53,932 bases of DNA from an uncultured Pelagibacteraceae bacterium. Its GTDB lineage: Bacteria > Pseudomonadota > Alphaproteobacteria > Pelagibacterales > Pelagibacteraceae. Below the pieces are notes generated by a model. That model saw only the letters and a program-made list of their open reading frames with translations, was not told where the DNA came from and did not search any database. The stretch spans positions 1-53,932 of the forward strand of contig CABXRY010000006.1 in assembly GCA_902514755.1 (NCBI GenBank). The letters are read 5' to 3'. The translations under genes and the position numbers were made by a program. Shown here piece after piece: positions 1 to 53,932 of the stretch (positions are counted from its first letter, which is position 1; each line of letters begins with the position of its first letter).

Positions 1-568
1 ACAATGGTGGATCACTTAATAAACCTTCTTTATATAATTGAGCACCAAACCACATATTACCTAAGTCAAATGCTTCTATTTCAGGTTTAACGCCTATTTC
101 TTTTAATTTTTTTGCAGCTTTTCTTAAATCATTAGGAGTATTAACTGTTATAACTGAACTATCGCCAAAATTTAAAGTTCCAGCATCTAATGTACAAATT
201 TCAGGCAAAAACTGTTCAGCATTTGCAATTCTTTCTAGTACATTTGCCATGTCTGTCATAGGACCAAAATCTAAAGGATTGTCTCCTTGTCCTATATCAA
301 GATCTCCACCCATACCTGTAGTTAAATTTAAAATTACATCAGTACCACTAGATCTTACTCTATCAACTACTTCTTTATATAATTCCAACCTTCTGCTAGG
401 AGTTCCGTCCTCTTCCCTTACATGAATATGAGCAATTGCAGCACCAGCTTTAGCAGCTTCAATAGAGGCGATTGCAATTTGTTCAGGAGTTTTTGGTAAA
501 TCTGGGTGTTTGCTCGCTGTATCGCCAGAGCCTGTTACTGCACAAGATACAAAAACTTTATTGTTCAT
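1..568 (-). CDS. BKACE family protein (3-keto-5-aminohexanoate cleavage enzyme-like, DUF849), C-terminus cut off by window edge
   Basis: Reverse-strand translation from ATG at 568: MNNKVFVSCAVTGSGDTASKHPDLPKTPEQIAIASIEAAKAGAAIAHIHVREEDGTPSRRLELYKEVVDRVR...; typical BKACE N-terminus. Missing from the ORF track because it runs off the edge. Confidence 0.85.
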   Translation of the reverse strand, partial: MNNKVFVSCAVTGSGDTASKHPDLPKTPEQIAIASIEAAKAGAAIAHIHVREEDGTPSRRLELYKEVVDRVRSSGTDVILNLTTGMGGDLDIGQGDNPLDFGPMTDMANVLERIANAEQFLPEICTLDAGTLNFGDSSVITVNTPNDLRKAAKKLKEIGVKPEIEAFDLGNMWFGAQLYKEGLLSDPPL

Positions 569-603
569 AATTTATAATTCACTTATAGTTTAAAATAGTA
601 AAA

Positions 604-1329
604 ATGGAAATAACTGAATTACAAAAAGATCTAGCTGCAACATTTAGATGGACTGCAAGATTAAATATGCATGAAGCAGTTGCAAATCACTTTAGTGCTT
701 GCGTTCCAGGTTCCTCAGATTTTTATGTAAATAAAGCGGGCATTCATTTCAGCCGAATAAAAGCAAGTGATTTAATTTTAATAACAAAAGAAAATATTAA
801 TAAATTTAGAAATAAACCTGAAGTAGTAGACTCTACGGCATTAAATATACATGGAACAATTCATGAAAAAGCTCCACATGCTAAATGTATTTTTCATGTT
901 CATTCAAAATATGCAACTGTCCTATCAACACTAAAGGACCCAACGTTAAAACCGATAGATCAAAATACTATGACTTTTTATAATAAGATTGCTGTCTTTA
1001 ATGATTTTGGAGGATTGGGATTTCAAGAAGAGTCAATCAAAATGGCAAATGCTTTAGGCAATAAGCAACATATGATTCTAGCTAATCACGGAATTATAAC
1101 AACTGGAGAGACAGTTGCTGAAGGTTTTAATTCATTATATTATTTTGAAAAAGCTGCCGAAACTTACATTACAGCTTTATCAACTAATAAAGATTTAAAA
1201 ATTGTAAGTCATGAAATTGCTGAAAAAACTTCAGAGGAGGCTGCAAATTATCCTGTTGATACAGCAAAACAATTTTTATCAGAGATTAGATGTATCTTAG
1301 ATAAAGAAGAACCTGATTATGTAAATTAA
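604..1329 (+). CDS. Class II aldolase/adducin family protein
   Basis: ORF; 'HxHSKYATVLS' and 'LANHGIITTGETVAEGF' class II aldolase motifs. Confidence 0.85.
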   Translation: MEITELQKDLAATFRWTARLNMHEAVANHFSACVPGSSDFYVNKAGIHFSRIKASDLILITKENINKFRNKPEVVDSTALNIHGTIHEKAPHAKCIFHVHSKYATVLSTLKDPTLKPIDQNTMTFYNKIAVFNDFGGLGFQEESIKMANALGNKQHMILANHGIITTGETVAEGFNSLYYFEKAAETYITALSTNKDLKIVSHEIAEKTSEEAANYPVDTAKQFLSEIRCILDKEEPDYVN

Positions 1330-1330
1330 T

Positions 1331-1801
1331 ATGAGTATATTTCTTACTAAACAAAAAATAATAAAAGATTGGACTGATTATAATGGGCATATGAATGTTG
1401 CGTATTATGTTCTTATATTTGATCAATTTGGATCTGAAGTCTTATTAACTAGTTTTAATATGGGAGAGGAATCAGCAAAAACTACTAAAAAAAGTACTAT
1501 GGTTGTAGAATCTCATATTACTTACGATCAAGAGGTAAAAGAAAATGATGAAGTAGATATTAATCTTATCTATTGCGATCATGATAAAAAAAGAATTCAA
1601 TATAAACTAGAAATGATACACTCTGAAAAAAAGTATTTAGCTGCAACTTTAGAAGCTTTGTCGCTTTATGTTGATCTAGATGAAAGAAAAGTTGTTGAAT
1701 TTGAAAAAGAAAAAGTAGATCTAATGAGAGAATTCATTGCAAAAAATAATAGTACTTTTAAAATAGACAATTTAAAATTTTCTTCAAAATTAAAAAAATA
1801 A
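1331..1801 (+). CDS. 4HBT-type acyl-CoA thioesterase family protein
   Basis: ORF; 'DWTDYNGHMNVAYYVLIFDQ' hotdog-fold thioesterase signature; 1 nt after upstream gene. Confidence 0.75.
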   Translation: MSIFLTKQKIIKDWTDYNGHMNVAYYVLIFDQFGSEVLLTSFNMGEESAKTTKKSTMVVESHITYDQEVKENDEVDINLIYCDHDKKRIQYKLEMIHSEKKYLAATLEALSLYVDLDERKVVEFEKEKVDLMREFIAKNNSTFKIDNLKFSSKLKK

Positions 1802-1805
1802 ATAT

Positions 1806-2138
1806 TTAAGCATCATTCATAGTATTAACTATAACAACACCAACAACAATTAGTGCTAAGCCTATTGTGGTTGCAAGATTCGGAATTTGCTTATATTTAA
1901 AAATTCCTATTAAAGACAAGGCAATTATGCCTACACCTGACCATGTAGCGTAAGTTATTCCAATCGGTAAAATTTTCATTGCATGAGACATCGTATACAT
2001 ACAAATGGCTATAGCTAAAATGCAGATTAACGAAGGTATCCATTTAGTAAAACCATCTGTAGCTTTTAAAGTCCCTGTGGAAATTATTTCTCCTGCAATT
2101 GCTACTGCTAACAATATATAGGCCTGGGTTAAAGTCAT
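1806..2138 (-). CDS. SMR family (EmrE-like) multidrug/cation transporter
   Basis: 110 aa, 4 TM; 'AIAGEIISTGTLKATDGFT', 'GITYATWSGVGIIAL' SMR motifs. Confidence 0.85.
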   Translation of the reverse strand: MTLTQAYILLAVAIAGEIISTGTLKATDGFTKWIPSLICILAIAICMYTMSHAMKILPIGITYATWSGVGIIALSLIGIFKYKQIPNLATTIGLALIVVGVVIVNTMNDA

Positions 2139-2189
2139 GATATCTTATACATTTTGACAAATTAAAATTCTAGCTATAAATTATTTTAA

Positions 2190-3023
2190 ATGAATGTAAA
2201 ATTATTGTCAGGCGCATTGGGTGCAGAGATTAGCGGAATTGACTTAACAGACACTTCTAATCAAAATTTTAAGAAAATTAATGATTTATTATTAGAGCAT
2301 AAAGTTATTTTTTTTAGAGATCAGCCTATTACAAATGAACAGCAAATAGCTCTTGCAGAAAAATTTGGTCCATTAGAAACTCATGCATATGTTAAAGGAT
2401 TAAAAGATCATCCAGAGATTGTAAGAATTATCAAAGGCAAAGAAGAAAAAAATCAATGGGGTGAAAACTGGCATAGTGATGTAAGTTATAATTCTAAACC
2501 TACTAAAGCAGTAATATTAAAGTCAGTCAAAATTCCTCCTGTGGGCGGAGATACTTGTTTTTCAAATATGGAATTAGCCTGGGAAACATTAGACCCTAAA
2601 ATCCAAAGCAAAATAATTAATAAAAAAGCAATTCATAGTTCACTTGGAGCAGAATTTTTTATTGATAATTATAAATACATGGAGGGAAATGAAAAAAGAA
2701 ATTACGACTCTTATTCTAATGAGCATCCAATAGTAAGAACGCATCCTGAAACAGGTAAGAAAATTTTATATGTTAACTGGACCTACACAAAACAGATTAT
2801 AGGTTTGGAAAAAGAGGAAAGTGATCGAATTTTAAAGGAAATATTCGAACATCAGGCAAGATTAGATCTAACCTGTAGATTTAGTTGGACAGAAGATACT
2901 GTTGCTATTTGGGATAATAGAAGTGTAATTCATTATGCAATTGCAGATTTTTTTCCTGGTAGAGGTCTTGGATACGAGAGAATAATGGATCGAATTGCAA
3001 TCGAGGGTGACCATCCTCAATAA
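2190..3023 (+). CDS. TauD/TfdA family Fe(II)/2OG dioxygenase
   Basis: 'NWHSDVSY' HxD motif and 'WDNRSVIHYAIADF' distal His motif. Confidence 0.9.
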   Translation: MNVKLLSGALGAEISGIDLTDTSNQNFKKINDLLLEHKVIFFRDQPITNEQQIALAEKFGPLETHAYVKGLKDHPEIVRIIKGKEEKNQWGENWHSDVSYNSKPTKAVILKSVKIPPVGGDTCFSNMELAWETLDPKIQSKIINKKAIHSSLGAEFFIDNYKYMEGNEKRNYDSYSNEHPIVRTHPETGKKILYVNWTYTKQIIGLEKEESDRILKEIFEHQARLDLTCRFSWTEDTVAIWDNRSVIHYAIADFFPGRGLGYERIMDRIAIEGDHPQ

Positions 3024-3068
3024 GTAAGATTTAAATTCTTAATAAATTAATATAAATTCTTAAAAATT

Positions 3069-4652
3069 ATGAAATTTGATTATTTAGTTATTGGCGCAGG
3101 TACAGCAGGATGTGTTTTGGCTAATAGGTTATCAGATAATCCACAAAATAACGTTGCGATTTTTGAAGCGGGAAAAAATAGCGATATTTGGAAAGTAAAC
3201 ATGCCACTTGCAATTTTGTATACGATGCATGATCCAAAATATAATTATAAATATTATTCAGAACCTGAACCTCACTTAAATAATAGAAAACTTTTTTGTC
3301 CAAGAGGAAAGATGATTGGTGGTTGCTCTGCACACAATGGAATGGTTTATGTAAGAGGAAATAAAAATGATTATGAAAGATGGGCTTCGTTTGGACTAAG
3401 AGATTGGTCATATGAAAAAGTTTTACCTTTCTTTAAAAAAATTGAAACTTGGTCTGAAGGAGAAAACGAGTATAGAGGTGGAAATGGTATACTTCCAATT
3501 AATCAATCTAAAAATAAAAACCCATTATTTGGTGCTTTTTTAAACTCAGCTAAAGAAGCAGGTCATAAAATTAATAATGATATGAATGGAGAAGATCAAG
3601 AAGGTTTTGGAATGTATGATGTTACCATTCATAAAGGTGAAAGAGCAAGTGCTTCCAAATATTATTTAAATCCAGCTAGGAAAAGAAATAATTTAAAAGT
3701 ATTTACTGAAGCATTTGTTGAGAAAATTATTTTTGATGGAAAAAAAGCAATAGGAGTTGAAGTTAAAATTAAAAATAAAGTTGAAAAAATATATGTAAAT
3801 AAAGAAATAATACTTAGTGGTGGATCAATAAATTCACCCCAATTACTTATGCTTTCTGGTGTTGGTCCAGCAGATCACCTAAAAGATAAAGGAATTGAAG
3901 TAATTCATGACCTTAAGGGGATTGGTAAAAATCTACAAGATCATTTAGAAACCTATATTCAGCAAGAATGTAAAACTCCAGATACTTTATATTCGTATGT
4001 CAATAAATTGAATATGGTCAGAATTGGTATTCAGTGGTTTCTAAATAAAAGTGGTCCCTGCTCTACATCATTTTTAGAAGCTGGAGGATTTTGCAAATCA
4101 TCAGCAGATAAAGAGTACCCAAATATTCAGTTTCACTTCTTTCCCGCATTTGTAATAGATCACGGTACAGTGGATCCCGATAGACATGGATTTCAATTAC
4201 ACGCAAGTTTAAATCAACCAAAAAGTAGAGGACACATTACATTAAACAGCTCTAATCCTTATGATTTTCCAAAAATTCAATTCAATTATTTAGAAAATAA
4301 TTATGATCTTAAAGAGACAGTTAAGTGTATTCGTGTAGCAAGAAAAATACTTAGTCAAAACTCTATGAGGCCTTATGCTGGAGAAGAAGTTGGTCCAGGT
4401 GAAAATGCTCAAACAGACAGTCAAATCGAAGAATATATTAGGTCAAAAGCAGAAACTGCTTATCACCCCTCTTGTACATTAAAAATGGGTGTAGATGATA
4501 TGGCTGTAGTTGATGAAAAACTTAAAATACATGGACTACAGAATATAAGAGTTGCTGATGCATCTGTAATGCCTGAAATAACAAGCGGTAATTTAAATGC
4601 ACCTACCCTCATGATTGCAGAAAGAGCATCTGACTTTATCATGAATTCATGA
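3069..4652 (+). CDS. GMC family FAD oxidoreductase (choline dehydrogenase-like)
   Basis: 'DYLVIGAGTAGCVLANRLS' FAD-binding motif, 'GGSINSPQLLMLSGVGP' GMC signature. Confidence 0.92.
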   Translation: MKFDYLVIGAGTAGCVLANRLSDNPQNNVAIFEAGKNSDIWKVNMPLAILYTMHDPKYNYKYYSEPEPHLNNRKLFCPRGKMIGGCSAHNGMVYVRGNKNDYERWASFGLRDWSYEKVLPFFKKIETWSEGENEYRGGNGILPINQSKNKNPLFGAFLNSAKEAGHKINNDMNGEDQEGFGMYDVTIHKGERASASKYYLNPARKRNNLKVFTEAFVEKIIFDGKKAIGVEVKIKNKVEKIYVNKEIILSGGSINSPQLLMLSGVGPADHLKDKGIEVIHDLKGIGKNLQDHLETYIQQECKTPDTLYSYVNKLNMVRIGIQWFLNKSGPCSTSFLEAGGFCKSSADKEYPNIQFHFFPAFVIDHGTVDPDRHGFQLHASLNQPKSRGHITLNSSNPYDFPKIQFNYLENNYDLKETVKCIRVARKILSQNSMRPYAGEEVGPGENAQTDSQIEEYIRSKAETAYHPSCTLKMGVDDMAVVDEKLKIHGLQNIRVADASVMPEITSGNLNAPTLMIAERASDFIMNS

Positions 4653-5599
4653 CAACAGCTCAAAATAATACAAAGGGTATTCTTTTTATTCTTGTTGGAA
4701 TGGTGGTATTTTCAATTCAGGATGCATTAATCAAGTTTATATACGAAGATTCTGCTTTGTATGAATTATATCTAGGTAGAACCCTATCAGCTGCATTTTT
4801 TTTATTTTGTTATATGAAATTTACAAAACAAAAAATTATTTTAAAAACCCACTACCCGTTTTTAACCACTTTGAGAATTATATGTTTTTTCTTTGGTTTT
4901 AGTTTTTTTTATATCTCACTAACATATATGTCACTAGCAATGGCAAATGCTTTATTTTTTTCAAGTCCATTTTTTGTATCCATCTTAGCAGTACTATTTT
5001 TAAATGAAAAAGTTGGTATTAGAAGATGGCTTGCGATCTTAACAGGATTTAGTGGAGTATTTATTGTTTTAAATCCAGATTTTAGTAATTTTGAATATAA
5101 AAAACTATCACCAGTTGCGTGTGCTTTATGCTATTCGATATCAATGACAATTACCAAATATACTTCTGACAAAGATAATTCATATACACAGATGACCCAT
5201 TTGTATATTGGAGCAACTATTATAAGTATTTTATTTTTTATTTTTACAGGTGAAGGTCAATTTAATAATTTTAGCGATCCAACCTATCAGTTTATTTTTA
5301 GAGAATGGTTTACAAACCCAACTTATGCTTGGCCAATTATAATATTAATGGGATTTATTGGAGCTTTAGCATTTTTTTGTGTATTTAATGCATATAGCAT
5401 TGCCTCTCCTTCGGTAGTTTCTTTATATGAATATTCTTTAATTATTTGGTCGATAATGATTGGTTATATATTGTTTGATAGTGTACCAACATTAAGAACT
5501 TTTATTGGTGTTTCAGTTATTATAGGAGCTGGAATATATATATATTTAAGAGAAAAAGTAAAAGATCAAATGATTGTAACAGATACTCCTAATAGATGA
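4649..5599 (+). CDS. DMT superfamily transporter (EamA)
   Basis: 10 TM EamA-like; start overlaps upstream stop (ATGA). Confidence 0.85.
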   Translation: MTTAQNNTKGILFILVGMVVFSIQDALIKFIYEDSALYELYLGRTLSAAFFLFCYMKFTKQKIILKTHYPFLTTLRIICFFFGFSFFYISLTYMSLAMANALFFSSPFFVSILAVLFLNEKVGIRRWLAILTGFSGVFIVLNPDFSNFEYKKLSPVACALCYSISMTITKYTSDKDNSYTQMTHLYIGATIISILFFIFTGEGQFNNFSDPTYQFIFREWFTNPTYAWPIIILMGFIGALAFFCVFNAYSIASPSVVSLYEYSLIIWSIMIGYILFDSVPTLRTFIGVSVIIGAGIYIYLREKVKDQMIVTDTPNR

Positions 5600-6552
5600 G
5601 AGCTAAAGATAATAATTCAAAAGGTATCGTTCTAATAGTTATTGCAATGACATTGTTTGCAATGCAAGATTCTTTAATAAAATTTATTTTTGAAAAATCT
5701 GCTCTTTATGAAATTTTCTTTGGAAGATACTTTGTTGCTGCAGTTTTACTTTTTTTCTATATCAAATTTAAGAAACAAAAAGTTAATTTAAAAACATATT
5801 ACCCTATCCTTACTTTTGTAAGAGTCATTTTACATTTTTTAGCTTTTTCTGCTTTTTTTATTTCCTTAACCTATATGCCTTTAGCAACAGCTAATGCACT
5901 TTTTTTTTCTTGCCCTTTTTTTGTATCAATTTTTGCAAAATTTTTTTTAAAAGAATATATTGGAATTAGAAGATGGTCAGCGATAGCCTTTGGATTTTTA
6001 GGAGTATTTGTTGTTCTTAATCCAAATTTTTCAGAATTTGAGTATAAAAGCTTGCTGCCTGTAGGATGTGCATTTTTTTATGCAGCATCTATGACTATAA
6101 CAAAGTACACATCGGATAAAGATGATGTTAACACTCAGTTATTTTACTTTTACTTAATTGCTATAGCCCTATGTGGGTTGATTTATTTTTACATGGGTAA
6201 TGGTCAATTTAATAATGCAAATTACGACTCTACAACTCAATTTATTTTCAGAGAATGGTTTTCTAACATAGAATATACTTGGAAATTTATACTATTTTTT
6301 GGTGTAGCTGCATCTATTGCTTTTGTTTGTATTTTTTCTGCATATATTATTGCTTCTCCATCAGTAGTATCATTATTTGAGTACTCTTTGATTGTAATGT
6401 CCATGATACCTGGATATTTTTTATTTAATGAAATTCCATCTATTAGAACTTTTATAGGTGTTGCTTGTATAATATCAGCCGGAATATATATTTATTCAAG
6501 AGAAAAAGTTAGAGAACAGTATATTGCTACTGAGACACCAGTTAGAAGATGA
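5596..6552 (+). CDS. DMT superfamily transporter (EamA), tandem paralogue of 4649..5599
   Basis: Shares 'SALYE', 'TITKYTSDKD', 'QFIFREWF', 'SPSVVSL.EYSLI', 'REKV' blocks with previous ORF; ATGA overlap. Confidence 0.85.
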   Translation: MRAKDNNSKGIVLIVIAMTLFAMQDSLIKFIFEKSALYEIFFGRYFVAAVLLFFYIKFKKQKVNLKTYYPILTFVRVILHFLAFSAFFISLTYMPLATANALFFSCPFFVSIFAKFFLKEYIGIRRWSAIAFGFLGVFVVLNPNFSEFEYKSLLPVGCAFFYAASMTITKYTSDKDDVNTQLFYFYLIAIALCGLIYFYMGNGQFNNANYDSTTQFIFREWFSNIEYTWKFILFFGVAASIAFVCIFSAYIIASPSVVSLFEYSLIVMSMIPGYFLFNEIPSIRTFIGVACIISAGIYIYSREKVREQYIATETPVRR

Positions 6553-7520
6553 CCAAAAACTATATACCAACAATTAACATATCCTCACTAATCAGAGAGA
6601 AATTTAAAACTCAAAATGCATTAAAAATAATTAAGAAAATTGAAAAGGCTTGCGTTGAGGTGGGTTTTTTTCAAGTTACTGGCCATGGAATAAATATTAA
6701 AAAGATAAATAATATCTGCAAAATTGGAAATAGATTTTTTAATTCTTCAGAAAAAAATAAAAATAAATTAGCTCCAAAAAAATGGAATAATAAAAATAAA
6801 AACTTATATCGAGGTTACTTTCCAAATACTGTAAATGGTAAAGAAGGATTAGATTTAGGAGATCTTAAAATAACATTAAAACATGTAAAAGATTATAAGT
6901 CTGAATATATTGAATATTTAGATCTTAAAAAATCCTTAAATAAAACATCTATCAGAAGTTTATCAAATTATTTTGATGAAATTTTTTCTTTAAGCGAATT
7001 ATTGTTTAAAAGTATAATCAAACTCTATAATAAAGATGAAAATATCAGCAAAAAAGCTTTTTCAAGAACTAAAACTTTAAGCACTTTAAGATTTAATTAC
7101 TATCCAAATCAAACAAAACCAGTAGAAATTTCAAAACAAGATGGGGTAGCTCTTGGCTGTGAAACGCATGTCGATAGTGGTATTTTTACTGTGCTATACC
7201 AAGATAAAAAAGGTGGATTACAAGTTCAGAATAGAAAAAATAAAAAATGGTATGATGTTCCATTTAATAAAAATGCATTAATCGTTAATACTGGGTTAGC
7301 TTTAGAATATTTAAGTATGGGAAAGTTTAAAGCGACTAATCATAGAGTACTATGGAATAAAACAAAAAGAATGTCTGTTCCTTTCTTTTTTGAACCTTCA
7401 TATGATTTTAAAATGTCTCCTTCATTTTTAAATGATAATTCAAATAATAAAAACAAAGGTATTATTTTTGAAAAATTTTTAAAAAAATCTTTGAAGAAAT
7501 TTATTGAATATCAAAGATAA
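6549..7520 (+). CDS. 2OG-Fe(II) oxygenase (isopenicillin N synthase-like)
   Basis: 'VGFFQVTGHGI' N-terminal motif, 'ETHVDSGIFTVLYQD' HxD, 'ATNHRV' distal His. Confidence 0.85.
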   Translation: MTKNYIPTINISSLIREKFKTQNALKIIKKIEKACVEVGFFQVTGHGINIKKINNICKIGNRFFNSSEKNKNKLAPKKWNNKNKNLYRGYFPNTVNGKEGLDLGDLKITLKHVKDYKSEYIEYLDLKKSLNKTSIRSLSNYFDEIFSLSELLFKSIIKLYNKDENISKKAFSRTKTLSTLRFNYYPNQTKPVEISKQDGVALGCETHVDSGIFTVLYQDKKGGLQVQNRKNKKWYDVPFNKNALIVNTGLALEYLSMGKFKATNHRVLWNKTKRMSVPFFFEPSYDFKMSPSFLNDNSNNKNKGIIFEKFLKKSLKKFIEYQR

Positions 7521-7548
7521 AACTAAATAATATATAACTATTTAAATA

Positions 7549-8289
7549 ATGATTTATCTTCATAAAATCCTCCCTCTAATTTTTAGTCCATTAATGCTGA
7601 TAATGGTATTAATCATTTTTGGAGTAATTATTAATTCAAAAAAAATAAGCATAATTGGAATATTTATTTTAATCGTTTGCTCTTTACCTATTGTTTCTGA
7701 TAAATTAATTGCTTATCTTGAGTCTGATTATCAATTAAGCAAGCCTTCTAATATTACGTCTGCTGATGCAATAGTTGTTTTAAGTGGAATGATTAAAACG
7801 ATAAATTCTAAAGATGGTTTAGATTATGAGTTCGGTGAAGCATCTGATCGAATTTTTGCAGGAATAAATTTATTTAAAGAAAAAAAGGCCTCAAAACTAA
7901 TTCTTACTCGTGGAAAATTACCATGGTCTGTTGGAATTCCAGAAGGTGAATATTTGAAACAAATTGCAATCACTAATGGAATATCAGAAAATAATATTCT
8001 TTTAACTGAAAATGTAGAAAATACTGATCAAGAGGCAAAAGCTATTAAAAAGCTTCTTTCTATTGATGGGCCTAAGATTATACTTGTTACTTCTGCTTTT
8101 CATATGCCAAGAGCTGAATTAGTCTTTGAAGCAGCTGGCATAAATGTGGTCCCTTTTCCTGTTGATTTTCAAAAAGGGTTATCAAAACTTACTTTTATGA
8201 GTTTCATACCATCTGCAAATGCATTAAGTGGGACAAGTTTTTTTGTAAGAGAAATGATAGGTAGAGTTTATTACAATTTAAAGTATTAA
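7549..8289 (+). CDS. YdcF/ElyC family protein (DUF218)
   Basis: 'ADAIVVLSG', 'NTDQEAKAIKKLL', 'ILVTSAFHMPRAELVFEAAG' DUF218 motifs. Confidence 0.85.
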   Translation: MIYLHKILPLIFSPLMLIMVLIIFGVIINSKKISIIGIFILIVCSLPIVSDKLIAYLESDYQLSKPSNITSADAIVVLSGMIKTINSKDGLDYEFGEASDRIFAGINLFKEKKASKLILTRGKLPWSVGIPEGEYLKQIAITNGISENNILLTENVENTDQEAKAIKKLLSIDGPKIILVTSAFHMPRAELVFEAAGINVVPFPVDFQKGLSKLTFMSFIPSANALSGTSFFVREMIGRVYYNLKY

Positions 8290-8339
8290 CTTTTAAAAGA
8301 AGTAATTTCCGTATTCCCTATAACTTTAAATTGTGCTAA

Positions 8340-8410
8340 GTTTTGTGTTGTAAAGAGCGATACATAACTCATCGTTATATCCATTACGAAAGCGGGATCG
8401 GTCGTCTTTT
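8340..8410 (+). ncRNA. Candidate structured leader RNA upstream of the LLM oxidoreductase operon
   Basis: Hairpin ATAAC-tcatc-GTTAT (8364-8378); GAGCGAT (8355-8361) can pair with ATCGGTC (8397-8403) with one mismatch; competing ACGA/TCGT pairing next to U7 (8405 onward). GC-richer than flanks. No known family recognised. Confidence 0.3.
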
Positions 8411-8439
8411 TTTAAATTAGAAAGTTTAAAGGAGGAAAT

Positions 8440-9609
8440 ATGAAATTTGGATACTTTTGTAATACAACAAACTGGACACACAAGCCTTATCACGAATTAT
8501 TAGAAGAAACTAGAGAGATCACTGAATATTGTGATCAAAATAAATGGGATTCCATTTGGTATACAGAGCATCATTTTAACCATGAAGGTATGGAGTCGTT
8601 AACAAACCCATTAATGATGGGTGTTGATGCGGCAGCAAGAACTAATCAAATTAGAATTGGACAAGCCTGTAATGTGATAACATTTCATAATCCAATAAGA
8701 ATGGCTGAGGATATTGCTTTACTAGACCAGCTATCAAAAGGAAGAGTTGAGATAGGAATTGGTAGAGGAATTTATGGAAGAGAAGCAATAAATCTTAATA
8801 AAGAAGCTGACATGAAAGATCAGGCAAAAAATTTTAGGTTGTTTGAAGAAACATTAACAATTTTAAAAAAAGCTTGGAAAGAAAAGTTTTTTAATCATAA
8901 AGGTGAATTTTATACTTATCCAGCACCTAACTATGTATGGCAACATGATATGAGCCCACCAAATAAAGATTTAGTAAACCTTGAAACTAATGTTATGGAG
9001 AATATTAGTGTTCTTCCAAAACCTTATCAAAAACCTTTTCCTGCTATTCATCAAGTAGTAGATGGAATAAGATCTATAGAATGGGCTGCTCAACAGGGTT
9101 TAAATATTATAATGTGGATACCAACAGTAAAAGCTCTAAAGATTAAATTTGAAGCTTTTAAAAATGCTAAGTCAGAGTCTGAAAAAAGAAATGTTCCAAT
9201 GGGTGAAGGTATTTCTTTAGTGAGAGATATGTTTGTTGCAGACACAATGGAAGAAGCTAAAGAAAAAGCTGGTCAACATATGGTAGATTATATGAAGTGG
9301 GTTTGTCACTGGAGAGGTCTTGGAAATCATATGGATCCAGGTGAAGAATTACCTGAAACAAAAGGTAAATTAGATTTACTTAATTATGAATTTTTACATA
9401 AACGAAATATGCTATTTGGAACTCCTGAGTATGTAATAGATAAAATCCATGAACTAAAATCTGAATTAAACTTACAAAATCTACAAGTTTGGTCAAATTT
9501 TCCAGGTATAAAACATGAGGATTGCATGAAAAGTATAAAACTATTTACTGAGAAAGTAATGCCTCACTTTAAAGATGATATTGATACTGAAGTTAAAAAA
9601 GTATCGTGA
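8440..9609 (+). CDS. LLM class flavin-dependent oxidoreductase (luciferase-like monooxygenase)
   Basis: 'WYTEHHF', 'IRIGQACNVITFHNPIRMAEDIALLDQLSKGRVEIGIGRG' signature; SD aaaggagg. Confidence 0.92.
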   Translation: MKFGYFCNTTNWTHKPYHELLEETREITEYCDQNKWDSIWYTEHHFNHEGMESLTNPLMMGVDAAARTNQIRIGQACNVITFHNPIRMAEDIALLDQLSKGRVEIGIGRGIYGREAINLNKEADMKDQAKNFRLFEETLTILKKAWKEKFFNHKGEFYTYPAPNYVWQHDMSPPNKDLVNLETNVMENISVLPKPYQKPFPAIHQVVDGIRSIEWAAQQGLNIIMWIPTVKALKIKFEAFKNAKSESEKRNVPMGEGISLVRDMFVADTMEEAKEKAGQHMVDYMKWVCHWRGLGNHMDPGEELPETKGKLDLLNYEFLHKRNMLFGTPEYVIDKIHELKSELNLQNLQVWSNFPGIKHEDCMKSIKLFTEKVMPHFKDDIDTEVKKVS

Positions 9610-11306
9610 TCAAACCAAAAAAGGGAATGACTGGTGGCGCAGCTGCTGTTCAATCTTTAAATAAAGAAAAAGTTAAACATGTCTTTGGCCTTATTGGTTC
9701 TGCGACAATGGAAATGTTTGATGCTCTTTATCACGAAAAAAAAATAAAATTTATTGGTGTACGAGATGAAAGAACTGGCACTCATATGGCAGATGGTTAT
9801 GCAAGAGCGTCTAATAAACCAGGCGTTATTTTAGCTGGACAAAATGGTCCTGGAGCTACTAATTTAGTAACAGGTGTTGCTCAAGCAAAAGCTGCCTTCT
9901 CCCCAGTAATTGCAATTGCAGGATCATACTCAACTAAAGATAAAGTTGAAGATGCATTTCAAGGTCTTGATCAGCAATCTTTATTTAAACCCATCACAAA
10001 AAAAACTTGGACAGTTAAAAAATCTAAAATTATTCCTCAAGTTTTTAGCGATGCTTTTGGGCTAGCAATGAAGCCTAGAAGAGGTCCAGTTTGTATTAAT
10101 TTACCTAGAAATATTTTAGCATCAACAGGGAGCTATAATATAAATGTAAAAAAACCTTCATTCGATAGCGAAAGTCAACTTAAAGCAAACAAAGAAAAAA
10201 TTACAAGAGCAGCAAAGATAATAAATCAAGCAAAACAATTTGTGATAATTGCTGGTGGTGGGATTAAATATACCGCTAAATATTTAGAAGTAATTAAACT
10301 AGCAGAATTATTAAATACACCAATAGTAACTGCTGCAGGTCATGGAGACGCAATACCATTTAACCACAAACTAAATGCAGGTCAGATGGGACCACGTGGA
10401 AACCCTGTTGCATCAAAGCTTGTGAAAGAAGCAGATGTTATTTTAGCGATTGGAACTAGGTTAGGTTTTAATTCTACTTTTTATAGCTACGATAATATCA
10501 ATAATAAAGCAAAAATTATTCAAATTGAAATTGAAAAGAAAATGCTTGGAAAATATTTTCCAGTTGTTTTGGGAATTAATGCTGATGCAGCAACGGCTAC
10601 TAACCAAATATATAATGAAATTAAAAAACAAAAAATAAAGTTAGATATAAAAAATTGGACAAATACATTTATAAATGAAAGAAAAAATTATTTAATTAAT
10701 AGAGAAAATAATGATCTAGGAAAAAACTTTCCTATTCAGCCAAAAGGTTTATTTAAACAATTAAGAAAAGCTTTACCAAAAGATACAGCTATTACTTTGG
10801 ATGCAGGAACTTTATGTTTACAAGCAACAGACGCTCTCGAATATTATAATCCACCCTCTTTATTTACACCTTTAGATTTTGGTTTGGTAGGTTTTTCGTT
10901 TGCCTGTGGTCTAGGGGTTAAAGTTGCAAAACCAAAAAAAACTGTTGTTAGTTTAATGGGTGATGGTGGATTTGGTATGACAATTTCTGAATTAAGCACA
11001 GCAGTAGAATATGGAATTAACACAACAACCATAGTAATGAATAATCAAAGTTGGGGAGCAGAAAAAGCCTACCAAAAAGATTTTTTTGGGAAACGATACC
11101 TTGGTGCAGACATCAGTAGCCCTTCATTTGATAAGGTTGCAGAATTATATGGTGCAAAAGGATTTAAAGTAAAAAAAATTTCTGAAATAAGTGAGGCAGT
11201 TAGAGCTGCAGTGAAATCAAATAAACCTGCAGTGGTTGATGTTGATGTTGACCCAAGTGCATTATATAGTTTTAGAAGAGATAGTTTTAAACATAGGCAA
11301 AAATAA
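9606..11306 (+). CDS. Thiamine pyrophosphate-dependent enzyme (acetolactate synthase/sulfoacetaldehyde acetyltransferase-like)
   Basis: 'GQNGPGATNLVTGVAQA', 'MGDGGFGMTISELSTAVEYGINTTTIVMNNQSWG' TPP-binding motif; 'WGAEKAYQKDFFGKRYLGADI' region resembles Xsc. Substrate not determinable. Confidence 0.85.
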   Translation: MIKPKKGMTGGAAAVQSLNKEKVKHVFGLIGSATMEMFDALYHEKKIKFIGVRDERTGTHMADGYARASNKPGVILAGQNGPGATNLVTGVAQAKAAFSPVIAIAGSYSTKDKVEDAFQGLDQQSLFKPITKKTWTVKKSKIIPQVFSDAFGLAMKPRRGPVCINLPRNILASTGSYNINVKKPSFDSESQLKANKEKITRAAKIINQAKQFVIIAGGGIKYTAKYLEVIKLAELLNTPIVTAAGHGDAIPFNHKLNAGQMGPRGNPVASKLVKEADVILAIGTRLGFNSTFYSYDNINNKAKIIQIEIEKKMLGKYFPVVLGINADAATATNQIYNEIKKQKIKLDIKNWTNTFINERKNYLINRENNDLGKNFPIQPKGLFKQLRKALPKDTAITLDAGTLCLQATDALEYYNPPSLFTPLDFGLVGFSFACGLGVKVAKPKKTVVSLMGDGGFGMTISELSTAVEYGINTTTIVMNNQSWGAEKAYQKDFFGKRYLGADISSPSFDKVAELYGAKGFKVKKISEISEAVRAAVKSNKPAVVDVDVDPSALYSFRRDSFKHRQK

Positions 11307-11936
11307 ATGTCACAAAAAGATATTGGTAATAAAATCCCAATTTATAAATTAAAGGCAGGTAAAGAAGTTGAGGATTACTATGACGAGTGGACAATTGAAA
11401 ATAAATATGACAAAGATATGGTTGACTGGAAATATTCTGGACCTCAAGAAACGGTTACCCTTTTTAAAAAACATAATTCTAAAAAAGAAATTAAAATTTT
11501 AGATGCAGGCTGTGGAACTGGCTTAGTAGGTGTTGAGCTAAAAAAGAATGGATATCTAAACTTAGATGGTGCTGATTTTTCTCAAAAAATGCTAGATTTA
11601 GTACCAAAAAATATTTATGAGAATTTATTTAAAATTGATCTTAATCAAAAAGTAAATATTGCAGATGATACTTATGAAGGAATAACATGTGTTGGAACTT
11701 TTACTTTTGGCCATGTAAATCCACCAGCGTTAGATGAAATGATAAGAATTTGTAAAAACGAGTCCTTGATTTGTTTTACAATAAATATTGGAATCTACGA
11801 GGAATATGGATTTGACAAAAAGATCAAAGAGTTAGAAGATAATAATTCTTGGAAAATAATTGAATTTATTAAATCAGATTATATTGCAAGCAAAGGAGTA
11901 AATGCCTGGCTAGTTTTGGCTCAGGTAACTAAATAA
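11307..11936 (+). CDS. Class I SAM-dependent methyltransferase
   Basis: 'KILDAGCGTGLVGVELKKNGY' motif I. Confidence 0.88.
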   Translation: MSQKDIGNKIPIYKLKAGKEVEDYYDEWTIENKYDKDMVDWKYSGPQETVTLFKKHNSKKEIKILDAGCGTGLVGVELKKNGYLNLDGADFSQKMLDLVPKNIYENLFKIDLNQKVNIADDTYEGITCVGTFTFGHVNPPALDEMIRICKNESLICFTINIGIYEEYGFDKKIKELEDNNSWKIIEFIKSDYIASKGVNAWLVLAQVTK

Positions 11937-11940
11937 AAAT

Positions 11941-12528
11941 ATGGAAATTAATTTAAGAAAATTTACAAAATTTGTTGATAAAACTTTTATCGAAGGTGGT
12001 AAAGAAGCTAAAGAACCGGTTTTATTAGTTTCAGTTGCAGCCGTTTTTAAAAATCCTTGGCATGGACAAGGTTTTGTTGAAAATTTAAGACCTACTATTT
12101 TAGACTTAGCTCCAAAGTTAGGTGATTTATTGGTACCCGAGCTTATTAAAGAAATTGGATCTCCTGAAAAAATATTAGCTTATGGTAAAGCAGGTGTGGT
12201 AGGATTAGATGGTGAAATAGAGCATGCATCAGCATTTATACATACATTAAGATTTGGAAATAAATTTAGGGATGCAGTTGGTGGAACTTCTTATTTAAGT
12301 TTTACAAATACTAGAAGTCCAGCTGGATCAAAAATTTCAATACCCATGATGCATAAAACAGACTCTGGCTTAAGACCATATTATTTAACGCATGAATTTA
12401 CTATTCATGATGCTCCATTTGATGACGAAATAGTAATCGCAATAGGTGGTGCTTCAAGTGGAAGAGCTCATGCAAGAACTGGTGACAGATATCAAGATAT
12501 GAAAGAAATGGGTATTGAACCCAAATAA
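11941..12528 (+). CDS. Amino acid synthesis family protein (DUF1185/PF06684-like)
   Basis: 'VAAVFKNPWHGQGFVENL', 'YGKAGVVGLDGEIEHASAFIHTLRFGN', 'GGASSGRAHARTGDRYQDM' resemble this family. Confidence 0.8.
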   Translation: MEINLRKFTKFVDKTFIEGGKEAKEPVLLVSVAAVFKNPWHGQGFVENLRPTILDLAPKLGDLLVPELIKEIGSPEKILAYGKAGVVGLDGEIEHASAFIHTLRFGNKFRDAVGGTSYLSFTNTRSPAGSKISIPMMHKTDSGLRPYYLTHEFTIHDAPFDDEIVIAIGGASSGRAHARTGDRYQDMKEMGIEPK

Positions 12529-12531
12529 TAC

Positions 12532-13317
12532 TTGATGACAACAGGAACTACTGCTTCTGGAACCTATTACTTATTCAATAAAAAAGGTCAAGAAGTCCCA
12601 ATTGTATTTGTGCATGGAGTAGGTCTTACTCACGAAATTTGGCAACCCCAGCTAGAATTTTTTAATTATCATTCAACTCTTGCATATGACATTTTAGGTC
12701 ATGGAAAATCTTCATTAAAAAAAAGAGAAATAACTTTTGATGATTTTTCTGAGCAACTAATTGAGCTAATAGACCACCTTAATATTAAAAAAATTCATCT
12801 TGTAGGTTTCTCTATAGGGTCTTTAATTGCACGAAATTTTGCAACAAAATTTAATGATCGATTACAATCGTTAGTTCTTTTAGGTTCAATTTATAAAAGA
12901 ACTGAGGAACAACAAAAAATAGTTAATCGAAGGTTTGAACAAGCAAAACAAGAATTAAAACTGTCAAAACAAGCCTTGAAAAGATGGTTTACCGATAAAT
13001 ATCTTGAAATTAATCCAAAAATTTATGAAAAAATAAGCTCAATTTTATCTGCAAATAACATGAATAATTTTCTAAAAGTTTACGAACTATTCGTAAAACA
13101 TAAAAATGATGAAGATTTTAATAAAATTACAGCTAGTACACTGGTTATGACGGGTGAATATGATATTGGCTCAACAGTAAAAATGTCTCAAGAATTAAAT
13201 GCTTTAATCTCTAAAAGTCAATTAAAGATCATTAAAGATGGAAAACATCTTTGTGGTATTGAGTGTGCTGATGATGTAAATTTAACAATCAAAAATTTTA
13301 TTGGATCTAATGACTAA
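12532..13317 (+). CDS. Alpha/beta fold hydrolase
   Basis: 'PIVFVHGVGLTHEIW', 'LVGFSIGSLIA' nucleophile elbow. Confidence 0.88.
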   Translation: MMTTGTTASGTYYLFNKKGQEVPIVFVHGVGLTHEIWQPQLEFFNYHSTLAYDILGHGKSSLKKREITFDDFSEQLIELIDHLNIKKIHLVGFSIGSLIARNFATKFNDRLQSLVLLGSIYKRTEEQQKIVNRRFEQAKQELKLSKQALKRWFTDKYLEINPKIYEKISSILSANNMNNFLKVYELFVKHKNDEDFNKITASTLVMTGEYDIGSTVKMSQELNALISKSQLKIIKDGKHLCGIECADDVNLTIKNFIGSND

Positions 13318-14791
13318 ACTAAAACAATATAAAATGTTTATTAATGGTGAATGGGTTGACTCTGAAAGTAAAAAAACATTTGAAACTCTAAATCCAGAAC
13401 ACAATGAACCTTGGGCAACTGTACCAGAAGCAAGCTCTAAAGATGTTGATAATGCAGTCAAAGCTGCTCAAAAAGCATTCGAGGGTGAATGGCCTAAGTT
13501 ACTTCCAAGAGAAAGAGCTAAATTTTTAAGAGCTATTGGAAATCAACTTAGGGAAAATGCAGAAATGCTAGGTGAAATAGAAACAATTGACACTGGTAAA
13601 CTATATAGAGAAACAAAAAAACAAGCAGTTTATATTGCAGAATACTACGATTACTACGCTGGCTTAGCAGACAAAGTCGAAGGAACAGTTTTGCCAATAG
13701 ATAAACCAAATGTTCAGGCAATTACCACAAGAATACCTATAGGAGTTATAGCTGCAATAATTCCTTGGAATTCACAAATGTTTTTAACTGCAACTAAAGT
13801 AGCGCCAGCACTTGCAATGGGAAATACAATTGTAATTAAATCCTCAGAACTTGCTCCTGCTGTTCTATTTGAATTTGCAAAATTAATTGAAAAAACTGGT
13901 ATCCCTAAAGGAGTAGTAAATGTAATTACAGGATTTGGTGATCCATGTGGTAAAAGTTTAACTACTCACAACTTAGTTGAAAAAGTTGCATTCACCGGAG
14001 GTCCTGAAACAGCAAGACATATAATTAGAAACTCTGCAGAAAATTTATCAGAAGTAAGTTTAGAATTAGGTGGAAAAAGTCCAGTTGCAGTATTTGATGA
14101 TGCAGAACAAGAAAACGCAATAAATGGAATTACAGCTGGAATATTTGGCGCAAGTGGACAAAGCTGTATAGCAGGCTCAAGACTTTATTTGCAAAAAGGA
14201 ATTTACGATGAATTCTTAGATAAACTTTCAAAACGTGCTTCAAAAATAAAAATTGGAGCACCGATGGATCCACAGACAGAGATGGGCCCTTTAAGTAATT
14301 TTAAACAATTAGAAGTAATAGAAAAAAATATTAAAGATACAATTGATCAAGGTGGAAAAATTAAATGTGGTGGTGAAAGACATTCTTTTTCTAACAAAGG
14401 ATATTACTTTCCTCCAACAATTATAGAATGTGATAATCACAATCTGCCTGTAGCAGAAAACGAGTTATTTGGACCTGTATTATCAGTAATGAAATTTGAT
14501 ACAGAAGAAGAAGTAATTATTAAAATGAACGACAATCAATATGGATTATCATCTGGAGTTTACACAAGTAATTTATCGAGAGGAATGAGAGTCTCAAAAG
14601 CAATTAGGGCAGGAATAACTTTCGTTAACACCTATAGATTAATTTCACCATCTGCCCCTTTTGGAGGTATCAAGGATAGTGGTTATGGAAAAGAGGCAGG
14701 AATTGAGTCTATTAAAGATTACACCAGAGTTAAAACTACTTGGTTTTATACATCAGATGAGCCTTCTCTGGATCCTTTCTCAATAAGATAA
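13301..14791 (+). CDS. Aldehyde dehydrogenase family protein
   Basis: 'SLELGGKSPVAVFDDA', 'GASGQSCIAGSRL' active-site Cys motif; likely true start 13310 (MTKLKQYKMF). Confidence 0.92.
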   Translation: MDLMTKLKQYKMFINGEWVDSESKKTFETLNPEHNEPWATVPEASSKDVDNAVKAAQKAFEGEWPKLLPRERAKFLRAIGNQLRENAEMLGEIETIDTGKLYRETKKQAVYIAEYYDYYAGLADKVEGTVLPIDKPNVQAITTRIPIGVIAAIIPWNSQMFLTATKVAPALAMGNTIVIKSSELAPAVLFEFAKLIEKTGIPKGVVNVITGFGDPCGKSLTTHNLVEKVAFTGGPETARHIIRNSAENLSEVSLELGGKSPVAVFDDAEQENAINGITAGIFGASGQSCIAGSRLYLQKGIYDEFLDKLSKRASKIKIGAPMDPQTEMGPLSNFKQLEVIEKNIKDTIDQGGKIKCGGERHSFSNKGYYFPPTIIECDNHNLPVAENELFGPVLSVMKFDTEEEVIIKMNDNQYGLSSGVYTSNLSRGMRVSKAIRAGITFVNTYRLISPSAPFGGIKDSGYGKEAGIESIKDYTRVKTTWFYTSDEPSLDPFSIR

Positions 14792-14898
14792 TTAGCATTA
14801 ATTAACCTGTTTAAATTAGGATAATTTTGTCATTGAATATTGGTTTTATTCATACTTAAATTGGTTTTTATAAATTGTTAACAATAAAGAGGAAGATA

Positions 14899-16089
14899 AT
14901 GAGAAAACTATTTATCGCCGTATTTATGTTTGTATCAAGCTTTGGTTCAAATGTAATGGCAGACGGACATTCGATTAAAATGGGGATTATTTTAGGATTT
15001 ACTGGTCCTATTGAATCTCTAACTCCTGCTATGGCTGCATCTGCAGAGCTTGCTTTTAAAGAAGCTTCTGACTCAGGTTCGCTATTAGGTGGAAAAAAAA
15101 TTGAGCCAGTAAGAGCAGACTCAACTTGTGTAGACTCAGCGGCAGCAACTTCAGCAGCTGAAGGACTAATTTCAGGTGGTGTAGCTGCAATTATGGGAGC
15201 AGATTGTTCAGGTGTAACTGGTGCTATAGCATCAAATGTTGCTGTACCAAATGGTGTAGTGATGATTTCACCATCAGCAACTTCTCCAGGTTTAACAACT
15301 TTAGATGATAATGGGTATTTCTTTAGAACCGCACCATCAGATGCTAGAGGAGGTCAAATCTTAGCTGATATAACAAAAGACAGAAAAGTTAAAAGTGTAG
15401 CAATAACTTACACAAATAATGACTATGGAAAAGGATTAGCTGATGTATATGAAGCAGCAGTTAAAGCTCATGGTATTAAAGTTACAACAGTAACTGCTCA
15501 CGAAGATGGAAAAGCTGATTACTCATCTGAAGTTGCAACACTTGCTTCAGCAGGTGGTGATGCAGTAGCAGTAATTGGTTACCTTGACCAAGGAGGAAAA
15601 GGAATTATTCAAGCCTCTTTAGATTCAGGTGCATTTGATAGATTTATTTTATCAGATGGAATGATCGGTCAATCTTTGGTTGATGCATTTGGAAAAGATT
15701 TGAGTAAATCTTTTGGTTCAATGCCTGGTTCAACAGGAAAAGGTGCTGGTGTGTTTGCTGAAGTAGCTAAAGCTGGTGGAATAGACTCATCTGGTCCTTA
15801 TACTGGAGAATCTTATGATGCTGCTGCTTTAATTGTTTTAGCAATGCAAGCTGGTAATTCAGCAGATAGAGCATCTATTGCAAAAAATGTAATGGATGTT
15901 GCTAATGAGCCTGGAACTAAAATTTATCCAGGTCAACTAAAAAAAGGTTTAGACTTACTTGCTAAAGGTAAAAAGATTAACTACGAGGGAGCAACAGGTG
16001 TTACATTTACTAGTGTTGGTGAAGCCGAAGGTTCTTTCTTAGAGCAAGAAATAAAAGGTGGAAAGTTTAAAACTAAAAAACAAAGATAA
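14899..16089 (+). CDS. HAAT-type ABC transporter substrate-binding protein (LivK-like)
   Basis: Signal peptide MRKLFIAVFMFVSSFGSNVMA-DG, 'IKMGIILGFTGPIESLTPAMAASAELAFKEA'; ORF track start 14875, better start 14899 with agagga SD. Confidence 0.88.
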   Translation: MRKLFIAVFMFVSSFGSNVMADGHSIKMGIILGFTGPIESLTPAMAASAELAFKEASDSGSLLGGKKIEPVRADSTCVDSAAATSAAEGLISGGVAAIMGADCSGVTGAIASNVAVPNGVVMISPSATSPGLTTLDDNGYFFRTAPSDARGGQILADITKDRKVKSVAITYTNNDYGKGLADVYEAAVKAHGIKVTTVTAHEDGKADYSSEVATLASAGGDAVAVIGYLDQGGKGIIQASLDSGAFDRFILSDGMIGQSLVDAFGKDLSKSFGSMPGSTGKGAGVFAEVAKAGGIDSSGPYTGESYDAAALIVLAMQAGNSADRASIAKNVMDVANEPGTKIYPGQLKKGLDLLAKGKKINYEGATGVTFTSVGEAEGSFLEQEIKGGKFKTKKQR

Positions 16090-16102
16090 TTAATATCAAA
16101 TT

Positions 16103-16138
16103 AAAAACCCCAGTAATGTAAGTTGCTGGGGTTTTTTT
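16103..16138 (+). terminator. Rho-independent terminator downstream of the substrate-binding protein gene
   Basis: CCCCAGTAA-tgtaag-TTGCTGGGG (one T-G pair) followed by T7; flanking A5/T5 could extend the stem. Confidence 0.9.
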
Positions 16139-16212
16139 ATGTTTAAATACTTCCTGTAATTCTTAAAATACCAAAAATTGATATTATTAATAAAAAATTA
16201 AACACCACTTTT

Positions 16213-17418
16213 TTATAAAGGGCTTCTTTGCTTAAAATCTGCTCTAAAAGTGGAAACAATAATAATTATTAAAAAAATAATACAAACTAAATTCATTGTT
16301 TTCCAACTAGTTAGGCTAATAAATATACCAGCTGATAAACTTGCTATTGCTTGAACTGTATAAACAATAAGATCATTAAAACCTTGAGCTTTAAACTTTT
16401 CTTCTTCTTTATAAGATAAAACTAATAAACTAGTTCCTGATATAAATAAAAAATTCCATCCAAAACCTAAAAAGATTAATGCTATTAAATAATTTATAAA
16501 ATTTTGCTCAAATAAACTTGTCAAAATTGTTATTGAAAACAAAAGAACACCTGAATACATAATTTTACTATGTCCAAATTTTTTGATCAAATTACCTGTA
16601 ATTAATGAAGGTAAAAACATTGCTGCAATATGTAGCTGAATAACTAATCCAGTTTTTGCCAAACTAATTTTTTCCATTACATGCATGCTTATGGGTGTAG
16701 CTGTCATTAAAAATGACATTACTGCATAAGCAAATGATGATGCTATTAATGCTTGTAAAAATCTTGGTTGAGTAATTAATTCAAAATAACTTCGTGTATT
16801 TTTTTTAATAAAAATATTTGGTCTATGATTATCCTCATAAAACAATAAAAAAATTGTTGAAGATAATGTCAATATTGCAAGTGCAATATATGAACCTGCA
16901 TACAAATGATCTGAAATAATCTCTTTTGAAATATTTGCTAAATTTGGACCTATAAAAGCTGAACCAATCCCAGCTAATAATATTATTGATATAGCTTTTG
17001 GAGCCATATCTTTACTTACAGTTTCAACTGCAGCAAAACGATATTGATGACTAAAAGCTACTCCTGCTCCAAGTAAAAAACATCCTAAATTAAATAATAC
17101 AAAACTTTCAATTATTATTGAATATGCAGCCATTAATGCAGCGAAAGAACTTCCAACCGAAGCAATAATAAAACCTGCTCTTCTGCCTATAATGCTCATA
17201 ATCTTTGCAGCAAAAAATGCAAAGATCGCAATACCCACAATCGATAATGCCATTGGCAAAGTTGCTAAAGATTTAATAGGACTGAATTGAGATCCAATAA
17301 TTCCACTTAAAAATACTGTAACTGGTGCCGCGGTAAAAGCAAAAATCTGACTTAAAATCAGCAGCCAAAGATTTTTATTCATTAAAACATATACTTGTCT
17401 GCCATGTACATGGCCCAA
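16213..17418 (-). CDS. MFS transporter
   Basis: About 12 predicted TM helices; probable start 17382 (MNKNLWLLIL). Confidence 0.8.
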   Translation of the reverse strand: MGHVHGRQVYVLMNKNLWLLILSQIFAFTAAPVTVFLSGIIGSQFSPIKSLATLPMALSIVGIAIFAFFAAKIMSIIGRRAGFIIASVGSSFAALMAAYSIIIESFVLFNLGCFLLGAGVAFSHQYRFAAVETVSKDMAPKAISIILLAGIGSAFIGPNLANISKEIISDHLYAGSYIALAILTLSSTIFLLFYEDNHRPNIFIKKNTRSYFELITQPRFLQALIASSFAYAVMSFLMTATPISMHVMEKISLAKTGLVIQLHIAAMFLPSLITGNLIKKFGHSKIMYSGVLLFSITILTSLFEQNFINYLIALIFLGFGWNFLFISGTSLLVLSYKEEEKFKAQGFNDLIVYTVQAIASLSAGIFISLTSWKTMNLVCIIFLIIIIVSTFRADFKQRSPL

Positions 17419-17456
17419 GCAATTGCAGCACCTAATATAATATATTTCATATTAAA

Positions 17457-18827
17457 TTATTTTATTTCTATTTTTTCAGGAAGTATACCTTTTGGCCGAT
17501 ATCTCATAATTAATAATAATCCAAGGCCCATCATTAAGAACCTAAAGTAAGGCACACTTTCAATTAAATGAGCTTTAAGAGCGTTTGTTTCTGAAATACC
17601 TGCTGTAAAAAAATTAATTAAGAATAATGCAATTGGAGCAGCTTCAATCCATAAGAACCAGACTACAAAACCTCCTAAAATAGCACCAAAATTGTTCCCA
17701 CTTCCACCAACTATAACCATTACCCATATAAGAAATGTGTATCTCATAGGTCTATAGCTTCCAGGAGTAAACAAGCCATCTTGAGTAACTAACATTGCGC
17801 CAGCAATTCCAACTATTGCAGATCCTAAAATAAAGATTAACAAATGTTGTTTGACTACATTTTTTCCCATAGCGTTTGCTGCTTCCTCATTATCTCTTAT
17901 TGCTCTCATCATTCTTCCCCAAGGAGAATAAAGTGCTTTTTGAGTTAAAATAAGAAGAATTATAACTACTGTTAAAAATAAACCTGAGTAACATAATTTT
18001 ACAAATACTGATGAGCCTTCGATAACAAACTGATTTAATGCTGCTTGCCGATCTGATAAATTAGAAATTATTTCTAATTTATCAGAATTAAATTTTTCAA
18101 CTAAATTTATAAACCAATCTGTGGTTTGAAGATCGACCTCATATGGAGCTGGTCTTTTTAAACCAATTACATTTTTAACACCTCTTGTAAGCCAATCTTC
18201 GTGTTTAATTATAGCGATTACAATTTCTGAAATAAGAAGTGTAGCAATTGCCAAATAATCTGCTCGAAGACCTAATGCTACTTTTCCAACAATAAACGCT
18301 AGACCTCCTGCAAAGAATGCTCCAACTATCCAAGAAAATATAATAGGTAATCCAAATCCACCTAAAAAACCTGTTTTAGCAGGATCAACAGCTTCGATAG
18401 CTTCAATGCCTGGTTCTGCAGAAAATCTAATAAGTAATATACCGGAAATAATTATTGCCGCGATGCTATAGGTTCTCATTTTAGATTTATCAAATCTTTT
18501 TAAAATAAATCTAATAACTAAAACCATAACTATTATAAGCCATAAGCTCATTAAAATATCAAAACCTCCTGCGCTCCATGCCTCTTGCACAGGATCGACA
18601 GATATTAATACTGCTGCAAGGCCACCTAATGCCGTATACCCCATAATTCCAAAGTTAATTAATCCTGCATAACCCCACTGAATATTAGCTCCCATTGTCA
18701 TTACTGCAGAAATTAAGCATAGATTAAAAATAGATAATGCAATATTCCAAGATTGAAATATTCCTACCAAGATTATTAATCCCATCATAATACTGTAAGC
18801 TGCAATTACGTTTAAATTTTTTCTCAC
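17457..18827 (-). CDS. Branched-chain amino acid-type ABC transporter permease (LivM-like)
   Basis: 'WGYAGLINFGIMGYTALGG', 'GLRADYLAIATLLISEI', 'MRAIRDNEEAANAMG', 'VGGSGNNFGAILGG'. Confidence 0.9.
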   Translation of the reverse strand: MRKNLNVIAAYSIMMGLIILVGIFQSWNIALSIFNLCLISAVMTMGANIQWGYAGLINFGIMGYTALGGLAAVLISVDPVQEAWSAGGFDILMSLWLIIVMVLVIRFILKRFDKSKMRTYSIAAIIISGILLIRFSAEPGIEAIEAVDPAKTGFLGGFGLPIIFSWIVGAFFAGGLAFIVGKVALGLRADYLAIATLLISEIVIAIIKHEDWLTRGVKNVIGLKRPAPYEVDLQTTDWFINLVEKFNSDKLEIISNLSDRQAALNQFVIEGSSVFVKLCYSGLFLTVVIILLILTQKALYSPWGRMMRAIRDNEEAANAMGKNVVKQHLLIFILGSAIVGIAGAMLVTQDGLFTPGSYRPMRYTFLIWVMVIVGGSGNNFGAILGGFVVWFLWIEAAPIALFLINFFTAGISETNALKAHLIESVPYFRFLMMGLGLLLIMRYRPKGILPEKIEIK

Positions 18828-19843
18828 AATACTTTTCCTTTAAATATTCCTGAGGGCCTATAAAGCAGAACAATAACAAGTATCGAAAATGATACTGCAA
18901 ACTTATAGTCTGTTGATAAAAGTTGAATTAAACTTTCAGGCTCCATACTCTCTGGCAACATATACATAAAAAATTTTTTGTAAGCGTAAGTTAAAAATAT
19001 TTCTGAAAAAGCAATAACATATCCTCCCAAAAATGCTCCAAAAGGGTTTCCAATCCCTCCAACTATTGCTGCAGCAAAAATAGGAAGCATATTGTTAAAG
19101 TAAGTAAATGGTTTGAAACTTTTGTCTAAACCATATAATGCACCACCAATAGTTGCTAAAATTCCAGCGATTATCCACGTTATCATTACAATTTTCTTTG
19201 GATCTATGCCTGAAAGAAGTGCCAAATCCTCATTATCAGAATATGCCTTCATACTCTTTCCTGTCTTTGTTTTGTTTAAAAACCAAAATAATAAAGAAAC
19301 CAATACTATTGTAACAAATATTGTAAGCACTTGAGTTGATTTTAAAGCAAGACCTTCATTCAAACCTGTCATCTCTTTAAATTCACGTGCTTTAATAATA
19401 AATTTTTCTCCATCAAAAAATCTTCTATCTGATGGACCAATTATTATTCTTACTACTGCTTGGGTGACAAACATAACTCCAATACTCACCATAGCCAATT
19501 GAACTGGTGGACTTTTGTTTGTTCGATAATATTTAAACACAAATTTATCAATACTTAACATGTATAAAATCATGAATATGATCGCAAAAGGAATAGCTAA
19601 TAATGCTGTAGGTAGAATACCAAGTGAAATTCCTAAAGATTGAAAATACCATGTAAACAAAATAGTAACCATTGTACCAAAAGACATCATGTCTCCAGTA
19701 GCAAAATTAGCAAATCTTAAGATACCATAAATTAATGTTACAAAAATTGCACCAAGGGCTAATTGAGATCCATATGTTAAGGCTGGAATAAAAATATAAT
19801 TAAGTAAAAGTATTATTGCATTTAATATATCCATACTACCCAC
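18824..19843 (-). CDS. Branched-chain amino acid-type ABC transporter permease (LivH-like)
   Basis: 'YGILRFANFATGDMMSFG', 'AIVGGIGNPFGAFLGG'. Confidence 0.9.
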   Translation of the reverse strand: MGSMDILNAIILLLNYIFIPALTYGSQLALGAIFVTLIYGILRFANFATGDMMSFGTMVTILFTWYFQSLGISLGILPTALLAIPFAIIFMILYMLSIDKFVFKYYRTNKSPPVQLAMVSIGVMFVTQAVVRIIIGPSDRRFFDGEKFIIKAREFKEMTGLNEGLALKSTQVLTIFVTIVLVSLLFWFLNKTKTGKSMKAYSDNEDLALLSGIDPKKIVMITWIIAGILATIGGALYGLDKSFKPFTYFNNMLPIFAAAIVGGIGNPFGAFLGGYVIAFSEIFLTYAYKKFFMYMLPESMEPESLIQLLSTDYKFAVSFSILVIVLLYRPSGIFKGKVL

Positions 19844-20543
19844 CTAAGAATGAGCTTCTAACTCTTGGATCGTTTAATAATTCATTTCCTGTTCCTGAAT
19901 ATCGATTTTCTCCAGTAACAAGAACATAACCTCTGTCAGAAATATTTAATGCTTGTTTAGCATTTTGTTCAACCATCAAAATTGCAACATTGGTTTTTTT
20001 TACTTTAATAATATGGTCAAACAATTCATCCATTACTATGGGGGATACACCTGCTGTAGGCTCATCTAACATTAAAACTGTTGGTTTGATCATTAATGCT
20101 CTTCCAAGAGCAACTTGTTGTCTCTGACCACCTGATAATTCTCCAACAAGCTGGTTTCTTTTTTGTCTTAGTATTGGAAATAGCTCATAAATTTCCTCAA
20201 TAATATTTTTTATTTCATCATTAACTAGAAATGCACCCATTTCTAAATTTTCTTCAACTGTCATTCCAGCAAATACATTTTTTGTTTGTGGAACAAATGA
20301 AATTCCCTCTTTAACTCTGTCTTGTGGTGATAATTTTGAAATATCTTTTCCATCAATTTTTACTGATCCAGATTTTAAATTAAGTAAACCAAGCATAGCT
20401 TTCATTGCTGTAGATTTTCCAGCTCCATTTGGCCCTAATATAGAAACAATCTCTCCCTTGTTTACTGTTACTGAGCATGCATTAATAATATCTGGTCCAT
20501 TTCCATAACCACCTGTCATTTCTATACCTTCGAAGTATGCCAT
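19836..20543 (-). CDS. ABC transporter ATP-binding protein (LivF-like)
   Basis: 'GPNGAGKST' Walker A, 'LSGGQRQQVALGRALM' signature, 'LMLDEPTAGVSP'. Confidence 0.93.
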   Translation of the reverse strand: MAYFEGIEMTGGYGNGPDIINACSVTVNKGEIVSILGPNGAGKSTAMKAMLGLLNLKSGSVKIDGKDISKLSPQDRVKEGISFVPQTKNVFAGMTVEENLEMGAFLVNDEIKNIIEEIYELFPILRQKRNQLVGELSGGQRQQVALGRALMIKPTVLMLDEPTAGVSPIVMDELFDHIIKVKKTNVAILMVEQNAKQALNISDRGYVLVTGENRYSGTGNELLNDPRVRSSFLGG

Positions 20544-21331
20544 TAATTTGTATCCTTAAGTTTGGAGCCTCTACCAAGATAGCTTTCTATTACTTTTTCA
20601 TCTTTTTTTGCTTCTTCAACAGATCCTTCAAATAAAACTGATCCCTCAGCCATTACTATTACTGGATCACACAATCTACCAATAAAATCCATATCATGCT
20701 CAATCATGCAAAAAGTATAACCCTTCTCTTTATTTAATTTTTCAATCGCAGTTCCAAGATCTTTTAATAATGTTCTATTTACTCCAGCACCAACTTCATC
20801 AAGTAACACAAGTTTTGCATCTACCATCATCGTTCTTCCAAGTTCTAATAATTTTTTTTGTCCTCCAGAAAGATTCCCCGCTAATTCATTTGATAAGTGT
20901 CCTAAATTTAAAAAATCGACTACTTCTTTTGCTTTATTTTTAATTATAGCTTCTTCTTCAGCAACCAAGCTAGGTTTAAATAAAGCTGTCATAATTTTTT
21001 CTCCAGATTGATTTCCAGGAACCATCATTAAATTTTCTAAAACAGATAAATTAGTAAATTCATGTGCAATTTGAAAAGTTCTTAAAAGTCCTTTTGAAAA
21101 TAATTCATATGAGGGTACATCAGTAATATTTTCTTCATCAAAAGTAACATTTCCACTCGAAGATTTTAAATTTCCTGCAATCAAATTAAATAATGTGGTT
21201 TTGCCTGATCCGTTAGGTCCAATTATTCCTGTAATAGTTCCTCGCTTAACATTTAAAGAACAATCAGATACAGCAGCAAGACCCCCAAAATATTTTGATA
21301 AATTATTAATCTCTAAAATGTTTTCAGACAT
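20543..21331 (-). CDS. ABC transporter ATP-binding protein (LivG-like)
   Basis: 'GPNGSGKTTLFNLIAG', 'LSGGQKKLLELGRTMM', 'LLDEVGAGVN'. Confidence 0.93.
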   Translation of the reverse strand: MSENILEINNLSKYFGGLAAVSDCSLNVKRGTITGIIGPNGSGKTTLFNLIAGNLKSSSGNVTFDEENITDVPSYELFSKGLLRTFQIAHEFTNLSVLENLMMVPGNQSGEKIMTALFKPSLVAEEEAIIKNKAKEVVDFLNLGHLSNELAGNLSGGQKKLLELGRTMMVDAKLVLLDEVGAGVNRTLLKDLGTAIEKLNKEKGYTFCMIEHDMDFIGRLCDPVIVMAEGSVLFEGSVEEAKKDEKVIESYLGRGSKLKDTN

Positions 21332-21335
21332 TATT

Positions 21336-22103
21336 TTATTTATTTAATCTTTTATGAATAGTATTTAATGTCTTTTCTAGTGATTTATAGAAACCTGCTC
21401 TTGTTAATTCCCTAACTCCTTGTTCGTTTAAGCCTTTGGATGTTTGAGACTCTTTAACTAAGTTTTTTAAATTTTCTTTTGAATTTATAACCGCATCTTC
21501 TGATAAAGCTAAAAATAAAGAAGTTATATATTTTTGTGAATTATTTCTTTTAACTCCTTTTTTTACCAACCAATCTGACATTACTCTCAACATTTCATAA
21601 AAAGGTGCCATCATTCCTGAAGTTGACCAAAAATTTATTGAAGATTTTTCATTTTTTATTTCAACTGTAGTTCCAAGTTTATTAAAAAAAGTTTTAACTT
21701 TTTTATTAGGCGGACAAATTGGTATTGGGCCTTTTTTTAAGGAGATTGGTGGCAAAGGAATTGCTCTTACTATTTTTGCTTTAACTTTAATAGCTTTTTT
21801 TAATTGAGCCAAAGTAATTGTAGAAATAAAACTAATAATAGTTTGTTTAGATTTAAATCTTAAGTCTTTGATAATTTTTTCACCGACTGTTGGTGTCACT
21901 GATAAAAATATCCAGTCACATTGATCAACAATTTGTTGATTATTTTTAGCTATAATTATTTTTTTAAATTTTTTTCTTAAATCATTTGCTATAACTTTAT
22001 TTCTTGGAGAAATAATTATTCTTTTAAATGAAATTTTTGATTTAGATATTCCAGTTATAACTGAAGACGCAATCTTGCCTGTCCCAATAAATCCTAAGTT
22101 CAT
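21336..22103 (-). CDS. Pyrroline-5-carboxylate reductase-like NAD(P)-binding protein
   Basis: 'MNLGFIGTGKIASSVITGI' Rossmann motif, ProC-like layout ('IVRAIPLPP'). Confidence 0.7.
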   Translation of the reverse strand: MNLGFIGTGKIASSVITGISKSKISFKRIIISPRNKVIANDLRKKFKKIIIAKNNQQIVDQCDWIFLSVTPTVGEKIIKDLRFKSKQTIISFISTITLAQLKKAIKVKAKIVRAIPLPPISLKKGPIPICPPNKKVKTFFNKLGTTVEIKNEKSSINFWSTSGMMAPFYEMLRVMSDWLVKKGVKRNNSQKYITSLFLALSEDAVINSKENLKNLVKESQTSKGLNEQGVRELTRAGFYKSLEKTLNTIHKRLNK

Positions 22104-22158
22104 AATGTTTGGTTACTTTATAATGATTATTTAGATATTTTATATTGATTATATTTGA

Positions 22159-23070
22159 TTAATTAACAAAAAAAGAACCCCTTATTCTTAACAATTCTCT
22201 ACTTAATTCCTTATTCTCTTTAAAAGGTTTTCTCCCATGAAGCCAAAAATAATTATTAGCAATTACCGAATAACCAACAGGTAGTTTTGTCACCACTTTA
22301 TTTTTACTTTCTTCTAAACCATCAGATAATCTTTGTAAAAAATTACCTTGGTCCATATTTTGAGGTTCAGGAAATTGATCAATATATGAAATTATAGGTC
22401 TCCCCTCGTCATCAGAAGAAAAAACTGGATGCTCAATTTTATAATCTATATTTTTGCTTTTTGGAGATCCCCAAACAAAATTCTGTTTTCCAACTGGGTC
22501 ATTATACAAATCATTACAATGTTCCCAGTCATCTAAGTGCAACATTGCAGTTTCTCCTCCTTCAACATTCTGTTCATCAATTTTTGTCATTATCAACCAA
22601 TCTGTAACTTCTTTTACGTATGTACCATCTGTATGTAGATCCATATTTCTGTATGCCTTTCTTAAATAAGAATCGCTACTATCTTCATGTTTGACATGAA
22701 ACCTTGCATAATATTTTCCAGCCATCGCATCATGATTAGGTATACCTATAAGATAAGCTATTGCAGTTGATAACTTTACTAAAAAGGTTGCATTTATTTT
22801 AGATGAAATATCTTTTGGTCCAATTATAAAACAACCAGTTGATCTATCTTTAATAATTGAATTCATTAATTCACTTAATTTATTATCAGTCAGATCATCT
22901 AAACTTTTAGCTAAAGTAAATCTTGTAAAGGGTTTAAGTTCTAGTGCTGTGATATCAAATTTATTAAATGGAAAAATTAATTTTTCAATAATTTCATTTT
23001 CTAAACTAATTTTAAATATTCTATTTGATTTATTGTGTTTTTGAATATCAATGCCAGGTATTTTTTGCAT
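22159..23070 (-). CDS. glaH: Glutarate 2-hydroxylase (CsiD/GlaH family Fe(II)/2OG dioxygenase)
   Basis: Long CsiD/GlaH-like stretches: 'AMAGKYYARFHVKHEDSSDSYLRKAYRNMDLHTDGTYVKEVTDWLIMTKIDEQN', 'NNYFWLHGRKPF'; metal ligands HxD...H conserved. Confidence 0.88.
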   Translation of the reverse strand: MQKIPGIDIQKHNKSNRIFKISLENEIIEKLIFPFNKFDITALELKPFTRFTLAKSLDDLTDNKLSELMNSIIKDRSTGCFIIGPKDISSKINATFLVKLSTAIAYLIGIPNHDAMAGKYYARFHVKHEDSSDSYLRKAYRNMDLHTDGTYVKEVTDWLIMTKIDEQNVEGGETAMLHLDDWEHCNDLYNDPVGKQNFVWGSPKSKNIDYKIEHPVFSSDDEGRPIISYIDQFPEPQNMDQGNFLQRLSDGLEESKNKVVTKLPVGYSVIANNYFWLHGRKPFKENKELSRELLRIRGSFFVN

Positions 23071-23110
23071 TCTAAATTTTAATTTAACTTAGTTTATAAA
23101 TCAATTTTAA

Positions 23111-23434
23111 TTAAATATAATTATTTATAATTGCCATACAAATCGCAGAAAAGATAGTCGGGTAAATATAGTTTTTATTTGAAATAAAAAATACTAATAA
23201 AGATAACAAAACAACTATAAGTCTACTAGAATAAGTTGAGTCTACTAAAACTCCTGCAGGAAAAATTATGGTTCTTGCAATTAAAGCTGCTAAAGTTGCA
23301 TAAGCTAAACAATTAAACCATCTAAACAACTTAGATGTCTCTTTTATACCTTGTGAACTAACTACACCTAAAAATCTTGATAGAAATGTTGCAAAAGAAG
23401 TAACCAAAATTGCGTATACAATATTAGCTGACAC
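23111..23434 (-). CDS. AzlD family protein (branched-chain amino acid export, small subunit)
   Basis: About 107 aa, 3-4 TM, adjacent to and overlapping azlC-like gene. Confidence 0.7.
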   Translation of the reverse strand: MSANIVYAILVTSFATFLSRFLGVVSSQGIKETSKLFRWFNCLAYATLAALIARTIIFPAGVLVDSTYSSRLIVVLLSLLVFFISNKNYIYPTIFSAICMAIINNYI

Positions 23435-24128
23435 TGTATTCTCCTATTAAATATGCAATAGTTCCACCAATTACACCTGCTAATAATATTGACCACTCCG
23501 GTGAATATAAATAAATAACAGGTCCTAAAATTATTCCAAGCGCAACAGAGAGGGAAATTTGTATAGTTTTAGATGCTCCAACCATCATGCATAAAAAATA
23601 AACTGGGTTTAATATTGCTAAGCCTATCATCATATCTTTATTGAAATAATCTGAAAAAGAGAAACCAATATATGTTCCTAAAACAGATACACTTACTGTG
23701 GCACTTCCAATACCAATCCAATAATCTATTCTATATTTTTTAGGAATTTGCTTATAGTTACTTCTCATAATCAACCATGCAGAAACAGCAATAAAATGAC
23801 AGGAAAAATAGTATTTCCATTTAGGTTGGCTCCTATGCATCATTAACGGAAACAAAGACACGGTCATTGGATAAAGTCGAGCATTTACAAACCACACAGC
23901 TAAAAAAATATTGAACAAAGATGCTCCAATCAACATAGACTCAGCCATAACCAATGAACCAGGTAAAGCATATGTTAGTATTGTAGAAAATATACTTTCT
24001 TGAATATTAAATCCTAAATTTTTAAAAAGAGCTCCAATAGCAATAAAGCAACAAGTAAGAGCTATAGCTGGACTGTCATGAGTAAGGATTGATTTATATC
24101 CTTTAAAAAAAAAATTTTTATTAATCAT
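23424..24128 (-). CDS. AzlC family permease
   Basis: 'QESIFSTILTYALPGSLVMAESMLIGASLFNIFLAVWFVNARLYPMTVSL' AzlC-like. Confidence 0.8.
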   Translation of the reverse strand: MINKNFFFKGYKSILTHDSPAIALTCCFIAIGALFKNLGFNIQESIFSTILTYALPGSLVMAESMLIGASLFNIFLAVWFVNARLYPMTVSLFPLMMHRSQPKWKYYFSCHFIAVSAWLIMRSNYKQIPKKYRIDYWIGIGSATVSVSVLGTYIGFSFSDYFNKDMMIGLAILNPVYFLCMMVGASKTIQISLSVALGIILGPVIYLYSPEWSILLAGVIGGTIAYLIGEYSVS

Positions 24129-24913
24129 TATCCACCAAGGAAAAGTCTACCAACGTCTGGATTTTTTAATAAATCATTTCCTTTTCCAGCAATTGCAGTT
24201 TGGCCAGATACCAATACATATCCAATATCAGCAAACTCTAAACCTTTTTTGGCATTTTGTTCAACAAGTATTATTGTTTTTTTTTCATTTTGTTGAAGAT
24301 CTCTTAAAATTTCAAAAACCATATCTATATATTTTGGTTCTAAACCAATCGATGGTTCATCTACTAACAATACTGATGGCTTCATAACTAATGCTCTAGA
24401 TATTTCTAACAATCTTCTTTCACCACCTGATAAAACTTTTGCTGGCTGGTTTCTTCTATTTCTTAATCTTTCATATTTTTCAAATATCCTTTCAGCTTCT
24501 TGATATGATTCATCCGTTTTTTCTTTAATATATCCACCCATCAATAAATTTTCTTCAACGGTCATATCGGGAAACACAGAATTATCCTGAAGTATATAAG
24601 CTATACCAACTGACTTTAATTTTTCAGCAGGAGTAAGATTTGTAATTTCTTTTCCTTCTATTTCAATCTCACCAGAAAATATGTTGGTAAATCCATATAT
24701 AGAATGAAGTATTGTAGATTTTCCTGCACCATTTGGGCCAATTAAACATAAAGACTGAGCTTTATTTACAAACAAATCAAAGTTATGAAGAATTTCCATC
24801 TTTCCATAACCAGCATTTAAATTTTTAATTGTTAAGTGAATTTCATCTGGAGATAATTTCTTTAAGTCTTCAGCTGTCGGAGCTTTCCCTAAAACCTCAT
24901 ATTGATTTGACAT
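24128..24913 (-). CDS. ABC transporter ATP-binding protein (LivF-like)
   Basis: 'GPNGAGKSTILHSIYG', 'LSGGERRLLEISRALV', 'LLVDEPSIGLEP'. Confidence 0.92.
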   Translation of the reverse strand: MSNQYEVLGKAPTAEDLKKLSPDEIHLTIKNLNAGYGKMEILHNFDLFVNKAQSLCLIGPNGAGKSTILHSIYGFTNIFSGEIEIEGKEITNLTPAEKLKSVGIAYILQDNSVFPDMTVEENLLMGGYIKEKTDESYQEAERIFEKYERLRNRRNQPAKVLSGGERRLLEISRALVMKPSVLLVDEPSIGLEPKYIDMVFEILRDLQQNEKKTIILVEQNAKKGLEFADIGYVLVSGQTAIAGKGNDLLKNPDVGRLFLGG

Positions 24914-25653
24914 TATTGAGCTCCTAAATACGCATCTATAACGCGATTATCATTTTTTATTTCCTCGGGTGATCCATTGGCTAACATTTTACCATGAGCT
25001 AAACAGAATATGCTTTCAGCTAATTGCATAATTACTCTCATATTATGTTCGATTACTAAAAGAGTAATTCCAAAATCCTTATTCACTTTAATTAATCTGT
25101 CAATAATTCCATTTATCAATGTTGGATTAATGCCAGCGGTCGGCTCATCTAACAATAACATTTCAGGCTCATTCATTAATGCCATTGCAAGTTCTAATAA
25201 CTTTTGTTGACCAAATGAAAGGTCCCCTGCTCTAAGTTTTCTTTTTTGAAATAACCCTACAAAATTTAGTAAATTTTCAGCTTTATCTGTAAGCTCTTGT
25301 GGAATTTTTGAAAAAATTTTCATTAAATCTGCGTCACTACCTTTGTGGCTAATAAGCATATTCTCAATGCAGTTTAGCTTTCCATAAATCCTTGTTTGTT
25401 GAAATGTTCTTAATAACCCTAATTTTGCAATAACTGGTACCGGCAATTCTGAAACTTCTTTACCATTAAATTTTATAGATCCCTGGTCGATTGGATAAGT
25501 TCCAACTATTGAATTAAATAAAGTTGTTTTTCCTGATCCATTTGGCCCAATTAATCCAACTATTTTTCCTTTTTCAACATTCATAGATATATCTACATTA
25601 GCTTTAACACCACCAAATGATTTGCTTACATTGCTTACTTCTAAAATGCTCAT
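24913..25653 (-). CDS. ABC transporter ATP-binding protein (LivG-like)
   Basis: 'GPNGSGKTTLFNSIVG', 'LSFGQQKLLELAMALM', 'LLLDEPTAGINP'. Confidence 0.92.
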   Translation of the reverse strand: MSILEVSNVSKSFGGVKANVDISMNVEKGKIVGLIGPNGSGKTTLFNSIVGTYPIDQGSIKFNGKEVSELPVPVIAKLGLLRTFQQTRIYGKLNCIENMLISHKGSDADLMKIFSKIPQELTDKAENLLNFVGLFQKRKLRAGDLSFGQQKLLELAMALMNEPEMLLLDEPTAGINPTLINGIIDRLIKVNKDFGITLLVIEHNMRVIMQLAESIFCLAHGKMLANGSPEEIKNDNRVIDAYLGAQ

Positions 25654-26699
25654 TTGAGCTCTACCTGTGCTTTACGATCTTTTTCATCAATCACTTCACC
25701 AAATCTTTCTGGATATTTTTCTCTTAACCATCCCATAATTCCTTCTGGGAAATAAATGACAATTACAACTATTAAAACTCCTAAAGCAACATATTGCCAT
25801 CCTAAGAAGAAAGTCCAAAAGCCTTCTTTAAATATATGAAATACTGTTGCACCAATAATTGGACCCCAAAGTGTTCCTTTGCCTCCAAGTATTGCCATCA
25901 ATACCATAAATACTCCCATCTCTCTTCCGTCAAATGCAACATCTGTTGAGTCAATGTATCCAACTAAGCCACCCATTATTCCACCTGCTAAACCACAAAA
26001 AAAAGCTGAAATCATCCAACCTATAATTTTGTACTTCATTGTTTCAATACCCATTGCTTCAGCTTTATCCTCGTTATCTCTAATAGCATTAAGTATTAAT
26101 TTAAATCTTGTAGAATATATTGAACGTACAGCAACGAATGTGAACACCAATGTGAAGAAGCTTAAGAAATAAAAAAATTCACCTCTTGAGTCTAAACTTC
26201 CAACATCAGGAAATGGCGGTGTAGTGAAACCTTGTCCAGCTCCAATGATTTCAATTCCTCCAGAAATTTCACCTGCTGCAACACCTAATCCCAATGTACA
26301 AATTGCAAAATAATGTCCTCTGAGTCCTAAAATAGAGTACCCAATTACACCTGCTACAATAGTTGGTACAATTGCAGCAACTAACAACCCAACAGCCATC
26401 CCCTGAAAAAATTGAGCAGGAGTATGTACAAATGTTTTCTCACCACCACTTTCTGTCCACTCAGCTAGCGGGAAAAACATTCCAACTTGTACAGAGGCAC
26501 ATAGATACATACCAAGACCGTAAAAAAGAATATTTCCAAATGAATTATACCCCATTTCACCACCTTGAATATTCCAGGTAGTGGCAAGAACTATTAATAC
26601 ACAAAGTATTGATAACTGAACCTTAAAAGCTGGAAATATAAACGGGGCGGCTATACCAAAAATTAAAATTCCAATGTATAAAATTAAATTATCTTTCAT
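25650..26699 (-). CDS. Branched-chain amino acid-type ABC transporter permease (LivM-like)
   Basis: 'LRGHYFAICTLGLGVA', 'LNAIRDNEDKAEAMGIET', 'LGGKGTLWGPIIGA'. Confidence 0.92.
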   Translation of the reverse strand: MKDNLILYIGILIFGIAAPFIFPAFKVQLSILCVLIVLATTWNIQGGEMGYNSFGNILFYGLGMYLCASVQVGMFFPLAEWTESGGEKTFVHTPAQFFQGMAVGLLVAAIVPTIVAGVIGYSILGLRGHYFAICTLGLGVAAGEISGGIEIIGAGQGFTTPPFPDVGSLDSRGEFFYFLSFFTLVFTFVAVRSIYSTRFKLILNAIRDNEDKAEAMGIETMKYKIIGWMISAFFCGLAGGIMGGLVGYIDSTDVAFDGREMGVFMVLMAILGGKGTLWGPIIGATVFHIFKEGFWTFFLGWQYVALGVLIVVIVIYFPEGIMGWLREKYPERFGEVIDEKDRKAQVELK

Positions 26700-27592
26700 T
26701 ATTTTAAGTACTCTCTTTTTTTGGAAAGTTTAAATCTTCTGTACACAAGTATTAAAACTAAAAGCAAAAATACCGATCCAATTCTAAATTCTGTTCCTAA
26801 AATATAATCAGCAAATTCTTCAAATACTCCTAATCCCATTCCTGACATTGCGACACCTGGTAAATTTCCTAATCCAGCAACAATGACAATCATAAATGAT
26901 CTTATTGTGTAGGGTAAACCCATATAAGGATGGATAGTAAATGTTATGGAAATTAGTGCACCAGCAACACCACAAAGGGCTGCATTAATACCAAATGTTG
27001 CTGCATAAACTTTTTCCGTATCTACACCTAAAATCTTTGCTGCTCTTGCATTTTGTGCTGTAGCTCTAATTGCTCGACCGAGCTTAGACTTTTTCATGTA
27101 AATTACTAAACAAATTGCAAATAAAATACTTATAAAGGCTGAAAAGATTTTTGAATTCGGCAACACAACATTATTATTAAATAACATAGTTGTTCCGTAA
27201 TCTGAATTTGCTAGAACAACATCAGCTCCAAATGCAAAGTTCATTAATTGCATGAAAAGAATACTTATTCCAAAAGTCGCTAAAATAGAGATAAATAAAT
27301 CTCTATCTACCACTTTGTTAATTACGAGTTTGTAAATTGCTATTCCAACAAAAAACATTATTATTGGGGCAACAATTACTCCCCATGCTGGATGAATTCC
27401 ATATAGATACATGAAATAAGCGATGTATCCACCTAATATAACAAGATCTCCTTGAGCAATATTAATTATATTCATTACTCCCCATTGAAGTGCCATACCA
27501 TATGCAATCAATGCAAATAAAATTCCAAGTAAAACTCCGTCCAAACACGCTTGAACAGAAATCATTGGATATTGAAAGACCATGAAATCCAT
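26699..27592 (-). CDS. Branched-chain amino acid-type ABC transporter permease (LivH-like)
   Basis: 'WGVMNIINIAQGDLVILGGY', 'IVAGLGNLPGVAMSG'. Confidence 0.92.
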   Translation of the reverse strand: MDFMVFQYPMISVQACLDGVLLGILFALIAYGMALQWGVMNIINIAQGDLVILGGYIAYFMYLYGIHPAWGVIVAPIIMFFVGIAIYKLVINKVVDRDLFISILATFGISILFMQLMNFAFGADVVLANSDYGTTMLFNNNVVLPNSKIFSAFISILFAICLVIYMKKSKLGRAIRATAQNARAAKILGVDTEKVYAATFGINAALCGVAGALISITFTIHPYMGLPYTIRSFMIVIVAGLGNLPGVAMSGMGLGVFEEFADYILGTEFRIGSVFLLLVLILVYRRFKLSKKREYLK

Positions 27593-27601
27593 AATGAACC
27601 T

Positions 27602-27645
27602 TTTAAAAAAAATACCCCCTATATATAATATATTAGGGGGTATTT
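27602..27645 (-). terminator. Intercistronic rho-independent terminator/attenuator between substrate-binding protein and permease genes
   Basis: 12-bp stem AAATACCCCCTA (27610-27621)/TAGGGGGTATTT (27634-27645); U-rich tract 3' on the minus strand (TATTTTTTTT). Confidence 0.85.
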
Positions 27646-27656
27646 ATAGATTTGTT

Positions 27657-28892
27657 TTATCTTTTAGACCAAGAAGGAATTGGATGAATTAATTCAGCTG
27701 AAGCCCATTTTGTAGGAGCTACAACTTTATTTTCACAATTATCCCCATCACACATAACTTGGAAAAGAACCATCGGCTTATCAACATTTTGACCACCTTC
27801 TGCAAATTTTATATTTCCATAAAAAGTTTGCATGTTGGTAGCTGCAAGAGCGTCTCTAACTTTCTTTTGATCAAAAGAATCTGCTCTCTCAAATGCATCT
27901 TTAAATACCAATAGTGCAGCTGATGACTCTGCTGCTTGATATGGAGGTGCATAACCAAACTCTTTGGTAAAGTCTGCATCATAAGTAATACCATCTTTAA
28001 AGAAATCATCTTTATAAGTTAATGTTTTGTGCCACTGAGAAGCGCATAAAGCATATTGTGAGTTTTTACCATGTTGCTTTGATAATTTAGCTGCATCACA
28101 GTGTGTCATAGCTAACATTGGAATATCTACCTTCATCTCAGATATTTGTCTGATAGCAGTTAGAGCACCCTTTGTGTGACCTGAAACAACTAAAACATCT
28201 GGTTTCATTTGTTTTACTTTTACTAATGTTGCGGCCATATCATTAAGCTCTTTTGGTAATTTATCATCAATTACTTTTTTAGAGCCAGTTCTCTTAATTG
28301 CATCTAATACCCCAAGTCTTACGTCTTGAGAAAACGCATCTTGTTCAAATGCCATTGCAACAGTAACTCCTTTACCATTATTCTTTTCAACCGCTAGATC
28401 AATAGCAACATCAAGATATAAGTTAGCTGGAGCTAATACAGCAAATAGATATTTGTAACCTTTTGTAAACAAAGATCTAGATGCACCATTTGCTTCAACC
28501 ATTGGAACACCATATTTTTCTGTTACTGGAGCAATCGCTTTAGTTAAACCAGAGCTATATGGACCAAGCATAAACTCAACTCCATCTTGTGATATTAATC
28601 TTTCTGCAAGCTGTGCAGCTCTTTTTGGGTTTGACTCATCATCATAATAGATAATGTCAAACTTATAAGTCTTTCCACCAACTTTAACACCACCCATGCT
28701 GTTAATTCTGTCAACGGCCATGTTATAACCGTTTTGAGTATGAACACCATTAGATGAGTATTTACCAGTTAATGAAATTGCAGCACCTAAAATAATTTTG
28801 TCACCAACAACTTTTGCAAATGATGCAACAGATGTTGAAAATAAAATTACTAATGCAGAAACAAAACTTAAAATTATTTTATTCAATCTCAT
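27657..28892 (-). CDS. HAAT-type ABC transporter substrate-binding protein (LivK-like)
   Basis: Signal peptide; 'DKIILGAAISLTGKYSSNGVHTQNGYNMAVDRIN', 'EFMLGPYSSGLTKAIAPVTEKYGVPMVE'. Confidence 0.92.
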   Translation of the reverse strand: MRLNKIILSFVSALVILFSTSVASFAKVVGDKIILGAAISLTGKYSSNGVHTQNGYNMAVDRINSMGGVKVGGKTYKFDIIYYDDESNPKRAAQLAERLISQDGVEFMLGPYSSGLTKAIAPVTEKYGVPMVEANGASRSLFTKGYKYLFAVLAPANLYLDVAIDLAVEKNNGKGVTVAMAFEQDAFSQDVRLGVLDAIKRTGSKKVIDDKLPKELNDMAATLVKVKQMKPDVLVVSGHTKGALTAIRQISEMKVDIPMLAMTHCDAAKLSKQHGKNSQYALCASQWHKTLTYKDDFFKDGITYDADFTKEFGYAPPYQAAESSAALLVFKDAFERADSFDQKKVRDALAATNMQTFYGNIKFAEGGQNVDKPMVLFQVMCDGDNCENKVVAPTKWASAELIHPIPSWSKR

Positions 28893-28946
28893 TTTATTTC
28901 CTCTTTAATTAATTAATTATATGCTTATTAAATAAACAAAATTAGT

Positions 28947-28965
28947 TTAATGCAAGTGGCATTAA
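28947..28965. promoter_or_regulatory. Perfect 7-bp inverted repeat TTAATGC-aagtg-GCATTAA upstream of the substrate-binding protein gene (candidate operator)
   Basis: Direct reading; lies between lysE-like 3' end and SBP start. Confidence 0.35.
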
Positions 28966-28981
28966 GCAACACTTATTAATG

Positions 28982-29596
28982 CTAATATTGTTGAATTACA
29001 GCAATAATAATTGCAATGATAATTAAAACACTCGCAGAAATTGTATTAATTACTTTTGGATTTGCTTTTATCCAAACAATTAGTTTTCTAGCTAGCACAG
29101 CATAAGCAACTAAAGATAAAAAATCTAAAACTACATAAGTTGTGATTAAAATAAAAAATTGGATAATATAATTTGAATTAAAATCAATAAATTGGGGAAA
29201 AATCAAAGGAAAGAACATCCAAGCCTTGGGGCTTGTGCCTGCAACTAAAAAACCATCTCTAAAAAAGGAGAAAAAACTTTTTGATGAAATATTATTTGAA
29301 CTTATATCTTTTGGTTTTGAGTTATAAAGATCATAAGCAAGATACATTAAATAAACTATTCCAATCCATTTAAAGATATTTAAAAAATTTGGATTATCTA
29401 AAAAAAAAGAGCCAATGACAAAGATGACAAGAGTTGCTTGAATAAAGTTTGCACTGATATCTCCTAATGCAGTCCAAATACATTTTTGAACACCATAATT
29501 CATAGAATATGAGATAATTACAATTCTAGGAGTGCCTGGGGTAATAAATAAAAATAAAATTATCTGTAAAAATAGAAAATAATTTATGGGGAACAT
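28982..29596 (-). CDS. LysE family translocator
   Basis: 'FLFITPGTPRIVIISYSMNYGVQKCIWTALGDISANFIQATLVI' LysE/RhtB-like. Confidence 0.8.
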   Translation of the reverse strand: MFPINYFLFLQIILFLFITPGTPRIVIISYSMNYGVQKCIWTALGDISANFIQATLVIFVIGSFFLDNPNFLNIFKWIGIVYLMYLAYDLYNSKPKDISSNNISSKSFFSFFRDGFLVAGTSPKAWMFFPLIFPQFIDFNSNYIIQFFILITTYVVLDFLSLVAYAVLARKLIVWIKANPKVINTISASVLIIIAIIIAVIQQY

Positions 29597-29602
29597 TTTA
29601 AG

Positions 29603-29657
29603 TGTAGATAGTCCTTAAAAACCGGGAGCTAAAGATGGCTAAGAAGGACTATCTACA
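29603..29657. promoter_or_regulatory. 14-bp perfect inverted repeat (long hairpin) between lysE-like and TIGR03643-like genes
   Basis: TGTAGATAGTCCTT (29603-29616) / AAGGACTATCTACA (29644-29657) with 27-nt loop. Confidence 0.7.
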
Positions 29658-29709
29658 ACATAATATCAAAGGCCAAAAAAAATGCATTAATTTTTTATTT
29701 CAATTATAA
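29635..29709 (+). CDS. Possible 24-aa small ORF/leader peptide MAKKDYLQHNIKGQKKCINFLFQL
   Basis: ATG with GGGAG (29624-29628) 6 nt upstream; stop just before SD of 29717 gene. Coding not proven. Confidence 0.25.
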   Translation: MAKKDYLQHNIKGQKKCINFLFQL

Positions 29710-29716
29710 AGGATTT

Positions 29717-30013
29717 ATGAAAAAAAAAGGTCACACCCCCATTACCAAGGTCAAAAATCCAGAGCCAGATATAAACGACCCAGATTGGGTTATTTGGGCA
29801 GCTTGGGCTGATCGGATCACTTTTGAGGATATTGAAAAGAAGACTGGAAAAACAGAATCTGAAGTAATTAAAATTATGAGACGATCTATTAAACCTACTT
29901 CTTTCAGGTTATGGAGAAAACGAGTTAATCAGAAAAGTATCAAACACAGAAAAAAATTTGAATACTCAAGAAAACAAATAACTAGTAAAATTAAAAAGAA
30001 TGATTATTTATAA
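29717..30013 (+). CDS. TIGR03643/DUF2805 family protein
   Basis: 'PDWVIWAAWADRITFEDIEKKTGKTESEVIKIMRRSIKPTSFRLWRKRV' is typical of this family. Confidence 0.88.
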   Translation: MKKKGHTPITKVKNPEPDINDPDWVIWAAWADRITFEDIEKKTGKTESEVIKIMRRSIKPTSFRLWRKRVNQKSIKHRKKFEYSRKQITSKIKKNDYL

Positions 30014-30016
30014 TTC

Positions 30017-30271
30017 ATGAAATCAGTAACCATATATACAGGTCCTCTTTGCAACTATTGTGAGGCAGCAAAAAGATTATTAGCTAGAAATAATGTAGAA
30101 TATAAAGAAATTAACATTGCAACAGTTGAAGGTGCGATGGAAGAAATGATTAAAAAAGCGAATGGTAAAAGAACAATCCCACAAATCTTTTTTGATGACC
30201 AACACATTGGTGGTTATGATGAAACAAGAGCTTTAGAAAAAGATAATAAGTTATTAGATTTGCTTAAATAA
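30017..30271 (+). CDS. grxC: Glutaredoxin (GrxC-type)
   Basis: 'YTGPLCNYCEAAKRLL' CxxC, 'RTIPQIFFDDQHIGGYDE'. Confidence 0.9.
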   Translation: MKSVTIYTGPLCNYCEAAKRLLARNNVEYKEINIATVEGAMEEMIKKANGKRTIPQIFFDDQHIGGYDETRALEKDNKLLDLLK

Positions 30272-30294
30272 AAACAGTCTAAAATTAACTCAAA

Positions 30295-31263
30295 CTACTT
30301 AGCAATAAGATCAAAATCAAAAAAAGCAGAGTCAAAGTAACCAATCATATTGGTTGTGCTTGTCATACTTTTAGCTAATCCTCTAGTATTGTTATATTTA
30401 ATTTGAAGACCAATAGTTTCAGGGGTTATTTTGATTGGATTTACTAGCGGCATAATACCGATAAGTCTCGAAATTCCATGGTCTGCACCACCAGTGCAGC
30501 CTGTTACACCATTTTTAATTTGATCTGTATCAGTTCCTCCAACTCCATCAACAAGGGTTAGGTCAGACTCTAATAAATATGTATCAACATTAACATGTGT
30601 TCCTTGAAACGTCATAGCATGATAACAATCATCATCACTATCCATTGTTAATGTATTAACACCAATAGTAGTCTCAGCAGCAGTTGCACCCGCTGTACAA
30701 TCAACATTTGACTTAGCGGCAGTATTTATTCTGTTTTCAAATCCATAAATTGTTCCAAGGGAAGAAACTTTCGTCACGCAGGTCGTCGACGAATTTGATC
30801 TATCACTCATAGTAGCATTAAAAAGTTGGCTTGTCGTAAATTTAAATGTAGAGCCCATGGTGACAATTCCGAAAGTATATGTTCCATAAGGTACAGCAGT
30901 ATAATCTGCTGCAGTTCCTATTTGAGTACCTGTTCCTTTTACAACTGTTGTCTCAGATCCACTATCATTTTTATAAAAGGTTGAACAATTAGTTCTTACT
31001 ACTTGTGTGGATGTTGTTGGACCAGTTGGTCTCGATGTGCACAAATCTAATCTATAAAAAGTCATTTTTTGAGTATCTGGTTGAAATTCGCATGTGTTAC
31101 CAGCGGATGCTGGCGTTATTGTTCCCCCATTACCTGTACATTCAGAATTAATTCTTGTTATTGATTCACTTGGTTGAGCGTTAGAGTTAGTAGAATAAAG
31201 AGCGATAAATATAAAAATAAATGAACATATAAAAATATTTAATCTTTTGTTATTTTCTTTCAT
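30295..31263 (-). CDS. Secreted hypothetical protein, eight cysteines in mature part
   Basis: Sec signal peptide (RLNIFICSFIFIFIALYSTNSNA); start 2 nt after stop of the inverse-autotransporter-like gene. Confidence 0.65.
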   Translation of the reverse strand: MKENNKRLNIFICSFIFIFIALYSTNSNAQPSESITRINSECTGNGGTITPASAGNTCEFQPDTQKMTFYRLDLCTSRPTGPTTSTQVVRTNCSTFYKNDSGSETTVVKGTGTQIGTAADYTAVPYGTYTFGIVTMGSTFKFTTSQLFNATMSDRSNSSTTCVTKVSSLGTIYGFENRINTAAKSNVDCTAGATAAETTIGVNTLTMDSDDDCYHAMTFQGTHVNVDTYLLESDLTLVDGVGGTDTDQIKNGVTGCTGGADHGISRLIGIMPLVNPIKITPETIGLQIKYNNTRGLAKSMTSTTNMIGYFDSAFFDFDLIAK

Positions 31264-31265
31264 AA

Positions 31266-32108
31266 TTAAAATCCTATTACTGTTAAATCCATTTCTTTTT
31301 GTTTTACAATTAAATTTTGTCTTCTAACTTTTGCAAATTTTTGATCTGCAACTGAGGTTAAATTATAAGCAGTATCACTTATTCCAACTTCATTATTTGA
31401 ATTATTACAACAAGTATAAGTTATTTTTAAAAATTCTTCATCTTCAGTAATTCCATCATTACTTCTTTTTCCAACTTCAATATTAAAATTTGAAAGTTTT
31501 GCTTCTAGTGATATCTCATCTCCCTCTAGATCTGCTGCACCACTAGCACCTTCCCAATTAAATGATCTATAATATAAGTTTGTCCATGGTAGATAAGGCA
31601 ATGGCATACCTAATTCTACGTCACTACCGTTTAATGCTTTTTCACTTATGTTATTAAATCCTGATTTCCAACCTGAAAGACCATAATATTGATTAGCTCT
31701 TAATGATCCAACGCTTGATATTGCTTCAATACCTATGCTTGCTCTTTGGTGATCATAATCTAATTCATGGTCATAGAATAAATTATAACCAACTAATAAT
31801 GTATCATCATTAATCAATTTTCTATTACCAAAACCTAAATTGATAGTTTCTCTACTATCATCTGATAAGAAAAGGCTTGCTTGAGTAAATATTATATTTT
31901 CATTATCACTTGGATCACTTAAAGGTTTTACTACTAAAATGCTTCCAGTAATTTCATTTGTTACACCTGTACTTAAACCAATTTCAGCAGTTGGGAATTT
32001 TTCACTAAAATAACTATTTAAGTTGTTCATAAACTTATTAGTTAGGTCTACAGCACTAGCATTAAGACTAAATATCAACATTAAAAAGATGAAACTTATT
32101 TTTTTCAT
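31266..32108 (-). CDS. Inverse autotransporter beta-barrel domain protein (intimin/invasin-type barrel, no passenger)
   Basis: 'ETINLGFGNRKLINDDTLLVGYNLFYDHELDYDHQRASIGIEAISSVGSLRANQYYGLSGWKSG' matches inverse-autotransporter barrel hallmarks; ends at the linker-like 'KFAKVRRQNLIVKQKEMDLTVIGF'. Confidence 0.8.
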   Translation of the reverse strand: MKKISFIFLMLIFSLNASAVDLTNKFMNNLNSYFSEKFPTAEIGLSTGVTNEITGSILVVKPLSDPSDNENIIFTQASLFLSDDSRETINLGFGNRKLINDDTLLVGYNLFYDHELDYDHQRASIGIEAISSVGSLRANQYYGLSGWKSGFNNISEKALNGSDVELGMPLPYLPWTNLYYRSFNWEGASGAADLEGDEISLEAKLSNFNIEVGKRSNDGITEDEEFLKITYTCCNNSNNEVGISDTAYNLTSVADQKFAKVRRQNLIVKQKEMDLTVIGF

Positions 32109-32268
32109 ATTTAATAAATTTTAAGATAATTTTTAAGAGTTTACAATTCAATTAGAGCCTATTTTGGTTTATAGAATAACTTAATTTGCTGTCATTATTG
32201 CTTGGAAAGGTCCACTTCCAATAAATAATTTACAAAGTAACAATATATCTAAAAAAAATTAATATCCT

Positions 32269-32640
32269 TTATTTAGGCTTAAAAACTAAACAAACTCCAT
32301 TGTTGCAGTATCTTTTTCCAGTGGGATTTGGACCATCGTCAAATATGTGACCATGATGACCACCACATTTTTTACAATGATACTCAGTTCTTGCATAACC
32401 TAAAAGATAATCTGTCTTTGTTTCAAATACATCTGGAAGCGATTGATAAAAAGATGGCCAGCCTGAACCACTTTCATATTTTGTTTTTGAATCAAATAAT
32501 TTTTCACCACAATTAACACAGTGAAAACTTCCTTCTCTCTTTTCATGATTTAGTTCACTTGTTCCAGCCATTTCTGTGCCCTCTTCAAATAAAACTAATT
32601 TTTGTTCAGAAGTTAAATCTTTATTGATTTTCTTAGTCAT
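32269..32640 (-). CDS. msrB: Peptide-methionine (R)-S-oxide reductase MsrB
   Basis: 'CVNCGEKLFDSKTKYESGSGWPSFYQ', 'YHCKKCGGHHGHIFDDGPNPTGKRYCNNG'. Confidence 0.95.
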   Translation of the reverse strand: MTKKINKDLTSEQKLVLFEEGTEMAGTSELNHEKREGSFHCVNCGEKLFDSKTKYESGSGWPSFYQSLPDVFETKTDYLLGYARTEYHCKKCGGHHGHIFDDGPNPTGKRYCNNGVCLVFKPK

Positions 32641-32643
32641 AAA

Positions 32644-33537
32644 TTAAATTAATTTAGCACAAGATTGATGTAATAAAGAATGTAATTCTACCAATTTATT
32701 AAAGTTTTTATTATATCCTCCTCCTAGAACACCACAAATAGGTATTCTTTTTGAAGAAAAATTTTCGACTACTAATTCATCTCTGTGTTTAACTCCCTCA
32801 TCTGAAATTTTTAACTTACCTAACCGGTCATTAAAATGAATGTCAACACCTGCTATATAAAAAACAAAATCAAAATTTTCATTATTTAGCTCATTTAAAT
32901 AAAATTTAAGTGTTTTTATATATGCATCATCTTCAAGATTATCTTCAAGCTCAACATCCAAATCACTTATTGATTTTTTAGCAGGATAATTAGTTTTTGA
33001 ATGCATACTGAAAGTAAAGACTTGTCTATTTTCTTTAAAAATTTCTGAGTTTCCATTTCCTTGATGAACATCTAAATCTACAATTAAAATTCTATTTGCA
33101 AATCCTCTTTCTAACAAATAATGAGCGGCAACCGCTACATCATTAAACACGCAATAGCCAGCCCCGCTATCGTAATTAGCATGATGACTTCCTCCTGCGG
33201 TATTACAAGCAACCCCGTAATTTAATGCAAGTTTTGATGCTAATACAGTTCCACCAGTTGCAACCAGAGATCTTTGGACCACACTATCAATTAAAGGAAA
33301 ACCAATTTTTTTTATTTCACTTATATCTAAAGTTTTATTCTTAATATTATTTATGTAATTTTTAGAATGAGCTCTATTTAAAGTTTCAAATGAACAAGGG
33401 CTAGGATTATAAAATTTTTTAACAATTTTTTGATCAATTAAATATTTTGCAAGTTCCCCAAATTTATTAATTGGAAACTTATGATCATCTCCAATTTTGG
33501 CAACATAGTCTTTATGATTAACTACTGGTAGCTCCAT
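32644..33537 (-). CDS. Histone deacetylase/AcuC-type family hydrolase
   Basis: 'NTAGGSHHANYDSGAGYCVFNDVAVAA', 'ILIVDLDVHQGNGNSEIF'. Confidence 0.9.
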   Translation of the reverse strand: MELPVVNHKDYVAKIGDDHKFPINKFGELAKYLIDQKIVKKFYNPSPCSFETLNRAHSKNYINNIKNKTLDISEIKKIGFPLIDSVVQRSLVATGGTVLASKLALNYGVACNTAGGSHHANYDSGAGYCVFNDVAVAAHYLLERGFANRILIVDLDVHQGNGNSEIFKENRQVFTFSMHSKTNYPAKKSISDLDVELEDNLEDDAYIKTLKFYLNELNNENFDFVFYIAGVDIHFNDRLGKLKISDEGVKHRDELVVENFSSKRIPICGVLGGGYNKNFNKLVELHSLLHQSCAKLI

Positions 33538-34490
33538 TATTTTTCAATAACACGAATAGGCTTACCATTTACACAAGCTTCAAGATTTTCAATCATGTGC
33601 GTATAATAGATACTATAATTTTCAGCTGTCACATAACCAATATGAGGTGTTAATAAAGCATTAGGTAAAAATCTTAGTTTATTAGTTTCAGGTAATGGTT
33701 CTTTTTCATAAACATCAATTCCAGCTCCCATAATAACATTAGTTGACAAAGCAATAATCAGATCATCTTCATTAACTATTTGGCCACGCGAAGTATTAAT
33801 TAAAAAGGCTGTTTTTTTCATCTGGTCAAACTCTTTAATTGTAATGCAATTTTTATAACGTTCCCCACCTTGAACATGAATTGAAATATAATCTGAATTT
33901 TTAATTAAATCTTCTTTACTACAAGGTAGAACGTTTAATTCTTTACATTTATCTAAATCTAAATTTTCACTCCAAGCCATTACTTGCATTCCAAAAGCAT
34001 TAGCTATTTTTGCAACTTGCGAACCTACTTTTCCAAGACCGATTAAACCAATAATTTTACCTTTAACCTCAAAACCAACTGTTGTTTGCCAATAACCTTG
34101 GTACATATTGTCAATTTCTGTTTTTAAATTTCTTGATAACCCTAGAATTAATGCCCAAGTTAATTCACAAGTTGGATTTGTGTTGCTCTCAGTACCACAA
34201 ACTATGATTTTTCTTTTTTTTGCAGCTTCAAGATCAACTGATTTATTTCGCATGCCGCTCGTAATTATATATTTAAGATCATTCAGATTATCGATTAAAT
34301 TCTTAGTAATTGGCGTTCTTTCTCTCATTATTAATAAGGCCTCAAAATCAGCCAATTGTTCAATAGCATCTGACTCATTAAGGAATGGCTCACTGAAAAT
34401 TTTAAATTCATACTTTCCAGATAATTTTTTTAGATCCACAAACTCTTGTGAAACGTTTTGATAGTCATCTAAAATTGCAACTTTAAACAT
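33537..34490 (-). CDS. D-2-hydroxyacid dehydrogenase family protein
   Basis: 'GKIIGLIGLGKVGSQVAKIANAFGMQVMAW', 'LINTSRGQIVNEDDLI', 'LTPHIGYVT'. Confidence 0.9.
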   Translation of the reverse strand: MFKVAILDDYQNVSQEFVDLKKLSGKYEFKIFSEPFLNESDAIEQLADFEALLIMRERTPITKNLIDNLNDLKYIITSGMRNKSVDLEAAKKRKIIVCGTESNTNPTCELTWALILGLSRNLKTEIDNMYQGYWQTTVGFEVKGKIIGLIGLGKVGSQVAKIANAFGMQVMAWSENLDLDKCKELNVLPCSKEDLIKNSDYISIHVQGGERYKNCITIKEFDQMKKTAFLINTSRGQIVNEDDLIIALSTNVIMGAGIDVYEKEPLPETNKLRFLPNALLTPHIGYVTAENYSIYYTHMIENLEACVNGKPIRVIEK

Positions 34491-35385
34491 TTGTAATTTT
34501 TTTGTTTGATAAAAATAAACCTAATATAATTAAAATAGATCCAATGAAATGAAAAAATAAAAATTTTTCATTGAAAAAAATCATTGCGAAAATTGTACTG
34601 AATACAGGAATTAGTGATAGAAAAATTCCAGCTCTATTAGCTCCAATGATTGAGACTGCTCCAGCCCAGCAATAATACGATCCGATGCTTGGAAAAATTG
34701 CAATATAGAGCAAAATGAAAATAAGATTAATATTAACCTCAGTTGTTTTTCCTTGAATTAACTCAAATAGAAAAGCTGGCAAAAGGATAATTAAGCCAAA
34801 TGTACAAACAACATGAACAAGAGAAAGTAAAGATATATCAAATGTTTTTTTTTTCAAAAATGCTGAATAAATTCCCCATGATATTATTGCAATGACCATA
34901 TAAATATCTCCCTTATTAAAATTTAAAGTTAACAAGATATTTAAATCAAGACGTGTAATAATTGCCAAAATTCCTAAAACTGAAACTATTAAACCAGATA
35001 TTTGAAAAATATTTGTTTTTTCAATTTTAAGAAGAAAACAGACTAAAATTATTGATACAGGTATAGCAGTATTAAAAAGTGAAGCATTTATGACCTGGGT
35101 ATAGTTAAGGGCATTATAAGTGAAAGCTGAAAATATACCGACACTGGTAAAACCTAAAATAAAAAATATTAATAAATTATTTTTGACTTCTGATTGTATT
35201 CTTGAAATTTCTTTAAAGGTAAAAGGTATCAATATTACCCAAACTAAAATCCACCTAAAAAAAGCTAATGAATATGGAGGTACATTCTCTGTGTACGCGA
35301 ATTTACCGATAGTAAAGTTTCCTGCCCAAAATAATGTTGCAAGAATTAACATAATATAAGCTTTTGTATTTTTACTCATTTTCAC
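34483..35385 (-). CDS. DMT superfamily transporter (EamA)
   Basis: 10 TM, 'FWAGNFTIGKFAYTENVPPYSLAFFRW'. Confidence 0.87.
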   Translation of the reverse strand: MKMSKNTKAYIMLILATLFWAGNFTIGKFAYTENVPPYSLAFFRWILVWVILIPFTFKEISRIQSEVKNNLLIFFILGFTSVGIFSAFTYNALNYTQVINASLFNTAIPVSIILVCFLLKIEKTNIFQISGLIVSVLGILAIITRLDLNILLTLNFNKGDIYMVIAIISWGIYSAFLKKKTFDISLLSLVHVVCTFGLIILLPAFLFELIQGKTTEVNINLIFILLYIAIFPSIGSYYCWAGAVSIIGANRAGIFLSLIPVFSTIFAMIFFNEKFLFFHFIGSILIILGLFLSNKKITNV

Positions 35386-35483
35386 AATTTATGTTTTATT
35401 ACATATAATTTTCACAGAGATTAAACCTAATGTCTATCTTAATAAAAATTATTTATAATATTAAATTAAAAAAAAATTTCTTT

Positions 35484-35783
35484 TTATTGAATTTTTTTAC
35501 AATCTGGATCTTCTGGTTTATCAAAAAATATCTTTTGTAAACTATTGCTATAGGTATTATCGCACTCTCGAAGTTCATCTTCATCTGGCAATAAACTCAT
35601 TGCATGCTCGCTAACATTTTTACCTGTTTTATTCTTTACTCCATAATTTATTGTTTCGCCAACTATTGCTTGTTGGATACCACCCGTTTTAGCTATTGAA
35701 ATTGCTGGGCCCAACATTGTTAAATTTTGAGCACATCCTGTTAAAAATATTACAGCAAATAAAATAAAAAAAATATTTTTCAT
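35484..35783 (-). CDS. Small lipoprotein, unknown function
   Basis: Lipobox 'FLTGCAQ'. Confidence 0.65.
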   Translation of the reverse strand: MKNIFFILFAVIFLTGCAQNLTMLGPAISIAKTGGIQQAIVGETINYGVKNKTGKNVSEHAMSLLPDEDELRECDNTYSNSLQKIFFDKPEDPDCKKIQ

Positions 35784-35863
35784 TAATAGTAATTACTATC
35801 TAAATTTATTAACTATTAAAGATTAAAATGATTAATTTAATTGTCAAATGTGACCATTTTGAT

Positions 35864-38101
35864 TTATTTACCAATACCAATAATTGTTAAATCATCATCA
35901 AGAATATCGTTATTTTCTTTGATGCCCTTTTCGGATATTTCTTTTTTTAGACTTCTAAGTCGAATTTCTTCTGTTGCATCTTCTAATTCTTTTTGAAGTG
36001 AAGTATTTTGATGTTTAATAATTAATTCTTTAACACCACTAATACCTATTTCTTTTTTTTTTTCATTCATGCACTCAGAAAAACCATCGGTGAAACAATA
36101 AATTCTACCTCCATTGAGCTTGAAACTTTCTAATTTATATACAGTTTCATCTTTATGTTTTGTAACTGCTAATGGGACTGAGCTAGATGGAAATTCTCTA
36201 AAATCTTTATCATTTCTTAATAATGCAGGTTGATGTCCAGCATTTGCAATTTCGACCAAATCTGATTTTAAATTATATCTTCCAACAATTGAGGTTATAA
36301 ATGTACCTCTAGGATTTGTATCATTTAAATCATTATTCATTTCAAATAAAATTTCATTAGGGCTAAATTTTTGTCTTGCAAAAATTTTAAATAAAGTAAT
36401 GGCTTTGGCCATCACCATCCCTGCATTTACGCCTTTGCCTGATACATCTGATAACGTGAAGTAAATTTCATCATCATGAAGGAAAAAATCATAAAAATCT
36501 CCTGAAATTTCTCTTGCTGGAATGTTAAGACCAAATATAGGAAAGTGATCCATATCTCTTTTTGGCATTAAACGTTTTTGAACATCCATTGCTAGTTTGA
36601 TTTCTTGTGAAACTCTATTTTTCCATTTATTTTTTTGTTTTTCAGTTTGCTCAAGCCTATCCATCAAAACATTATATTGAGTTCCAATAATACCACTATC
36701 CGTGAAAGGATCCTGAGGAGCCCTATTAGAATAGTCATCTGATTTAGCTTGTTTTGTTAAGACTTCTAACAATTCATGCGTATCAGTTGATGCATTATGT
36801 TCTGAAATATTAAGACCTAACTCTTCTTGAATTTTTCCAACTCTTAATGGGAAAAAAGAATTGATAGTTTTAAAAATTATATAAGACCCAAAAAAACAAA
36901 AGCTTCCAATGGAAGCAATTCCAATTAATTGAATTAATAATTGTTCTATTCTTGTTTTTTCAACTCCCATCATTTCGAAATTACCAAATATAGCAACAGC
37001 AATAGTTCCCCAGATTCCAGAGGCTAAATGAACAGGAATTGCACTCACTACATCGTCAATTTGAATTTTTTCTAACAGTACAATTGTTGATCCTGAAATA
37101 ATTCCACCAATGCTTCCAATTATAATTGCATCTGACGGATCAACATAAGCACATGATGCCGTTATGGAAACTAATCCAGCAAGAGGACCTGTTATCATGA
37201 ATAAGGGTTCAGGTTTTTTTAAAACAATTATTCCCATTATGCTTGAAAAAATAAGACCAAAAGAAGCTGATAAAAAAGTATTAATTAAAATTAATGGAAT
37301 TTTTAAATCCATTGCTCCATTAGCGCCTCCGTTAAATCCAAACCAACCAAACCATAAAATTAAAGCTCCAAGTGCTGCAATTGGAGTATTACTTCCTTGA
37401 AAAGTTTTACTTAAGCTATCTTTTCTAAATCTTCCTGTTCTATTTCCAACAACTAATAAAACTGCAAGTGCAATCCAGCCACCAACTGAATGGACAACAG
37501 AAGCCCCTGCAAAATCTAAATAACCTAATTTACCAAGCCAACCAAATTTTTCTGTTGGATTTTCAAAGTTAAATGCCCAAGACCAATGACCAACAATTGG
37601 ATAAAAAAATCCTGAAGCAAAAAATGTAATAATAACGTAAGAAAAAAATCTTAACCTCTCAGCAACTGCACCAGATATAATTGTTGCAGCTGTTGCAACA
37701 AACATCGCTTGGAAAACAAAATAAGTCTGATAACCTGCAACTTTTGTGGTAAAAAAGAAAAACTTATTACCAAATAACCCTGAAACACTAGTTCCGTACA
37801 TTAGCGCAAAACCGAAAGCCCAAAAAATTACAACTGCAATACCAAAGTCAGTTACATTTTTAAGAGCAACATTAATACTATTTTTGTTTCGAGATAATCC
37901 AGTTTCCAAACACATAAACCCTGCTTGCATCAAAAAAACAAGGATTGCACAAATTAAAAGCCAAAAGGTATCTAGATTTGCTTGAAGGATTGCATCTAAA
38001 CGAAATTCTAATGCAGTTAAAGCTCCTTTGTTGGTAAGCTCTAATTGCTTAATACTTGACTGCAGCTTATTAAGCAATATCTGGGTTTCAGCCGCAGTCA
38101 T
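35864..38101 (-). CDS. Ammonium transporter (Amt) domain fused to C-terminal SpoIIE/RsbU-type PP2C serine phosphatase
   Basis: Amt motifs 'GAVAERLRF', 'LDFAGASVVHSVGG' and 'IPVHLASGIWGT' (both pore His), 'GWFGFNGGA'; PP2C motifs 'VQKRLMP', 'EISGDFYDFF', 'SDVSGKGVNAGMVMAK', 'NAGHQPALL', 'TDGFSE', 'DDDLTIIGIG'. One uninterrupted 745-aa ORF. Confidence 0.95.
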   Translation of the reverse strand: MTAAETQILLNKLQSSIKQLELTNKGALTALEFRLDAILQANLDTFWLLICAILVFLMQAGFMCLETGLSRNKNSINVALKNVTDFGIAVVIFWAFGFALMYGTSVSGLFGNKFFFFTTKVAGYQTYFVFQAMFVATAATIISGAVAERLRFFSYVIITFFASGFFYPIVGHWSWAFNFENPTEKFGWLGKLGYLDFAGASVVHSVGGWIALAVLLVVGNRTGRFRKDSLSKTFQGSNTPIAALGALILWFGWFGFNGGANGAMDLKIPLILINTFLSASFGLIFSSIMGIIVLKKPEPLFMITGPLAGLVSITASCAYVDPSDAIIIGSIGGIISGSTIVLLEKIQIDDVVSAIPVHLASGIWGTIAVAIFGNFEMMGVEKTRIEQLLIQLIGIASIGSFCFFGSYIIFKTINSFFPLRVGKIQEELGLNISEHNASTDTHELLEVLTKQAKSDDYSNRAPQDPFTDSGIIGTQYNVLMDRLEQTEKQKNKWKNRVSQEIKLAMDVQKRLMPKRDMDHFPIFGLNIPAREISGDFYDFFLHDDEIYFTLSDVSGKGVNAGMVMAKAITLFKIFARQKFSPNEILFEMNNDLNDTNPRGTFITSIVGRYNLKSDLVEIANAGHQPALLRNDKDFREFPSSSVPLAVTKHKDETVYKLESFKLNGGRIYCFTDGFSECMNEKKKEIGISGVKELIIKHQNTSLQKELEDATEEIRLRSLKKEISEKGIKENNDILDDDLTIIGIGK

Positions 38102-38113
38102 AATTAAATCTTA

Positions 38114-38452
38114 TTAATCTACTAATTTTCTAGCTTCCTCAGCGTCGTTGATAATTTTATCAACACTTACAACTTTGATAACTTCAAAACCAGTTCCAAG
38201 AATAGCATTTTTGTAATCTTCTTCTGTTAGATTTGATTTATCAGCAAAAGAGGAAATGGCTACGCCCTCCGGCCATGACACCTTAACATCAGCATTAGGA
38301 CTTGCTGCCTGAAGTGCTTTAGTTACCATTTTTTGACACTTAATGCACATCATACCATTCACTTGAGCTATTTGTGATTGAGCTGCAAAAACATTTGTAG
38401 AAAATAATATCAATAATAAAGTAATAAATATTTTTTTCATATTTGCTTTCAT
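38114..38452 (-). CDS. Secreted heavy-metal-associated (HMA)-like domain protein
   Basis: Signal peptide then 'QIAQVNGMMCIKCQKMVTKAL' CxxC. Confidence 0.75.
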   Translation of the reverse strand: MKANMKKIFITLLLILFSTNVFAAQSQIAQVNGMMCIKCQKMVTKALQAASPNADVKVSWPEGVAISSFADKSNLTEEDYKNAILGTGFEVIKVVSVDKIINDAEEARKLVD

Positions 38453-38547
38453 TTTTAATTAAATAAACCTAACTCCAATAGTAACTTAAATCTATAATAA
38501 AGCTGGTCAATTTGAGTTAAAAATTCAATTGTTAATTGATTTATCTA

Positions 38548-38799
38548 TTATTCAGTATCTTTTTTTTTCCAAATATAAAAAAATATATATGGAGATAGAG
38601 CGGGCACAATTCCAAACCAAAACCATTCATCCCATCTAAAACTTTTATCTAAAGTTGGTGCTTTTAAACCATTCCACCAAGTTAAATAACCAACAAAAAT
38701 TATCCAGCCTAAACTAGCTGTTATAAAAATTTTTTGTTTTTGTGAAAAGTCTTGTTTTGTTAATTTTAAAAAAAATTCTTTTATGTTTTCTAAATTCAT
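38548..38799 (-). CDS. Small membrane protein with about two TM segments, unknown function
   Basis: ORF track 38548..38838; ATG at 38799 (MNLENIKEFF) avoids overlap with pilin gene. Confidence 0.55.
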   Translation of the reverse strand: MNLENIKEFFLKLTKQDFSQKQKIFITASLGWIIFVGYLTWWNGLKAPTLDKSFRWDEWFWFGIVPALSPYIFFYIWKKKDTE

Positions 38800-38803
38800 A
38801 ACC

Positions 38804-39250
38804 TTAACACTTACTGGGATCTCTTCGTAAAGAACCATCAGCTGTTAAAGTTATATTACACCCGTTAGAATTATCTTCTTCAATTGCATAAATCTTATAA
38901 TTTGAAGCATGGTCTGCAACGCATATTAAATAACCTGCTGTTGCTTTTTTAGGGCTTACATTTGGATCAATAATAGATTTTGCTCCACCAAGTAATTCAT
39001 TTTCAATAGCTTCAGATGTTGCAATTGAGGGCGTGCAAGATGATCCTGTGCCTGTGTAATAAATTGAATTTTCTGAATAATACTCTGTTTGACCAAGAGA
39101 TATTTGTCTCATGATATTTTCAGTTGATTTTTTTTTAGTTGAAGAAACGTAGCCACTATAACTCGTAATACCGATAGCAGCAATAATACCTAGGATTGCT
39201 ACAACAACCAAAAGTTCAATTAGGGTAAACCCGGAACTTTTGGTTGTCAT
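38804..39250 (-). CDS. Type IV pilin (PilE/PilA-like)
   Basis: 'SGFTLIELLVVVAILGIIAAIGITSY' class III prepilin signal; C-terminal Cys. Confidence 0.9.
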   Translation of the reverse strand: MTTKSSGFTLIELLVVVAILGIIAAIGITSYSGYVSSTKKKSTENIMRQISLGQTEYYSENSIYYTGTGSSCTPSIATSEAIENELLGGAKSIIDPNVSPKKATAGYLICVADHASNYKIYAIEEDNSNGCNITLTADGSLRRDPSKC

Positions 39251-39265
39251 AAAATTTATTTTTAA

Positions 39266-39724
39266 TTATTCAATAGTAACTGAGTTATCCATTAAATTTT
39301 CACCATCAGCTGGACAACTTTTTATCGTAACAACTGTTGCAGTACTATTAACACTTGTTTGACCTTCTGTTGTAGTATTACAAGCAGTTAGTGTTGTAGT
39401 TACAATTGCAGAATTAGCAGTTGAATATGGATTTTTAAATTCAGTTCCTAATGCAGCCTCTGTTGCTTCATGAACTTTCCCTGCTTGTTTTCTTTCATTA
39501 CATTTTAATTTAGTTGCCATCACTGTAGTCTCACCAATTTCACATTTTTTAAGTTCTGCGGCTACATATTTAACAACTGCAGCTTGGTTTGATTTAACAG
39601 CTGATTTTTTTGCTCCTGCTGTGTAACCTGAGTATGCTACTACACCTACAGCAGCTAGAATTCCGATAATTGCTACAACAACTAGTAGCTCGATAAGAGT
39701 AAAACCTTTATTATTTTTTTTCAT
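39266..39724 (-). CDS. pilA: Type IV pilin (major pilin candidate)
   Basis: 'MKKNNKGFTLIELLVVVAIIGILAAVGVVAYSGY'. Confidence 0.9.
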   Translation of the reverse strand: MKKNNKGFTLIELLVVVAIIGILAAVGVVAYSGYTAGAKKSAVKSNQAAVVKYVAAELKKCEIGETTVMATKLKCNERKQAGKVHEATEAALGTEFKNPYSTANSAIVTTTLTACNTTTEGQTSVNSTATVVTIKSCPADGENLMDNSVTIE

Positions 39725-39885
39725 AATTAATTCCTATATTTTATAAGTAAACTTTATAAACCTTAATAGTTTTTGTAAAGCCAAGAAATTATGATAATTC
39801 TTCGCATTAGCAATACTTTAATAGTCCAAAATGGGTGTTAATACTAGCGTTTAATAAAAAATTAACGTAAAAAGAGCAAAAAAAA

Positions 39886-40185
39886 ATGACCTATCAAGTT
39901 ACAGAAGAAAATAATATCTCAACAGTGTTTCTTAACGGTGAGATCGATATGGATGTGACAGATAAAGCGAAAGATGTCATTCTGCCATTAATAGAGGCTG
40001 GCAAAGAAGTTCACATTAATCTTAAAGATGTTGAGTACATGGACTCATCAGGAATTTCAGTGCTAATTGAGAGCCATCAAAAAGCTACAGAGCTTGGAAC
40101 TAAAGTAACTCTAAAAGAAATCAGTAAATCTGTTCTTAAAGTAATCATGATGGCAAAACTAGAGCAGATCTTAAATTTAGATTGA
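39886..40185 (+). CDS. STAS domain anti-sigma factor antagonist (RsbV/SpoIIAA-like)
   Basis: 'FLNGEIDMDVTDKAKDVI', 'VEYMDSSGISVLIESHQKA' with phosphorylatable Ser. Confidence 0.92.
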   Translation: MTYQVTEENNISTVFLNGEIDMDVTDKAKDVILPLIEAGKEVHINLKDVEYMDSSGISVLIESHQKATELGTKVTLKEISKSVLKVIMMAKLEQILNLD

Positions 40186-40595
40186 TGAATATTAAAGATC
40201 AAAAAGAGTTTCCAGTAGACTCGGCACAACTTAAAGAAGTAAGAAATTTTGCAAGAGGATTGTTTGATCAAGTTCCAGAATTTGAAGATAATAGAGAAGA
40301 ATTAGTTTTAGCGTTAGCAGAAGCAGCTCAAAATATTGTCAAACATGCTTATAGTGGTCAACCAAGTGGGGATACTATGAGAGTTGAAATTGAATATCAG
40401 GACAAAGTTTTAAAAATGGAATTATTTGATAAAGGTAAACCTGTTATCCCTGAAAACATTAAGCCAAGAAAATTAACGGATATTAAAGCTGGTGGATTAG
40501 GTACTTTTTTTATAGGACAAATAATGGATGAAGTTGTTTTTAAAACTAATAAAGAAGATTGGGTAAATCACTTAATCTTAACAAAAAGATTCTAA
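40182..40595 (+). CDS. RsbW/SpoIIAB-like ATP-binding serine kinase (HATPase_c anti-sigma type)
   Basis: 'ELVLALAEAAQNIVKHAY' N-box, 'FDKGKP' G1, 'GGLGTFFI' G2; ATGA overlap with STAS gene. Confidence 0.9.
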   Translation: MMNIKDQKEFPVDSAQLKEVRNFARGLFDQVPEFEDNREELVLALAEAAQNIVKHAYSGQPSGDTMRVEIEYQDKVLKMELFDKGKPVIPENIKPRKLTDIKAGGLGTFFIGQIMDEVVFKTNKEDWVNHLILTKRF

Positions 40596-41833
40596 CTACC
40601 AATAATAGAACCAACATTAAAGATTGGAGAATACATCGCAATCATCAATCCACCAATCATTGTTCCCATAAATACAATCATAATTGGTTCAATCAAACTC
40701 GACATATTATCAACTGCAGTATCGAATTCCTCTTCATAGTAAGCTGACACAGAATTAAACATTTCATCCAAGTTTCCTGTTTGTTCACCAACAGAAATTA
40801 GCTGACTAAATGTTGCTGGAAAAACAGGTTCTTTTAAAAATAATTTTGTTAAGGTGTCTCCTGAAAACACTCCTTTTTTTACATTCTCTAACGCTTGTGT
40901 TACTACATCGTTATTACTAACTGATTTTGCAATCTCAATACTTTCTAATAAATTTACACCCGCAGCACTTAAATTTCCCATAATAAGTGAAACTCTTGCA
41001 ATCAGTGATTTTAAAATCATATCGCCAAATACTGGCATCTTTAATACTTGTTGATGCCACTTATATCTAACAGCTGGTATTTTAGTAGTTGTGTATTTAA
41101 AGATGATATAAGTAATAAGACATACAATACCAAGTGTAAGACCGCCACTACCTCGCATAAAATTACTAGCTGTCATAATAACTGCGGTTGGCGTAGGAAG
41201 AGCTACACCCATTCCTTCATACATTTTTGCAAAAACTGGAACAACTTTGATTAACATGAAAACCATCACTGTTATTGCAACCGAAAACATCACAACAGGA
41301 TAAGTGAGTGCACCTTTAATCTTCTTTTTAACTTTTTCCCTTTTTTCAAGTGACTCTACTAATTTTAATAAGAACGTATCTAGTTTACCGCTGGCTTCAC
41401 CAGCTTTAATTAAATTGATATAAACACTATCAAAAATCTTTGGATATCTCTCAAAACACTTAGATAATGTAATCCCTCCTTCAAGGTTTTTTCTTACATC
41501 TTCAATAATTTCTTTCATTGTTGGATGCTCTATTTGATCTCTTAACATCGTAAGTACATTTAAGATAGGAAGTCCAGCCTTAACCATGGTTGCAAATTGT
41601 TTTGAAAAAATCATTACATCTTCTGGTTTGACTGCTTTTTTACCAAAAGAAAAACCTCCACCCTTTTTCTTTTCTTTTTCTGCTTTTTTCTTTTTAATTT
41701 TTGTAAGATTAGTAATGATTACTTTTTGCTCTTTAAGTTTAAATGACGCTTCTTCTTGATTGAGAGCTTCTATCTCGCCTTCAATATATTTTCCTGCTGA
41801 AATCCCTTTATATGAAAATGTTTCTGCTGACAT
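40592..41833 (-). CDS. pilC: Type IV pilus inner-membrane platform protein PilC (GspF family)
   Basis: 'FSKQFATMVKAGLPILNVL', 'SVGEQTGNLDEMF', 'YEEEFDTAVDNMSSLIEPIMIVFMG'. Confidence 0.93.
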   Translation of the reverse strand: MSAETFSYKGISAGKYIEGEIEALNQEEASFKLKEQKVIITNLTKIKKKKAEKEKKKGGGFSFGKKAVKPEDVMIFSKQFATMVKAGLPILNVLTMLRDQIEHPTMKEIIEDVRKNLEGGITLSKCFERYPKIFDSVYINLIKAGEASGKLDTFLLKLVESLEKREKVKKKIKGALTYPVVMFSVAITVMVFMLIKVVPVFAKMYEGMGVALPTPTAVIMTASNFMRGSGGLTLGIVCLITYIIFKYTTTKIPAVRYKWHQQVLKMPVFGDMILKSLIARVSLIMGNLSAAGVNLLESIEIAKSVSNNDVVTQALENVKKGVFSGDTLTKLFLKEPVFPATFSQLISVGEQTGNLDEMFNSVSAYYEEEFDTAVDNMSSLIEPIMIVFMGTMIGGLMIAMYSPIFNVGSIIGS

Positions 41834-41839
41834 TTTTAT

Positions 41840-43588
41840 TTACTCCGAACTTAATACCCGGTCAAATTCTCTAAAATTTAAATCACCAGTTAAAATTAAT
41901 TCTCGGCCCATGTCTTGCATTGTTCTAAATCCTTCTTTCATTGCAATTTCTTTAAGCTCAGGTGTAGTAGCTTTTCTTAAAATTGCTTCTTTAATTGGTT
42001 TAGATACGCTTAAAATTTCATAAATACCCATTCGTCCTTTATAACCTGAGTCTTTACATTGAGAACAGCCCTCTCCTTTTTGAACTTTAGCTCTTGATGC
42101 TTGCTCAACTGTGAAACCAAAATCAGCAAGCGCTTTAGGAGTAATATCTTCATCAGGCACTCTGCAATTTGGACAAGTTTTTCTTGCAAGTCTTTGAGCA
42201 AGGATTAAACTTACAGCAGCACTAATCAGATAATCTGGTGTTCCCATATTTTGTAATCTAGTAATTGAACTTGGGGCATCATTAGTATGAAGTGTACTAA
42301 ATACTAAGTGACCCGTTAAAGCAGCTTTCAAACCTATATCAACAGTTTCTTTATCCCTCATCTCTCCAACAAGAATAATTTCTGGGTCTTGTCTTAAAAA
42401 AGATCGAAGCGCTCTTTGGAAATCATAACCAATATCATCTTTAATTTGAACTTGTCCTACACCATCTAATTCATACTCAACTGGATCTTCTGCGGTAAGA
42501 ATGTTTAAGTGTGGTTTAGATACCTCTTTTAAAATACTATAAAGGGTTGTTGTTTTACCAGAACCTGTTGGACCAGTTACCAAGACAAGTCCTTGTGTTC
42601 CATGAATTGCTTTTCTTAAATTTTTTAAATCTGTTTCTTCAAAGTTTAATTGTTCTAAACTAATGTCGCCAGCATCTTTGTTTAGAACCCTCATTACAAT
42701 TCTTTCATTGGTAGCCGTTGGTAAAATTGATAGACGAAGGTCAACAACCTTGCCATCTATTTTAAAAGGTATAGCTCCATCTTGTGGTAATCGTCTTTCA
42801 GCAATATCCAATTTACCCATAATTTTAAATCTTGTTACAACCGCTCCATAATTAGAGTGTAAAAATTTCGCAAAATGTTCTTGTTCTGTAAGAATTCCAT
42901 CAAGTCTATATCTAACCCTTGAGGTAAATCTATAGGGTTCAATATGAATATCTGATACTCCTGATTTAATTGCTTCTGCAACAACTGCAGTACTAAATTT
43001 AATTACATCAGACTCGTTCTCTATTGCTTCTATATCTTCTTCTGGTTTTTCATCCAAAAGTTCTGCACTTTCATCAACATCATAATCGAATGTTTTTGTT
43101 TTTTCTTGATTTGATTGTTGAATTGACTGCATTGTGGTTTCACCATCTGCAGATAATCTGTCAATATGAGCTGAAATATCAGATAACTTTGCAGCATGAA
43201 GTTCAATGTCTTTTTTGGTAATTGTTTTTAAATTTCTCATTAAGCTTAATTTTGAACTATCTGGAATAGCAATATGTAAAACGTTACCCTCAATTTTAAA
43301 TGGAGCAATAAAATTCATGTTTATATAATTTGAAGGTAATACAGATTTTATTTCATCTGAAACTTCAGAACTCGCTAAATCGGCTATATCAAGTGATTGC
43401 TCTTTAACTAATAAATCTAAAATTTTATCTTCATCAGTTAAATTTAATTCAAAAACGGCATCGATTTGGGATTTATCACCATCAGATGATTTCTTTTTGA
43501 TATCAATTAAATCTTTACCAGAAATTACATCTTGATCTATTAAGATGTTAATTAAATTAATTTCCGACTCTCTACTTATCTTGATCAA
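41840..43588 (-). CDS. pilB: Type IV pilus assembly ATPase PilB (GspE family)
   Basis: 'TGPTGSGKTTTLYSIL', 'ILTAEDPVEYELDGVGQVQI', 'RQDPEIILVGEMRDKETVDIGLKAALTGHLVFSTLHTNDA', tetra-Cys motif. Confidence 0.95.
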   Translation of the reverse strand: MIKISRESEINLINILIDQDVISGKDLIDIKKKSSDGDKSQIDAVFELNLTDEDKILDLLVKEQSLDIADLASSEVSDEIKSVLPSNYINMNFIAPFKIEGNVLHIAIPDSSKLSLMRNLKTITKKDIELHAAKLSDISAHIDRLSADGETTMQSIQQSNQEKTKTFDYDVDESAELLDEKPEEDIEAIENESDVIKFSTAVVAEAIKSGVSDIHIEPYRFTSRVRYRLDGILTEQEHFAKFLHSNYGAVVTRFKIMGKLDIAERRLPQDGAIPFKIDGKVVDLRLSILPTATNERIVMRVLNKDAGDISLEQLNFEETDLKNLRKAIHGTQGLVLVTGPTGSGKTTTLYSILKEVSKPHLNILTAEDPVEYELDGVGQVQIKDDIGYDFQRALRSFLRQDPEIILVGEMRDKETVDIGLKAALTGHLVFSTLHTNDAPSSITRLQNMGTPDYLISAAVSLILAQRLARKTCPNCRVPDEDITPKALADFGFTVEQASRAKVQKGEGCSQCKDSGYKGRMGIYEILSVSKPIKEAILRKATTPELKEIAMKEGFRTMQDMGRELILTGDLNFREFDRVLSSE

Positions 43589-45132
43589 TCTAATACCCTT
43601 GGTGCTATAAATATCAACAACTCTTCAAGCTTATCTTCCTTCTTTTTATATTTTAAAAGGTTTCCAATTACCGGAACATTTCCTAAACCTGGAACTTGCT
43701 CTTTAGCTTTTGATATATTATTGGATTTTATTCCACCAATTACAACAATATCTCCATCAGCAACTAAAAGTTTTGTTATAATTTCCATTTTTGTAATTGG
43801 AGGTTCGTCTTGTGATGTGTCAGCATCATCATTATTTACCTGTATATCTAACAAAACGTTTCCGTCTCCAATAATACTTGGTGTAACTTGAAGTTTTAAA
43901 GCAGCCTCTTTAAATGAAGTTGAAGTTGTTCCTTCAGAAGTTGTTTCATAAGGAATTTCCTTACCTTGTGTAACTGAAGCAGGCTGATTATTTATAGTAA
44001 AGACTTTTGGATTTGAAATTGTCTCTACCATTCCCATTTTCTCAAGAGCTGTAATTTCAGCTTTTAATACTGCGGAACCAGTTTTCTTTAATATTCCAAT
44101 ACCACTTGTAGCACCTGTTGCTGCAAAATTTGTAATTTGATCTTTTGCGACTTGAGCAAGTGCAGCAGAAGTATCATCAAGCGTTCCAGCAGAACTTGTT
44201 GAACCAACTATACCACCTATCTGCTCATCACCTCTCTTATAGTAACCACCTAACCTTGTGCCTAATTGTTTTTCAAATTCAGATGTTGCTTTAACAACAA
44301 ATGCTTCAATTAAAACTTGCTCAGTTTTTATATCAATTTCATTTAATACTTTATCAACTGTATCTAAATCTCTTTCTTTACCTCTAACAATAATTGATCT
44401 GGTTGCTGTTTCTTCTGTAATTTTTATTGGAGAATATGAGTTTTCTCCAGTACTTTTAAATAATTCTTCAATTGTAGTTTTTGCAAGAGCTGGGGATATA
44501 TAATAAAGTCTAAATATTTCTGAAATTATAGGCTCAACACTATCTTCAAGTTCTACTTTATTTTTTACAGCTTGTGCTCTTTCTGATTTATAAGTTTCTT
44601 GAGAAGTCAAAGTCTCAGGTGAATGCACTCTTATCAAATTACTAGTTACATCTATATCTGATGCATAATTCTTCATATCTAATAAAGCTTGAAAAGCTTT
44701 ATCCCATGGGACATCAACTAACTCTGCAGAAATTGCACCCGCTACTTCGTCTCCAACTAAAACGTTAATTTCACCAATTTTTCCCATTAATTTCATAGTC
44801 TCTTTATAATCAAGATTTTTGAATTTTAAGGTTACTCTCTGTTTCAAAGACTTATACTCATCAGGTATCAGCAGATAATTTCTTTGAGTTTCAGAGGTAA
44901 TTTTTCTTCTTTTTTTAATCTTTACACTTTGTCCATCAACTGGTTTTGGGCCCATCTCAAGAGTTTTGGCAATTTCAGCTTTACCCAAAGCTCTCATATC
45001 TTTTTTTATTAAAGGTGTATTGTGTTTAAAAGGCTTATTATATTTTTTTGCAAATTGAGAGTTAGCACAACCACTTAAAACAAATCCTAAGATCATTACA
45101 ATCGACAAATTTAAGAGTTTTCTAGTATTCAT
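43585..45132 (-). CDS. pilQ: Type IV pilus secretin, lipoprotein (PilQ/MshL-like)
   Basis: 'LGFVLSGCANS' lipobox; 'VPGLGNVPVIGNLLKYKKKEDKLEELLIFIAPRVL' secretin C-terminus; ORF track start 45192, likely start 45132. Confidence 0.9.
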   Translation of the reverse strand: MNTRKLLNLSIVMILGFVLSGCANSQFAKKYNKPFKHNTPLIKKDMRALGKAEIAKTLEMGPKPVDGQSVKIKKRRKITSETQRNYLLIPDEYKSLKQRVTLKFKNLDYKETMKLMGKIGEINVLVGDEVAGAISAELVDVPWDKAFQALLDMKNYASDIDVTSNLIRVHSPETLTSQETYKSERAQAVKNKVELEDSVEPIISEIFRLYYISPALAKTTIEELFKSTGENSYSPIKITEETATRSIIVRGKERDLDTVDKVLNEIDIKTEQVLIEAFVVKATSEFEKQLGTRLGGYYKRGDEQIGGIVGSTSSAGTLDDTSAALAQVAKDQITNFAATGATSGIGILKKTGSAVLKAEITALEKMGMVETISNPKVFTINNQPASVTQGKEIPYETTSEGTTSTSFKEAALKLQVTPSIIGDGNVLLDIQVNNDDADTSQDEPPITKMEIITKLLVADGDIVVIGGIKSNNISKAKEQVPGLGNVPVIGNLLKYKKKEDKLEELLIFIAPRVLD

Positions 45133-45592
45133 CTGCCTCTCTAATCTGATTATTAAAATCAATAATAATAAAAGACTTATCTTCTTTTTCAAAGATAGCT
45201 TCCGTTAATCTTAAATCTATAAATTTTATTTTTCCTAAATACTGATTAAGATTTAAAGTAATAACATCTCCTGATGTATTTGTTAAACTTATATAACTTT
45301 CATCTTTACCTGAAATTAAACCTGACAATTTAAAATTGTACAAACTCATTTCGTCTCTCTCTTCACCAGTTTCTGGATTAACTGTTGAGCTGCCCATTCC
45401 TTCATTTCCTGCAAATGGATCATTAAGAGGAACTTCATCCTCATCTACTTGGTTTTGTTTGCTTTCAATTTCTTTAGTAATTTCTTTTGCTTTTTCTACT
45501 AATTCAGTATTAGTGCTATGATTATCTGCATATACTTTTCCTGATAATAAAAACAGTACGGTTATAAAAAAAAGTTTTTTAAAAGAATTCAT
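45122..45592 (-). CDS. PilP-like pilus assembly protein
   Basis: Signal peptide; 'LYNFKLSGLISGKDESYISLTNTSGDVITLNLNQYLGK' PilP-like; synteny between PilO-like and secretin. Confidence 0.7.
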   Translation of the reverse strand: MNSFKKLFFITVLFLLSGKVYADNHSTNTELVEKAKEITKEIESKQNQVDEDEVPLNDPFAGNEGMGSSTVNPETGEERDEMSLYNFKLSGLISGKDESYISLTNTSGDVITLNLNQYLGKIKFIDLRLTEAIFEKEDKSFIIIDFNNQIREADEY

Positions 45593-46250
45593 CAGGTATA
45601 CCTACTATTGTTAATTCTCCTTGTGCAATAATCGCTCCAGTTGAATCGTTTTGTACAACACTTATAGTCTCCTTGTCAAAGTTTAACATTTTGCTTGATT
45701 TAGCTATAGATCTCTTAAACTTGATATATCCAAGGAAATTACCTTTAATCTCATATTCAACAGGTATTTTATAATATGAAATATCTGTTTTGTTCAATAA
45801 CTCCTCCGCCTGTTGAGCTACTCCACTTTTTAAAACTGGTTTAGGTTTTTTCTTTTGAATTTTAGAAATAGTTAAACCATTTACACCAGCATACTTACTT
45901 AAGCTTTGATATAATCCTTCAACTTCCTCTTTAGAATGAAATAACGTAGAGCTTTTTTTAAACTCAGGCTCAAGTTTTTTTAATCTCTTTTTATTTAAAA
46001 TAATTTCATTTTCAAATTGAACAATTTCATTTTGCTTTAAAACTTTTTCATTATAAAGAGCTTTTTTATTTTTAACGATTGGATTTAAAATAGCATAATA
46101 ACCAATTAAAAAAATAATAATTGCTGCAAAACCAATCCCAAATTTAATTAATGTTTTTTTATCAATTGCTTTAAGCTTTTCTTTTAAATCACCAACTTTA
46201 ATATTTTTTAAATCTATGTTTAAATCCATTATGCGCTCTCCAATATACAA
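45579..46250 (-). CDS. PilO-like pilus assembly protein
   Basis: One N-terminal TM, coiled coil, 'YKIPVEYEIKGNFLGYIKFKRSIAKSSKMLNFDKETI' PilO-like; synteny. Confidence 0.8.
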   Translation of the reverse strand: MYIGERIMDLNIDLKNIKVGDLKEKLKAIDKKTLIKFGIGFAAIIIFLIGYYAILNPIVKNKKALYNEKVLKQNEIVQFENEIILNKKRLKKLEPEFKKSSTLFHSKEEVEGLYQSLSKYAGVNGLTISKIQKKKPKPVLKSGVAQQAEELLNKTDISYYKIPVEYEIKGNFLGYIKFKRSIAKSSKMLNFDKETISVVQNDSTGAIIAQGELTIVGIPDEFF

Positions 46251-47944
46251 GCTACAACAAACCCTTTCATGGTGGGAGCATTTTGTGATTGCCCATCAGG
46301 AAGTGTCATTGTTGCTAATGATGCTTGCTTAATTAATTTTTTATTATTTAAATTACTTATTAATTTTAAGATATCTTGGTCACTAAAAGCTGAGCCTTTT
46401 ATGACGATTTGACTTGAGCCATTATACTCAACTGATTCAAACTTAACTCTTTTTGGCACTGCAGAGGCAATTTGAGCCAATACTCTAAAACTTGCAGTTT
46501 TGTTTGACTTAATCGATTTACTAATCTTAAGTGACTTTAAAATTATACCTACATCTTTTTCTAGTTTATTTTTTTCAAGAGTTCTAAGCTCATGAGTTTG
46601 AACGATTTCATCATAATCTACTAACTTTCCATTTAATTCTTTGATTTGCCAAAATGATAATCCAAACAATGCTACATAGATTAATGAAACAACTCCAATT
46701 ACACCTTTGAATGCAAAATTTGAAAACACTTTTGCTTTCTTTTGAGCCATCATGCTGTCTCTATTAGGCAGTAGGTTAATATTTTTTACTGCTGTCACAA
46801 ATTTGTAATAACCAAAAACATCCAACTTTCTAAATGCTAAACCAATCACTGTTGAAAAATATGATCTATTTTGATAATTTACACTTTCTTCTAATTGTGC
46901 AGGAACTTTAATTTCTTTAATTGGATCTAATAAATCAAAACCAGTATTAGCTAAACTTTTTCTAAAAGTTTCAAGATAAGTATCAACATTAGTTAAGTTA
47001 GAGACAACTTTTAAATTTCTAATTCTTTTTTCATATTTTGTTTCAAAATCTTGTATCGCTTGTTTAACTTGAGTCACATACCTTCTAACTAGAGCATCCA
47101 TGTCTTCTTGGTTGTCAGAATTTAAAAGCGTATTTCTATCTTGGCCTCTTATAAATATATCGGTAATAATTGGATTGTTTTCATATAAAATCATTACATA
47201 ATTTTCATCCAATCCAAATTCTAGAACTGCAGTAAGATTACTCTCTTCAATTGATCCACCAAGCTGATTGATTTGGTCAACAGCAGACTTTAGTGCAAAA
47301 CATTTCACATCAATAATTACTGCATTTAAACCACCTTTTTTGATGATTGATGTATAGCTATTAATATCTGAAAGTTTTGAAGCAACGAATAAGATATCCA
47401 TAGTATTTCCGGTAGAGTCTCTATTTATAACTTGATGAAAAACAGAATAATCATTTAGATTATCAGTTAGTTGAACTAAATTTTCCCAAAGAGAATCTGT
47501 ATCAATTGCTTTATTCAATTCTTCGTCAGTCATTAAAGGTGCTGTTACTACTCTGATAATTGCGCTTGTAACTGGGATTGCAATTGCAGCATTTGATGTT
47601 TGTATTTTAGATTTTTGTAAAGCAATTTGTAATTGTTCCCCGTACTTGTCTGGTTCATCTAATACACTTGAATTTGAGTCTGAATCTTCAATTTTATGGG
47701 TAAAAAATTTTTCTAAAACCCACTTATTTGATTTGTCAGTCGATAATTGAGCTAACCTAATTTCAGTAGGAGTTAACTCTACTCCAACTATTTCTTCTCC
47801 TTGAACTGCAGATTTTCCTAACCTGTTTTTAAAAAATTTACTAAAAAATCCCTCTTTCTTTTTTGTATCTTGAGCTTTTGGGACAGGTGTTCCCTCATCA
47901 CCTTTCGGTTTTTTTTTAAAAAGATTAGCAAAAGGATTTTTCAT
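46229..47944 (-). CDS. PilM-PilN fusion protein
   Basis: N-terminal PilM actin-like fold ('EEIVGVELTPTEIRLAQL', 'NAAIAIPVTSAIIRVV') followed in the same 571-aa ORF by PilN ('KNINLLPNRDSMMAQKKAKVF' then TM). Confidence 0.88.
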   Translation of the reverse strand: MKNPFANLFKKKPKGDEGTPVPKAQDTKKKEGFFSKFFKNRLGKSAVQGEEIVGVELTPTEIRLAQLSTDKSNKWVLEKFFTHKIEDSDSNSSVLDEPDKYGEQLQIALQKSKIQTSNAAIAIPVTSAIIRVVTAPLMTDEELNKAIDTDSLWENLVQLTDNLNDYSVFHQVINRDSTGNTMDILFVASKLSDINSYTSIIKKGGLNAVIIDVKCFALKSAVDQINQLGGSIEESNLTAVLEFGLDENYVMILYENNPIITDIFIRGQDRNTLLNSDNQEDMDALVRRYVTQVKQAIQDFETKYEKRIRNLKVVSNLTNVDTYLETFRKSLANTGFDLLDPIKEIKVPAQLEESVNYQNRSYFSTVIGLAFRKLDVFGYYKFVTAVKNINLLPNRDSMMAQKKAKVFSNFAFKGVIGVVSLIYVALFGLSFWQIKELNGKLVDYDEIVQTHELRTLEKNKLEKDVGIILKSLKISKSIKSNKTASFRVLAQIASAVPKRVKFESVEYNGSSQIVIKGSAFSDQDILKLISNLNNKKLIKQASLATMTLPDGQSQNAPTMKGFVVACILESA

Positions 47945-48093
47945 ATAATCATTATAAGTTTAGCTATCATTATAATATAATATTAATTAATCAACTAATA
48001 CTCGAATTTAATATCTTTGTGTTTATTATGGGGTAAATTATTATTTTAAGAGTTAATTATTTAAAAAATGTAGTACTAAAGTTAATAAAACTT

Positions 48094-49110
48094 ATGTTTG
48101 AAAAATTAGAAGAACTTGCAAAAAATAATAAGAAGATTTCAGATTTTCATATTAGATCTGGATCTCCTTTAGCATATAGACAAACTGGTGAGATTATAAA
48201 AGTAGCTGACACTAATGTTACGGCTCAAGATTTAAAAGATTTGATATCCATGAACTGCAATGAAGCTGAGACTGCAAGATTTAATGAAACTCACGAACTA
48301 GACTCTGCGGTAATGTTAAGTGGTTTAAGATTTAGAGCAAACTTTTATAAAACAATAAATGGTCCAGCTGCAGTTCTTAGAAGAGTTGAAAGTAAAATTC
48401 CGGATATGGATCAATTTAATTTACCTCAAGCGTTGTATGATATCGTAGATTTTCATAAAGGTTTAGTTTTAGTAACAGGACCTACTGGATCAGGAAAATC
48501 TACAACTCTTGCAGCAATCGTAAATGAGATTAATAAAACAAGAACATCAAATATCATAACTGTTGAAGATCCGGTAGAATTTATACATAAAGACAATCAA
48601 AGTATTGTCTCACATAGAGAGGTTGGAAAACAAACTCAATCATTTTCAGCAGCTTTAAAAGCGGCATTAAGAGAAGACCCAGATGTTATATTAGTTGGAG
48701 AGATGAGAGATCTCGAAACTATTAGTTTGGCTTTAACGGCGGCTGAAACAGGGCACTTAGTTTTTGGAACTTTGCACACAAGTGGTGCACCAAGCACAAT
48801 TAATAGAATTATTGATGTATTTCCTCCTGAACAACAGGAACAAATTCGTGCACAAATTTCAACTTCATTAAAAATGGTAGTTACTCAAAGATTACTTAAA
48901 ACTAGAGATGGTCAAGGTAGAGTTGGTGCATTTGAAATAATGAAGTGTACTCCACCAGTTCAAAACTTAATTAGAGAAGCAAAAATTCATCAAATTCCAA
49001 GTATCATGCAAACAGCAGTTAGAGATGGTATGATTACAATGGAAAAATCTCTGGAGGAATTGGTTAAATCAGGTAAAATAGATCCAGGTGCAGCAAAATC
49101 AGGACATTAA
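48094..49110 (+). CDS. pilT: Type IV pilus retraction ATPase PilT (PilT/PilU family)
   Basis: 'LVTGPTGSGKSTTLAAIVNEIN', 'REDPDVILVGEMRDLETISLALTAAETGHLVFGTLHTSGAPSTINRIIDVFP'. Confidence 0.93.
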   Translation: MFEKLEELAKNNKKISDFHIRSGSPLAYRQTGEIIKVADTNVTAQDLKDLISMNCNEAETARFNETHELDSAVMLSGLRFRANFYKTINGPAAVLRRVESKIPDMDQFNLPQALYDIVDFHKGLVLVTGPTGSGKSTTLAAIVNEINKTRTSNIITVEDPVEFIHKDNQSIVSHREVGKQTQSFSAALKAALREDPDVILVGEMRDLETISLALTAAETGHLVFGTLHTSGAPSTINRIIDVFPPEQQEQIRAQISTSLKMVVTQRLLKTRDGQGRVGAFEIMKCTPPVQNLIREAKIHQIPSIMQTAVRDGMITMEKSLEELVKSGKIDPGAAKSGH

Positions 49111-49804
49111 AGGTTTTACTCTTTTAGAATTATTGGTTGTAATTACTCTTGTTGCAATCATCTCAGCGGTTGCGTATCCAAATTTCTCATCATGGAAAAA
49201 AGAGAGAGAAGTAAGATCAGCAACGGAAAAAATTGCAGGAATGATTTCAAATGTTGCAACACAAACACAAAGAGGAAATTTTTCTTACTCTCAATTTTGG
49301 GTTCTACCAGTGCCAAATCAAAGCACAGTTTTTTTTACTAAAGGAATGAAAAAAAATAATTTTACATCACTAATAAACTCTGGAGCGACACCAACTTGTA
49401 GAAGAGTTCAAAATGGTCACTGGGATAGTTTAAATGATAAATCAATAAATATCTTAGGAACTACATTTAGAGATTATTATGAAGTTTATGATCCAGAGTC
49501 TGGTATTGATAGTATTGAAGTTGCAACACACTTAAGTCTAGATTCTGCTATTTGTTTTGGAACTAATGGAAGTTACTATAAAGCTGTTAATGGTTTATCA
49601 AAAGGAGGTAATACTAATATTAATTTAGAAGGTGCACCAACTGCTAATTACATAATTATCTGCACTTTAGATAATGCTAAAGCATTTGGCCAAAAATGCC
49701 CAAGAAAATTAGGACTTGAAAAACCAGCGTATTTGGTGAAATGGTCAAGATTTGGTAACGTTACCAAATATAAATGGAGTGGAAGTGATTGGAATAGACA
49801 GTAA
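49088..49804 (+). CDS. Minor pseudopilin (FimT/GspH-like)
   Basis: 'IKGFTLLELLVVITLVAIISAVAYPNF' prepilin signal; overlaps pilT by 23 nt. Confidence 0.85.
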   Translation: MQQNQDIKGFTLLELLVVITLVAIISAVAYPNFSSWKKEREVRSATEKIAGMISNVATQTQRGNFSYSQFWVLPVPNQSTVFFTKGMKKNNFTSLINSGATPTCRRVQNGHWDSLNDKSINILGTTFRDYYEVYDPESGIDSIEVATHLSLDSAICFGTNGSYYKAVNGLSKGGNTNINLEGAPTANYIIICTLDNAKAFGQKCPRKLGLEKPAYLVKWSRFGNVTKYKWSGSDWNRQ

Positions 49805-50396
49805 AAAAATAAAGCAAAAAGGAATTACTCTTATAGAGGCTTTAATTTCAACAGCAATTGTAGGCATAGGATTTATAGCTGTATTTCAAATGGTTAACTA
49901 TTCAGTTACCTCAATAGATGTGTCTGGTGAGAGAACAAAAACAAATTATTTATCCTCAATGATTGCTGAAGATTTAATCGGAGATCGATTTACTCAAATT
50001 AAAGTTGGTGGCACTGATAAAAAGGTTTACGAATATTTAGCAGATAATACCAAGCAAAATAAATATGCTTGGAAAAGAACCCCTTCATTAAATTCAAATA
50101 AAAAATGTAAGCAAGAAACAGGAAGTCCTTATAAAACTAGTGATGTCGCTATTACTAATAAAGAGCACAAATGGAATCATAGATTTTCAAAAAGAATTAA
50201 ATGTCGAGGGGTTAAAGATATTAAAGAGTTAAAAGTTTATGAAAGCTGCAGAAATAATGTCAAAGTTGATGGAAAAACTAGAGTTAATTGTCATTATAGT
50301 AATAAATTCCTATGGAATAAACATTACTTTGGTCGTATGGAAGTAAAATTAAATAACGGCAACAAGAGTAAAATTTTATATTTCCGAATAAAATAA
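49785..50396 (+). CDS. Minor pilin (PilV-like)
   Basis: 'KQKGITLIEALISTAIVGIGFIAVFQM'; ORF track start 49752, but in-frame GTG 49785 with upstream GGAGTGGA is more plausible. Confidence 0.8.
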   Translation: MIGIDSKKIKQKGITLIEALISTAIVGIGFIAVFQMVNYSVTSIDVSGERTKTNYLSSMIAEDLIGDRFTQIKVGGTDKKVYEYLADNTKQNKYAWKRTPSLNSNKKCKQETGSPYKTSDVAITNKEHKWNHRFSKRIKCRGVKDIKELKVYESCRNNVKVDGKTRVNCHYSNKFLWNKHYFGRMEVKLNNGNKSKILYFRIK

Positions 50397-51190
50397 TGAA
50401 AAAGAAAAAATCATCAATAGCTGGTGTAACTTTAGTTGAGATATTAATTGGTATTGTCATATCAATGATCATGATGGCAGCAATGTTCACATCATATCAG
50501 GCAGTGAACAATAGCTATTCACAAGTAATAGACCGAGCAAAGATTAGTCAAACTGGTCGAAATATTTTAGGAATGATTGTAAAAGACATTAGACTGGCTG
50601 GCTTTAAATATTTTGATGATATTAGCAAAACACCAACAAATTATGTTCCGATTTATATCACTAAAGCCTCTGGAACTGGATGTGATAAACTTGATATCAT
50701 GTACTCTGATCGAAGAGTAAAACCTGGATCCTCTCCTAAAACATATGAATACACAACTTATAAAATTACTTATGAATGCAAAGCTTCTAACATTGTTGAT
50801 AAAAAAACAAAATTAAAAATAAATGCATTTGCAATTTTTAAATCAAAAAGTAAATGGAGTGGAAGTAATTGGGTAGCTCCTGCAACTTCTACTGATGATT
50901 TAATTTATAAAGATGAAATGATTGTTGATCACGTCCAAGATTTCATTCTGCTTCCAATTGATGAAAAGGGAAAGATAATTGATCCAGCACCAACTACTTT
51001 AACAGGTAGTAATAAAATTAAGGTAGTTGATATAATGATGTCGTTTAGATCACAAAGTCAATTTTATAAAAAAGATAAATCATTTGAAAGTTTATCTTTA
51101 GGAAAAAAAAGTTCTAAACAATTTAATGATAGATTTTTGAGAGAACAAATTATTGTTTCTGCTCATACAAGGAATATGGGGTTACAATGA
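50396..51190 (+). CDS. Minor pilin (PilW-like)
   Basis: 'SIAGVTLVEILIGIVISMIMMAAMFTSY' prepilin signal, about 264 aa. Confidence 0.82.
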   Translation: MKKKKSSIAGVTLVEILIGIVISMIMMAAMFTSYQAVNNSYSQVIDRAKISQTGRNILGMIVKDIRLAGFKYFDDISKTPTNYVPIYITKASGTGCDKLDIMYSDRRVKPGSSPKTYEYTTYKITYECKASNIVDKKTKLKINAFAIFKSKSKWSGSNWVAPATSTDDLIYKDEMIVDHVQDFILLPIDEKGKIIDPAPTTLTGSNKIKVVDIMMSFRSQSQFYKKDKSFESLSLGKKSSKQFNDRFLREQIIVSAHTRNMGLQ

Positions 51191-51933
51191 TTAAAAACCA
51201 AAAAGGTTTTGCAATGGTTTTAGCATTAGTGCTTTTATTAGCAATGTCATTAATGGGTGGTGCTTTAATATTAATTGCATCAGGCGACCACCAAGGGAAT
51301 AATGACAGTGACCAATACCAACAAACTTTTTATGCAGCTGAAATGGGACTTTTGGATGGTGAACAATATATTTTAAATCAAAAAAATGGGCCTTGGGACT
51401 CATCGACTAATGCAAGAAATTTAGCAAAAAGTAATTTGCCAGAAAAAAATACTAAAAAGTTTACAGGAGATATGGATCCAAAAAATTACTCCAAAAAAGG
51501 TAAATTTGATTACAGATTAACTAGCACTAAAAAAAGATCAAAAAAATTTTTAGATACATCGGATACTTGTTTTAAAAGTTTTAAAGATATCGATAAAGAT
51601 GATTTTTATGTAATTAAAGACGAGAATAATTTAAATGTTGCTCGCAGCATGAATGTAGGTGTACTTCTGGAAAACTCTTTTGCATCAGGAGGCACTGCTG
51701 AAGAAAAATTAGAAGCTACCAGAATGAAAAAATTTTATTACGAATACTTCATTGAAAGAATTGGAGCTGCTAACGTGCAATTAGTTGGATCCAGTATTAA
51801 ATCAACTGCAACCGATGCCTCTAAAAACGGTTTAGCTTATCGAATTTATTCCTGCGGCATATATGGTGAAGATGGTGACAAAAATAAGATGATTGTTTCT
51901 CTAGAAAGTGTGGTGGTTGTTCCAAAAAACTAG
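51187..51933 (+). CDS. PilX-like pilus assembly protein
   Basis: 'QKGFAMVLALVLLLAMSLMGGALILIASGDHQ...FYAAEMGLLDGEQYIL' PilX N-terminus. Confidence 0.82.
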   Translation: MIKNQKGFAMVLALVLLLAMSLMGGALILIASGDHQGNNDSDQYQQTFYAAEMGLLDGEQYILNQKNGPWDSSTNARNLAKSNLPEKNTKKFTGDMDPKNYSKKGKFDYRLTSTKKRSKKFLDTSDTCFKSFKDIDKDDFYVIKDENNLNVARSMNVGVLLENSFASGGTAEEKLEATRMKKFYYEYFIERIGAANVQLVGSSIKSTATDASKNGLAYRIYSCGIYGEDGDKNKMIVSLESVVVVPKN

Positions 51934-52008
51934 AGTTTTATGTGACCTATAATGACTATTAAAATAATAGACCAATAATTAAAAAATTATTATGATGATT
52001 GAATTAAA

Positions 52009-52542
52009 ATGAAAAAAATTATACTTATTTTATTCATCTCTTTAATAAGCATTTCTGCAAATGCAGCTTGTAAATTTGATTTAGATTTTGGTGATGATGC
52101 TTCAAGAGTTTTAGATAAATATGGTCCGCCAATGCCAGAAATGTTCGAGGAACTTTCATTTATTCCAGTTTCAGCTGATGATGTGTGTCCCAATCAAAAT
52201 TTAAAAGATATTGCAATTGAATATCGTTTCTTAAATGAAAAATTAGCAGCAATTAATTTAATTGTTTTAAATGATGAAAAAAATTCAGCTTCAGAAAAAT
52301 TAACTTTAATGAAATATGCGAAAAGAGTTTATGGAGATTTTGATACGGGTCAAAACCCAAAAGCTTATGTTGGTTTTGAAGTGTTTGAGAAAAATAATTA
52401 TTATGTAGTTTATCAAAAATTAGTTGAAGACAAAATGATCAATGAGCAACTTTATATTTCAACCGATGAATATGATCAATTGCTTGGTGAGATTTATAAC
52501 AAAGCTGAAGAAGAAATGGATACAGGACCTAAGGAAAATTAA
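52009..52542 (+). CDS. Secreted hypothetical protein in the pilus cluster
   Basis: Signal peptide MKKIILILFISLISISANA; stop overlaps start of PilY1-like gene. Confidence 0.65.
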   Translation: MKKIILILFISLISISANAACKFDLDFGDDASRVLDKYGPPMPEMFEELSFIPVSADDVCPNQNLKDIAIEYRFLNEKLAAINLIVLNDEKNSASEKLTLMKYAKRVYGDFDTGQNPKAYVGFEVFEKNNYYVVYQKLVEDKMINEQLYISTDEYDQLLGEIYNKAEEEMDTGPKEN

Positions 52543-53932
52543 TGAAAATAAAATTTATAATATCTACTTTAGTTTTATTTTTTAGTTTTGTTTCAACAAA
52601 CGTAAGTTCAAAAATTTTACCTCCTGGAACAGGAACACAAGCAGACGTTCCCTCAAACCTTTTAATATTGTTAGATAAATCTGGAAGTATGGGTTGGAGA
52701 ATGAGAAATGCTCAAGGGCTTAATTACATGTACGCATCTGCAACCGATAGTTCTGGAAATATTTATGTAGCACAATATTCTACTTATGGTGTTAAAAAAT
52801 ATAACTACTCTGATATGTCTAACGACACTTCATGGGGAAGCAATGGAACTGTTGGAAGAAGTGGATCTTGTAGAACTTATTATCCTTATGGAATTAAAGT
52901 TCATAACGGTATTATTTACGTAAGTAGTTATTATGATCGAAGAATTAGAAAAATTAGAGTTTCTGATGGAGCTTGCTTAGGCAGTATTACCCCAGGTCAC
53001 ACTTATGCTTATCCAAGATCAATAGATATTCATAATGGACATTTGTATGCTTCAACCAATCGTGGTTTGTTTACTTTAAATATAAGTAATGGCGCTAGTA
53101 AAATTTGTTCAGGCACTAATAGAAATGAATGGAGATATTCTTACACAATAACAGGTAGTGGAAGCTATTTGTATAGTCATTATAGCTATAGAATGTATAG
53201 AGGAACGCTGACAAGCTCAGGGTCCAACCTTTGTCCAACAAGTGTAAAAAATTATTACGACTCAAGTATGTCGTATGGCTACGGTATGACTGCCCACCCT
53301 ACCAATCCAAATGAATTATATTTCATGTCGAGAGGACGAAATTCAATATATAAAATAACTGTAAATTCTAATGGTACAGGTCGAACTATTAATTGGCAAA
53401 AAGGAAGGTATGGATACAATAAAACTTCAACTGCAACTCAAAATTACTTTTATTATCCATGGGGTATTCATTATGACGATGATAATGATCGATTAATTGT
53501 ATCAGGATATAACGCAAAAAAAATTCAAGTATTTGATAGTGACGGTGTCTTTATTAAAGATAAAGGTGGTGTCGCTGCTACGACAAGAATGGCTGCAGCA
53601 CACGCCGCTATTAAAGCAATCGTTACAGATTCTAATTTAACATCAGGAGTAAATTTTGGCTTTGGATATTGGTCAAGTAGTTGGAGTTCTAGACAATGGC
53701 CACCTGGATTTAGTTCTTGGTCAGGAAATATCACAACTGGTTCTGCTAAACCTTGTGATACTCAAAACTGTTTAAAAGTGAGAGTTCATAAAGATGGTGC
53801 TGCCCAAATTAATAAAATAATTTCATCAGTAAATGCCCGTGGAGGAACGGATGCTTATACTTTTATGAAAATTGCTGAGGATTATTATACTCACGGAAGT
53901 TTGAGTCCAATCGATACTAAATCACCTTGTCA
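52542..53932 (+). CDS. PilY1-like vWA-domain pilus tip protein, 3' end cut by window edge
   Basis: My translation from ATG 52542 is open to the window end: signal peptide, 'PSNLLILLDKSGSMGW' MIDAS, about 260 aa propeller-like stretch, then 'TRMAAAHAAIKAIV...SSVNARGGTDAYTFMKIAEDYY'; synteny after minor pilins. Missing from ORF track (no stop in window). Confidence 0.8.
   Translation, partial: MKIKFIISTLVLFFSFVSTNVSSKILPPGTGTQADVPSNLLILLDKSGSMGWRMRNAQGLNYMYASATDSSGNIYVAQYSTYGVKKYNYSDMSNDTSWGSNGTVGRSGSCRTYYPYGIKVHNGIIYVSSYYDRRIRKIRVSDGACLGSITPGHTYAYPRSIDIHNGHLYASTNRGLFTLNISNGASKICSGTNRNEWRYSYTITGSGSYLYSHYSYRMYRGTLTSSGSNLCPTSVKNYYDSSMSYGYGMTAHPTNPNELYFMSRGRNSIYKITVNSNGTGRTINWQKGRYGYNKTSTATQNYFYYPWGIHYDDDNDRLIVSGYNAKKIQVFDSDGVFIKDKGGVAATTRMAAAHAAIKAIVTDSNLTSGVNFGFGYWSSSWSSRQWPPGFSSWSGNITTGSAKPCDTQNCLKVRVHKDGAAQINKIISSVNARGGTDAYTFMKIAEDYYTHGSLSPIDTKSPC

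Follow-up and report, generated by a model that had tools for sequence, protein, structure and literature searches.

In this study, we show that a SAR11 genome (Pelagibacteraceae) encodes an Amt-PP2C fusion, a single-domain STAS protein and an RsbW-type kinase whose genes flank both pilin genes and abut pilC, and that among relatives this kinase is confined to genomes carrying PilC. We put at roughly 0.6 the probability that the three proteins form a partner-switching module dedicated to the SAR11 type IV pilus, acting on a pilus-specific target other than a sigma factor. No heterotrophic bacterial group in the ocean is more abundant than SAR11. On a more tentative reading, the module would form a direct circuit from ammonium to a surface structure in bacteria that, in a nitrogen study of HTCC1062, reportedly lack the PII and NtrBC nitrogen regulators, and the hypothesis of a pilus switch is open to testing in that cultured strain.

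Gene organization of the pilus locus

The window, that is, the whole stretch of 53,932 nucleotides that was analysed, belongs to a genome that is only 70% complete and contains the following features.

35864..38101, minus strand: Amt-PP2C sensor phosphatase, 745 aa, orthologue of the SAR11_0050-type 'ammonium transporter'
~36788-37972, minus strand: Amt domain of Amt-PP2C (PF00909, E=1.6e-106)
~36476-36787, minus strand: linker of Amt-PP2C
~35882-36475, minus strand: PP2C domain of Amt-PP2C (SpoIIE/PP2C, PF07228, E=2.8e-28)
38114..38452, minus strand: small exported-looking CxxC protein, HMA/MerP/CopZ-like (weak matches, below cut-offs)
38548..38838, minus strand: small membrane ORF, probably with an internal start (~82 aa)
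38804..39250, minus strand: second pilin, PulG/pilin-like (N_methyl PF07963, E=2e-8)
39266..39724, minus strand: major pilin, pilA-like, SAR11_0054 in HTCC1062 (N_methyl PF07963, E=1e-10)
39725..39885, no strand: divergent intergenic region between pilA and the STAS gene, gene layout conserved
39886..40185, plus strand: single-domain STAS protein, RsbV-like (PF01740, E=1.5e-15; TIGR00377 above cut-off)
40045-40047, plus strand: predicted phosphorylated serine S54 of the STAS protein, motif DSSG
40185..40595, plus strand: RsbW-type Ser kinase, orthologue of SAR11_0057 (PF13581, E=1.1e-21)
40592..41833, minus strand: PilC, platform protein of the type IV pilus in the inner membrane (T2SSF PF00482, E=1e-60)
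41840..43588, minus strand: PilB extension ATPase, named from sequence and conserved cluster order
43585..47944, minus strand: PilQ, PilP, PilO and a PilM-PilN fusion
48094..49110, plus strand: PilT-like ATPase (T2SSE PF00437, E=3e-50)
49088..53932, plus strand: minor pilins, and the first part of a large PilY1-like protein with NHL repeats

The preliminary description had claimed a complete partner-switching set around the pilin genes and next to pilC, and both the reading frames at these positions and their domains were confirmed. It had also described the kinase as ATGA-coupled at 40182; the overlap with the STAS gene stands, but probably not the start, as the ORF call begins there at a TTG and translation is more likely to begin at the ATG at 40185, so that the STAS stop and the kinase start overlap as TGATG. 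At the other end, the kinase stop shares a 4-base overlap with the pilC stop (40592). The STAS and kinase genes point away from the pilins and towards pilC, and thus lie outside the pilin operon. A promoter scan of the region between pilA and the STAS gene scored no better than shuffled sequences. Further along, the PilM_2 and PilN domains share a single ORF, PilQ, PilP and PilO were named from sequence and cluster order, and the NHL-repeat protein runs past the end of the window; in relatives (L313, L315, L316), GAF- and/or CHASE2-PP2C genes follow the NHL-repeat gene.

The CxxC protein and the small membrane ORF also lie inside the phosphatase-to-kinase set. The former is a genetic companion of the window-type Amt-PP2C, which it adjoins in 52 of 54 loci, and its CxxC motif is kept in 37 of 38 unique sequences. 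The small membrane ORF occurs in many loci but not all, and family-profile searches with it gave no match.

The catalytic residues of the three switch proteins are strongly conserved. The DSSG motif is found in all 72 unique STAS homologues, kinase residues E46, N50, D82, G84 and G103-G106 are invariant in 68 homologues (the N, G1 and G2 boxes of HATPase_c_2 are present), and the PP2C metal-binding acids D535, D552, D672, D736 and D737 are invariant in 109 Amt-PP2C homologues. This conservation rules out chance or an annotation artefact as the source of the set. Judged by their families and these residues, the parts match partner switching of the Rsb/Spo type, with a phosphorylatable serine on the STAS protein, a HATPase_c_2 kinase and a PP2C phosphatase bearing metal-binding acids.

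Association with type IV pili

Among 143 Pelagibacteraceae genomes, the kinase was present in 62 of the 66 with PilC and in none of the 77 without it, which bears out the earlier claim that the triad belongs with type IV pili (T4P). In all 62 kinase genomes the kinase gene lay at most 8.5 kb from pilC, and each of them held one to four PP2C genes. The conservation of the gene neighbourhood, proposed beforehand as a check, was examined, and independent assortment of the triad and the pili was not found. On an RpoD tree of 120 genomes, kinase and T4P change together: over 14 independent pairs, the kinase went with T4P in 13.3 and against them in 0 (median p 2.4e-4). This test makes it less likely that common ancestry alone explains the association. 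Physical linkage remains a confounder, since by itself it makes kinase and pilus genes be gained or lost jointly.

It is conceivable, though improbable, that the switch is a passenger that controls other things, such as further surface genes in hypervariable region 1 (HVR1), and co-travels with the pilus island. The region is or adjoins the autotransporter-rich SAR11 HVR1 (PMC2217521), and linkage would suffice to produce the co-transitions. However, three distinct pilus loci each have their own kinase in differing arrangements, and the PP2C genes at other loci (L312, L313, L175) are likewise beside pilin genes. Moreover, two T4P genomes without the kinase (G158 and G161) have an intact-looking pilus cluster and lack the STAS protein and any PP2C as well. 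Because these two genomes keep the cluster without the switch, the switch is not required for pili.

The dedicated pilus module that we favor also bears on the cultured strain HTCC1062, in which pili and pilA are regulated (PMC3090418). Its phosphoproteome, published in 2025, reported RsbW (SAR11_0057) as the one Ser/Thr kinase, with 1014 sites and no known protein phosphatase (PMC13198564). The two Amt-PP2C genes of this strain, SAR11_0049 and SAR11_0050, annotated only as ammonium transporters, are likely to encode two of the phosphatases acting opposite this kinase that are 'missing' from the phosphoproteome. Two STAS proteins with the DSSG motif are encoded next to rsbW in HTCC1062. In the close strain HTCC1002, one member of this Amt pair is naturally absent (PMC2217521). 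The sole-kinase finding would fit a global phosphorylation pair, in which RsbW is a general Ser/Thr kinase and the Amt-PP2C proteins are general phosphatases for ~555 phosphoproteins, but we regard this as very improbable. More than half of the family's genomes (77 of 143) have neither PilC nor an RsbW-type kinase, kinases of the RsbW class usually act on a single STAS substrate, and the gene accompanies the pilus locus as an accessory next to a hypervariable region. The genetic home of RsbW is thereby placed at the pilus locus, and RsbW itself is an accessory gene that all 77 pilus-less genomes lack.

Probable ammonium receptor and other inputs

The Amt part of the fusion resembles, by its residues and fold, proven ammonium receptors (Sd-Amt1, Ks-Amt5) and not transporters. 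Residues Q59, D85 and T140 correspond to Q24, D50 and T109 of the Ks-Amt5 site, occur in 8 of 8 fusions compared and in none of the 7 plain Amts from that family, and are invariant across 109 Amt-PP2C fusions. The site residues E31 and N47 of Ks-Amt5 were discarded as evidence of sensing, as some plain Amts carry them. The AlphaFold model of the full fusion is only moderately confident (mean pLDDT 66; below 50 in the linker) and was therefore used for fold matches alone; the Amt part matched the structures of the Sd-Amt1 ON/OFF receptors and of Ks-Amt5 better than those of transporters. Outside the Pelagibacteraceae, 399 genomes sampled across the phylum yielded no Amt-PP2C, the window's own genome being the sole exception in the sample.

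Of the pore-blocking residues of Ks-Amt5, F27 is kept while Y30 and F34 are Leu, and T51/T112 of its site are F/S, so that Amt-PP2C may still be capable of transport. That it is mainly a working ammonium transporter whose PP2C domain reports flux, not binding, would agree with these Leu replacements and with the retention of the twin histidines, the Phe gate and W175. We nevertheless hold it to be a poor prospect, given that separate plain Amts are present in the same near-complete genomes, that the receptor-site residues are unlike those of plain Amts, and that in all 51 sequences of the window type an Ala replaces the selectivity-filter Ser.

Taking the Amt part as a receptor, ammonium is probably one of several inputs to the switch. 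Amt-PP2C is found in at least 41 of the 62 kinase genomes, about one third of them being without it among the matches listed, and other kinase genomes have CHASE2-PP2C and GAF-PP2C as alternative sensor phosphatases. The idea of an ammonium-to-pilus system is thus narrowed to ammonium as one putative input, by way of Amt-PP2C, beside others. The confinement of the switch to pilus-building genomes points to a control of SAR11 pili by ammonium and other signals.

Possible output of the switch

In 11 near-complete relatives, RpoD and RpoH were the only sigma factors, and searches found neither RpoN nor, with positive controls, GGDEF. A dedicated sigma factor encoded elsewhere and a c-di-GMP output through a SiaABCD-like GGDEF target are therefore rejected for these relatives, and the absence of a cognate sigma factor, first noted over 54 kb, extends far beyond it. 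With just two sigma factors to act on, RsbW might instead sequester RpoD (or RpoH) until the STAS protein frees it, with pili following global transcription; in another reduced genome, that of Chlamydia, RsbW binds the main sigma factor, sigma-66 (PMC4552016). We consider such a throttle on housekeeping sigma factors unlikely. RpoD and RpoH are in every near-complete genome tested, yet the kinase is missing wherever PilC is, which counts against a global throttle, as that should be independent of pili.

The likeliest output is a pilus-specific, non-sigma target. In the mechanism that we propose, the receptor-type Amt domain would sense external ammonium and Amt-PP2C would remove the phosphate from S54 of the STAS protein, a task that CHASE2- or GAF-PP2C enzymes may perform for the same STAS/RsbW pair in other genomes. 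The RsbW-type kinase would oppose them by phosphorylating the STAS protein, and the phosphorylation state would set whether STAS protein and kinase bind each other or a partner is released. The protein thus set free, most likely STAS in its unphosphorylated form (a proposal already made for HmpV, SypA and RbaV), would act on the pilus-specific target and thereby raise or lower pilus production or activity. More tentatively, sigma-based switching may have given way in SAR11 to a pilus-specific form that works after translation, with interchangeable membrane phosphatases acting through one STAS/RsbW pair directly on the pilus machine.

Comparison with known systems

The closest structure to the Amt part is that of Sd-Amt1, the receptor of Shewanella denitrificans (PDB 8QJ3/8QJ4/8QPF), at ~47% identity. 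Residues are identical at all seven ammonium-site positions compared, including the F/S in place of Ks-Amt5 T51/T112, and a linker following the Amt domain is common to both. However, the match stops before any PP2C, which is the output domain here, whereas that of Sd-Amt1 is, we assume, a diguanylate cyclase. Ks-Amt5, the ammonium sensor histidine kinase of Kuenenia, likewise joins a repurposed Amt domain to a C-terminal signalling domain (PMC5764959). Its site residues Q, E, N, D and T109 are kept in Amt-PP2C, but T51 and T112 are replaced, one of its three pore-blocking residues is retained, and its output is a histidine kinase.

The RsbU-RsbV-RsbW and SpoIIE-SpoIIAA-SpoIIAB systems of Bacillus draw on the same three families of protein, whose active sites are conserved, but the near-complete SAR11 relatives have no partner sigma factor. 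The nearest structures to the PP2C domain are SiaA/RssB-type PP2C proteins of Pseudomonas; however, the SiaA profile match is 18.8 against a cut-off of 700 bits, and the SAR11 relatives are without the GGDEF partner. The alphaproteobacterial RbaY/RbaV/RbaW system of Rhodobacter capsulatus has a STAS-kinase pair whose genes overlap like those of SAR11, no cognate sigma factor was found for it and the STAS protein is favored as the output, but it differs in its REC-PP2C input, its control of the gene transfer agent and the lack of a reported pilus linkage (PMC3999984). HmpU/HmpV/HmpW of Nostoc punctiforme is a cyanobacterial partner switch, likened here to the SAR11 set by its description in the literature only, that has a STAS output and no known sigma factor and is required for hormogonium development and type IV pilus-based motility (PMC6495340, PMC8256260).

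The locus and its source genome

We find that the partner-switching set claimed for the window in the preliminary description agrees with it in coordinates, frames and domains; the kinase gene also stands, with ATG 40185 as its likelier start codon.

35864-38101, Amt-PP2C phosphatase of 745 aa, with Amt and PP2C domains in one protein
38114-38452, small HMA-like protein with a CxxC motif and a probable signal peptide
39886-40185, STAS protein
40185-40595, RsbW-type kinase

The STAS-kinase pair reads away from the pilins and toward pilC, and the PDB matches are RsbV/SpoIIAA for the STAS protein and RsbW/SpoIIAB for the kinase. Judged from sequence, the active sites are kept: the STAS DSSG motif with its predicted phospho-serine, S54, occurs in 72/72 unique sequences, kinase residues E46, N50, D82, G84 and G103-G106 are conserved in 68 sequences, and none of the five PP2C aspartates varies among 109 Amt-PP2C proteins.

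The window is contig 6 of a 0.97-Mb genome, 70% complete, and its near relatives in the named collection are all Pelagibacteraceae (SAR11). Relative genome G026 is apparently that of Candidatus Pelagibacter ubique HTCC1062, since its gene order is that published for SAR11_0049/0050 ("ammonium transporter"), 0051 (metal transporter), 0052 (unknown), 0053 (PulG) and 0054 (pilin; PMC2217521). In HTCC1062 pilA is SAR11_0054 and rsbW is SAR11_0057 (PMC13198564); by order, the two STAS genes of G026 take places 0055 and 0056. The window also holds PilM and PilN domains in a single ORF (46229-47944), an inverse-autotransporter beta-barrel (IAT_beta, 31266-32108) whose gene is followed by that of a secreted 322-aa protein with no family match (30295-31263), and a GlaH (glutarate dioxygenase) gene amid two branched-chain amino acid/urea-type ABC transporter clusters (16213-28892).

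The switch accompanies pili

Among 143 family genomes, each at least 90% complete except the window's own, 62 had a single-domain RsbW-type kinase, 66 had PilC and 68 had SpoIIE/PP2C. All 62 kinase genomes contained PilC and PP2C, with the kinase at most 8.5 kb from pilC in every one, and the kinase occurred in 0/77 PilC-negative genomes (Fisher p = 3e-36, ancestry not corrected for). PilC stands without the kinase in four genomes, two of which are contig-end fragments; in G158 and G161 the pilus cluster looks intact and the kinase is missing, with no STAS or kinase gene beside the cluster and no PP2C anywhere in the genome. These natural switch-less strains carry extra pilins and autotransporters in their clusters (L173 and L174). 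Six genomes have PP2C without PilC, and in G173, G222 and G223 the missing pilus locus may be an assembly gap because the PP2C gene lies near a contig end.

To control for ancestry we used an RpoD tree covering 120 genomes, on which pili and kinase each changed 25 times. Supported branches yielded 14 independent pairs; the kinase went with pili in 13.3 of these on average and against pili in none (median p 2.4e-4), and PP2C tracked the kinase in 10.8 pairs (p about 1e-3). Such co-change does not prove function, because adjacent genes can be lost together. However, mere linkage is argued against by the finding that kinases accompany three pilus loci in differing arrangements, namely the window's type, that of G009, G022, G078, G017 and G063 (PilC about 45% identical) and that of G004 (about 40% identical). 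It is also argued against by PP2C genes at other loci that adjoin pilin-type genes (L312, L313, L175), including SAR11_1218, which a 2007 list placed near two pilins and described as phosphatase and sigB regulator (PMC2217521). In four genomes (L302:5026-5526, L301, L303, L304) an autotransporter-like protein is inserted between pilC and kinase, together with an extra pilin in two.

The HTCC1062 phosphoproteome comprises 1014 Ser/Thr/Tyr sites; its authors called RsbW the only Ser/Thr kinase and reported no annotated phosphatase predicted to act on proteins (PMC13198564). G026 encodes four SpoIIE/PP2C proteins, and two of the four carry the annotation "ammonium transporter". A role for RsbW as the general SAR11 kinase is ruled out, since 81/143 family genomes lack the kinase (77 of those 81 are without pili).

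Sensors and inputs

By structural and residue comparison, the Amt part of the fusion looks like a receptor. Its closest structures are those of the receptor Sd-Amt1, in both its ON and its OFF state, then Ks-Amt5, and all transporters rank lower. Using the Ks-Amt5 ammonium-site residues (PMC5764959), Q24, D50 and T109 were present in 8/8 fusions compared and in 0/7 plain Amts of the same family, whereas E31 and N47 did not discriminate between them; the window protein is identical to Sd-Amt1 at all seven ammonium-site positions. Near-complete genomes with fusions also hold separate plain Amts. In the window's fusion type, 30 additional residues extend the N-terminus and Ala replaces the selectivity-filter Ser (51/51); a second type lacks the extension and keeps Ser there (58/58). 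The CxxC HMA-like protein adjoins the extended type in 52/54 loci, the exceptions being on short contigs, and is a possible metal-related partner of this sensor. Very large frames of 1197-1295 aa in other Pseudomonadota (G355:C120, G244:C20, G375:C450, G248:C32) match the region right after the Amt domain, not the PP2C part, and are probably sensor Amts with other outputs.

The common STAS-kinase core is neighboured by Amt-PP2C of either type, CHASE2-PP2C or GAF-PP2C. Amt-PP2C occurs in at least 41/62 kinase genomes, which average 2.35 PP2C genes. Given this variety, and the four PP2C proteins and single STAS gene of G035, the nearest near-complete relative, several sensors seem to converge on one STAS-kinase pair. 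The candidate ammonium-to-pilus system proposed earlier would correspond to one branch of this scheme, that of Amt-PP2C. CHASE2-PP2C recurs with a TPR protein, a FecR-domain protein and autotransporters as a cassette adjoining the pilus locus (L027, L039, L040, L311), so that the island may include surface proteins and a second signal input. Lipoproteins of one family, roughly 100 aa long, are found repeatedly next to Amt-PP2C and CHASE2-PP2C genes, and between pilC and kinase in L305/L306:

window 35484-35783, lipoprotein
L305:3907-4200, lipoprotein
L039:2907-3197, lipoprotein
L179:7246-7590, lipoprotein

Output and comparison with known systems

The preliminary description saw no sigma factor gene in the window. 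In 11 near-complete genomes, some carrying the switch and some lacking it, the sigma-70 family is represented by two genes and no more, whose lengths fit RpoD and RpoH; neither RpoN nor GGDEF was found in them, with positive search controls. For the output two options remain: its target is either a protein specific to pili or RpoD/RpoH. The latter has a precedent in Chlamydia (PMC4552016), but the strict tie of the switch to pili speaks against it. HTCC1062 pili are regulated, being made by dark, carbon-starved cells in which pilA rises (PMC3090418). Among related systems that lack a sigma factor (HmpV, SypA, RbaV), the proposed output is the STAS protein in its unphosphorylated form (PMC8256260, PMC3999984, PMC6495340).

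No Amt-PP2C protein was found in the 398 other Pseudomonadota genomes searched or in a literature search. We infer the ammonium response, phosphorylation and output of the switch. Its parts are of known kinds, and their combination, the sensor and the tie to pili in SAR11 appear to be new.
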